41,068 bases of DNA from Flavobacteriales bacterium (GTDB lineage Bacteria > Bacteroidota > Bacteroidia > Flavobacteriales_D > Sanyastnellaceae). A program made the position numbers and the translations under genes. Shown here in pieces: positions 1 through 41,068 of this stretch; positions within the stretch are counted from its first letter, which is position 1, and every line of letters starts with the position of its first letter. Below the pieces are notes generated by a model that ran no database searches, was not told where the DNA came from, and saw only the letters and a program-made list of their open reading frames with translations. The stretch lies in contig JANQWV010000010.1 of NCBI GenBank assembly GCA_030729695.1, positions 1 to 41,068 on the forward strand, written 5' to 3'.

Positions 1-208
1 CGCATTGTTCTGCAGCCATTTGAGCGGCGTACGGAGTGTTCTTTTTAGAACCACTGTATCCCATTTTCCCTGCCGATGACCATGAGATCACCTGTCCAGA
101 ATTGTTGGTTAAACTAATGATGATGTTGTTAAATGTGGATTGAATATGGGCTTGACCCATAGCTTCCACCACCACATTTTTCTTTTTCTTTTTTTCTACT
201 TTGGCCAT
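1..208 (-). CDS. rpsK: Ribosomal protein uS11, N-terminal part (gene leaves window)
   Basis: Platform protein of the 30S subunit, near the mRNA exit and the Shine-Dalgarno/anti-SD helix. The minus-strand frame starts at ATG 206-208 and stays open to base 1, giving 69 codons. It begins [11 protein letters not shown] and continues with the uS11 core motifs [19 protein letters not shown] and PYAAQ. The lysine-rich N-terminus is usual for the family in Bacteroidota. It lies 22 bases after rpsM in the same operon. The C-terminal half is outside the window, so integrity cannot be judged. Confidence 0.93.
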
Positions 209-230
209 TTCTCTTGCCTTAGCTTATTGA

Positions 231-608
231 TTATTTAACTGCTTTCTTTTTATTCGCAACTGTCTTACGTTTTCCTTTACGCGTACGAGAGTTGTTTTTT
301 GTGCTTTGTCCACGAAGTGGCAATCCAGAGCGGTGACGAACACCTCTGTAGCAACCGATGTCCATTAATCGCTTAATGTTCAATTGTGTTTCGGAGCGCA
401 AAGCACCTTCCACTTTCAATTCATCGGTAATGAAATTACGAATCAAACCTAGTTCATCATCGTTCCAATCTTGAACTTTCTTGTCATAAGAAATTCCAGC
501 TTGTTCCAAGATTCTACGTGACGTTGAACGTCCAATTCCGTAGATGTAGGTGAGTCCGATTTCACCTCTTTTGTTACGCGGTAGATCTATACCTGCAATC
601 CTTGCCAT
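231..608 (-). CDS. rpsM: 30S ribosomal protein uS13
   Basis: Head protein of the 30S subunit that forms bridges to the 50S and whose basic tail reaches the P-site tRNA. It has 125 residues, the usual length. The N-terminus reads [13 protein letters not shown], followed by the helix-two-turn-helix region with YGIGRS and the [11 protein letters not shown] motif, and a very basic C-terminal tail rich in Lys/Arg. ATG start at 606-608. It sits between rpmJ (22-base gap) and rpsK, the start of the alpha-operon segment of the merged ribosomal cluster. Confidence 0.97.
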
Positions 609-630
609 AGTTATTCTTTATTTTAAGGAA

Positions 631-747
631 TTATCCTTGTCTTTGTTTGAATTTCGGGTTTTTCTTGTTGATTACATAAAGCTTTCCTTTTCGGCTAACG
701 ATTTTGCAGTCAGCTGAACGCTTTTTAATTGAAGCACGTACTTTCAT
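631..747 (-). CDS. rpmJ: 50S ribosomal protein bL36, zinc-free form
   Basis: A small 38-residue gene. It starts [15 protein letters not shown] and ends NPKFKQRQG, the diagnostic ends of bL36. The zinc-binding form has a C-x2-C-x12-C-x4-H set; here only one cysteine (residue 14) remains and the other ligand positions are Ser, Asn and Phe. It should therefore be the C-minus type that does not bind zinc. It lies between infA and rpsM (15- and 22-base gaps), the standard position. The ATG is at 745-747 and the TAA at 631-633. Confidence 0.95.
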
Positions 748-762
748 ATCTCTACTACTTTA

Positions 763-981
763 TTATTTATATCGAAAACAAATTCGACCTTTTGTTAAAT
801 CGTAAGGCGACATTTCCACTTTCACTTTATCTCCTGGAAGAATTCGAATGTAGTGCATTCTCATTTTCCCAGAAATGTGAGCTACAATGATGTGTCCATT
901 TTCAAGCTCCACACGGAACATTGCGTTTGACAATGCCTCAACAATGGTCCCGTCTAGTTCTATCGATGTCTGTTTCGCCAT
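763..981 (-). CDS. infA: Translation initiation factor IF-1
   Basis: Binds the 30S A site with IF-2 and IF-3 during initiation. It has 72 residues, the exact family length, forming one S1-like OB fold. Recognisable stretches are [18 protein letters not shown], the [17 protein letters not shown] core and the C-terminal [15 protein letters not shown]. It is located between map (11-base gap) and rpmJ in the ribosomal cluster, as in other Bacteroidota. Confidence 0.98.
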
Positions 982-992
982 TCAGTTTTTTA

Positions 993-1781
993 TTATTTTT
1001 TCGCAGCTAATGCTGCGTCTATCTCTTCAAATGAAGACAATTTCTCCGCGCCACCCTTTCCAACTGCCACCGTGTGTTCAAAGTGTGCACTTGGTTTTCC
1101 GTCTTGCGTCTCTATTGTCCAACCGTCCTTTAGTTGTCTCACGTTCTTCGTCCCGAGGTTAATCATTGGCTCAATTGCCAAGACCATTCCTTCTGTCATA
1201 ACCAAACCATGTCCTCTTCTCCCGTAATTCGGCACTTCCGGTGCTTCGTGAAGTTGTATGCCAACTCCGTGACCTACTAACTCTCTTACAACACCATACC
1301 CGTTCGTCTCTGCATGATTTTGCACAGCATAACCGATGTCACCTATTCGTTTTCCAATTGCGGCTTGTTCGACCCCCAACTCTAAGCACATTCTCGTTGT
1401 CTCCAGCAATTTTTGTAAATCATCGGATATTTTCCCAACGGCGAATGTAAATGCAGAATCTCCCCAAAATCCTTCCCACAACACTCCAATATCAACAGAG
1501 ACAATATCCCCCTCTTTCAATGGTTGTGTATTTGGTATTCCATGAACGACAGCTTGATTCACACTTGCACAGATTGAATTGGGGAAGTCGTGATATCCAA
1601 GAAAACCAGGGTATGCACCATGATCTCGAATAAACGTTTCCGCAACCTTATCTAGTTGCAAGGTTGTGACACCTGGTTCAACGATTTTGGCAATTTCTGC
1701 CAACGTTTTTCCTACAAGTAAAGAACTCTTTCGGATGGCGTTTATCTCATCCTGTGTTTTTAAAACTACCTTTTTGCTCAC
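993..1781 (-). CDS. map: Methionine aminopeptidase, type I
   Basis: Cytosolic dinuclear metalloprotease that removes the initiator Met from nascent proteins after deformylation. It has 262 residues. All five metal ligands are visible: Asp97 (VSVDIG), Asp108 (GDSAF), His171 (GHGVG), Glu204 (AIEPM) and Glu235 (HFEHT), at the same numbers as in the E. coli enzyme. The best start is a GTG at 1779-1781; the secY stop lies one codon upstream in the same frame, so there is no room for an earlier start. Its substrate-preparing partner, peptide deformylase, is encoded elsewhere in the window (27160-27726). Confidence 0.97.
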   Translation of the reverse strand: MSKKVVLKTQDEINAIRKSSLLVGKTLAEIAKIVEPGVTTLQLDKVAETFIRDHGAYPGFLGYHDFPNSICASVNQAVVHGIPNTQPLKEGDIVSVDIGVLWEGFWGDSAFTFAVGKISDDLQKLLETTRMCLELGVEQAAIGKRIGDIGYAVQNHAETNGYGVVRELVGHGVGIQLHEAPEVPNYGRRGHGLVMTEGMVLAIEPMINLGTKNVRQLKDGWTIETQDGKPSAHFEHTVAVGKGGAEKLSSFEEIDAALAAKK

Positions 1782-1784
1782 AGC

Positions 1785-3122
1785 TTAAACGGTGTAACCA
1801 CTGCTCGCAACATTCCCACTGTTTCTTCCTCTCACTCTACCTGATTGCATCAACCCATCATAGTGACGAGATAGCAAATGACTTTCTATTTGTTGAAGTA
1901 AATCCAAGATTACTCCAACTGTAATTAACATCGATGTTCCGCCAAAAAATTGGGCAAACATTTGTGCTTTCGTCAGTGACAATGTCAATACGAGAGCAGG
2001 TAATATTGCGATAAGGCCGACAAAGATACCACCAGGAAGGGTAATACTCGACAAAACTCTATCAATAAATTCTGCTGTATCCTTTCCAGGCTTGATTCCT
2101 GGTACAAAATTACCATTTCTCTTCAGGTCATCTGCAATCTGATTTGGATTGGTAACGATTGCTGTATAGAAAAAAGTAAAAAGAATTATCATTAACATGA
2201 GTACAACATTGTATCCCACTCCTTGGAAATTCGTTAATGAAGCTAAAACCTTGTTGTTCTGTAACATTTCAGTGTTACTCAGCAGCATCGGAACCATCAT
2301 TATCGCTTGAGCGAAAATAATTGGCATTACTCCAGCAGCATTCACACGCAAGGGAATATAACTTCTAGCTCCTTCACCTTGAGGAAGGTGACTACCGCCA
2401 GCAGCCATTTTCGCCATTTGCACAGGAATTCTGCGCACCGCTTGAATGATTGCTACAGTTACCCCAATTACAATAACCATAACGGCTATTTCAATTAGGA
2501 AGAAGAAGGAAGTTTGTTGACTGAATTCTTGAGCAAAAGCGCCTGGAATGTCAGACAAAATACCTGTCATAATTATTAATGAAGTTCCGTTTCCGATTCC
2601 CTTATCGGTTATCTTCTCTCCGAGCCACATCACAAATAGTGTTGCACTCGTTAAGATGATAATCGAAGTGATCATCCACATAGGACTGTTCACGTGAGCA
2701 TCTGCAGGCACGTATTGAGCAAGGTAACCCGGTGCTTGCACCATAGCGATACCAATAGTCAGAAAACGTGTCCATTGATTGATTTTACGACGTCCGCTTT
2801 CACCTTCGCGTTGCAATTTCTGAACTGTAGGCACTGCAAGTCCCAACAATTGAATAACAATGCTAGCTGAGATGTAAGGCATTACACCTAGAGCAAAAAT
2901 TGAAGCTCTATTGAACGCACCACCTGTGAAAAGACCTAAAAAATCTGCGATTGAACCTGATCCGGCCGCATTTGGGTCTTGCATTTTCACAGCATCTATC
3001 CCAGGAAGAAGGACATAAGAACCAATTCTGTACACCAAAAGGATACCCAAGGTGAAAAGAATTTTCTTACGAAGTTCTTCGTGATTCCAGATGTTTCTTA
3101 TTGCCGTAAAAAACTTTTTCAT
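1785..3122 (-). CDS. secY: Preprotein translocase channel subunit SecY
   Basis: Central pore of the Sec translocon in the inner membrane. It has 445 residues with about ten hydrophobic segments. Family signatures include the N-terminal RKKILFTLGILLVYRIGSYV, the plug-proximal ADFLGLFTGGAF, the PYISASI segment, the GNGTSLIIM stretch in the middle, and a cytoplasmic loop with RRIPVQMAKMAAGGSHLP. The start ATG overlaps the rplO stop (ATGA), which implies translational coupling. The stop TAA is separated from the map start by a single in-frame codon. This channel feeds the T9SS cargo proteins found later in the window. Confidence 0.98.
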   Translation of the reverse strand: MKKFFTAIRNIWNHEELRKKILFTLGILLVYRIGSYVLLPGIDAVKMQDPNAAGSGSIADFLGLFTGGAFNRASIFALGVMPYISASIVIQLLGLAVPTVQKLQREGESGRRKINQWTRFLTIGIAMVQAPGYLAQYVPADAHVNSPMWMITSIIILTSATLFVMWLGEKITDKGIGNGTSLIIMTGILSDIPGAFAQEFSQQTSFFFLIEIAVMVIVIGVTVAIIQAVRRIPVQMAKMAAGGSHLPQGEGARSYIPLRVNAAGVMPIIFAQAIMMVPMLLSNTEMLQNNKVLASLTNFQGVGYNVVLMLMIILFTFFYTAIVTNPNQIADDLKRNGNFVPGIKPGKDTAEFIDRVLSSITLPGGIFVGLIAILPALVLTLSLTKAQMFAQFFGGTSMLITVGVILDLLQQIESHLLSRHYDGLMQSGRVRGRNSGNVASSGYTV

Positions 3123-3565
3123 ATAATGTTTGCTGTTCCGCCCATTGCTTCGATAGCCGCTTTAGCAGTGGCTGTGAAAGCATGTGCTGTCACATTTAAT
3201 TTTCCTTTTAATTCGCCACGACCCATAACTTTTACAAGGGCTTTCTTGCTGCAAATTCCGTTTGCTACAAGTGTATCAAAAGTAACCTCTGATAGGTTAT
3301 GTTTATCAACTAACAATTGCAAAGTATCAAGATTGATTCCTTTGTATTCAACGCGGTTTAAGCTCTTGAATCCAAATTTAGGCAAACGTCTTTGAAGAGG
3401 CATTTGACCACCTTCGAAACCTATTTTGCGCTTGTTACCAGAGCGTGATCCAGCACCTTTGTGTCCACGTGTAGAAGTTCCACCGTGTCCAGAACCTTCA
3501 CCACGACCGATACGCTTTCTGTCCTTAATAGAACCTTCAGCTGGCTTTAAGTTATTTAATTTCAT
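3119..3565 (-). CDS. rplO: 50S ribosomal protein uL15
   Basis: Late-assembling 50S protein with a long glycine/arginine-rich N-terminal extension that runs into 23S rRNA. It has 148 residues. The N-terminus MKLNNLKPAEGSIKDRKRIG and the GRGEGSGHGGTSTRGHKG run are diagnostic. It overlaps secY by four bases, so the pair rplO-secY is conserved and coupled as in most bacteria. Confidence 0.98.
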   Translation of the reverse strand: MKLNNLKPAEGSIKDRKRIGRGEGSGHGGTSTRGHKGAGSRSGNKRKIGFEGGQMPLQRRLPKFGFKSLNRVEYKGINLDTLQLLVDKHNLSEVTFDTLVANGICSKKALVKVMGRGELKGKLNVTAHAFTATAKAAIEAMGGTANII

Positions 3566-3577
3566 CTCTTCTAATCG

Positions 3578-3757
3578 TTATTTGTATTCCACTTTCAAAA
3601 GGTGACTCACAGCGCGAATCATTCCTTCAATGTTTGGTGTCAATTCTTTTTCTACTGACACGTTTAATTTTTTGATACCCAAAGCCTCGATTGTAGCCTT
3701 TTGACGTTTTGGACGATCAATAGCACTTTTAACTTGGGTGATAACAACTTTCGCCAT
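3578..3757 (-). CDS. rpmD: 50S ribosomal protein uL30
   Basis: A short 59-residue gene read directly from the minus strand: ATG at 3755-3757, TAA at 3578-3580. It begins MAKVVITQVKSAIDRPKRQK and contains the family core TIEALGIKKLN and PNIEGMIRAVSHL, ending KVEYK. It sits exactly between rpsE and rplO (11- and 12-base gaps), the conserved position of rpmD in the spc cluster. Confidence 0.96.
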   Translation of the reverse strand: MAKVVITQVKSAIDRPKRQKATIEALGIKKLNVSVEKELTPNIEGMIRAVSHLLKVEYK

Positions 3758-3768
3758 AATGGTATGGA

Positions 3769-4281
3769 TTATCCGTTAAAAACTTTTTCTAATTGAATTC
3801 CGCGAATACGCGCAATTTCTTGAGGTGTTCTAAGTGCAGCTAGCGCTTGAACTGTAGCCTTAACTACGTTGTGTGGGTTTGAAGATCCCTTGGATTTAGC
3901 CAAAACGTCTTTTACTCCAGCAGATTCTAGTACAGCACGCATTGCACCTCCAGCGATAACTCCAGTTCCCAAAGAAGCAGGCTTCAAGAAAACACGAGCG
4001 CCACCAAACTTACCTGCAATCTCGTGAGGGATTGTACCTCTGTGGATTGGAACACGCACAAGACCTTTTTTAGCATCTTCAATTGCCTTCGTAACTGCTT
4101 CAGCAACTTCTTTGGACTTACCCAAACCGTGACCTACTACTCCGTTTTCGTTACCAACAACAACGATTGCTGCGAAACCAAATGTTCTACCACCTTTGGT
4201 AACTTTAGTAACACGATTAACGCTTACTAAACGATCTTTCAATTCTGTTTCGCTAGCGCGAACTACTTTTCCTTCTAGCAT
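3769..4281 (-). CDS. rpsE: 30S ribosomal protein uS5
   Basis: Decoding-fidelity protein at the mRNA entry tunnel. It has 170 residues. An N-terminal double-stranded-RNA-binding-like fold carries [20 protein letters not shown] and [18 protein letters not shown]; the C-terminal ribosomal S5 fold carries [19 protein letters not shown] and [16 protein letters not shown]. Both halves are intact. It lies 5 bases after rplR. Confidence 0.98.
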
Positions 4282-4286
4282 TTGTA

Positions 4287-4640
4287 TTAAAATTTAAGTC
4301 CGGCTTCGCGAGCTGCTTCAGCCAAAGATTTTACACGTCCATGATACAAGTATCCACCGCGGTCAAAAACCACTTCTTCAATACCTGCTGCTTTAGCTCT
4401 TTCAGCAATTGTTTTACCTATGATACGCGCTTGCTCTATTTTAGCAATATTTTGCGCTTCTTTCATAACATTAGATGAAGCAGACGCAAGAGTTACCCCC
4501 TGGTTGTCATCTATGATCTGAGCATAAATCTGTTTGTTACTGCGAAACACGCTCAAGCGAGGTTTAACATCAGTACCTTTCACTCTAGCACGTATGCGAG
4601 TGCGTATTTTAGCTCTACGAGAATCTTTTGAAAATGCCAT
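4287..4640 (-). CDS. rplR: 50S ribosomal protein uL18
   Basis: 5S rRNA-binding protein of the central protuberance, working with uL5. It has 117 residues with a basic N-terminus ([16 protein letters not shown]), the [19 protein letters not shown] strand region and the C-terminal [23 protein letters not shown]-type signature. It lies 11 bases after rplF. Confidence 0.97.
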
Positions 4641-4651
4641 TGTATTATCAA

Positions 4652-5203
4652 TTATTTAGCTGCTGACTTACCCGCTTTCTTGCGAACAAACTCACCAACG
4701 TAACGAACACCTTTTCCTTTATATGGCTCCGGAGTACGAAGCGAACGAATTTTTGCTGCAACCTGTCCAATCAATTGCTTATCGTACGACTCAAGTGAAA
4801 TCTGAGGGTTCTCCCCTTTTTCTGCTTTCGCCGACACTTTAATTTCAGATGGAAGTTCAAACACGATAGGGTGGCTATATCCTAATGTCAAGTTCAATTT
4901 TTGACCTTCAACACTTGCACGGTAACCAACACCGATCATTTCTAATTCTTTCTTCCAGCCCGTGCTAACACCAACAATCATATTGTTGATTAGAGAGCGG
5001 TACAATCCGTGTTTTGCACGAACGTCTTTGTGGTCACTTGAGCGTGAGCAAACAATCTCAGTCTCGCCGATTTCAATCGTAATTGAAGACTCAACTGCTT
5101 GAGATAGTTCACCTTTTGGCCCTTTTACCTTAATAACACCATTCGCCAATTCAACGCTAACGTCTTTGGGTAATGGAATTGGGTTTTTACCTATTCTTGA
5201 CAT
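4652..5203 (-). CDS. rplF: 50S ribosomal protein uL6
   Basis: Protein next to the sarcin-ricin loop and factor-binding site. It has 183 residues with two tandem L6 folds. Visible markers are [15 protein letters not shown] at the start, GPKGELSQ, the inter-domain region [20 protein letters not shown], and the C-terminal [16 protein letters not shown], which is highly conserved. Length and order are ordinary. Confidence 0.98.
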
Positions 5204-5224
5204 GGGTCAATTTTTTTCTAGTTC

Positions 5225-5620
5225 TTAATATACGTAACACAATACTTCTCCGCCTACTTTCTCTTGACGAGCTTTCTTATCTGTCATTACTCCTTTCGAA
5301 GTAGACATCACTGCAATTCCGAGTCCGTTTAACACACGTGGCAACTCTTCAGCGCCTGCGTATTTACGGTGTCCTGGAGAAGAGATTCTATCGATTTTAG
5401 AGATCGCAGGTTGCTTTGATTTCAAATCGTATTTTAAAGCGATTTTAATCACACCTGGCGCACCTTCTTCGAATTTGAAATTCAAGATATATCCTGACTC
5501 GTGAAGGATTTTTGTAATTTCCTTCTTCAAATTGCTAGCTGGAATCTCTACCACCTTATGGCGAGCTTTCTGAGCGTTGCGAATGCGAGTCAAATAATCT
5601 GCTATTTGATCAGTAACCAT
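5225..5620 (-). CDS. rpsH: 30S ribosomal protein uS8
   Basis: Primary binder of the central domain of 16S rRNA. It has 131 residues: [16 protein letters not shown] at the N-terminus and the conserved C-terminal [20 protein letters not shown] and [10 protein letters not shown]. In E. coli uS8 represses the spc operon by binding the rplE leader; no equivalent leader structure was looked for in detail here. It lies between rpsN and rplF. Confidence 0.98.
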
Positions 5621-5639
5621 GTTCTTCTTTTCTTAATTA

Positions 5640-5909
5640 TTACCAACTTGCTTTTTTAACACCTGGGATCAATCCGTTGAGAGCCAATTCACGGAATTGG
5701 TTACGACATAATCCGAATTGACGCATATACCCTCTTGGCTTACCGGTTAACATGCAACGGTTGTGAACACGCACAGCGCTACTGTTTTTTGGAAGTTTTT
5801 GAAGTGCATCCCAATCACCTGCTGCTTTAAGCTCTTCGCGCTTCTTAGCATATTTTTCAACCATTGCGATGCGCTTGCGCTCGCGGGCTTTCATTGATTC
5901 TTTTGCCAT
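5640..5909 (-). CDS. rpsN: 30S ribosomal protein uS14, long zinc-free form
   Basis: 30S head protein. It has 89 residues, matching the long C-minus class as in E. coli. The [20 protein letters not shown] core is present, but the paired CxxC zinc ligands of the short 61-residue class are not. The C-terminus ends [11 protein letters not shown], which is diagnostic. It lies between rplE and rpsH. Confidence 0.97.
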
Positions 5910-5923
5910 TCTTTCTAATCTTA

Positions 5924-6472
5924 TTATTTTACGAAAGGAAATCCGAATTCTTCAAGAAGAGCTTTAGCTTCTTCGTTAGTTTTTGCATTCGTAACGAAAG
6001 TGATATCCATTCCGTTGATTGCTTTTACTTTCTCCAAATCAATCTCTGGGAAAATGATTTGCTCTTTCACTCCGAAAGTGAAGTTTCCACGTCCATCAAA
6101 TCCTGAAGATTTAACACCACGGAAGTCACGTGTTCTTGGAAGAGCAACTGCGATCAAACGGTCTAAGAATTCAAACATTGTGTTTCCACGAAGTGTAACT
6201 CTTGCTCCGATTGGAACGCCCTTACGCAATTTGAAGTTAGAGATATCTTTTGTAGAATATGTTGCCACTGCGCGCTGACCGCTAATCAATGTCATTTCCT
6301 CTACTGCTGCGTCTACTAATTTCTTATCTGCAGTAGCCTTACCAATACCTTGGTTTAGGCAAATCTTCGTGATACAAGGAACTTGCATGCTTGAAGAATA
6401 TTCAAATCGTTTCTGAAGATTAGCTTTAATCTCAGTTTCGTATTTTGATCTTAATCTTGGTTGATAGCTCAT
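5924..6472 (-). CDS. rplE: 50S ribosomal protein uL5
   Basis: Binds 5S rRNA and contacts the P-site tRNA elbow. It has 182 residues. Signatures are [36 protein letters not shown] (read in parts), [24 protein letters not shown] and the C-terminal [11 protein letters not shown]. Its start codon overlaps the rplX stop by four bases (ATGA at 6469-6472), so the two are likely translationally coupled. Confidence 0.98.
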
Positions 6473-6789
6473 TTGATTACCTCCCCTGATTTTTTAGAGA
6501 TTCTTACTAACTTTCCTTCTTCGCTGCGGATCTTTCCTACACGCGTTGCATTTCCGGCTGCATCGATTAGCATAACGTTGCTAATATGCAGGGCTGCTTC
6601 ACGCTTTTCAATTCCGCCTTGAGGGTTTTGTGCAGAAGGTTTACGGTGACGGGAAATCATATTTACCCCTTCAACAGTAACTCTGTCATTGTCGCGATCT
6701 ACAGCAATCACAAGTCCTTTTTCACCTTTGTGATTACCGGCAGTTACCACTACCATATCGCCTTTTTTTATTTTGAGTCGCTTGAACAT
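6469..6789 (-). CDS. rplX: 50S ribosomal protein uL24
   Basis: Assembly-initiating 50S protein near the exit tunnel. It has 106 residues. The KOW motif is clear at residues 7-30: KIKKGDMVVVTAGNHKGEKG. It is followed by VEGVNMISRHRKPS and the GGIEKREAALHISNVMLID segment of the family. It lies 21 bases after rplN. Confidence 0.97.
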   Translation of the reverse strand: MFKRLKIKKGDMVVVTAGNHKGEKGLVIAVDRDNDRVTVEGVNMISRHRKPSAQNPQGGIEKREAALHISNVMLIDAAGNATRVGKIRSEEGKLVRISKKSGEVIK

Positions 6790-6810
6790 CTCGCTATCTA
6801 TTTACTTCGT

Positions 6811-7179
6811 TTATAGTACTTCAGGAGCCAAAGAAACAATTTTCATGTAATCTTTCTCACGTAATTCACGAGCCACTGGGCCGAAAATACGTGTGCCTCT
6901 CATTTCACCTTGTGCATTTAACAACACAACTGCATTGTCGTCGAAACGAATGTAGCTACCATCTCCGCGACGAACTTCTTTCTTCGTGCGAACAATAACT
7001 GCTTTCGAAACAACACCTTTTTTCACGTTACCGCTAGGTATAGCATCTTTAACAGTAACCACTACTTGGTCACCTACTGATGCGTATCGACGACGGGTAC
7101 CGCCCAACACGCGTATTACGAGCACTTCCTTTGCTCCGCTGTTGTCTGCAACCTTTAGTCTAGATTCGTTCTGTATCAT
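6811..7179 (-). CDS. rplN: 50S ribosomal protein uL14
   Basis: Subunit-interface protein that forms bridges B5 and B8. It has 122 residues, the exact family length. It begins [19 protein letters not shown] and contains [16 protein letters not shown] and the [18 protein letters not shown] signature, ending [15 protein letters not shown]. First gene of the classical spc segment, following rpsQ by 21 bases, so the S10 and spc segments look like a single transcript. Confidence 0.98.
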
Positions 7180-7200
7180 ATCCTTCTAATCTTTATTCGA

Positions 7201-7455
7201 TTATTTCGCTTTTTCAATTACTTCAACCATTCTCCAGCGTTTCAGCTTACTCATTGGTCGCGTTTCCATAATTTTAACTACGTCACCTACTCCACATTCT
7301 CCGGTTTCATCGTGAGCCATGAATTTCTTCGTTTGCTTTACGAACTTTCCGTATTTCGGGTGCATAATTTTCATTTCAACTGAAACAACGATGCTCTTAT
7401 CCATCTTGTTTGATGTAACAGTGCCTGTTCTTTCTTTTCTTAGGTTCCTTTCCAT
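7201..7455 (-). CDS. rpsQ: 30S ribosomal protein uS17
   Basis: Early 16S rRNA-binding protein with an OB fold. It has 84 residues: [19 protein letters not shown], then [27 protein letters not shown] (read in parts), then [11 protein letters not shown]. It follows rpmC by 11 bases. Confidence 0.97.
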
Positions 7456-7466
7456 GATGAGTAGGA

Positions 7467-7661
7467 TTAACGGTTGTTTTTCATTTCGTTGATAACCGTG
7501 TGAATTCGCGCTATTTCGCGGCGCTTCGCACGCAATACCATTGGATTTTCTGTTCCTGCAACTGTGTGATTAAACGACAACTTCGCAAGTTCTGCTTTTT
7601 TCTCCGAAACTTGATTGTTCAAGTCTTCAATGGTCATATTTCTGTAATCTGATGCTTTCAT
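7467..7661 (-). CDS. rpmC: 50S ribosomal protein uL29
   Basis: Small two-helix protein near the tunnel exit, part of the docking site for trigger factor and SRP. It has 64 residues with [21 protein letters not shown] and the [12 protein letters not shown] helix. The start lies one codon after the rplP stop in the same frame (TAA-GAC-ATG), a close junction that favours re-initiation by the same ribosome. Confidence 0.96.
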
Positions 7662-7664
7662 GTC

Positions 7665-8084
7665 TTATTCGGTATAATCTGGACGAACAATAAATTTGGT
7701 GCGGCAAGGCAATTTCTGAGCTGCCAATCTTAATGCTTCTTGAGCGGTTTCCAAAGACACACCCTCTGCTTCAAAAAGAATTCTTCCTGGTTTAACAACA
7801 GCTACCCAATGATCAGGAGCTCCCTTACCCTTACCCATACGTACCTCAGCTGGTTTAGCAGTGATAGGCTTGTCTGGGAAGATACGAATCCATACTTTAC
7901 CTTCACGCTTCATGAAACGTGTTAGAGCTACACGGGCTGCTTCTAGCTGACGTGAAGTGATGAATCCTTCGTCCATGGTTTTGATAGCGAAGCTACCGAA
8001 AGCCAATTGCGATCCTCTGTAGGCAATTCCTTTGATTTTGCCTTTCTGTTGCTTTCTATATTTGGTCCTTTTGGGCTGTAACAT
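7665..8084 (-). CDS. rplP: 50S ribosomal protein uL16
   Basis: 50S protein near the A-site tRNA elbow. It has 139 residues. The N-terminus [15 protein letters not shown], the region [20 protein letters not shown] and the [20 protein letters not shown] block are diagnostic. The gene lies 18 bases after rpsC and is coupled to rpmC. Confidence 0.98.
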
Positions 8085-8102
8085 AATCGTAATGTTTTAA
8101 TA

Positions 8103-8825
8103 TTATCTTCTTCCTCCGCGGCGATCGTTTCCACCACCGGCGTTAGCTGGGCGCTTTTGTTGTTGAGCAGTTTGTCCGAAGTTTGGAGAAAGATCACGCT
8201 TTCCGAAAACTTCACCACGACAAATCCATACTTTCAAACCGATACGACCGTAGCTTGTGTGAGCTTCTGCATGATGATAATCGATATCTGCACGAAGGGT
8301 ATGCAAAGGAGTACGTCCTTCTTTGTAGGTCTCACTTCTTGCAATCTCTGCTCCGTTTACACGTCCTGAAATTGTAACTTTGATTCCTTCTGCACCCAAT
8401 TTCATTGCTGAACTGATAGCCATTTTAGTTGCTCTTCTGTAAGAGATACGTCCTTCGATCTGACGACAGATACCTTCTGCTACTAAACGAGCATCGATTT
8501 CTGGGCGTTTGATCTCGAAGATATTGATTTGAGCGTCCTTTCCAGTAAGCTTTTTCAATTCCTCTTTCAACTTATCCACTTCAGAACCTTGTTTTCCGAT
8601 GATTACACCTGGACGTGCTGTGTTGATAGTAACGGTTACCAACTTAAGCGTACGCTCGATAATAATTTTCGATACTGACGCTTTTTTCAAACGCGCCATT
8701 AAGTATTTGCGGATTTTATCGTCTTCAACGATTTTCTCTCCGTAGTTTTTTCCACCAAACCAATTGCTGTCCCATCCCTTGATGAAACCTAAACGAAGGC
8801 CTATTGGGTTACACTTTTGTCCCAT
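8103..8825 (-). CDS. rpsC: 30S ribosomal protein uS3
   Basis: mRNA entry-tunnel protein with helicase role. It has 240 residues: [13 protein letters not shown] start, a KH domain with the GxxG loop in [12 protein letters not shown], and a C-terminal S3 fold with [14 protein letters not shown] and [15 protein letters not shown] disordered Gln/Gly/Arg-rich tail of about 25 residues ends the protein. It is 17 bases after rplV. Confidence 0.98.
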
Positions 8826-8842
8826 TTCTTTATCTCTATTAA

Positions 8843-9235
8843 TTATTTTTTATCGAGAATGATTGTCACGTGGTTGCTACGCTTGCGAATGCGATGCGCT
8901 CTACCTTGAGGAGCTGGACTGATTCTTTTCAAAGTGCGAGAAACGTCTACACGAATTTCTTTCACGATTACATTTGATTCAGCAATATCACTTCCTTCGT
9001 TTTTAGCCTGCCAGTTTGCGATAGCAGAGCGTAAAAGTTTTTCGATAGGCAATGCATTCACTGTGCGCGTAAACTTTAAAATATTTAAAGCAGCACCTAC
9101 TTCTTTTCCACGAATAATATCTGCTACCAAACGCGTCTTACGCGGTGATGTTGGATGATTGTTCAATTTAGCGATAGCAGTTTTTTTCATCTGCTCTTTT
9201 ATCGCGTTGGCCATTTCTCTTTTGCGAGCTCCCAT
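8843..9235 (-). CDS. rplV: 50S ribosomal protein uL22
   Basis: Lines the constriction of the peptide exit tunnel through its long beta hairpin. It has 130 residues. Markers are [21 protein letters not shown] and the C-terminal hairpin [17 protein letters not shown]. The start gives [15 protein letters not shown], a basic N-terminal extension common in Bacteroidota; a downstream Met (residue 8) is possible but less likely. Confidence 0.97.
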
Positions 9236-9264
9236 AGTTTTTCTGTGTTTATCGGGATTGTTCG

Positions 9265-9531
9265 TTATTTTCTATTTCCACTGTGTCCACGGAAGGTACG
9301 TGTCGGAGAAAATTCTCCTAACTTGTGACCAACCATATTCTCTGTAACATATACAGGAATGAATTGCTTACCATTGTGCACCGCAATCGTCAACCCTACA
9401 AACTGGGGAGTGATTGTTGAAGCACGGCTCCAAGTTTTGATAACGCCTTTCTTAGCGTTTTCTTGAGCATCATCTACACGCATTTGAAGCTTGTAGTGTA
9501 CAAAAGGTGGTTTTTTTAGTGACCTAGCCAT
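9265..9531 (-). CDS. rpsS: 30S ribosomal protein uS19
   Basis: 30S head protein in complex with uS13. It has 88 residues: [38 protein letters not shown] (read in parts) and the signature [17 protein letters not shown]. It starts 7 bases after the rplB stop. Confidence 0.98.
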
Positions 9532-9538
9532 TTCTCAA

Positions 9539-10363
9539 TTATTTCTTTCTACGTTCTATGATAAATTTACTTGACGGCTTTTTGCTTTTGCGCGTCTTTA
9601 ATCCTTTAGCAGGCGTTCCTTTGCGTGATCTTGGGATACCTCCAGACTGACGTCCTTCACCACCACCCATCGGGTGATCCACCGGATTCATTGCAACACC
9701 ACGAACACGTGGACGACGACCTAACCAACGGCTTCTTCCTGCCTTACCTGAGCGAGTCAAGTTATGCTCTCCGTTTGAAACTGTTCCGATTGTAGCGATA
9801 CATTTCGCTAAAACCTTACGCGTTTCTCCTGAAGGAAGAGTAATGATAGCATATTCACCGTCACGAGCACTCAATTGTGCATATGAACCAGCGCTTCTTG
9901 CCATTGATCCACCTTTACCTGGACGCAACTCAATGTTGTGAATGACAGTTCCCAAAGGAATTTCACTCAAAGTCATTGCGTTTCCAATTTCAGGTGCACT
10001 TCCTGTTCCGCTTGAAAGCTTCATACCAACAGTTAAACCCGCAGGTGAAATGATGTAGCGCTTTTCTCCATCAGCGTATTCCACTAAAGCAATACGTGCT
10101 GAACGGTTTGGATCGTATTCGATTGTCATTACAGTACACTCGATACCGTGTTTATCTCTTTTGAAGTCGATAAGACGGTAGTTACGTTTGTGACCACCAC
10201 CAATCATGCGCATGGTGCGCTTTCCTTGGTTGTTACGTCCACCTGTCTTCTTTAATGTTACCACTAAAGGCTTATATGGACGGTCGGTCGTCAACTCTTC
10301 GAAAGTGGAAGCCACTTTGAAGCGAGTACCTGGAGTTACCGGATTTAATTTCTTAATGCCCAT
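9539..10363 (-). CDS. rplB: 50S ribosomal protein uL2
   Basis: Large core protein needed for subunit association and peptidyl transfer. It has 274 residues. An OB fold is followed by an SH3-like domain. The signature [14 protein letters not shown], which carries the conserved histidine near the peptidyl transferase centre, and the [16 protein letters not shown] and [13 protein letters not shown] stretches are all present. It is in the S10 segment, 11 bases after rplW. Confidence 0.98.
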
Positions 10364-10374
10364 TTCCTCTTCTG

Positions 10375-10668
10375 TTAGATGTTAGAATAAAAATCGATTG
10401 TCTCACCTGCAGCCAACTTCACGATAGCCTTCTTGTAGCTTGCGCTTCTTCCAGAAACAATACCTGCTTTTGTATAACGGAATTTGTTCTTACCGTCATA
10501 ACGAATAGTGTTGATTTGCATAACTGTCACACCGTAGTTTTTCTCGATTGCCTTCTTGATTTCAATCTTGTTAGCATCCAATGCTACCACGAAGCCGTAC
10601 TTGCCTTGCTTTTCTTGGATTCCGGTCATTTTCTCCGTAACCAATGGTCGAATAAGGATTTCGCTCAT
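10375..10668 (-). CDS. rplW: 50S ribosomal protein uL23
   Basis: Tunnel-exit protein and main docking site for trigger factor. It has 97 residues: [13 protein letters not shown] and [20 protein letters not shown] (in parts), with VNTIRYDGK-like [12 protein letters not shown] after it. Five bases separate it from rplD. Confidence 0.97.
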
Positions 10669-10673
10669 GACAG

Positions 10674-11303
10674 TTATTTTTTAAGAATGTTAGTTACCAT
10701 TTCGTGTGCGTTACCTACGAAAACAACTTGGTGGCTGTTCATAATGTCGTAAGTATTCACCATGCTAGCGATTTGCACGTTAGCGCCCTGGATGTTACGA
10801 GAGCTTAAGTAAAGACTATCGTTTCTCTCTGGGATAAGGATAAGCGACTTGCGGCTGTTTAAAGAAAGATTCTTTAATACATTCAAAAACTCGCTTGTTT
10901 TTGGTTTATCGAAAGACAAAGCATCTACCAGCATAATACCGTTTTCTTTTGCCTTGTAGCTAAGAGCTGAAGCGCGAGCTAAACGTGTAGTACTTCTGTT
11001 AACTTTGATATCGTATGCTCTTGGACGTGGTCCGAAAACGCTACCCCCTTGACGGAACAACGGATTCTTTGCACTACCCTTACGAGCACCACCAGTACCT
11101 TTTTGCTTATGTAATTTCTTCGTAGAACCGTGAATCTCACCTCTGTGCTTAGTCTTGTGCGTTCCTGTGCGTTGAGCAGCTAGGTAACGTTTTACATCTA
11201 AGTAAATCGCGTGATCATTCGGTTCGATTCCGAATACTTCTGCGTCAAGTTCAACGGAACTTCCCGTCTTTTGACCTTGTATGTTGAATATATCCAGTTT
11301 CAT
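10674..11303 (-). CDS. rplD: 50S ribosomal protein uL4
   Basis: 50S protein whose internal loop reaches the exit tunnel. It has 209 residues. The loop region KQKGTGGARKGSAKNPLFRQ and GGSVFGPRPRAYDIKVN are diagnostic. In E. coli uL4 autoregulates the S10 operon through the rpsJ leader. Here rpsJ follows fusA by only about 14 bases, so no such leader is available (inference). It starts one base after rplC. Confidence 0.98.
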   Translation of the reverse strand: MKLDIFNIQGQKTGSSVELDAEVFGIEPNDHAIYLDVKRYLAAQRTGTHKTKHRGEIHGSTKKLHKQKGTGGARKGSAKNPLFRQGGSVFGPRPRAYDIKVNRSTTRLARASALSYKAKENGIMLVDALSFDKPKTSEFLNVLKNLSLNSRKSLILIPERNDSLYLSSRNIQGANVQIASMVNTYDIMNSHQVVFVGNAHEMVTNILKK

Positions 11304-11304
11304 A

Positions 11305-11925
11305 TTACTTCACGATATAAACGGTTGAACCATTGTAACCAGGGATTGCACCTTTAACGAGAATCAAATTCTCATCAGCCAATACCTTAATTACCTCTAA
11401 ATTTTGCAAAGTGCGTTGGTTTCCACCGGTACGACCTGCCATGCGCATTCCCTTGAATACACGTGATGGATCTGATGATGCTCCTAACGAACCTGGTGCA
11501 CGTAAACGGTTGTGTTGACCGTGTGTGCTTTCTCCTACCCCACTGAAACCATGGCGCTTTACAACACCTTGGAATCCTTTTCCTTTTGACGTTCCAATCA
11601 CATCTACGTTTTCACCTTCGGTAAATAACTCTGTGATTGTTACAACATCACCTAAGTTCTTATCTGTTTCGAAGTCGTGGAACTCTGCGATAAAACGCTT
11701 TGGAGTTGTTCCTGCCTTTTTGAAGTGACCTTGCATTGGCTTAGAAGTATTCTTTTCCTTCTTTTCGCCATATGCTAGCTGAACAGCGGTATAACCGTCC
11801 TTTTCCAAGGTTCTTACTTGGGTCACTACACATGGACCAGCTTCTATCACTGTGCATGGGATGTTTTTCCCAGCGGCACTGTAGACGCTAGTCATACCGA
11901 TTTTTTTACCAATTATGCCTGGCAT
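11305..11925 (-). CDS. rplC: 50S ribosomal protein uL3
   Basis: Assembly-initiating 50S protein near the peptidyl transferase centre. It has 206 residues: [20 protein letters not shown], the central [19 protein letters not shown] and [19 protein letters not shown]. The Gln in the HGQHN motif corresponds to the residue methylated in E. coli. It lies 19 bases after rpsJ. Confidence 0.98.
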
Positions 11926-11944
11926 GTGTCTGTGTATTTAATTG

Positions 11945-12250
11945 TTAAACTTTGATTTCTACTTCTACTCCGCTAGGCAATTCTAGCTTCATTAATGCAT
12001 CTACAGTTTTCGATGAAGAGCTGTAAATGTCTAGCAAACGCTTGTACGAGTTCAATTCGAACTGTTCACGTGCCTTCTTGTTCACGTGTGGTGAACGAAG
12101 AACAGTGTAAATGCGCTTGTGTGTTGGCAACGGAATTGGTCCGTTTACAACAGCCCCGGTAGACTTCACAGTCTTCACAATTTTCTCAGCAGACTTGTCT
12201 ACTAAGTTGTGATCGTAGGACTTTAATTTGATTCTAATCTTTTGAGCCAT
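11945..12250 (-). CDS. rpsJ: 30S ribosomal protein uS10 (NusE)
   Basis: 30S head protein that also acts as NusE in transcription antitermination. It has 101 residues: [40 protein letters not shown] and [15 protein letters not shown] are signatures. It follows fusA directly with a 14-base gap. tuf, which separates the two genes in many bacteria, is not here. Confidence 0.98.
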
Positions 12251-12264
12251 CTAGGTTCTATATA

Positions 12265-14367
12265 TTATGCGTTTTTGCCTTTTGCTTTTGCTATTACTAC
12301 TTCAGCTACGTTGTTAGGAGCTGGAGCGTAGTTGTTGAATTCCATTGATGAAGTTGCACGTCCAGAAGTAATTGTACGAAGATCAGTTACATATCCGAAC
12401 ATCTCAGACAATGGAACTTTACCACTAATTACTGTTGCCCCGCTACGCTCGCTTGTTCCTTCAATCATACCACGACGCTTGTTCAAGTCACCGATAACAT
12501 CACCCATGTTTTCTGATGGAGTAACGATTTCAAGTTTCATGATTGGCTCAAGAATGATTGGCTTACACTTAGGAGCAGCCTCACGGAACGCCATCTTAGC
12601 ACACAATTCGAAAGAAAGTGCATCCGAGTCAACCGCGTGGAAAGATCCGTCATTCAATTCAACTTTCATTGTATCGATGTTGTAACCTGCCAACACACCG
12701 TTGATCATTGCTTCTTTAAATCCTTTTTCAATAGAAGGGATAAATTCACGAGGAATGTTACCACCTTTAATGTTGTTGATGAACACCAATCCTGACTTCT
12801 CTGGATCATCGTTTGGTCCGATATTGATAACAATATCTGCAAACTTACCACGACCACCTGATTGCTTCTTGTAAACTTCTCTGTGGTTTGAAGCAGCTGT
12901 GATAGCTTCTTTGTAAGATACTTGAGGTGCACCTTGATTACACTCAACTTTAAACTCACGACGAAGACGATCGATGATAATTTCCAAGTGCAACTCACCC
13001 ATACCCGAGATTACTGTTTGACCAGTCTCTTCGTCAGTTCTTACACGGAACGTTGGATCTTCTTCAGCCAATTTAGCTAAAGCCATACCTAACTTATCAC
13101 TGTCTGCTTGCGTCTTAGGCTCGACAGCCAAACCGATTACAGGCTCCGGGAATACCATAGACTCAAGAACGATTGGGTGCTTTTCGTCACACAAAGTATC
13201 TCCTGTCTTGATATCTTTAAAACCTACAACCGCTCCGATATCACCAGCACCTAAAACTTCAATTGGATTTTGCTTATTCGCGTGCATTTGGAAGATACGA
13301 GAGATACGCTCTTTGTTTCCGCTGCGCGCATTCAAAACGTATGAACCTGCATCTAATTTACCACTGTATGCACGAGTGAATGCTAAACGTCCTACGAATG
13401 GGTCAGTTGCAATCTTAAATGCTAAGCCCGCAAACGGCTCATCCATAGATGGCTTACGGCTAAGCTCTTCTCCAGTATCAGGGTGTGTTCCGGTGATACT
13501 TTCTTTATCAAGTGGTGATGGCATTAATTCCATAACCAAATCCAACATTGTTTGAACTCCTTTGTTTTTGAAAGAAGAACCACAAACCATTGGAACAATC
13601 TTCATATCGATAACCGCTTTACGAAGTGCGTCAAGAATTTCACGCTCAGTCATGCTGTTTGGATCTTCGAAGAATTTCTCCATCAAAGACTCATCGTATT
13701 CAGCAACTGCTTCAAGAAGTTTCTCACGGTACTCTAAAGCCTCATCCATCATGTCAGCAGGAATATCTACCTCTTGGTAAGTCATTCCTTTGTCATGCTC
13801 ATTCCAAATCATTCCGCGGAAGTTGATCAAATCAACTACCCCTTTGAAATCATCTTCAGCACCGATAGGTAATTGCAATGGAACTGCATTACTACCTAAC
13901 ATTTCTTTCACCTGCTTAACAACGTTTAAGAAGTCAGCACCTTGGCGGTCCATTTTGTTAACGAAACCAATACGAGCAACATTGTAGTTGTTCGCTAAAC
14001 GCCAGTTTGTTTCTGATTGTGGTTCAACACCATCAACTGCAGAGAACAAGAACACCAAACCATCCAATACACGCAATGAACGGTTTACCTCAACGGTAAA
14101 GTCAACGTGACCTGGAGTATCAATGATGTTAATATGATAAGGTTGGTTGCGGTATGTCCAACTAACTGTAGTAGCTGCAGAAGTGATAGTAATACCACGC
14201 TCCTGCTCTTGTGCCATCCAGTCCATTGTAGCCGCACCATCGTGAACTTCTCCAATCTTGTGGTTTACACCAGCATAGTAAAGGATACGCTCAGTAGTTG
14301 TTGTCTTACCCGCATCAATGTGGGCAGCAATTCCGATATTTCTTGTATATAAAAGGTCGCGTGACAT
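12265..14367 (-). CDS. fusA: Elongation factor G
   Basis: Translational GTPase for tRNA-mRNA translocation and, with RRF, ribosome recycling. It has 700 residues. The GTPase motifs are complete: G1 AHIDAGKT (15-22), G2 RGIT (57-60), G3 DTPGHVDF (83-90) and G4 NKMD (137-140). Domain II-V features follow, including [10 protein letters not shown] and the domain [19 protein letters not shown] segment. The canonical str-operon position between rpsG and rpsJ marks it as the main EF-G rather than a paralogue. Confidence 0.98.
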
Positions 14368-14386
14368 GCTTTTTTCTTTATCTTAA

Positions 14387-14854
14387 TTAGAAACGGAAAT
14401 GTGAGAATGCTTTGTTCGCTTCAGCCATTCTGTGAACGTCTTCTTTCTTTTTGAAAGCAGAACCTTCACCCTTTGACGCAGCAACGATTTCGTTAGCTAA
14501 CTTCTCAGCCATGCTCTTCTCGTTTCTCTTGCGAGAATATCCGATCAACCATTTCATAGCCATTGAATTCTTACGATCTTCACGAATTGGTGAAGGAATT
14601 TGGAAGGTTGCTCCTCCTACACGACGGCTTCTAACCTCAACCGCTGGTGTAACGTTCTCTAACGCCTTCTTCCAAATCTCTAATCCATCTTCGCTAGTCT
14701 TAGTGGCTACGCGATCGATTGCATCATAAAAGATTGAAAAGGCTACCCCTTTCTTTCCTTGAAGCATTAAATTATTGACAAACTTCGTTACAGTAACCTC
14801 GTTGAACTTAGGATCTGGAAGTACCGCAATTTTTTTGGCTTTTCTTCTTCTCAT
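14387..14854 (-). CDS. rpsG: 30S ribosomal protein uS7
   Basis: Primary assembly protein of the 30S head, contacting E-site tRNA. It has 155 residues: [53 protein letters not shown] and the C-terminal [15 protein letters not shown]. It is between rpsL (21-base gap) and fusA (19-base gap). Confidence 0.98.
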
Positions 14855-14875
14855 TGCAAGATATTCTTAATGCGA

Positions 14876-15256
14876 TTATTTTTTAACTTTTGGACGCTTG
14901 GTACCATACTTAGATCTTCTTTGACCACGACCGTTAACACCGGCAGTGTCCAAAGCACCACGAACAATGTGGTAACGAACCCCTGGTAAATCTTTCACAC
15001 GACCACCACGAACCAATACAATGCTATGCTCTTGTAGGTTGTGTCCTTCACCACCGATATATGCGATGATCTCAAAACCGTTCGTTAAACGAACCTTAGC
15101 AACCTTACGTAATGCTGAGTTTGGTTTCTTAGGAGTAGTTGTGTACACTTTAGTACAAACCCCACGACGCTGTGGACATGAGGTTAAGGCAGCTGATTTG
15201 CTGCGGTAGGTCTTTGGTTCGCGACCCTTTTTAATTAACTGTTGAACTGTTGGCAT
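14876..15256 (-). CDS. rpsL: 30S ribosomal protein uS12
   Basis: Decoding-centre protein. It has 126 residues, starting [15 protein letters not shown]. The region [18 protein letters not shown] holds the two lysines (43 and 44) that match the streptomycin-relevant pair, both wild type, and [13 protein letters not shown] holds the conserved aspartate. It is the first gene of the long operon. A purine-rich AAGGAA lies 11 bases before the ATG, a poorly spaced possible ribosome-binding site. Its promoter is at 15322-15351. Confidence 0.98.
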
Positions 15257-15321
15257 TGTTATGTAAGTTCCTTTATTTCACTATTTTTAATTCGAGTACA
15301 CGACTCGGAAAATTCGGGGTG

Positions 15322-15351
15322 CAAATGTACATCATGAATTGTTATTCACAA
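15322..15351 (-). promoter_or_regulatory. Promoter of the str-S10-spc ribosomal operon
   Basis: On the minus strand the -33 element TTG (15349-15351, in the context CTTGTG) is followed by exactly 19 bases and the -7 element TACATTTG (15322-15329). This fits the Bacteroidota primary-sigma consensus TTG-N19-TAnnTTTG perfectly. It predicts a transcript start near 15315 and a leader of about 60 bases before rpsL. An 8-base inverted repeat overlaps the -33 element (separate entry). Confidence 0.85.
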
Positions 15352-15365
15352 GCACTATTGTGAAT
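15344..15365. repeat. Inverted repeat over the -33 element of the rpsL promoter
   Basis: Perfect arms ATTCACAA (15344-15351) and TTGTGAAT (15358-15365) are separated by six bases. The left arm contains the TTG of the -33 element. A further TGAAT at 15335-15339 also matches ATTCA at 15344-15348, so three half-sites lie in a row. The position suggests an operator. A T-rich run follows on the plus strand, but no plus-strand gene precedes it, so a terminator role is unlikely. Confidence 0.5.
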
Positions 15366-15500
15366 TTCTTTTTAAAAAAAATCTGATAGGTGGTTAACAT
15401 GTTGATTTTCAATTTAAAAAATATGAGCCAAGGCCCGATTTTTTTTTGATAAAAACAGCTGGAACGCCCATTTTTTCATTTTTTTTCGCTCGGAAACCCA

Positions 15501-16634
15501 TCACGCGTTGAAAAATGACTTCACGTTATCGACGATAAATTCCAGTTCTTCAGAAGTCATTTCCGTATGAATTGGGAGCGATAAAACTTCGCTAGATAAA
15601 CGCTCGCTAATTGGCATTGATCCTTTCGGGTATCTGTCATTCTCGAAGGCCTTTTGAAAATGTAACGGAAGAGGATAATAAATCATGCTTGGCACTCCCC
15701 TCTCCTCCAGATGAGACCTCAAAGCATCTCTTTTCCCATTGAGTACGCGCAAGGTGTACTGGTGAAAAACGTGGGTACCTGTAGCAATTCGATTGGGCGT
15801 CATTAGTCCTTCTGAACCCACCAATGCCTTGTCGTAATAGTCAGCAACAGTTCTTCTAGATTCTGCATATCTATTCAAATGCTTCAGCTTAATATCTAAA
15901 ATAGCCGCCTGCATGGTATCTAAACGAGAGTTTACACCGATTACATCGTGATAATAACGTACTTTTTGACCGTGGTTCGCAATCATGCGCAAATTGGCCG
16001 CAAGTTCATCGTTGTTGGTGAACAACGCACCACCATCTCCGTAGCATCCCAAATTTTTAGATGGGAAAAAGCTCGTGCAGCCAATATCTCCTATGGTTCC
16101 TAAAGCTGCAGATTCGCCATTCGATAATTGATAGGTTGCGCCCAATGCTTGAGCGGTATCTTCAATTACAAACAAATTATGTCTACGCGCAATATCCATG
16201 ATCGCGTTCATGTCCGCGCCTTGTCCAAACAAATGAACCGGCACAATAGCCTTCGTTTTTGGGGTTATCGCCTTTTCAATCTCTGCTGGATCTATTGTAA
16301 AATCAAACTCCTTGGCTTCAACCAAAATTGGAACTAATCCCAACAATGCCATTACCTCTGCTGTTGCTACGTAAGTGAATGAAGCTGTTATTACCTCATC
16401 TCCGGGTTTTAAACCCAATCCCATCATTGCTATTTGCAAGGCGTCTGTTCCGTTGGCGCACGGAATGACGTGCTTGATATTCAAATAGCTCTCGAGGTTA
16501 TTTTGAAATGATTTCACTTCTGCACCATTTATAAAATTCGCATTGGTCATGACATTTACAACCGCTGTGTCTATTTCTGGTTTAATCTTCAAGTATTGTT
16601 TCTTGAGATCAACCATTTGGATATTTGTTGACAT
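15501..16634 (-). CDS. DegT/DnrJ/EryC1/StrS-family sugar aminotransferase
   Basis: PLP-dependent enzyme of the type that transfers an amino group to a keto-sugar nucleotide for surface glycans. It has 377 residues from the chosen start MSTNIQMVDLKKQY. Family markers are CANGTDALQIAM, PGDEVITASFTYVATAE, VPVHLFGQGADM, the VIEDTAQALGA aspartate that contacts the PLP pyridine, and Lys193 in FFPSKNLGCYGDGGA as the Schiff-base lysine. A longer frame reaches 16733, but it would overlap the divergent gene and its promoter, and the extra residues lack family similarity. A -7 element TAATTTTG at 16655-16662 supports the shorter start. The exact sugar substrate is unknown; adjacency to kdtA suggests LPS or O-antigen. 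Confidence 0.9.
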   Translation of the reverse strand: MSTNIQMVDLKKQYLKIKPEIDTAVVNVMTNANFINGAEVKSFQNNLESYLNIKHVIPCANGTDALQIAMMGLGLKPGDEVITASFTYVATAEVMALLGLVPILVEAKEFDFTIDPAEIEKAITPKTKAIVPVHLFGQGADMNAIMDIARRHNLFVIEDTAQALGATYQLSNGESAALGTIGDIGCTSFFPSKNLGCYGDGGALFTNNDELAANLRMIANHGQKVRYYHDVIGVNSRLDTMQAAILDIKLKHLNRYAESRRTVADYYDKALVGSEGLMTPNRIATGTHVFHQYTLRVLNGKRDALRSHLEERGVPSMIYYPLPLHFQKAFENDRYPKGSMPISERLSSEVLSLPIHTEMTSEELEFIVDNVKSFFNA

Positions 16635-16654
16635 GTATTGAAATTTAAGGGCAA

Positions 16655-16662
16655 CAAAATTA
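16655..16662 (-). promoter_or_regulatory. Probable -7 element for the aminotransferase gene
   Basis: TAATTTTG on the minus strand matches TAnnTTTG exactly and lies 20 bases before the chosen ATG. No clear TTG is found 19 bases upstream (TTA instead), so the promoter is weaker than that of rpsL. It overlaps the -33 zone of the divergent promoter at 16689-16696. Confidence 0.45.
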
Positions 16663-16688
16663 AGCTTTAGTTTCCAATCAATAACATT

Positions 16689-16696
16689 TACTTTCG
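16689..16696 (+). promoter_or_regulatory. Probable -7 element for the outer-membrane protein/kdtA pair
   Basis: TACTTTCG is one base from TAnnTTTG and ends four bases before the ATG at 16701. If used with usual spacing, transcription would begin at or next to the start codon, giving a leaderless or nearly leaderless mRNA. Confidence 0.4.
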
Positions 16697-16700
16697 CAGT

Positions 16701-17453
16701 ATGAAGAAACTCACACTCCTTGCTTTTTGGCAACTGGCTTGCTTCGTTTCATTCGGACAATGGCAAGTGCGTGATTCGTCGCTATTCAATCCACATGTTA
16801 CCGTTGGTTACGGGTACTCCGCTCCTGGTGGTGATTTAGCCAATAGATTCGGGAACAACGGGAGCCTCGAAGTCGGATTTCACATTAAGGATAAGAAAAA
16901 CTGGTACTACGGCGTTCAATTTAATTACCTCTTTGGAAACAAAGTCCACGAGCCAAATTTGCTCAGTAATCTCTTGACCTCACGTGGCGAAATTCTCGAC
17001 GAGCAAGGACAAATTGCAACTATGTTCATTCAACAAAGAGGATTCAATGTTTTTCTTCAAGGGGGGAAATTGCTACCGATAATCGGTCCAAATCAGAACT
17101 CTGGACTTCTTATCACCTTTGGTGTTGGACTGCTTCAACACAAAATAAGATTGGAACATCAGGAAGCGAAGATTACACAGCTTGAAGGTGATTACTTGAA
17201 AGGCTATGACCGATTAACCAACGGCCTTTCGTTAAATCAATTTGTTGGATATTATCACCTGAGTAACAACCGACTAATAAACTTCTACGTTGGCGCTCAA
17301 GCAACCGAAGGCTTCACGCAAAGCAGAAGGGAATGGAATCTCGACACCCAAACGCAAGACACTGAAAAAAGATTGGACATGCTGTTTGGTTTGCGTGCAG
17401 GTTGGATATTAAACCTCTACCAACGTGCTCCAAACGATTTCTATATCTACTAA
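16701..17453 (+). CDS. Predicted outer-membrane beta-barrel-like protein
   Basis: 250 residues. A signal peptide is clear (MKKLTLLAFWQLACFVSFG, then QWQVRDS). The mature part has alternating aromatic/glycine strands such as HVTVGYGYSAPGG, WYYGVQFNYLFGN, LLITFGVGLLQHKI and INFYVGAQATEGF, ending with an aromatic IY, which fits a small barrel of the outer membrane. I do not recognise a named family. The stop TAA is one codon from the kdtA start in the same frame, so the two genes are tightly coupled; a role at the envelope linked to LPS is an inference from this only. Confidence 0.8.
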   Translation: MKKLTLLAFWQLACFVSFGQWQVRDSSLFNPHVTVGYGYSAPGGDLANRFGNNGSLEVGFHIKDKKNWYYGVQFNYLFGNKVHEPNLLSNLLTSRGEILDEQGQIATMFIQQRGFNVFLQGGKLLPIIGPNQNSGLLITFGVGLLQHKIRLEHQEAKITQLEGDYLKGYDRLTNGLSLNQFVGYYHLSNNRLINFYVGAQATEGFTQSRREWNLDTQTQDTEKRLDMLFGLRAGWILNLYQRAPNDFYIY

Positions 17454-17456
17454 ATC

Positions 17457-18695
17457 ATGTTCCGATTTTTCTATTCGATTGTTTGGCAATTCATTGGAAT
17501 AATTCTTCCATTTATAGGATTATTCAACACGAAAATTCGAATTGGAAATAAAGGAAGAAGGGCTTCAATTTCCACATTAAAAAATTGGCGCAATGCACTT
17601 CCAACTGACTCTGAAATCATTTGGTTCCATTGCGCTTCGCTGGGGGAATTTGAACAAGGAAGACCCGTGATGGAAGCACTCAAAACTAGAAATCCAAAAG
17701 TTCTCATTGCTCTCACTTTTTTCTCTCCTTCCGGATATGAAGTTCGAAAGAACTATACTGGTGCTGATTGGATCGGATATCTTCCACTTGACACTTACTT
17801 CAACGCTAAAAAATTCGTTCGAATACTCAATCCTTCTCAAGCCTTTTTTGTGAAGTATGAATTCTGGACGAATTACTTTTTGAATTTGAAAAACAACGGG
17901 GTAAAGTTGTTTTGCATTTCAGTTATCATGCGTGAAGAACAACGATTTTTCAAATGGTACGGATTTATCTGGAAGCCAACACTGAAAGCGGTTACACACT
18001 TTTTCGTTCAAAACGAAAACACGCAAAAGCTTCTTCAGAAAATCAAATTTAATAACGTTATCGTTTCCGGAGATACTCGTTTCGATCGCGTTTTGAAAAT
18101 AGCGAATTCGTCTAAAGATTTGAGCTGGTTAACTTCATTCAAACAACATGAATTTCTTGTTGTTCTTGGGTCGAGTTATACGGAAGAAGAATCGCTCATG
18201 GCTATGCTCCTTCAGCGCGTGAACAATTTAAAAGTTTGCGTTGTACCACATGAAATTCACAGCCGTAGAATTCAAGAATCGATTGCTCGTTTCGAGAAAT
18301 TTGGAGTGGTTTTGCTCTCTTCCTTTCAACCAGAAAAAAACAATGAAGCACGAGTTTTAATAGTGGATTCAATTGGCATGCTTTCGTCTATTTATTTTCA
18401 AGCTAACGCCGTTGTTCTAGGAGGTGGATTCGGGAAGGGTTTACACAACTCGTTGGAGATTGCTGTTTACGGAGTTCCCATGGCCTTTGGACCGAATCAC
18501 ACCAAATTTCAAGAGGCGGTTGACCTGGTTAAAAATGGCGCAGCCTTTTCGGTTGAAAGTCTTGAGGAACTCTCTTCGTTTATTGAACATTGTCATTACG
18601 AAAACGTTATTCCGAACGTTGGAAAAAAATACGTTTCAGATCATGCCGGAGCGACTTCTGCAATTTTAAAAGGAATAGAAAAATACAGCGCGTAG
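17457..18695 (+). CDS. kdtA: 3-deoxy-D-manno-octulosonic acid (Kdo) transferase
   Basis: Transfers Kdo from CMP-Kdo to lipid A precursor at the inner face of the cytoplasmic membrane (also called WaaA). It has 412 residues: an N-terminal membrane anchor (about residues 4-24), an N-terminal Rossmann half with FHCASLGEFEQGRPV in which Glu64 matches the catalytic glutamate, and a C-terminal half with VLGSSYTEEE, VPHEIHSRRI and the donor-binding GGGFGKGLHNSLEIA and FGPNHTKF. The family is of normal length. Together with the upstream aminotransferase it forms a small LPS-related block. Confidence 0.95.
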   Translation: MFRFFYSIVWQFIGIILPFIGLFNTKIRIGNKGRRASISTLKNWRNALPTDSEIIWFHCASLGEFEQGRPVMEALKTRNPKVLIALTFFSPSGYEVRKNYTGADWIGYLPLDTYFNAKKFVRILNPSQAFFVKYEFWTNYFLNLKNNGVKLFCISVIMREEQRFFKWYGFIWKPTLKAVTHFFVQNENTQKLLQKIKFNNVIVSGDTRFDRVLKIANSSKDLSWLTSFKQHEFLVVLGSSYTEEESLMAMLLQRVNNLKVCVVPHEIHSRRIQESIARFEKFGVVLLSSFQPEKNNEARVLIVDSIGMLSSIYFQANAVVLGGGFGKGLHNSLEIAVYGVPMAFGPNHTKFQEAVDLVKNGAAFSVESLEELSSFIEHCHYENVIPNVGKKYVSDHAGATSAILKGIEKYSA

Positions 18696-18701
18696 GATAC
18701 G

Positions 18702-18709
18702 TATCTTTG
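18702..18709 (+). promoter_or_regulatory. Probable -7 element for ettA
   Basis: TATCTTTG matches TAnnTTTG exactly and ends 17 bases before the ettA ATG, predicting a leader of about ten bases. No TTG is seen at the expected -33 distance, which lies inside the 3' end of kdtA. Confidence 0.45.
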
Positions 18710-18726
18710 CTGCTCAATTTTCAACT

Positions 18727-20409
18727 ATGAGCGACAAAAAAATTATCTTTTCCATGGTGGGTGTAAACAAGTACACTCCGACTGGCAAGCACATTATAAA
18801 AGACATTTATCTTTCGTTTTACTACGGAGCTAAAATTGGAATTATCGGATTGAACGGTGCTGGTAAATCTACCGTAATGAAGATTATTGCAAACCTTGAC
18901 CAAGAGTTTCAAGGTGACGTGGTATGGTCTGCAGGATATTCTGTTGGTTACCTTCCACAAGAACCCCAATTAGACGACACCAAAACGGTTCGTGAAATTG
19001 TAGAAGAAGGAGTAAAACCAATCACTGACGTATTGAAAGAATACGAAGAGATTAACATGAAGTTTGGCGACGAGGAAATTCTAAATGACCCTGATAAAAT
19101 GCAGGCGTTAATGGATCGTCAAGCAGCTGTTCAAGATAAAATTGAAGCACTTGGTGGATGGGATTTAGATACGAAACTGTCTATTGCTATGGACGCGCTT
19201 CGTTGTCCAGATGAAGATTCATTGATTGAAAAATTAAGCGGTGGTGAACGTCGTCGTGTGGCGTTGTGTCGTTTGTTGCTTCAAAACCCAGATGTTTTGT
19301 TGCTCGATGAGCCTACCAACCACTTGGACGCTGAAAGCGTTGAATGGTTAGAGCAACACTTACAACAATATCCTGGAACTGTATTGGCTGTTACCCACGA
19401 CCGTTATTTCTTGGACAATGTTGCAGGATGGATTCTTGAATTGGATCGCGGTGAAGGTATTCCGTGGGAAGGAAACTACACTGAATGGTTAGATCAAAAG
19501 TCGAAGCGTTTGGCTGCTGAAGAAAAGCAAGAAAGCAAGCGAAGAAAAATATTGGAGCGTGAGTTAGAATGGGTGCGCATGAATCCGAAAGGACGTCAAG
19601 CAAAAAACAAAGCCCGTATTCAGAACTACGACAAGATGATGGCTGAAGGCGAGCGCGAGAAAGACGCGAAATTGGAGCTTCCAATTCCGAACGGTCCTCG
19701 CTTAGGAAATGACGTTATTGATGCGATTGAAATTTCTAAATCTTTCGGTGATCGCATACTTATCGAGAACCTTTCATTCAAACTTCCTCCTGCAGGAATC
19801 GTAGGTGTGATTGGACCGAATGGTGCAGGAAAGACAACGATGTTCCGCATGATTATGGGTGAAGAAACGCCAGATAGCGGAGAATTTAAAGTTGGAGACA
19901 CAGTTAAGATTGGCTACGTTGACCAACGTCACGGAGAAATTGACCCGAATAAAAGTGTCTACGAAGTCATCAGTGGCGGAAACGAAGTGATTGATCTAGG
20001 CGGACAAACGATTAACTCACGTGCCTACTGCAGCAAGTTTAACTTTGCGGGTGGTGATCAACAAAAGAAATGTGGCGTTTTATCGGGTGGAGAGCGTAAT
20101 CGCTTGCACCTCGCCATGACTTTGAAAACTGAAGCGAATGTTCTTTTACTTGATGAGCCTACCAACGATATTGACGTGAATACACTTCGCGCCTTGGAAG
20201 AAGGAATTGAAAACTTTGCTGGTTGTGCTGTTGTGATTAGTCACGACCGTTGGTTCTTAGACCGCATTTGCACACACATTCTTGCGTTCGAAGGAGATTC
20301 TCAAGTATATTATTTTGAAGGTTCTTATTCAGAATATGAGGAGAATAAGAAGAAACGTTTGGGTGACACTGGTCCTACCCGAATCAAATACAAAAAATTG
20401 ACTCGATAG
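18727..20409 (+). CDS. ettA: Energy-dependent translational throttle protein EttA (ABC-F)
   Basis: Cytosolic ABC-F ATPase that binds the ribosomal E site and gates entry into elongation according to the ATP/ADP ratio. It has 560 residues. The first ATPase domain has Walker A GLNGAGKS (41-48), signature LSGGERRR (170-177) and Walker B LLLDEP (191-196); the linker of about 243-320 contains WVRMNPKGRQAKNKAR; the second domain has Walker A GPNGAGKT (363-370), LSGGERNRLH and LLLDEPTNDID. There is no membrane domain. The long linker and the C-terminal KYKKLTR match the EttA subgroup and not antibiotic-resistance ABC-Fs. Confidence 0.95.
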   Translation: MSDKKIIFSMVGVNKYTPTGKHIIKDIYLSFYYGAKIGIIGLNGAGKSTVMKIIANLDQEFQGDVVWSAGYSVGYLPQEPQLDDTKTVREIVEEGVKPITDVLKEYEEINMKFGDEEILNDPDKMQALMDRQAAVQDKIEALGGWDLDTKLSIAMDALRCPDEDSLIEKLSGGERRRVALCRLLLQNPDVLLLDEPTNHLDAESVEWLEQHLQQYPGTVLAVTHDRYFLDNVAGWILELDRGEGIPWEGNYTEWLDQKSKRLAAEEKQESKRRKILERELEWVRMNPKGRQAKNKARIQNYDKMMAEGEREKDAKLELPIPNGPRLGNDVIDAIEISKSFGDRILIENLSFKLPPAGIVGVIGPNGAGKTTMFRMIMGEETPDSGEFKVGDTVKIGYVDQRHGEIDPNKSVYEVISGGNEVIDLGGQTINSRAYCSKFNFAGGDQQKKCGVLSGGERNRLHLAMTLKTEANVLLLDEPTNDIDVNTLRALEEGIENFAGCAVVISHDRWFLDRICTHILAFEGDSQVYYFEGSYSEYEENKKKRLGDTGPTRIKYKKLTR

Positions 20410-20422
20410 TAAACAAGAATAA

Positions 20423-20456
20423 GAATAGCGCTCAAAAGGCGCTATTCACTTTTTTG
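20423..20456 (+). terminator. Intrinsic terminator after ettA
   Basis: A perfect 9-base stem GAATAGCGC (20423-20431) / GCGCTATTC (20439-20447) with a 7-base loop is followed by AC and six T. It begins 14 bases after the ettA stop. Confidence 0.85.
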
Positions 20457-20531
20457 CGTGAAAAAGAAAATGCCGGAAAGAAACTTTTTCATTCAAAATT
20501 CGTTAGTTTAGATTAGCCAAAACACGCACTT

Positions 20532-23500
20532 ATGCAAAAGACATTTTCATTTCTAACTCTAACAATTTTTCTTTCTATTTCTTTTGGAATGAAGGGTCAA
20601 ATTGATTGTGCTTTAGCGAATACCATGCAGTGTGGCGGTCCCTCGAGCATGTTGATTAACGCTGGTTCAGGAAATGACAATATTAGTTATTGTGGGTTTC
20701 AAAATGAAGGGAACGAAACCTATTATGCCTTTCAACCAACGATTGCAGGAAATTATTTTATTTCCGTGGATGAATTCGGCGGTACTTCAACACCTTACGA
20801 AATGCGCTATGGCGAATGTTTCGGAACGACCTGGAATTGTTTAGGAATCTATTCAGGAAGTTCATCAACTGATTTTATTTATCTATCCACGGGAACTATT
20901 TACGTTTTCTGTGTAGACCTTCAGTCTAGTTCTGCAAGTCTTGGAGGTTCCATTTCTATCAACTGCGCGGAACAAGCGCCCTTGAACGATGCTTGCGCGA
21001 ATGCTCAAAACATTTCATGCAGTAACAGTATTTCAGGAACCTTGAATGGGGCAACATCCGACAATGTTCCCAATTGCTTATCACAAGGAAACGGTGAAGA
21101 AGGTGTGTGGTATACGTTCACTGGAAACGACTCTTATGTTTCACTTTCAACATGCGGAAGCCAAACCCAATTCGACACGCAAATCTCTGTTTACTCAGGT
21201 GATTGTTCAGCACTCACTTGTGTAGCTGCTAACGATGACAATCCATTGTGCGAATCAAACGGATCGTCCTCTTTCATTTCGTTTAATGCTGTTTCTGGAA
21301 CAAACTATTTCATCCGGGTTCATGCAAACACTCAGCCCAACGCGAGTTACAACTTTGTATTGAATGCGAGTTGCGCCGCGCTCTGCACTGCACCAATTAA
21401 CGACAACTGCAACAACGCAATAGCTCTTGGCTCCATTAGCAATGCTGCATGCACGGGCGCGCAAATGAGCAATACTCTTTGCGCTACTCCTTCAAACGTG
21501 CAGCCAACTTGCTTCTCAGCGTTTAATACATTGAACGACGTTTGGTATTCGTTTATCCCGGTTGATGGTGATGTAGAGTTGGTCCTTAACGCCGCTTCTT
21601 CTTCTGATATTGGCGTTGCTGTTTACAGCGGTTCATGCGGAAATCTTTCTTCTGTGTTCTGTTCCCCAAATGCATCAAGTGCCGGAGGAACTGTCATTGA
21701 CGGTTTGAATGCTGGAACAACGTACTACCTTCAATTTTTCAGTTTACAAAATGCATCAGGCGCTTTCAGTTTCTGTCTGAGCAATCCAACTTGCTCTACT
21801 CCTATTGCTGCAATAGTTTCAAACATCACAGATTCAGGTGCTTTTCTTCAATGGTCTTCATTGAATGCTACAGGAGCTTTCGATATACTCGTAACAACGA
21901 CCAATCTCGGAACTGATATCAACTCGCAAAACATCACTAACGCGACGATATACGGAGTTCCATTTACAGCATCACCTCTTTCAAATCTCTCTGAAAACAC
22001 AACGTATTATGTTTATGTGCGTCAAGACTGCGGAAGTATAGACCACAGCGAGTGGAGTTCTGGTATTTCGTTTACAACGAATTGGTCGGTGCCTGATTGC
22101 AATTTCACCGCAGACTTTGAATGCGGAAGCACGTATTCTCTCAATTTCGGCGGTAATGGATCACTCTCTGAGTCTTCGTGCGGCGATGCGTCCGGACGTG
22201 AATTCGTTTTCAACTACACACCAACCTTAGGTGGCACTTACGTTTTAAATTTTTCGAGTAACGCCTCAAATCTTGCTGTATCCTTCAAAGAAAATGATGG
22301 ACAATGCAATTACTCCAACGCAACATGTCTCGAGAATAATGGCGGTAATTTCTCAATGTTTTTAATTGCTGGAAACTCCTATTCGATTTGGATTGACGCA
22401 ATCAACAGCAGCGCTTTCAGCACAACCGCTGGTTGGAATTGTCCCGCTATGGGCGAAGATCCCAGCAATGCTTTATTGATCAACGCCGCCTATTTCCCTG
22501 TTTGCAATATTCTAAATGGAAGTCTTCTGAATAGCTCTGCTACTGCGGCTTTCGGATTAAACAATTCCAATCATCACGACAAGTGGGGACGATTTACAGC
22601 ATCGACATCGGGTGCAAGTATTTCAGCAAATAGTACCGAGAATATTCGCATTGAACTTCGCAATTCAAATTACGAGTTGATTGACTCCGAGGATTTGACT
22701 TCTACGGGAAATGAAATACTGAACACATCAAGTCTTGTTGCTGGACAAACTTATTTCGTTGGAATAATTTCAGTAGATGCTTTAGTTGGAAACGGGGCCT
22801 ATACACTTTGTGTTCGTCAATTGAAAAAGGGTGCGTGTGGATACAATCCGAATTTAAACCTCAGCATGGGTCAGTTTTTCAAAGCGCAACTTGCAACTGG
22901 AGCGACATACAGATTCCAATTACTTGGAGTTTTAGGAGCGGGTGCTGGACAGAATGCAGTAAAAAACCAAGCAACACCTCAGCTGATTTTAAGTAGCGTG
23001 TTTCCTAATTTGCACTACGACTCCGACTATGAAATCACAGTGAGCAACATTTACACGCTTCAAAATGGAAGTGGGCAAAACGAAATCATTACACTACCTG
23101 CCTCAGGCGCTTGTCCCGTTCACATCAACGCGCAACCGCTTCCGGTTTTGCGCTTTGTAGACCGATGCATTGTTACTACGAAGCCACGCGTTTCTTTTAT
23201 AGGAGCAACGCCGTTTGTCTTTGGTGCAACCGGATGGAAATGGCAATTTCAAAAATTAGATGCGAATGGAAATCCGATTGGAAATTTCATTCAATACGAT
23301 GTATTGAACGCGAACAACTACTTGAACATTGGAAACGTATCTCTTCTTGAATACGGAACAAGCTACTCGGTGACAAGTGCACCTGTCTTCAGTTATGGTG
23401 CAGGAAATTTCGGCGGCGCTTACACTATGTGCATTGCACCTTTCTCAGGATTTACTTCCGAAAACAACGATCGAAATTCAATTGAAACAATTACAGAAGT

Positions 23501-23735
23501 TTCTGGAATTAATCTATATCCGAATCCTTCGCAAATGAATTGCTCTATTTCTTCAAATAAAGCTATTCAACGCATCCGCGTGTATGATTTGGGTGGAAGG
23601 AAGGTGAAGGATGTTTTTATAAACGGAGACGTTCGGTATGAGCTGAACACTTCTGATTATCCGAATGGATTATTTCAAATTGAAATTCAAACGGAAGAAA
23701 GTACGGAAGTGAAGAAACTCATCGTTTCACATTAA
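20532..23735 (+). CDS. Large T9SS-secreted surface protein with PPC-like and FN3 domains
   Basis: 1067 residues, rich in Ser, Asn and Gly, with many cysteines. Signal peptide at residues 1-22 (ending SFGMKG). About 25-145 is a Cys-rich beta domain. About 150-280 and 288-420 are two PPC-like domains opening with PLNDACANAQN and PINDNCNNAIA and containing GVWYTF and DVWYSF. About 421-516 is a fibronectin type III domain. About 520-980 is beta-rich and unrecognised. The last 75 or so residues (INLYPNPSQMN, then YDLGGRKV, NGLFQIEI) form a type A T9SS C-terminal sorting domain. It should cross the inner membrane by Sec and the outer membrane by type IX secretion, and be surface-bound or released. 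The adhesive or enzymatic role is unknown; no catalytic motif was seen. It shares its TTAA stop with the next convergent gene. Confidence 0.9.
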   Translation: MQKTFSFLTLTIFLSISFGMKGQIDCALANTMQCGGPSSMLINAGSGNDNISYCGFQNEGNETYYAFQPTIAGNYFISVDEFGGTSTPYEMRYGECFGTTWNCLGIYSGSSSTDFIYLSTGTIYVFCVDLQSSSASLGGSISINCAEQAPLNDACANAQNISCSNSISGTLNGATSDNVPNCLSQGNGEEGVWYTFTGNDSYVSLSTCGSQTQFDTQISVYSGDCSALTCVAANDDNPLCESNGSSSFISFNAVSGTNYFIRVHANTQPNASYNFVLNASCAALCTAPINDNCNNAIALGSISNAACTGAQMSNTLCATPSNVQPTCFSAFNTLNDVWYSFIPVDGDVELVLNAASSSDIGVAVYSGSCGNLSSVFCSPNASSAGGTVIDGLNAGTTYYLQFFSLQNASGAFSFCLSNPTCSTPIAAIVSNITDSGAFLQWSSLNATGAFDILVTTTNLGTDINSQNITNATIYGVPFTASPLSNLSENTTYYVYVRQDCGSIDHSEWSSGISFTTNWSVPDCNFTADFECGSTYSLNFGGNGSLSESSCGDASGREFVFNYTPTLGGTYVLNFSSNASNLAVSFKENDGQCNYSNATCLENNGGNFSMFLIAGNSYSIWIDAINSSAFSTTAGWNCPAMGEDPSNALLINAAYFPVCNILNGSLLNSSATAAFGLNNSNHHDKWGRFTASTSGASISANSTENIRIELRNSNYELIDSEDLTSTGNEILNTSSLVAGQTYFVGIISVDALVGNGAYTLCVRQLKKGACGYNPNLNLSMGQFFKAQLATGATYRFQLLGVLGAGAGQNAVKNQATPQLILSSVFPNLHYDSDYEITVSNIYTLQNGSGQNEIITLPASGACPVHINAQPLPVLRFVDRCIVTTKPRVSFIGATPFVFGATGWKWQFQKLDANGNPIGNFIQYDVLNANNYLNIGNVSLLEYGTSYSVTSAPVFSYGAGNFGGAYTMCIAPFSGFTSENNDRNSIETITEVSGINLYPNPSQMNCSISSNKAIQRIRVYDLGGRKVKDVFINGDVRYELNTSDYPNGLFQIEIQTEESTEVKKLIVSH

Positions 23736-24190
23736 CCGAAAATTTCCTTCACTCGATTTTCTCTATAGGAGAAGATTCCGGCTAATCTATTCTTAATGTA
23801 AACAGAATAGGCGATTCGCCCTAAGATACCCATCCCAATTGCGTAGTGTACGGTATCGGTCATTTTAACTCCACCTGCAACTGCTTCGAAGTGATGCTGA
23901 TGATGCCACATGGCGTAAGGACCAAATCTTTGTTCATCTACAAAATACTTTCCTTCTTCACAATGGGTAATCTCTGTTGTCCAGCCCATTGGAATATTCA
24001 ACAACGGACGCACCTTGTATTGAATAATCATACCTGGATACATCTTCACACCTTCCACATCTGTTAGAATTTCGAAACTCATATCTGGAGGAGTCATCTC
24101 ATTCAAGTTGATGGGCGTTGCAAAATAATTCCAAACGGTTTCTATTGAAGCGGGAATAAATGTTTCTGTAGATAGGCGATATACTTTCAT
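23732..24190 (-). CDS. SRPBCC-family ligand-binding-like protein
   Basis: 152 residues of START/Bet v 1-like fold. The N-terminal STETFIPASIETVWNYFATP is the usual beta strand plus helix of this superfamily (fingerprint PxxxVWxxxxxxxNLxxxxP), and the C-terminal helix is YIKNRLAGIFSYRENRVKEIF. Members bind hydrophobic ligands; the ligand here is unknown. It follows the acyltransferase gene by 33 bases on the same strand and probably shares its transcript. Confidence 0.85.
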   Translation of the reverse strand: MKVYRLSTETFIPASIETVWNYFATPINLNEMTPPDMSFEILTDVEGVKMYPGMIIQYKVRPLLNIPMGWTTEITHCEEGKYFVDEQRFGPYAMWHHQHHFEAVAGGVKMTDTVHYAIGMGILGRIAYSVYIKNRLAGIFSYRENRVKEIFG

Positions 24191-24223
24191 AACACCAACA
24201 ACAACATTGCTGCTGAAATGTTC

Positions 24224-25234
24224 CTAGGAGCGATAACGAATCTTCTTCGTCCAAGCCAAAGAAGGCTTCTCAATAAGATGGTACATCATCCAAGCTCCAA
24301 GAACTGCATAGACTTGAATAGCAATGAAGACTACCCAAACCAATTTTCCATCTTGGGACTCGTGGTAGAATTTTCCGTAGATGAAGGAAACGAAAAACAA
24401 ATGAAATAAATAATACGAATAGGAAACGTCGCCGATAAAGTTCAACCACGAAGGTCCCCTCTTAATAAAATATATGGCAAAGAAAGTAAGTCCTGCGACA
24501 ATTGTAATGTGCGTCCCCAAATGCAATTGATCATATATGTTGAAGAGTCCAACCGCCAAAGAAACGACCACCCCACTCCAAAATTCCAATTTCGAAATAT
24601 TTTTTTTGTAATAGAGAAACAACGAAAACCCTAACGCAAAAACAGGTAAATGGAAAAACACATTTTCCTTGGTATGCATGGGTACAAAGAAGTGCGAAAG
24701 AAAGGTTAAGGCTAAGCTTCCGTAATACGCAACAAGTCGAACAGAAAGCTTATTGCTTGCAAGAAAAGGAAAGATAAGTGCGAGGTAGATGTAGTATTGA
24801 AACTCTACGAACAAGGTCCAGTACACTTCAATCACCCATCTAGATTCTTTGAAAGGAACTTGGAACGTAACGCTATCTATAAATCGTTGTATAATTTCTA
24901 CATCGTAGAATGAACGATTGTCTTTCATAATCCAAATTCCAATTACGAAAATAATTACAGAGACAACGAAAGGCGGATACAATCGAACGATTCGTTTCAA
25001 CATGAACTTATCTAAGTTCTTGAAACCGTACTTCCCTTGTTCCATAGACCAGGGAAGAACGACACCACTGATTACAAAAAATACATAGACGCCTTCTTGT
25101 CCCCAGTCGAGCAAGTGATGAAACTCAGGATAAAAAGGTTGAATAATAAATGCAGAATGGAACATACAAACCATCCAGGCCGCGACACCGCGCAGGGCAT
25201 TTAAGAGTCCTATTGGATTGGTTGTTTCTTCCAT
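24224..25234 (-). CDS. Acyltransferase-3 family integral membrane protein
   Basis: 336 residues with about ten hydrophobic segments. The family signature is at the N-terminus: LLNALRGVAAWMVCMFHSAF with Arg15 and the catalytic-type His26. Other typical stretches are FVISGVVLPWSM, FMLKRIVRLYPPFVVSV, and the C-terminal FIGDVSYSYYLFHLFFV. Enzymes of this family O-acylate surface polysaccharides, lipids or peptidoglycan; the acceptor cannot be told from sequence. The ATG lies only 8 bases past the T-run of the tRNA-Leu terminator, which is an unusual position for a gene start. Confidence 0.9.
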   Translation of the reverse strand: MEETTNPIGLLNALRGVAAWMVCMFHSAFIIQPFYPEFHHLLDWGQEGVYVFFVISGVVLPWSMEQGKYGFKNLDKFMLKRIVRLYPPFVVSVIIFVIGIWIMKDNRSFYDVEIIQRFIDSVTFQVPFKESRWVIEVYWTLFVEFQYYIYLALIFPFLASNKLSVRLVAYYGSLALTFLSHFFVPMHTKENVFFHLPVFALGFSLFLYYKKNISKLEFWSGVVVSLAVGLFNIYDQLHLGTHITIVAGLTFFAIYFIKRGPSWLNFIGDVSYSYYLFHLFFVSFIYGKFYHESQDGKLVWVVFIAIQVYAVLGAWMMYHLIEKPSLAWTKKIRYRS

Positions 25235-25242
25235 CGTTAAAT

Positions 25243-25270
25243 AAAAAAATCCTTGAATTTCTTCAAGGAT
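25243..25270 (-). terminator. Intrinsic terminator after tRNA-Leu
   Basis: On the minus strand the perfect 9-base stem ATCCTTGAA / TTCAAGGAT (plus-strand arms 25249-25257 and 25262-25270), with a GAAA loop, is followed by a run of T. It lies 26 bases downstream of the tRNA-Leu 3' end and just before the acyltransferase start. Confidence 0.85.
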
Positions 25271-25296
25271 TTAATTTGCGCGATTAATCGCTAATG

Positions 25297-25381
25297 TACC
25301 CGGAGTGGGACTTGAACCCACACGACCGCAATGGCCACAGGATTTTAAGTCCTGCGTGTCTACCGATTCCACCATCCGGGC
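25297..25381 (-). tRNA. tRNA-Leu (anticodon UAA)
   Basis: 85-base class II tRNA read on the minus strand. Acceptor GCCCGGA pairs with TCCGGGT (terminal G-U), the D arm contains GGTAGACAC, and the anticodon arm CAGGACT-TAA-AATCCTG places TAA as anticodon. A long variable arm and the T arm GTGGGTTCAAGTCCCAC follow. CCA is not encoded. It reads UUA/UUG codons. Confidence 0.95.
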
Positions 25382-25394
25382 AAAACACTCAGAT

Positions 25395-25427
25395 AAAAAA
25401 AAACCTGACAATCAATCAGGCTTTTTT
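25395..25427 (-). terminator. Possible bidirectional terminator between the two tRNA genes
   Basis: Stem CCTGA (25404-25408) / TCAGG (25416-25420) with a 7-base loop, flanked by nine A on the left and six T on the right, so a U-run follows the hairpin in either direction. The stem is short (five pairs, extendable by A-U pairs). It would limit read-through from tRNA-Gly into tRNA-Leu. Confidence 0.55.
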
Positions 25428-25435
25428 AAAACTTG

Positions 25436-25508
25436 AGCGAGAGACGAGACTCGAACTCGCGACCCTAACCTTGGCAAGGTTATGCTCTACCAACTGAGCT
25501 ACTCTCGC
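25436..25508 (-). tRNA. tRNA-Gly (anticodon GCC)
   Basis: 73-base cloverleaf on the minus strand. Acceptor GCGAGAG pairs with CTCTCGC, D arm GCTCAGTTGGTAGAGC, anticodon arm AACCTTGCCAAGGTT with GCC in the loop, T arm GCGAGTTCGAGTCTCGT, discriminator T. CCA is not encoded. It has its own strong promoter upstream. Confidence 0.96.
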
Positions 25509-25533
25509 TTAACTATAAAGAACTTTTGGATTG

Positions 25534-25563
25534 CAAAAATAAAAAGAACTTGCTATTCCACAA
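25534..25563 (-). promoter_or_regulatory. Promoter of tRNA-Gly
   Basis: Minus strand: TTG (25561-25563, within CTTGTGG), 19 bases, then TATTTTTG (25534-25541), a perfect TTG-N19-TAnnTTTG promoter. It lies just downstream of the alkB stop. Confidence 0.8.
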
Positions 25564-25584
25564 GACTTTTTTTTGTTTTTCTTT

Positions 25585-26595
25585 TCAATCAGTTAAAAGG
25601 GGATTCATCACTTTAAACCATCTCGCTGGAAACAAGGCCAATACCATCATTGCAGGGTATCCGAAGGGAAGTTGTTTTGAACTTTCTAATGACCTCAAAT
25701 CTTGAAAAGGTCGTTCTGGATTTGCATGATGATCGCTATGTCTGCTTAATTCAAACAATACAGCCCTGCCTAATATATGATCTGAATTCCAAGAGTGTTG
25801 AGGCGCAACTTGCTCGTATCTGTTTTCATTTACCTTGTTACGAGTTAATCCGTAATGCTCGATATAATTGACGGTTTCTAACAAAATCATTCCGAGGAGA
25901 GCAGCGATAACAAATGACAAAAGAGCTAATGGATTCCAAACATATATTACTAGACAAATGCCTAATTGTAATATCGAATAAATCAAGGTTTCACTAAAAA
26001 ACAACGATCTGTTTTTGCGTTTGCATTCACTCCTGGAAATCTTCCATGCTGAAAGATAACTTCCGGGAATAACTCGAAACCAGAAGGCATAAACAGACTC
26101 GTTCTTTCTGGCTGTGGCAGGGTCTTGCAGCGTTCCAATCCACTTGTGATGCCCCTTATTGTGCTCTACATAAAAATGCATGTAGAGTGAGGTGCTCAAG
26201 AGAATTCGAGCAACAAGTCTATCCGAAAATTTCGGGGAGTGTCCTAACTCATGAGCGACATTAATTCCAAATACTCCACACATGATTCCCATTGCCGAAA
26301 CATTTCCTATCCAGGTAAACATCGTGACTTTCGCATCAAGCTGTGCAGAGAAAAAACAGTAAATCAAAATCAATTGAACCGGAAGTGTCAGATACAGAAG
26401 CATCTTAAACCAGAATTTCTTTTTCACACTTTCAGCCTGCAGATTGGAATTCACAGGCTTCCACTTCCACTCAAAAAAAGGAATTAATCCGAAAGCGAAA
26501 AGAAGTGTGAGATAGGAATAAACTCCTCCCCATTCAAAACCAAAAAAGGCTAATGCTGGCAGAATAAAAGCCAATAGATATTTGAGGTATCGCAT
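25585..26595 (-). CDS. alkB: AlkB-type integral-membrane alkane 1-monooxygenase
   Basis: Non-haem di-iron hydroxylase of the inner membrane that converts alkanes (or a related terminal alkyl chain) to 1-alkanols with electrons from rubredoxin. It has 336 residues with about six hydrophobic segments. All histidine motifs are present: HELGH (115-119), EHNKGHH (144-150), NYIEHYGL (243-250) and RHSDHH (285-290). The NYIEHYGL motif separates true AlkB from fatty-acid desaturases and xylene oxygenases. It is shorter than the roughly 400-residue Pseudomonas enzymes, and no fused or adjacent rubredoxin gene is in the window. It follows the lipoprotein gene by 16 bases as last gene of the argS operon. 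The substrate is unknown. Confidence 0.9.
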   Translation of the reverse strand: MRYLKYLLAFILPALAFFGFEWGGVYSYLTLLFAFGLIPFFEWKWKPVNSNLQAESVKKKFWFKMLLYLTLPVQLILIYCFFSAQLDAKVTMFTWIGNVSAMGIMCGVFGINVAHELGHSPKFSDRLVARILLSTSLYMHFYVEHNKGHHKWIGTLQDPATARKNESVYAFWFRVIPGSYLSAWKISRSECKRKNRSLFFSETLIYSILQLGICLVIYVWNPLALLSFVIAALLGMILLETVNYIEHYGLTRNKVNENRYEQVAPQHSWNSDHILGRAVLFELSRHSDHHANPERPFQDLRSLESSKQLPFGYPAMMVLALFPARWFKVMNPLLTD

Positions 26596-26611
26596 ACCTC
26601 AAATTTACTCA

Positions 26612-27163
26612 TTACATTTTATTCTTCGCTTTAAATGCTGCTAAAATTTCCTCATCTGTTTTCCCTAAAACTTCCAAGGCCATTTTGGCTTGCTCAGCCC
26701 AGAATGAAGTTGAGAAATCTGTGATTAACAATTGGTATTCCTGTCGCGCAACATCGAATTGCTTGAGCTTAGCGTCATTGATAAACGCATAGGTGTAATG
26801 AAGTTCAGCTAATTTCTCTGGATTACTCTCTATCGCGAAGGCACTTTCGAAACAGCTTTTTACTTCTTCGTTGAAATGCGCTTCGCCACTAATGCTTCCT
26901 GCCTTTTCGAAATACATGACTTGGGTATTTCTATCGGTGGTAATTAATGCAAGTTCTTTGTAAGCAGCAACTACACCTTTCAATTGCTCGCGTGACATTT
27001 TGATAATTGGATTACCTGCCTTCACATTCGCATCGAAATCGCTCACGACTTTCAATAAAGAATCTCCATTGATTTTCTTTTCCTTTGGAGCTTCCGCGGT
27101 TTGATTTCCTCCACAAGAAGCGAATAAGATTGCTGATACAGCTATAAAAAATAACGTTCTCAT
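26612..27163 (-). CDS. Predicted lipoprotein with helical repeat (TPR-like)
   Basis: 183 residues. Signal peptide with lipobox LFASC (Cys17) followed by GGN, so it should be lipidated and kept in the periplasm or outer membrane. After a short charged linker the rest is helical and resembles tetratricopeptide repeats (for example QVMYFEKAGSISGEA, ESNPEKLAELHYTYAFI and DVARQEYQLLITDFSTSFWA), which suggests a protein-binding scaffold. I do not recognise a named family. Its ATG overlaps the def stop (27160-27163), so translation is coupled. Confidence 0.8.
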   Translation of the reverse strand: MRTLFFIAVSAILFASCGGNQTAEAPKEKKINGDSLLKVVSDFDANVKAGNPIIKMSREQLKGVVAAYKELALITTDRNTQVMYFEKAGSISGEAHFNEEVKSCFESAFAIESNPEKLAELHYTYAFINDAKLKQFDVARQEYQLLITDFSTSFWAEQAKMALEVLGKTDEEILAAFKAKNKM

Positions 27164-27726
27164 CCTTTGTAAAATTTCATTCGGTAATCCGTATTAATAT
27201 TTCCTTTTTGAATATCGCGAAGTTTTCCTTTCAAAAGTTGTTTGCGTAACGGGTTAATGCGATCGGTAAAAAGAATTCCTTCAATGTGATCATACTCGTG
27301 TTGAACCACACGCGCAGCAAAACCTTCCAATTCTTCCTCGTACAATTCCCAATTTTCATCGTAATACTCAATTTTCAATTTCGGCTTTCGCTTTACATCT
27401 TCTCGAATGCGAGGGATTGACAAGCAGCCTTCTTCGCAAGACCATTCGGTTCCGGATTCTTCGAAGATGATTGGATTTATGAATACACGCTTAAAATCTT
27501 CGCATGATGGATCTCCGTCTTCACCTTCTGCCACAGGAGAGGCATCTATAACAAACAAGCGAATTGAACGTCCTATTTGAGGCGCTGCAATACCCACACC
27601 ATTAGAGGCATACATCGTCTCAAACATATTCTCAATGAGCTCCTTCAGATTCGGATAATTCTCATCAATTTCTTCCGCTTTTTTCTTTAAAACGGGATCT
27701 CCGTATGCGATAACTGGTAAAATCAT
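27160..27726 (-). CDS. def: Peptide deformylase
   Basis: Cytosolic metalloenzyme that removes the formyl group from the N-terminal Met of nascent proteins. It has 188 residues from MILPVIAYGDPVLK. Motif 1 GVGIAAPQ is at 43-50, motif 2 EGCLSIP at 99-105 (metal ligand Cys101) and motif 3 HEYDH at 143-147. A longer frame starts at 27786, but its extra 20 residues overlap ribB and are not family-like. An acidic insertion (EGEDGDPSCED, about 68-78) is common in Bacteroidota deformylases. It precedes the lipoprotein gene in the argS operon. Confidence 0.96.
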   Translation of the reverse strand: MILPVIAYGDPVLKKKAEEIDENYPNLKELIENMFETMYASNGVGIAAPQIGRSIRLFVIDASPVAEGEDGDPSCEDFKRVFINPIIFEESGTEWSCEEGCLSIPRIREDVKRKPKLKIEYYDENWELYEEELEGFAARVVQHEYDHIEGILFTDRINPLRKQLLKGKLRDIQKGNINTDYRMKFYKG

Positions 27727-27736
27727 TTTTACAATA

Positions 27737-28789
27737 TTAGAGCCTAATGTATTCTGTAATCTCCAATCCGTATCCCTCGAGCGCACTGCGTTTGATCTGA
27801 GACGAAGAGATTAACTTCATTTTTGAAACGTTCAATGCACGAATAATTTGAGCGCCAATTCCATAATCACGCTCATCGTTGTTTCGCTTTTCATTTTCCA
27901 ACAAAACAAGTAATCCTCTCCCCTCTTTTTGAATGGTCTCAAGTGCGGTGTTTAGTGAATTGTGTTGTTGAAGAAGCACATCAATAAAATCTCCGTAGGA
28001 AGAAACTGCTTGAACACGAACAGGCACCGCCTCATTCTCGTTCCAATTTCCAAATTTCAATGCTGCGTGATTTCGTGAATGCGACTCACTTCCAAAATGA
28101 ACAATCTCCACCTCCATTCCCAACCAACTTCTGTTCTCTCTTTTCGTTTCTTCGATGAGCGTTTCTCTTTGAAGTCTGTATGCCACCAGAGATTCAATTG
28201 AAATGATTTTCAAATCTAACTCTTTGGCAATCTCTAGCAATTGCGGAAGACGAGCCATTGTGCCGTCGTCGTTCATGATTTCCACTAATGCTCCCGCTGG
28301 TTTCATTCCACACAAACGCGCCAAATCAACCGTTGCTTCAGTATGTCCTGTTCTTCTTAGCACACCACCTTCTTTCGCGATTAGTGGAAAGATATGTCCA
28401 GGACGACCCAAGTCTTCCGGACGAGTATTTGGATCGATTAACGCTTGAATTGTCTTCGAGCGATCGTGAGCGCTAATGCCGGTAGTGCAGCCGCTTCCGA
28501 TTAAATCGACAGAAACTGTAAAAGCTGTTTTATGTGGATCCGTGTTATTTGAAACCATCAAGTCCAAATTCAATTCTTCACAACGTTCTTGCGTGAGAGC
28601 AACACAAATAAGTCCTCTGCCGAATTTCGTCATGAAATTGATAACCTCAGGGGTAACAATTTCCGCAGGAGCAATGAAATCTCCTTCGTTCTCGCGATTC
28701 TCATCGTCAACAACAATGACTACTTTACCATTTTTGAAATCGGCAATCGCCTCTTCAATTGTATTTAATTTCACTTCAGATGTTGACAT
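27737..28789 (-). CDS. ribB: 3,4-dihydroxy-2-butanone 4-phosphate synthase with degenerate C-terminal RibA-like domain
   Basis: Riboflavin pathway enzyme converting ribulose 5-phosphate to 3,4-dihydroxy-2-butanone 4-phosphate. It has 350 residues. The RibB domain (about 8-205) is intact, with the metal-binding DDENRENEGD (28-37), GLICVAL and the RTGHTEATVDL motif (146-156). The C-terminal domain (about 212-350) has the place and size of GTP cyclohydrolase II, but the zinc-binding cysteine cluster and the catalytic segment around it are missing. It probably has only the RibB activity, and a separate RibA is expected elsewhere. The start lies two bases after the argS stop. Confidence 0.9.
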   Translation of the reverse strand: MSTSEVKLNTIEEAIADFKNGKVVIVVDDENRENEGDFIAPAEIVTPEVINFMTKFGRGLICVALTQERCEELNLDLMVSNNTDPHKTAFTVSVDLIGSGCTTGISAHDRSKTIQALIDPNTRPEDLGRPGHIFPLIAKEGGVLRRTGHTEATVDLARLCGMKPAGALVEIMNDDGTMARLPQLLEIAKELDLKIISIESLVAYRLQRETLIEETKRENRSWLGMEVEIVHFGSESHSRNHAALKFGNWNENEAVPVRVQAVSSYGDFIDVLLQQHNSLNTALETIQKEGRGLLVLLENEKRNNDERDYGIGAQIIRALNVSKMKLISSSQIKRSALEGYGLEITEYIRL

Positions 28790-28791
28790 AA

Positions 28792-30585
28792 TTACATTCT
28801 TTCGGGCATTTCAATGCCCAATACATTCATAGTTTTTTTCACGACCTCGCCCACTTGCTTGGTTAGTGCTAAACGAAAAACTCTTAAGTCGTTGTTTGGT
28901 TCGCGAAGAATCGCACATTGCTGATAAAAACTATTGAAGTCTCGCACTAAATCATACGTGTATGCTGCAAGAACAGATGGGTTGTATGTACTCGTTGCAT
29001 CGTCAAATGCTGCAGGAAGATCTAGCAAATGCTTAATCAATTGTCTCTCTGTTTCGTGCAGTTCACCTGTATAATCCAAAGCACTTAATTCACCTTCAAC
29101 CTTTCTTAAAATGGCTTGTGTGCGGACATATCCGTATTGAATGAACGGACCTGTATTTCCGTTGAAGTCGATACTTTCCTTCGGATCGAACAACATGTTT
29201 TTCTTCGGGTCTACGCGAAGCAAGAAATACTTCAACGCACTCATTCCAATGATGTGGTGAAGATGATCTTTTTCTTCATCTGACATTCCTTCCAACTTAC
29301 CCTGTTCTTCTGCCACTTCTTTCGCCACTTGCTTCATCTCGGCCATGATATCGTCTGCGTCTACAACAGTACCCTCGCGACTTTTCATTTTCCCTTCTGG
29401 AAGTTCAACCATACCGTAGCTCAAGTGGAAACATTTTTCCGCTTGTTCCAATCCTAACTTCTTCAATATTTTAAATAATACTTTGAAGTGATAGTCTTGC
29501 TCATTTCCAACGGTATAAACCAATGAAGAAGCATCGGGATAATCGCGAAAACGCAACATAGCTGTTCCAATATCTTGCGTGATGTACATTGCTGTACCGT
29601 CCTTTCTTAAAACGACCTTCTCGTCTAAACCTTCACCTGTTAAATCTATCCAGATGCTTCCATCTTCTTTCTTGAAAAACACACCGTTTTCCAATCCCTT
29701 CATCACCTCGTCTCTTCCTAAAATATAGGTGTCACTTTCGTAATATAATTTATCGAAATCCACGCCCATGGTCTTGTAGGTTACATCAAAACCGTCGTAA
29801 ACCCAGCCGTTCATTTTCGACCAAAGGGCTATTGTATCAGCATCTTTGTTTTCCCATTTCAACAACATTTCGCGCGCACCTGTTGCAATGGGTGCTTGCG
29901 CCTCTGCGTCTTCCTTTGACAATCCTGAAGCAATAAGATCAGCGACCTGACCTTTGAATCTTTTATCGTATTCAACGTAATACTTTCCAACCAGCTTATC
30001 TCCCTTCATCCCCGATGATTCAGGAGTCTCGTTTAATCCGGATTCCATCCAAGCAATCATGCTTTTGCAAATGTGAATTCCTCTATCGTTGATCACCTGC
30101 ACTTTCGTAACCGAATGACCATTCGCCTTGAAAATTTCCGAAACGGAATAGCCTAAGAAAATATTTCTTAAGTGTCCAAGGTGCAGTGGCTTGTTGGTAT
30201 TTGGTGAAGCGTATTCCACCATGACTCTCGGCTTTGAATTCGCTGCGGCTAATCCGAAGTTATCAAGTTGTGTTACATTTTGAAATTGATCTCCCCAGAA
30301 AGCATCATTGAAATGAAGATTCAAAAATCCTTTCACCACATTGAATCTTTCGATTGAAGGAATTTCTTTTTGAAGCCCCTCGCCTATTTCTTGTCCAACC
30401 GCCTCAGGTGATTTACCCAATTTCTTCACCCATGGAAAAGTCACAACGGTAAGGTCACCTTCGAATTCTTTTCGTGTTTTTTGTATTTGAATTTCACTGT
30501 CTAAAACTTCTATTTGGAAGTTGTTCTGAAAGACATTCTTCAAGGCTGAATGAAGCAATTGATAAGCGGTAGCGACGTTTTTCAT
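28792..30585 (-). CDS. argS: Arginyl-tRNA synthetase
   Basis: Class I synthetase that charges tRNA-Arg. It has 597 residues: N-terminal Add1 domain (about 1-110), HIGH-type motif HLGH (135-138) in NKPLHLGHLRN, KMSKS-type loop KMKSREG (399-405), and a C-terminal DALR anticodon-binding domain ending NVLGIEMPERM. All is intact. A -7 element TACTTTTG at 30594-30601 is placed 8 bases upstream. It is the first gene of the operon argS-ribB-def-lipoprotein-alkB. Confidence 0.98.
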   Translation of the reverse strand: MKNVATAYQLLHSALKNVFQNNFQIEVLDSEIQIQKTRKEFEGDLTVVTFPWVKKLGKSPEAVGQEIGEGLQKEIPSIERFNVVKGFLNLHFNDAFWGDQFQNVTQLDNFGLAAANSKPRVMVEYASPNTNKPLHLGHLRNIFLGYSVSEIFKANGHSVTKVQVINDRGIHICKSMIAWMESGLNETPESSGMKGDKLVGKYYVEYDKRFKGQVADLIASGLSKEDAEAQAPIATGAREMLLKWENKDADTIALWSKMNGWVYDGFDVTYKTMGVDFDKLYYESDTYILGRDEVMKGLENGVFFKKEDGSIWIDLTGEGLDEKVVLRKDGTAMYITQDIGTAMLRFRDYPDASSLVYTVGNEQDYHFKVLFKILKKLGLEQAEKCFHLSYGMVELPEGKMKSREGTVVDADDIMAEMKQVAKEVAEEQGKLEGMSDEEKDHLHHIIGMSALKYFLLRVDPKKNMLFDPKESIDFNGNTGPFIQYGYVRTQAILRKVEGELSALDYTGELHETERQLIKHLLDLPAAFDDATSTYNPSVLAAYTYDLVRDFNSFYQQCAILREPNNDLRVFRLALTKQVGEVVKKTMNVLGIEMPERM

Positions 30586-30593
30586 ACGGAAAA

Positions 30594-30601
30594 CAAAAGT
30601 A
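30594..30601 (-). promoter_or_regulatory. Probable -7 element for the argS operon
   Basis: TACTTTTG on the minus strand fits TAnnTTTG exactly and ends 8 bases before the argS ATG, so the leader would be very short. The -33 TTG is not obvious; its place is next to the rpmE2 terminator. Confidence 0.45.
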
Positions 30602-30623
30602 CATTGTTTTTATGGAGCGCCCT

Positions 30624-30658
30624 AAAAAAAAAGCCACTCGCTTGAGTGGCTTTTCTTT
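30624..30658 (-). terminator. Intrinsic terminator after rpmE2
   Basis: Seven-base perfect stem GCCACTC (30633-30639) / GAGTGGC (30644-30650) with a 4-base loop. On the minus strand it is followed by nine T (30624-30632 as A on the plus strand); TTTTCTTT on the other side makes it potentially bidirectional. It separates rpmE2 from argS. Confidence 0.9.
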
Positions 30659-30675
30659 GTAAGCGGTGATGATTA

Positions 30676-30933
30676 TTATTTTTTCTCAAATTTTGCATAG
30701 CGCGTCTTGAACTTGTCAATACGACCTGCAGTATCTACTAATTGCATCTTACCAGTATAGAACGGGTGAGAAGCAGATGTAATCTCTAATTTGATTACAG
30801 GATATTCGTTTCCATCTTCCCACATGATGGTTTCTTTTGAATTACAAGTGCTCTTTCCTAAGAAAGTATGCTCGTTAGACATATCTTTGAAAACTACCAA
30901 ACGGTAAGATTCTGGGTGTATTCCTGTTTTCAT
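30676..30933 (-). CDS. rpmE2: 50S ribosomal protein bL31, type B (zinc-free)
   Basis: bL31 links the two subunits at the central protuberance. It has 85 residues. The N-terminus [17 protein letters not shown] and the C-terminal [21 protein letters not shown] are typical of the type B form. Only one cysteine is present (in STCNSKE), so the CxxC zinc site of type A is absent. It is a single-gene transcription unit with a strong promoter and a terminator. Confidence 0.97.
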
Positions 30934-30960
30934 ATTCTGTATTCTTTGTTAAAACGAGTG

Positions 30961-30990
30961 CAAATATACATGAATTTTCTAAAAATACAA
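30961..30990 (-). promoter_or_regulatory. Promoter of rpmE2
   Basis: On the minus strand TTG (30988-30990, in CTTGTA) is followed by 19 bases and TATATTTG (30961-30968), a perfect match to TTG-N19-TAnnTTTG. The predicted start is about 20 bases before the ATG. Confidence 0.85.
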
Positions 30991-31056
30991 GTCCCGTTTC
31001 ACATTCCTGTGTTTATAAGTCGAAAAAGCAAACTCGAGACCGGTCAAATGCCGCTA

Positions 31057-31064
31057 TATGTTTG
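31057..31064 (+). promoter_or_regulatory. Possible -7 element for the candidate small RNA
   Basis: TATGTTTG fits TAnnTTTG and would start transcription near 31070. There is no TTG 19-21 bases upstream, so this rests on the -7 element alone. Confidence 0.3.
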
Positions 31065-31069
31065 TCCTG

Positions 31070-31226
31070 TCTAAGAACGCTTAGAGATTGTGAACACACG
31101 TGCTACGCACATTACAATATTTAAGTATACTGCCGAGTAACAACGGTTACCAGTAGTTTTGGTTAATTAGAATTTGTTTAGGTAATTAGTCTGAAAAACC
31201 CTCGTTCGCGAGGGTTTTTCGTTTTG
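31070..31226 (+). ncRNA. Candidate structured small RNA of about 150 bases
   Basis: Consecutive perfect stems fill the segment. Hairpin 1: TCTAAG (31070-31075) / CTTAGA (31080-31085) with loop AACG. Hairpin 2: ATTGT (31087-31091) / ACAAT (31114-31118) enclosing GTGC (31100-31103) / GCAC (31107-31110). Hairpin 3: TACTG (31128-31132) / CAGTA (31151-31155) enclosing GTAAC (31137-31141) / GTTAC (31146-31150), again with loop AACG. A TAATTA pair follows (about 31165 and 31183). It ends with a textbook intrinsic terminator. It is not coding, not tRNA-like, and lacks tmRNA or SRP signatures that I can recognise. It could be an independent RNA or a leader of the downstream gene; the terminator 22 bases before that gene's ATG allows either. 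Confidence 0.4.
31194..31226 (+). terminator. Strong intrinsic terminator upstream of the recombinase gene
   Basis: Six-base perfect stem CCCTCG (31199-31204) / CGAGGG (31209-31214), loop TTCG, extended by five A before and five T after, then CGTTTT. No annotated plus-strand gene lies upstream, so an unannotated transcript must be what it terminates; otherwise it acts as an attenuator. Confidence 0.85.
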
Positions 31227-31228
31227 TC

Positions 31229-31236
31229 TATCTTCG
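31229..31236 (+). promoter_or_regulatory. Probable -7 element for the recombinase gene
   Basis: TATCTTCG is one base from TAnnTTTG and ends four bases before the ATG at 31241, which would give an almost leaderless mRNA. Confidence 0.35.
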
Positions 31237-31240
31237 TGCA

Positions 31241-32137
31241 ATGAGTTGGGTTGGATTAAAAAAAGGCTTCGATATTTATTTACGATTGGAAAAGTCCCTT
31301 TCGGAAGCCACCCGCTCAGCTTATTTGAAGGACGTCACGAAACTCGAGAACTTCACTGAAAGTATTGCAGTGTCTTCCATCACTCATGAAACCATAACTT
31401 CCTTTTTAAAATTTCTTCATGAATTGGGCTTGGAGGCCACTTCTCAAGCGCGAATTATTTCCGGACTTAAAGGATTCTTTTCTTATTTGATTTTGGAAAA
31501 GGTTATTTCAATAGATCCCATGGAATTTATTGAAATGCCTAGAACTTCTCGCAAGCTTCCAGACGTGCTCAGCATTGAAGAGGTTGTATCAATTATTGAG
31601 CATTGCGATTTAAGTAAACCTGAAGGAACGAGGAACAGAGCCATTCTTGAAACCCTTTACAGTTGTGGGCTTCGCGTGAGCGAGCTCACCGATCTGAAAA
31701 TTTCTCAAATGCGAACGAGCGATCAGCTGTTGCGCATTGTTGGAAAAGGAAACAAAGAGCGCTTCGTCCCGATTGGAGAAGAGGCCATGAAATGGATTCA
31801 GCATTACAACGAACACATGCGCAATCACATGACTCTTGCGCCTGGGCATGAGGATTTTGTTTTTCTAAATCGAAGAGGAAAGAAGTTAAGTCGTATGTAT
31901 ATCTTCACCATTATTCGTGAAAATTGCGTTGCATTAGGCATTCAAAAGCAAGTGAGCCCTCACACTTTCCGTCATTCATTTGCAACTCATCTTGTTGAAG
32001 CCGGGGCAGATTTACGGGCTGTTCAAGAAATGCTTGGACATTCGAGCATTACAACAACCGAGATTTACACGCACATCGACAGATCTCGCCTGAAAGAAGA
32101 GATTCAGCTGTTCCATCCGCGGTACGGAAAAAATTGA
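31241..32137 (+). CDS. xerD: Tyrosine recombinase, XerD/XerC type
   Basis: Site-specific recombinase expected to resolve chromosome dimers at dif together with FtsK. It has 298 residues, the exact Xer length: an N-terminal SAM-like core-binding domain (about 1-95) and a C-terminal catalytic domain with Arg145 (CGLRVSEL), Lys169 (GKGNKER), His241 and Arg244 (HTFRHSFATHL), His267 (GHSSITTTEIYTH) and the nucleophile Tyr276. No phage or transposon genes and no attachment-site repeats flank it, so it is likely the housekeeping enzyme rather than an integrase. XerC versus XerD cannot be settled from this window. Confidence 0.9.
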   Translation: MSWVGLKKGFDIYLRLEKSLSEATRSAYLKDVTKLENFTESIAVSSITHETITSFLKFLHELGLEATSQARIISGLKGFFSYLILEKVISIDPMEFIEMPRTSRKLPDVLSIEEVVSIIEHCDLSKPEGTRNRAILETLYSCGLRVSELTDLKISQMRTSDQLLRIVGKGNKERFVPIGEEAMKWIQHYNEHMRNHMTLAPGHEDFVFLNRRGKKLSRMYIFTIIRENCVALGIQKQVSPHTFRHSFATHLVEAGADLRAVQEMLGHSSITTTEIYTHIDRSRLKEEIQLFHPRYGKN

Positions 32138-32212
32138 AAAAATCCAATAATCCCACTATTTTTCGCAAAGACTTAATACACTTATAATCATCTCCTCGTG
32201 TATATCCGTCCT

Positions 32213-32220
32213 TATATTTG
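32213..32220 (+). promoter_or_regulatory. Probable -7 element for the 960-residue secreted protein
   Basis: TATATTTG matches TAnnTTTG exactly, 16 bases before the ATG at 32237. No clear TTG stands 19 bases upstream. Confidence 0.45.
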
Positions 32221-32236
32221 AGCATCCTTTCAAATT

Positions 32237-35119
32237 ATGAAAAAGTTATTATTCTTTTTGTTCATTGTAGTCACTTCGATTATTACGAATGCCCAATCTG
32301 TTAGCATAACATCGAATGACCTGATTTTATGCCCGGGAGAAAGCGCAACGCTCACCGCTGTAGCAGATCTTCCCAATCGCGTGTTGAATTTTCCGCGTGC
32401 TGCGAACCAAGCGATTATACTCAATAATGTACCCGCGCAAACAATCGGTACTTTTTCGTATGAGTTTTGGTTCAATACCCCTGACTCTATTGTTTTGCTT
32501 CCGGAGCATGTCGATGGTATTGGTATTTACGACGGTCAAGCTGGCCAAAATTATGCAGTATACCCTCAAAGCATTTTTAGTGGAGTTCAAAGGCGTTCTT
32601 CTGGAATTTCTGTTGGTGTTAATGGTATTTCTGTCATGGAGCAAAGCCATCAGTTCTCTGCATCTCGATTAACCTACGCCGCTGATTTGAGCGGGTGGCA
32701 CCACTGCGCTGTAGTATACACCTCGAATAATTTCGAACTTTTCATAGATGGTGTTTCGGTGGGCGCACGATTGAACGGATCGAATTATGCAGACAACAAT
32801 TTCGGAGTTCCTTTGACTGTGGCGTTCCGTCCTAACCTTGGAAATAGCTATCCTGCACTTGGAGGTATTGACGCTGACCCTAATGACGCATACTTGGGTC
32901 AACTCGACGAATTTCGTGTGTGGAAGATTGCTCTTTCTGCTGCAGATATTGGCGCTATTTACAATCGTAAATTAATTTCAGCAAATATGCAGAATGTAAT
33001 AGTTCACATGCCGTTCGATATGGGAACTCAAGCCAACTTCAGCACCATTCCCTCCACACCAACTATAACGATTGGAGCCCCAGGAGCCACCGCTGGAGTA
33101 ACGTTTCCATCGGCAGCCATTCCTCAAGTTGGAACCTTTGCGGGCACCAATTTAGCATCAGCTATTTACAATCCGTTTGTTGTTGGCTATGTGTGGAACG
33201 ATGGCACCATTGGAAACACGCTTGTTGTTTCTCCAACAGCAGCTTCGACAACTTATACTTGCACAGCAACTGCAGGAACATCCAGCGCAAGTTCTACCAT
33301 AACGATCGTGACATCCGCACCGACTGCGACTATCTCCAGCAGCAATCCGCTTATATTTTGCGCCGATACATCAGCGACTTTAACAGCCAATGCAGGAACC
33401 GCCTATCTGTGGAATACTGGCGACACGACCTCGTTCATTACGGTTGACACCACGGGTATTTATAGTGTTGTAGTTACCAACGCAGACAATTGCAATGCAA
33501 CATCTGCAGGAACTTCGATCACGGTTAATCCTCTTCCTGAACCAATCATTACCCCTCTATCTGCTACTACATTTTGTGAAGGAGACAGTGTTATTTTATC
33601 GAGTAGTATTGACTCGCTCTATCAGTGGAGCACCACTTCTACCGACAGCGTTTTAGTTGTGAGCAACGCAGGAGATTACACCGTTACGCTGACAAATATT
33701 TACAACTGCTCTGCAACTTCAGCGCCTGTTACCATTGTTGTGAATCCGAATCCTGTAGCGACCATTGTTGCCAATGGACCTATTTCTTTTTGCTCAGGCA
33801 ATGAAGTTCAGTTGTCTTCTGCCAGTGACATTCCAACTTGGTCAACTGGATCAAGCGATACAACGATATCGGTGATTCAAACTGAAATGATTGAATTACT
33901 TGTCACGAATGAATTCGGTTGCACCGACACAGATTCATTGAGCATTACTGTTTTTGAATTGCCTGTTGTTACTGCTGAAGAAGATACATCTGCATGTATT
34001 TCGAATGGTCCTTTCACATTGGATGCAACCCCAGCACTTGGCACGTGGACAGGTTTAAATGTCGCTAACAACACCTTCAGTCCCACAACCGAAGGAACAT
34101 TCGGTTTTCAATATTCATTTACAGATGGAAATGGATGCACCAACATTGACTCTACTTTCTTTACCGTTGCAATTCCTCTGCAAATAACCGCTGGACCCGA
34201 CGTTTCTGTATGTATGCCCAGCGATCTGATTGACCTTGCGGCTAACGCATCTCCGGCAGGAGGTATCTGGAGTGGATTTGGTGTAACGGCTGAAGGCTCT
34301 GTTCTACCTATTCTGTCTGGAAGTTATGCCTACACTTATTCTTTTCAAGATCTGTGTGCCACAACAGACACCATGTACGTCAATTCATATGACGCTCCTG
34401 CACCGCCCGTAATTGGAGGAGAACTATTTATCTGTAAAAATGTTCCTTCTGCCCTTTGGTCTAATTACATTGGAGGAAATTTATGGACGACCAGTGATCC
34501 GTCAGATACTATCTACATTATTGATGCAGGAACGTACGGCGTTACTTATACCGATGATAATGGGTGCTCGTCATTCTCTGAGGTTGTTGTTCAACAATAT
34601 CCAGAGCCGCAAATTCCGGCTATTTCAGGAGAACCGAATGCTGTATACAACAACACGTATTCATACGCGGTGGCTTCTCTTCCGGATTACACTTACAATT
34701 GGATAGTTACAGGAGGAACAATTATTTCCGGTCAAGGCACCAATGTCATTGAAGTTGTTTGGGATCAGTTCATAACCGGTGTTGGCGAAATACAAATGAC
34801 TTGGGCGAATGCATACGGTTGTGAAAGCACCCAGTTCTATGCTGTTAACGTAGATGTTTCTGTTGAGGAAATTTTTGCTTCAAACCTTCGCATTTATCCG
34901 AACCCAACTCGCGATGTGGTGAACATCCAATGGGACTTCATGAATGAAAACACTTACCTCTCTGTATATGATAATGCAGGAAAGCTTCTTTCTACAAACA
35001 AGCTGAACAACCAGTCGTTGCAGCAGGTGGATTTAAGCGGATACGAAAACGGCGTTTATCAATTGCGATTGAGCAATGAAAACGCCGTTATTATGAGAGC
35101 AATAGTGGTAACGCGTTAA
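32237..35119 (+). CDS. Large T9SS-secreted protein with LamG and Ig-like/PKD-like repeats
   Basis: 960 residues. Signal peptide at 1-20 (MKKLLFFLFIVVTSIITNAQ). From about 47 to 262 is a concanavalin A-like/LamG domain (FSYEFWFNT, GWHHCAVVYTSNNFELFIDG, YLGQLDEFRVWKIALS). About 360-575 is a series of short Ig-like repeats of the form FCxGxxxxLxxxxxxxxxWSTG...YxVxVTNxxxC; more divergent repeats and a PKD-like segment with NWIVTGGTIISGQGTN follow. The last 75 or so residues (LRIYPNPTRDVVNIQW, YDNAGKLL, NGVYQLRL) are a type A T9SS sorting domain. It should be surface-bound and may bind glycans through LamG (inference). The LamG domain appears to be inserted in the first Ig-like repeat (see findings). 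The stop is directly adjacent to the fbaA stop. Confidence 0.9.
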   Translation: MKKLLFFLFIVVTSIITNAQSVSITSNDLILCPGESATLTAVADLPNRVLNFPRAANQAIILNNVPAQTIGTFSYEFWFNTPDSIVLLPEHVDGIGIYDGQAGQNYAVYPQSIFSGVQRRSSGISVGVNGISVMEQSHQFSASRLTYAADLSGWHHCAVVYTSNNFELFIDGVSVGARLNGSNYADNNFGVPLTVAFRPNLGNSYPALGGIDADPNDAYLGQLDEFRVWKIALSAADIGAIYNRKLISANMQNVIVHMPFDMGTQANFSTIPSTPTITIGAPGATAGVTFPSAAIPQVGTFAGTNLASAIYNPFVVGYVWNDGTIGNTLVVSPTAASTTYTCTATAGTSSASSTITIVTSAPTATISSSNPLIFCADTSATLTANAGTAYLWNTGDTTSFITVDTTGIYSVVVTNADNCNATSAGTSITVNPLPEPIITPLSATTFCEGDSVILSSSIDSLYQWSTTSTDSVLVVSNAGDYTVTLTNIYNCSATSAPVTIVVNPNPVATIVANGPISFCSGNEVQLSSASDIPTWSTGSSDTTISVIQTEMIELLVTNEFGCTDTDSLSITVFELPVVTAEEDTSACISNGPFTLDATPALGTWTGLNVANNTFSPTTEGTFGFQYSFTDGNGCTNIDSTFFTVAIPLQITAGPDVSVCMPSDLIDLAANASPAGGIWSGFGVTAEGSVLPILSGSYAYTYSFQDLCATTDTMYVNSYDAPAPPVIGGELFICKNVPSALWSNYIGGNLWTTSDPSDTIYIIDAGTYGVTYTDDNGCSSFSEVVVQQYPEPQIPAISGEPNAVYNNTYSYAVASLPDYTYNWIVTGGTIISGQGTNVIEVVWDQFITGVGEIQMTWANAYGCESTQFYAVNVDVSVEEIFASNLRIYPNPTRDVVNIQWDFMNENTYLSVYDNAGKLLSTNKLNNQSLQQVDLSGYENGVYQLRLSNENAVIMRAIVVTR

Positions 35120-35130
35120 TTACGCGTTAC
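35108..35130. repeat. Coding inverted repeat at the convergent 3' ends of two genes
   Basis: Perfect 9-base arms GTAACGCGT (35108-35116) and ACGCGTTAC (35122-35130) surround TAATT, which carries the stop codon of each gene. Each mRNA would end its coding part in the same hairpin. There is no T-run on either side, so it is not a classical intrinsic terminator. Confidence 0.75.
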
Positions 35131-36184
35131 GACCTACTGCATTTAAATCTTCGAAAGCTTGCTTCAAACGAGCAACGAATTCCTTTTCTCCTTCGCGTAA
35201 CCAAACACGTGGATCGTAGAACTTCTTGTTTGGCTTATCGTCTCCATCTGGATTACCAATTTGGTTTTGCAAATAAGCCGCCTTGCCTGACATGTAGTTA
35301 CGAATTCCCACCATGTATGCCCATTGCATATCGGTATCGATATTCATCTTCACAGCACCGTAAGAGATTGCTTCACGTATTTCTTCGCGTGAAGAACCGC
35401 TTCCGCCGTGGAATACAAAGTTCACTGGCTTTGCTCCGGTGTTGAATTTGCTTTGTATGTGTTCTTGCGAGTTGTTCAAGATAATTGGAGAAAGCTTCAC
35501 GTTTCCTGGCTTGTAGACACCGTGTACGTTTCCAAATGCCGCAGCGACTGTGAAGCGATTCGAAACTGTATTCATGTGCTCATAAGCATAAGCCACTTCT
35601 TCTGGCTGCGTGTATAGTTTGCTGCTATCTACATCGCTGTTGTCAACACCATCTTCTTCCCCACCTGTTACACCCAATTCAATCTCAAGGGTCACTCCCA
35701 TTTGAGTCATCTTCTTGAAATACTCAACGCTCAATTCGATGTTTTCATGAAGAGGCTCTTCAGAAAAATCAAGCATATGTGAGCTGAATAAAGAACGACC
35801 TGTTCTTTCAAAATGTTCCATACCGTGCTGAAGCATTCCGTCCATCCAAGGAAGTAAATTCTTCGCGCAGTGGTCTGTGTGCATGATTACCGGAACACCG
35901 TATGCCTTAGCCATTAGATGAACGTGCTGCGCACCGCTCACAGAGCCTAATACAGCAGCTTCCTGATTCTTGTTATCAAGACCTTTTCCAGCATAGAAAG
36001 CTCCACCTCCATTGCTGAATTGAACAACGACTGGCGAATTCAAATCGCGTGCGGTTTCAAGGACTGCATTTACGCTATTGGTTGAAATAACATTTACTGC
36101 TGGCAACGCATAGCCATGAGCTTTCGCATCGTTCAACACCTCGGTAACTTCGTCACCGGATAATACGCCTGGTTTGAATTTCAT
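35120..36184 (-). CDS. fbaA: Fructose-bisphosphate aldolase, class II
   Basis: Zinc-dependent cleavage/condensation of fructose 1,6-bisphosphate in glycolysis and gluconeogenesis. It has 354 residues, close to the E. coli FbaA length (class IIA). Asp104 and His105 in MHTDHCAKN are the catalytic Asp and a zinc ligand; the further zinc ligands lie in ELGVTGGEEDG, AAFGNVHGVYKPGN and FVFHGGSGS. The N-terminus ALPAVNVISTNSVNAVLE is typical. A promoter TTTG-N20-TAGCTTTA is seen just upstream. Confidence 0.97.
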   Translation of the reverse strand: MKFKPGVLSGDEVTEVLNDAKAHGYALPAVNVISTNSVNAVLETARDLNSPVVVQFSNGGGAFYAGKGLDNKNQEAAVLGSVSGAQHVHLMAKAYGVPVIMHTDHCAKNLLPWMDGMLQHGMEHFERTGRSLFSSHMLDFSEEPLHENIELSVEYFKKMTQMGVTLEIELGVTGGEEDGVDNSDVDSSKLYTQPEEVAYAYEHMNTVSNRFTVAAAFGNVHGVYKPGNVKLSPIILNNSQEHIQSKFNTGAKPVNFVFHGGSGSSREEIREAISYGAVKMNIDTDMQWAYMVGIRNYMSGKAAYLQNQIGNPDGDDKPNKKFYDPRVWLREGEKEFVARLKQAFEDLNAVGRNA

Positions 36185-36202
36185 AAATTTAAATTGAAGT
36201 TG

Positions 36203-36233
36203 TAAAGCTAATGCTCACGCTCGGATTTCACAA
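36203..36233 (-). promoter_or_regulatory. Possible promoter of fbaA
   Basis: Minus strand: TTG (36231-36233), 20 bases, then TAGCTTTA (36203-36210), one base off TAnnTTTG, about 18 bases before the fbaA ATG. It overlaps the spacer after porQ. Confidence 0.4.
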
Positions 36234-36247
36234 ATAGCGAAACGCTG

Positions 36248-37270
36248 TTAGAGTTGCGTGGTGAAGGTAAGGTGGTTGGAACCGCCTGCTACGTGATAAA
36301 TACTTCTTCCGAAGCTCAATTGAAACTTCTTGAAGTTGATCGTGGTTCCGAATGAAAGTCCCGCTGTTGCTGGTCTATTTGGAATGGAAAGCTCTTTACG
36401 CTGACGGTAATTGTATCCCAACCCAACGCGAACGTTATTACCCAAAATAATTTCGGTGCCGACAACAATGTGTCTCATGAGTTGATCACCAAACTCCCAA
36501 GTACGGTCTTCAATGGGCAAACCTGTTAGCGGATCTACGATAACCGTTGCATTCGGATCGGTGTACTTCACATTCCATTTCTGAACATTCTCGTAGGCGA
36601 TGTGAAATAAGAACGGAGCGTTCTTCGGACGTTTGCTAATGGCTATTTGAAATTCCAAAGGCATCTTTTCTCTTGAGCTTTCGCGATAGGTCACAAGTTG
36701 CATACCTACATTTTTCAAAACGAAACTTGCTGCGAAGTTTGTTCTTGGCTGATAGTACGTTGCGGCGGCATCAATAGCAACACCATAAGAATAGAAGCTA
36801 TCGAAAACTGAATACAGATTCTTCAAGTTAAGACCTACACGCCACAGAGAATCGACTTTGTATGAGGCTCCGAGTGTTAGTGCGTATTCATTCGAGTTGA
36901 AAGTGCCGAGACTATTTCCGAGACCGTCTAGTCTTTCGCTCGTGCCATAGCCGAAGTATTGAAGTGTCCCTGCGAAGGCGAACTTGCTATTGGTGGGATG
37001 AAATCCGTAGGAGGTATAACCGAAATTCGACTGTCCGAAATAACGCACGTAACTCATGGCGAGTTTGCGATTCATGAGTGAGTCTATTAAGGCTGGATTG
37101 ATGGCCGCAGTGTTGATGTCGCTTGCACAGAGTGCAATGGCATTGCCGCCCATAGCGGCAACTCGAGCTGAGCCAAATATATTAATTCCGGAAAAAACTG
37201 TGGTGCCCGCTTGGGCGAAGCTAGACAAAGTAGCTGCGCATAATAGAAGGGTAACCAAGTGCTTTTTCAT
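36248..37270 (-). CDS. porQ: Type IX secretion system protein PorQ
   Basis: Outer-membrane beta-barrel component of the T9SS attachment complex (with PorU, PorV and PorZ), involved in processing and anchoring cargo. It has 340 residues. Signal peptide MKKHLVTLLLCAATLSSFAQ; the following INIFGSARVAAMGGNAIALCA is typical of the PorV/PorQ (FadL-like) group, and the strands alternate to the end, finishing HLTFTTQL. This entry is linked by function to the two T9SS cargoes in this window. It lies 47 bases after lon and probably shares its transcript. Confidence 0.88.
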   Translation of the reverse strand: MKKHLVTLLLCAATLSSFAQAGTTVFSGINIFGSARVAAMGGNAIALCASDINTAAINPALIDSLMNRKLAMSYVRYFGQSNFGYTSYGFHPTNSKFAFAGTLQYFGYGTSERLDGLGNSLGTFNSNEYALTLGASYKVDSLWRVGLNLKNLYSVFDSFYSYGVAIDAAATYYQPRTNFAASFVLKNVGMQLVTYRESSREKMPLEFQIAISKRPKNAPFLFHIAYENVQKWNVKYTDPNATVIVDPLTGLPIEDRTWEFGDQLMRHIVVGTEIILGNNVRVGLGYNYRQRKELSIPNRPATAGLSFGTTINFKKFQLSFGRSIYHVAGGSNHLTFTTQL

Positions 37271-37317
37271 GATTCAGGCCTGCAAGTAACGAAATAGTTC
37301 TGAATATATTTCACAGC

Positions 37318-39738
37318 TTACTTTGCTTTTTCTTTGAGGAGAGCTTTGTCTAATACTTCGTACATGTCTGTAACGAAATGAAATTTCAATCCTCTCAAAT
37401 AGCGTTCGTCGATTTCATCGATGTCTTTGCGGTTCTTTTCGCAGAGGATAATCTCTTTGATCCCTGCGCGCTTCGCCGCGAGAATTTTCTCGCGCACTCC
37501 GCCTACTGGAAGGACTTTTCCTCGGAGTGTTATCTCTCCTGACATGGCGAGAAACTTCTTCACTTTTCGTTTTGTGAAGGCTGACGCAAGCGCCGTTAAC
37601 ATGGTAATTCCTGCGCTTGGGCCGTCTTTTGGAACGGCGCCTTGAGGGACGTGAATATGCACATTCGTTTCATCGAAGACTTTCGCTTCCATTTCGAGCA
37701 GGCTCGAATGTGCCTTCAAATACTCTAGCGCAAGTGTCGCGCTCTCCTTCATAACATCGCCCAAATTTCCAGTTAATGTCAATCGACCCTTCCCTTGGGT
37801 TAAGCTTGATTCAATAAACAAAATATCTCCACCCGTTGGCGTCCAGGCTAATCCCGTGACTACACCAGCAACATCATTGTCGGCATAACGATCTTTCTCG
37901 TAGCTCACACCTAACGCCTTCGAAACATCATCTGTGGTCAAAGTCGTTTTGAACTTTTCTTTGAAAGCCATCTGCTTCGCGCGATGACGAACCATCTTGC
38001 CAATGCGCTTTTCTAATGCACGCACACCACTTTCGTTGGTGTAAGACTCTATTAAAAACGCTAACACATCTTCAGTGAAGGCGATGTTCTTTTCTGTTAA
38101 TCCGTTTTCGGTTAATTGCTTCGGCACCAAATGGCGCTTCGCAATTTCTAATTTCTCTTCGAGGGTATATCCGTTTACTTCAATGATCTCTAATCGATCA
38201 CGAAGCGCAGGTTGCAATGTTGAAAGTGAGTTGCAGGTTGCGACGAACATGACTTTCGAAAGGTCGTATTCCAACTCTACGAAATTGTCATAGAACGCAT
38301 GGTTCTGTTCCGGATCTAGGACTTCCAACATAGCGGAACTTGGATCTCCGTGAACCCCTTGACCCATCTTATCTATTTCATCTAAAACGAAAAGCGGATT
38401 CGATGTTCCTACTTTTTTCAAGTTCTGAATAATACGTCCGGGCATTGCACCAATATACGTCTTGCGATGTCCGCGAATCTCTGCTTCATCGTGCAATCCA
38501 CCTAAAGACATGCGCACGTATTTTCTTCCTAGTGCTTCAGCAACGCTCTTTCCGAGCGAAGTCTTACCCACGCCAGGAGGTCCGTATAAGCAGATGATTG
38601 GCGATTTCATATCGCCTTTAATTTTCAATACGGCTAAGTGTTCTAAAATTCTCTCCTTCACTTTTTCCAAACCGAAATGATCACGATCCAAAATTTCTTT
38701 GGCGTGTATCAAATCGAAGTTGTCTTCGCTCGTTTCATTCCAAGGAAGGTCTAGCAATAGTTCAAGGTAATTCGATTGAACGCTGTATTCCGCAGCTTGA
38801 GGATTCATGCGCTCCAACTTAACAAGTTCTTTTTCAAAGGCTGTTGCGACATTATCTGGCCATTGCTTGAGCTTCGCTTTTTCCCGCTTCGCGTCAATTT
38901 CTTCTTTCTGCGGATTAGCGCCTAATTCATCTTGAATTTGCTTGATCTGCTGCGTTAGAAAATATTCGCGTTGTTGTTTCGAAATGTCAATGTGAACCTT
39001 CTTCTGAATCTCTTTCTTCATTTCGAGCATTTGCAGATCGTTGTGCAATTGCTCGAATACTTTCTTCGCTCTTTCCTCTAGATCTGCAATCTCTAACAAC
39101 TCTTGCTTCTTCTCAACATCGGCCTTCATATTCGAAGAAATGAAGTTGGTGAGGAAAGACAAGCCGTTGATGTTTTTAATCGCCAAAGCGGCTTCGCTAG
39201 GGATATCTGGAGAAAGGTTAATGATGTTTAAGGCGTGATCGCGAAGCGATTCAAACAGGGCTTGCTGCCCTTTCGTACCTGCCTTTTTATTGATTTCTTC
39301 GAAAGCCGTTACTTGCGCTTCAAAGTAGGGTTCTGTGTTTACCAAGCCTTGAATCGAGAAGCGTTTCTTTCCTTGAAGAATAACAGTTGTGCTTCCATCG
39401 GGCATACGCAACATGCGAAGAATGGTGGCTTGTGTTCCAATGTGATGAAGATCTTCGAACGCTGGGTCTTCCATGTCGGCGTTGCGCTGTGCAACCACAC
39501 CAATGGTCTTGGTTCCTGCATTCGCATCTTGAATTAAGCGAATGCTGCGATCTCTTCCAACAGTAATTGGAATAACTACACCCGGAAATAGAACAGTGTT
39601 TCTAAGCGGCAAGATGGGTAACACTTCCGGTGTTTCCTCATTCGCCATATTGTCTTCGTCCTCTGCTGAAATCAGAGGAATATATTCATGGTTGTTTTCT
39701 TCGTCAGAAAAAAAATAGTGCTCTACTTCTTTATTCAT
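37318..39738 (-). CDS. lon: ATP-dependent Lon protease
   Basis: Cytosolic AAA+ serine protease for misfolded and regulatory proteins. It has 806 residues from the ATG at 39736-39738 ([10 protein letters not shown]). An in-frame TTG three codons upstream is possible but less likely. The N-terminal Lon domain starts with [15 protein letters not shown], a coiled region follows, then Walker A GPPGVGKT (386-393), Walker B FVLDEIDK (450-457) and the proteolytic domain with the Ser708-Lys751 dyad (PKDGPSAG and [15 protein letters not shown]). Spacing of the dyad equals that in E. coli Lon. It lies 44 bases after the GlmU-like gene. Confidence 0.97.
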
Positions 39739-39782
39739 ACTCCTCAATTTTCAATGTCAATGCCACTCATTATCCTCTGCCT

Positions 39783-40940
39783 TTATGACCGAGAAGCAGC
39801 GGTTATTTTAAATACATGCGCCAATACGGCTCTTTCAGCCGCTGACATTTCCTTGCCACGGCGTTGCATCATGCGTTCCGCTGTTTGAATGGCCTTGTCT
39901 AAATTGTGCTCCACTACACCTGTTCCCCAAGTAAATGAAGGAACACATTTCGGTGGGAAGTCACCTGCAAACACATTCGCTGCTACGCCAATGTAGGTGC
40001 CGGTATTGAGCATGGTGTTGATACCGAATTTCGCGTGATCACCTACAAGGGCTCCGCAAAAAGTAAGACCAGTGTTTATTTCATTTCGATCTACATCATT
40101 TGAAATGGAAATCGTGCTGTAGTTGTTTTTCAGGTTACTGCAATTCGAATCGGCTCCGAAATTCACCCAAGAACCAACAACTGCATTTCCTAAAAAACCA
40201 TCATGACCTTTGTTGCTGAACGAATGAAAAACAACATTCGATGTCTCTCCTCCTATTCTGCATTCTTCACCAAATGAGGAAGGCCCGTAGCACTTTGTTC
40301 CCATCTTCAACACGGCGTGTTTCCCAATGTATAGCGGTCCGCGCAACATACTTCCTTCCATTACTTCAGCACCTTCATCGATAAAGATGGGTCCACTTTC
40401 AACATTCAATACTGCATCGAAAACCTTCGCAGTTGAATGAATGAATAAGTTCGAAGACTCTCCGATGACCCTACAATATTGACCTAGCTTCGCTCCATCT
40501 TTTTTATTCGCTAAAGCGAAATCTGCACGAAGTAAATAATCGTTTACTGAAAACAAATCTGTTATTCCATTCAACCACATAGATTCTGCTGTCCAAGCGC
40601 GGTGCTCGAAGGAATCCCAATTCATGTGCAAACCTTTCGCTGCAACGCATACATCGTGAATGAAGAACGCTTCATTGGATTTCAAACTTTGAATGGCGGC
40701 AACCGCTTCGTGGTTCGGAATGACACGTGCATTGATATATACCTTCTCTCCTTCTGGAATTGCACCATAAATATTTTGAAGTGAATTTCTTGTTTGAATG
40801 AAAAGAGAATCATTATCGAAAAACAATTTCCAACGATCCTGAACGGAATACATTCCCGCGAAGAGGTCGGCAATTGCTCGCGTGTGTGATAGCGGTAAGA
40901 ATGAATTGACCAAGTGGTCTTCAAAAAGTACGATTTGCAT
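39783..40940 (-). CDS. GlmU-like putative sugar nucleotidyltransferase with left-handed beta helix
   Basis: 385 residues from the start MQIVLFEDHLVN (ATG 40938-40940); a longer frame to 41021 overlaps the upstream gene and is rejected. Residues 1-160 resemble the N-terminal half of the sugar nucleotidyltransferase-like family (LPLSHTRAIADLFAG near the start), but the GxGTR-type nucleotide-binding loop is absent. About 165-345 is a hexapeptide-repeat left-handed beta helix (IHSTAKVFDAVLN, IFIDEGAEVMEGSMLRGPLYIG and VVGSWVNFGADSNCSNLKNN), the GlmU-like acyltransferase fold. The family is widespread in Bacteroidota; its reaction is unproven. Envelope sugar metabolism is an inference. Confidence 0.85.
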   Translation of the reverse strand: MQIVLFEDHLVNSFLPLSHTRAIADLFAGMYSVQDRWKLFFDNDSLFIQTRNSLQNIYGAIPEGEKVYINARVIPNHEAVAAIQSLKSNEAFFIHDVCVAAKGLHMNWDSFEHRAWTAESMWLNGITDLFSVNDYLLRADFALANKKDGAKLGQYCRVIGESSNLFIHSTAKVFDAVLNVESGPIFIDEGAEVMEGSMLRGPLYIGKHAVLKMGTKCYGPSSFGEECRIGGETSNVVFHSFSNKGHDGFLGNAVVGSWVNFGADSNCSNLKNNYSTISISNDVDRNEINTGLTFCGALVGDHAKFGINTMLNTGTYIGVAANVFAGDFPPKCVPSFTWGTGVVEHNLDKAIQTAERMMQRRGKEMSAAERAVLAHVFKITAASRS

Positions 40941-40951
40941 ATTCTTCAAAT

Positions 40952-41068
40952 TTACGCGCTGCGTTTCAATTTCCAACTTGAAATTCCAACCGCAACAATA
41001 ATCGTAAAGAAGAAATAACACGGAACCAAATAACGCTGCTCAATGAATCCAAGCACGCCGCCTAAAAC
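40952..41068 (-). CDS. 3' end of a membrane-protein gene (enters from the right edge)
   Basis: The minus strand is open from base 41068 to TAA at 40952-40954, giving 38 residues. It contains GFIEQRYLVPCYFFFTIIVA, a transmembrane segment after an E-x-RY motif, and a basic end WKLKRSA. This is compatible with the last helix of a polytopic protein, perhaps a glycosyltransferase, but too little is seen to name it. It lies 11 bases before the GlmU-like start, so the two are likely co-transcribed. Confidence 0.65.
   Translation of the reverse strand, partial: VLGGVLGFIEQRYLVPCYFFFTIIVAVGISSWKLKRSA

Follow-up and report, generated by a model that had tools for sequence, protein, structure and literature searches.

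Comparative evidence for a previously uncatalogued, conserved noncoding RNA gene in one family of Flavobacteriales

Introduction

Does the gene-free gap between rpmE2 and xerD at 31057-31226 of the window (the whole 41,068-nt stretch of DNA analysed) hold a functional element, and of what kind? A preliminary description of the locus had listed a -7 element, several hairpins and an intrinsic terminator there, and all of these were present where it had placed them. Its statement that no plus-strand gene lies upstream also held. On one side rpmE2 (30676..30933), an entry of the open reading frame list whose name was taken from that description and whose sequence is presumably typical of L31 type B, runs on the minus strand. 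On the other, xerD (31241..32137; TIGR02225, 337.9 bits, above the cut-off) begins at 31241 on the plus strand. Both genes lie outside the element considered here. To our knowledge, few sRNAs have been described in Flavobacteriales. Judged by comparison between genomes, 31069..31226 on the plus strand is a conserved noncoding RNA gene of about 157 nt that had not been catalogued before, and its product is probably a regulator of other transcripts.

Results

The plus strand carries a -7 element, TATGTTTG, at 31057..31064, which fits the consensus TAnnTTTG and reads TAAGTTTG in L003. In Flavobacterium psychrophilum TAnnTTTG spans -12 to -5 (PMC9723704), so that the same spacing gives a predicted 5' end (+1) at G31069, the very point at which conservation sets in in the genus alignment; the 3' end is predicted in the U-tract of the terminator. 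The box was present in all eight members of the window's genus with the RNA, beside a spacer in which 46% of sites vary. No clear TTG -33 element was seen upstream of it. A second box, TATCTTCG at 31229..31236 on the plus strand, precedes xerD and is conserved in sequence across the genus; by the same spacing rule the predicted start of xerD is the A of its ATG (A31241), which would make the transcript leaderless. TAnnTTTG was not found in the 230 nt ahead of the core (see below) in the other genera, and for this reason the RNA is probably a 3' UTR there, possibly a processed one. A promoter of its own with a sigma-A-type signature, in the form of a conserved TAnnTTTG at the right distance, is predicted for the window's genus only.

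Eight genomes of this genus, the window's own included, had the intergenic region whole or nearly whole, and a DNA search recovered it from the other members at 90-96% identity. Read from the 5' side, the alignment passes from a freely varying spacer to TAnnTTTG, then to a few free bases, and then to a stretch that hardly varies between 31069 and the terminator's end. In seven genomes, 6.3% of sites were variable in the RNA (31069-31226) as against 46% in the spacer at 31001-31056, 17% in rpmE2 and 40% in xerD; 31069-31226 was locally the most conserved stretch. Coding potential was considered and rejected, as the reading frame is not conserved: the loop at 31104-31106 varies in length by one base between species, so there is no conserved open reading frame.

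A single genus yielded the 5' half (31069-31125), for which the evidence of two alternative structures comes mainly from calculated energies. The minimum free energy structure has a long stem, CTTAGAGATTGTG / ATTACAATATTTAAG, at 31080..31125, within which a GTGC/GCAC hairpin (31100-31110) is nested; the apical loop of the latter switches from TAC to AAAT within the genus and its stem is kept. The hairpin TCTAAG-AACG-CTTAGA (31070..31085), which is specific to the window's genus, is mutually exclusive with the long stem, so the listed hairpins cannot all form together. Its pairing probability was about 0.03, because CTTAGA prefers TTTAAG at 31120-31125, compared with about 0.7 for the AACG hairpin at 31129..31154. 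Being invariant in the eight genomes, it gives no covariation information, and folding suggests that it is probably a minority conformer. The same half contains one copy of an imperfect 16-nt direct repeat, CACATTACAATATTTA (31108-31123), whose other copy, CACATTCCTGTGTTTA (31000-31015), lies upstream of the promoter. Folding of the RNA gave z = -3.35 with the terminator and -0.27 without it; folding energy alone thus does not show structure, and the case is therefore made by comparison.

The 3' part, which consists of a hairpin capped by AACG, the core and the terminator, recurs across one Flavobacteriales family, where at least 18 genera have it; in G023, from yet another genus, the copy of the RNA is diverged. 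The hairpin, ACTG..GTAAC-AACG-GTTAC..CAGT (31129..31154), has an inner stem-loop GTAAC-AACG-GTTAC (31137-31150) enclosed by ACTG/CAGT. Among 19 distinct versions, 96.8% of the cells of the inner stem were paired and both-side changes occurred at all five pairs, with 36 double-change cells, G-U pairs included. The covariation score was 1.08 against 0.22 for shuffled alignments (0/500 as high), and slid registers reached at most 0.28; the loop served to select the alignment, which biases it in favour of the hairpin, whereas the stem letters played no part in the selection. Over the 40 copies of this hairpin the loop was AACG in 31 and mostly TTCG or GAAA in the rest, and the stem turned over completely while the AACG loop stayed. 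On these comparative data, the hairpin at 31129..31154 works as RNA.

Downstream of the hairpin lies the core, TTTTGGTTAATTAGAATTTGTTTAGGTAATTAG (31157..31189), which is predicted to be mostly single-stranded. In the alignment of genera it takes the form UUUGGUUAAU-N-UAGAAUUUGUUUAGGUAA, invariant across the family; its halves, TTTGGTTAAT-(variable)-GAATTTGTTTAGGTAA, are identical in every aligned copy and only the spacer between them changes, and all aligned genera agree at TTTGGTTAAT and over the bases running from GAATTTG to GGTAA. The core contains a pair of imperfect direct repeats, TTTGGTTAATTAG / TTTAGGTAATTAG. Base pairs inside the core, being invariant, give no covariation signal. The intrinsic terminator GAAAAACCCTCG-TTCG-CGAGGGTTTTTC (31193..31220) follows, with a stem of 12 bp, the longest in a scan of 24000-41000. 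It serves no gene upstream of the RNA, its stem covaries between genera, and its loop, TTCG in the window, is AACG in many genera. The alignment and covariation check proposed in the preliminary description thus returned invariance within the genus and the family and a covarying hairpin at 31129..31154.

Homologues in the family came from DNA search and from a covariance model (R1) built from 19 copies. We set aside an R1 tally of 19/21 genera at E <= 0.1, as it included some weak hits; the E-values of the model are rough and the genomes are mostly metagenome assemblies. With R1 no convincing match was obtained outside the family, either in 399 genomes of the order or in 395 of the class. Hits beyond it (E 5e-4 to 6e-3) came from G217, G348 and G052 within the order and from G409 and G574 within the class; searches of 399 and 395 genomes should throw up a few such hits by chance, and we rejected them on that ground. 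When 84,980 named species were scanned for the exact pattern, 39 contigs were returned, nearly all of them metagenome assemblies of Flavobacteriales or Cryomorphaceae. Several assemblies that carry the RNA (L054, L063, L064, L070, L078, L082, L089) are metagenome assemblies titled 'Chryseobacterium gleum', a species name made doubtful by the presence of this family-specific RNA. The core pattern was also seen, with no recognisable AACG hairpin or terminator, on LJNI01000064.1 (L087:1433-1457), titled candidate division TA06, and we regard this match as chance or contamination.

The window and related loci had no Rfam match at the gathering score, a result that extends to FopS on the assumption that its model is present in our copy of Rfam. 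With E up to 10, only sub-threshold matches to rnk_pseudo, RsmY, RNAI and weaker ones appeared, mostly over the core and terminator, and they were rejected. The Rfam search that had been suggested for this locus was thus carried out, and no family matches the RNA. Together with promoter-linked conservation, covariation and family-wide presence, this bears out the earlier suggestion of a new Bacteroidota sRNA. The alternative of a 6S-Flavo relative was not supported, as there was no match and the RNA is a chain of hairpins rather than one long bulged hairpin. A genome-scale search for 6S-Flavo was uninformative, as it gave no matches in any genome, controls included.

We then asked whether the AACG loop is special. 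AACG closed 18 of 3755 tetraloop hairpins in the 1.3 Mb (of 2.1 Mb) of the genome covered, which is near 1 in 256, and the common terminator loops in the same 1.3 Mb were TTCG and GAAA. A shared AACG is informative because it is near chance and the ordinary terminator loops are TTCG and GAAA; the possibility that AACG is the clade's ordinary terminator loop was rejected on 1.3 Mb of the window's genome (G000) and 0.4 Mb of G020. The preliminary view of AACG as a recurring element was borne out by the 31/40 hairpin copies, and the loop also closes many terminators of the RNA and of its candidate paralogues. Outside the window's RNA, a core 8-mer lay at most 60 nt upstream of 4/4 AACG hairpins of at least nine pairs, compared with 10/214 other hairpins (p = 1e-5), an association that was found after the fact. 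Five loci (L146, L152, L154, L197 and also L180) look like weak paralogues, with UUUUGGUUAAG-type words followed by an AACG hairpin; some of these candidates are 3' UTRs, and L197 sits between opposite-strand genes. The word UUUGGUUAA was rejected as a general pre-terminator signal, as it had no genome-wide enrichment over the 1.3 Mb of G000 and 0.4 Mb of G020 covered.

Two further observations concern related sequences. The loci L154:7951- (G000:C50) and L128 in G004 share a conserved 3' region with TTTTAGTTAAGGTTTAGGTTAAGG ahead of an AACG terminator. In genus g9, GTGTGATTTGTTTTTTTGGTTAATTAATGGATTTGGTTAAGTAAG followed by a terminator, often CCTCCC-AACG-GGGAGG, is scattered in many copies (L120-L123, L130, L132, L133, L136, L137), and we take this element to be a multicopy RNA or 3' UTR element, a related form of the RNA.

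The surroundings of the RNA differ between genera. In most of them the element begins a few nt past the stop codon of the P0001 gene (L018:1595-2959:-) and carries its terminator. The P0001 protein is conserved, about 450 aa long and matched by no Pfam or NCBIfam model, and its C-terminus may be SPOR-like; xerD often follows the element. L010, L011, L021 and L022 keep the RNA without xerD beside it. A set of other genera lack the element, and their P0001 gene abuts xerD. In the window's genus the P0001 gene has gone from the locus, except in the divergent member G007, where it lies beside rpmE2; the stretch of G007 that should hold the RNA coincides with an assembly gap. The RNA has thus outlived its P0001 host gene and is more tightly constrained than the coding genes beside it; no other observation speaks as strongly for a function of its own.

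To look for potential targets, we used TTACCTAAACAA, the complement of the 12 most conserved bases of the core. It was not over-represented relative to the reversed motif, and exact complements as a numerous target class were rejected on that ground; their position alone is unusual. Outside the RNA, 7/16 exact complements lie 2-6 nt before an intrinsic terminator compared with 0/30 reversed-motif sites (p = 2e-4, for a motif seen before being tested), or 6/15 after the dnaA sites of one genus are collapsed. In the window's genus (g1) and in genus g4 the dnaA 3' UTR ends with ATTACCTAAACA, a perfect complement of 12-14 core bases, directly before the terminator (L187:17151-17168 in G000:C22; L266, L312, L319). 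Unrelated genes of four other genera (L252, L254, L259, L273) have TTACCTAAACAA 3-6 nt before the terminator. Near-matches with at most two mismatches were not enriched near terminators in G000, and duplex energies between the core and the dnaA 3' UTR were only about 2 sd better than those of shuffles. We rejected dnaA as a family-wide target, since its site occurs in two genera and is missing from others with a readable dnaA end. Pairing between the core and dnaA is a lead, not proof.

With regard to protein partners, Hfq was not found in 18 genomes, in which positive controls were detected. The window's genome has a gene for an RRM protein; none was found in G009, G014, G024, G026 and G063, which are well assembled and carry the RNA. 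An RbpB-like protein is therefore not a general partner, and the RRM protein as a universal partner was rejected on this phyletic pattern.

Discussion

The best mechanism we can offer, tentatively and as one that may prove right nearly as readily as wrong, is a trans-acting sRNA that pairs through UUGUUUAGGUAA. The RNA would be transcribed from its own promoter in the window's genus as a ~157-nt sRNA, would be released from a 3' UTR elsewhere, and would act in trans as a regulatory sRNA. Its core would be the active part. A few mRNAs, among them that of dnaA in two genera including the window's, carry UUACCUAAACAA in their 3' ends, to which UUGUUUAGGUAA would pair, and this pairing would alter the stability or 3'-end processing of the targets. 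The AACG hairpin and the UUUGGUUAAU half may hold the RNA in shape or dock a protein. Since the invariant core, at about 28 nt, exceeds the usual seed, protein binding is also indicated, and action through the core may involve pairing with 3' ends, protein binding or both.

Protein binding could in principle be the whole function. The RNA would then be a sponge or docking RNA, working like CsrB/RsmY or 6S RNA with a different protein, with each AACG hairpin and tandem UUUGGUUAA/UUUAGGUAA word serving as one copy of a binding site, so that the RNA titrates or delivers an RNA-binding protein. The paired repeats of the core fit this picture, as do a core longer than a seed requires, the survival of the AACG loop through complete stem turnover, its frequent recurrence in the terminator and the same words beside AACG hairpins in the paralogues. 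We nevertheless consider it unlikely, if a serious candidate: there are usually just one or two AACG hairpins per RNA, the swaps to TTCG or GAAA in some genera suggest a role in stability, and the distribution of RRM proteins and Hfq yielded no candidate protein. Somewhat more doubtful is a cis-acting role in the 3' UTR of the P0001 gene, where the element would protect or process the mRNA and end it and would survive in the window's genus as a relic. The position just after the stop codon in most genera, the terminator that it supplies and the fact that no promoter of its own was seen there all suit such a role, but a relic would hardly evolve more slowly than the adjoining coding genes, and the promoter box is conserved in the very genus that lacks the gene.

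A terminator-controlled leader had also been proposed. In many genomes the RNA does sit immediately ahead of xerD, but a xerD leader or attenuator seems highly improbable. The terminator closes before the -7 box of xerD, from which transcription is predicted to start at the ATG; the RNA persists where the P0001 gene or adjacency to xerD has been lost, and so is not a xerD leader; and genera without the element place xerD directly after the P0001 gene. The same proximity, with a single strong copy beside xerD in many genomes and a core of about 28 bp, could point to a dif-like DNA site at which the neighbouring XerD acts, which we judge the least credible reading of all. Here the hairpin covaries as RNA, with G-U pairs; the distance between the core halves is variable, whereas dif has a fixed 6-bp centre; inverted arms are lacking; and in the one closed genome the strand-skew change, a coarse measure, lies somewhat away from the element. 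Matches to a dif consensus numbered only two, both weak and unrelated, and dif was rejected.

6S-Flavo (RF01685) is likewise a Bacteroidota small RNA of similar length, but its closing stem, whose central bubble resembles a melted promoter, has no counterpart in the predicted and comparative structure of the RNA described here. The FopS and GibS sRNAs of Bacteroides have sigma-A-type promoters, and at least one FopS member is derived from a 3' UTR; FopS is confined to Bacteroidaceae, has its conserved stretch at the 5' end and is bound by the RRM protein RbpB (PMC11697453). Our RNA shares with FopS a single-stranded conserved stretch followed by an intrinsic terminator, a resemblance in architecture only, and differs in that its core is internal and preceded by the AACG hairpin and in that RRM proteins do not track it. 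Rfp18 and other Rfp sRNAs of Flavobacterium psychrophilum are independently transcribed and structured and have TAnnTTTG promoters (PMC9723704). Our RNA has this promoter in common with them and is probably set apart by having no convincing homologue outside its family among 399 genomes of the order. Sponges of the RsmY/CsrB type (RF00195) resemble it in repeated identical hairpin loops and a terminator; Csr/Rsm loops are GGA, however, whereas those found here are mostly AACG, else TTCG or GAAA, and the sub-threshold RsmY match (30.9 bits, cut-off 57) covers the AU-rich core and terminator and places no GGA loops.

Taken at its comparative strength, the locus adds a new RNA family with clear support, whose invariant core names the bases to mutate, and the loss of the host gene with retention of the RNA provides a natural experiment. 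It also makes a connection of an sRNA with the dnaA transcript testable, and may lead to an RNA-binding protein. A wider arrangement, in which sRNAs and 3' UTRs with UUUGGUUAA/UUGUUUAGGUAA and AACG form a family-wide network, in bacteria with no detected Hfq, by pairing with exact pre-terminator complements in mRNAs, that of dnaA included, seems improbable on the sequences at hand; if it were true, regulation in this family would take place at the 3' end beside the terminator and would link an sRNA to the initiation of replication.
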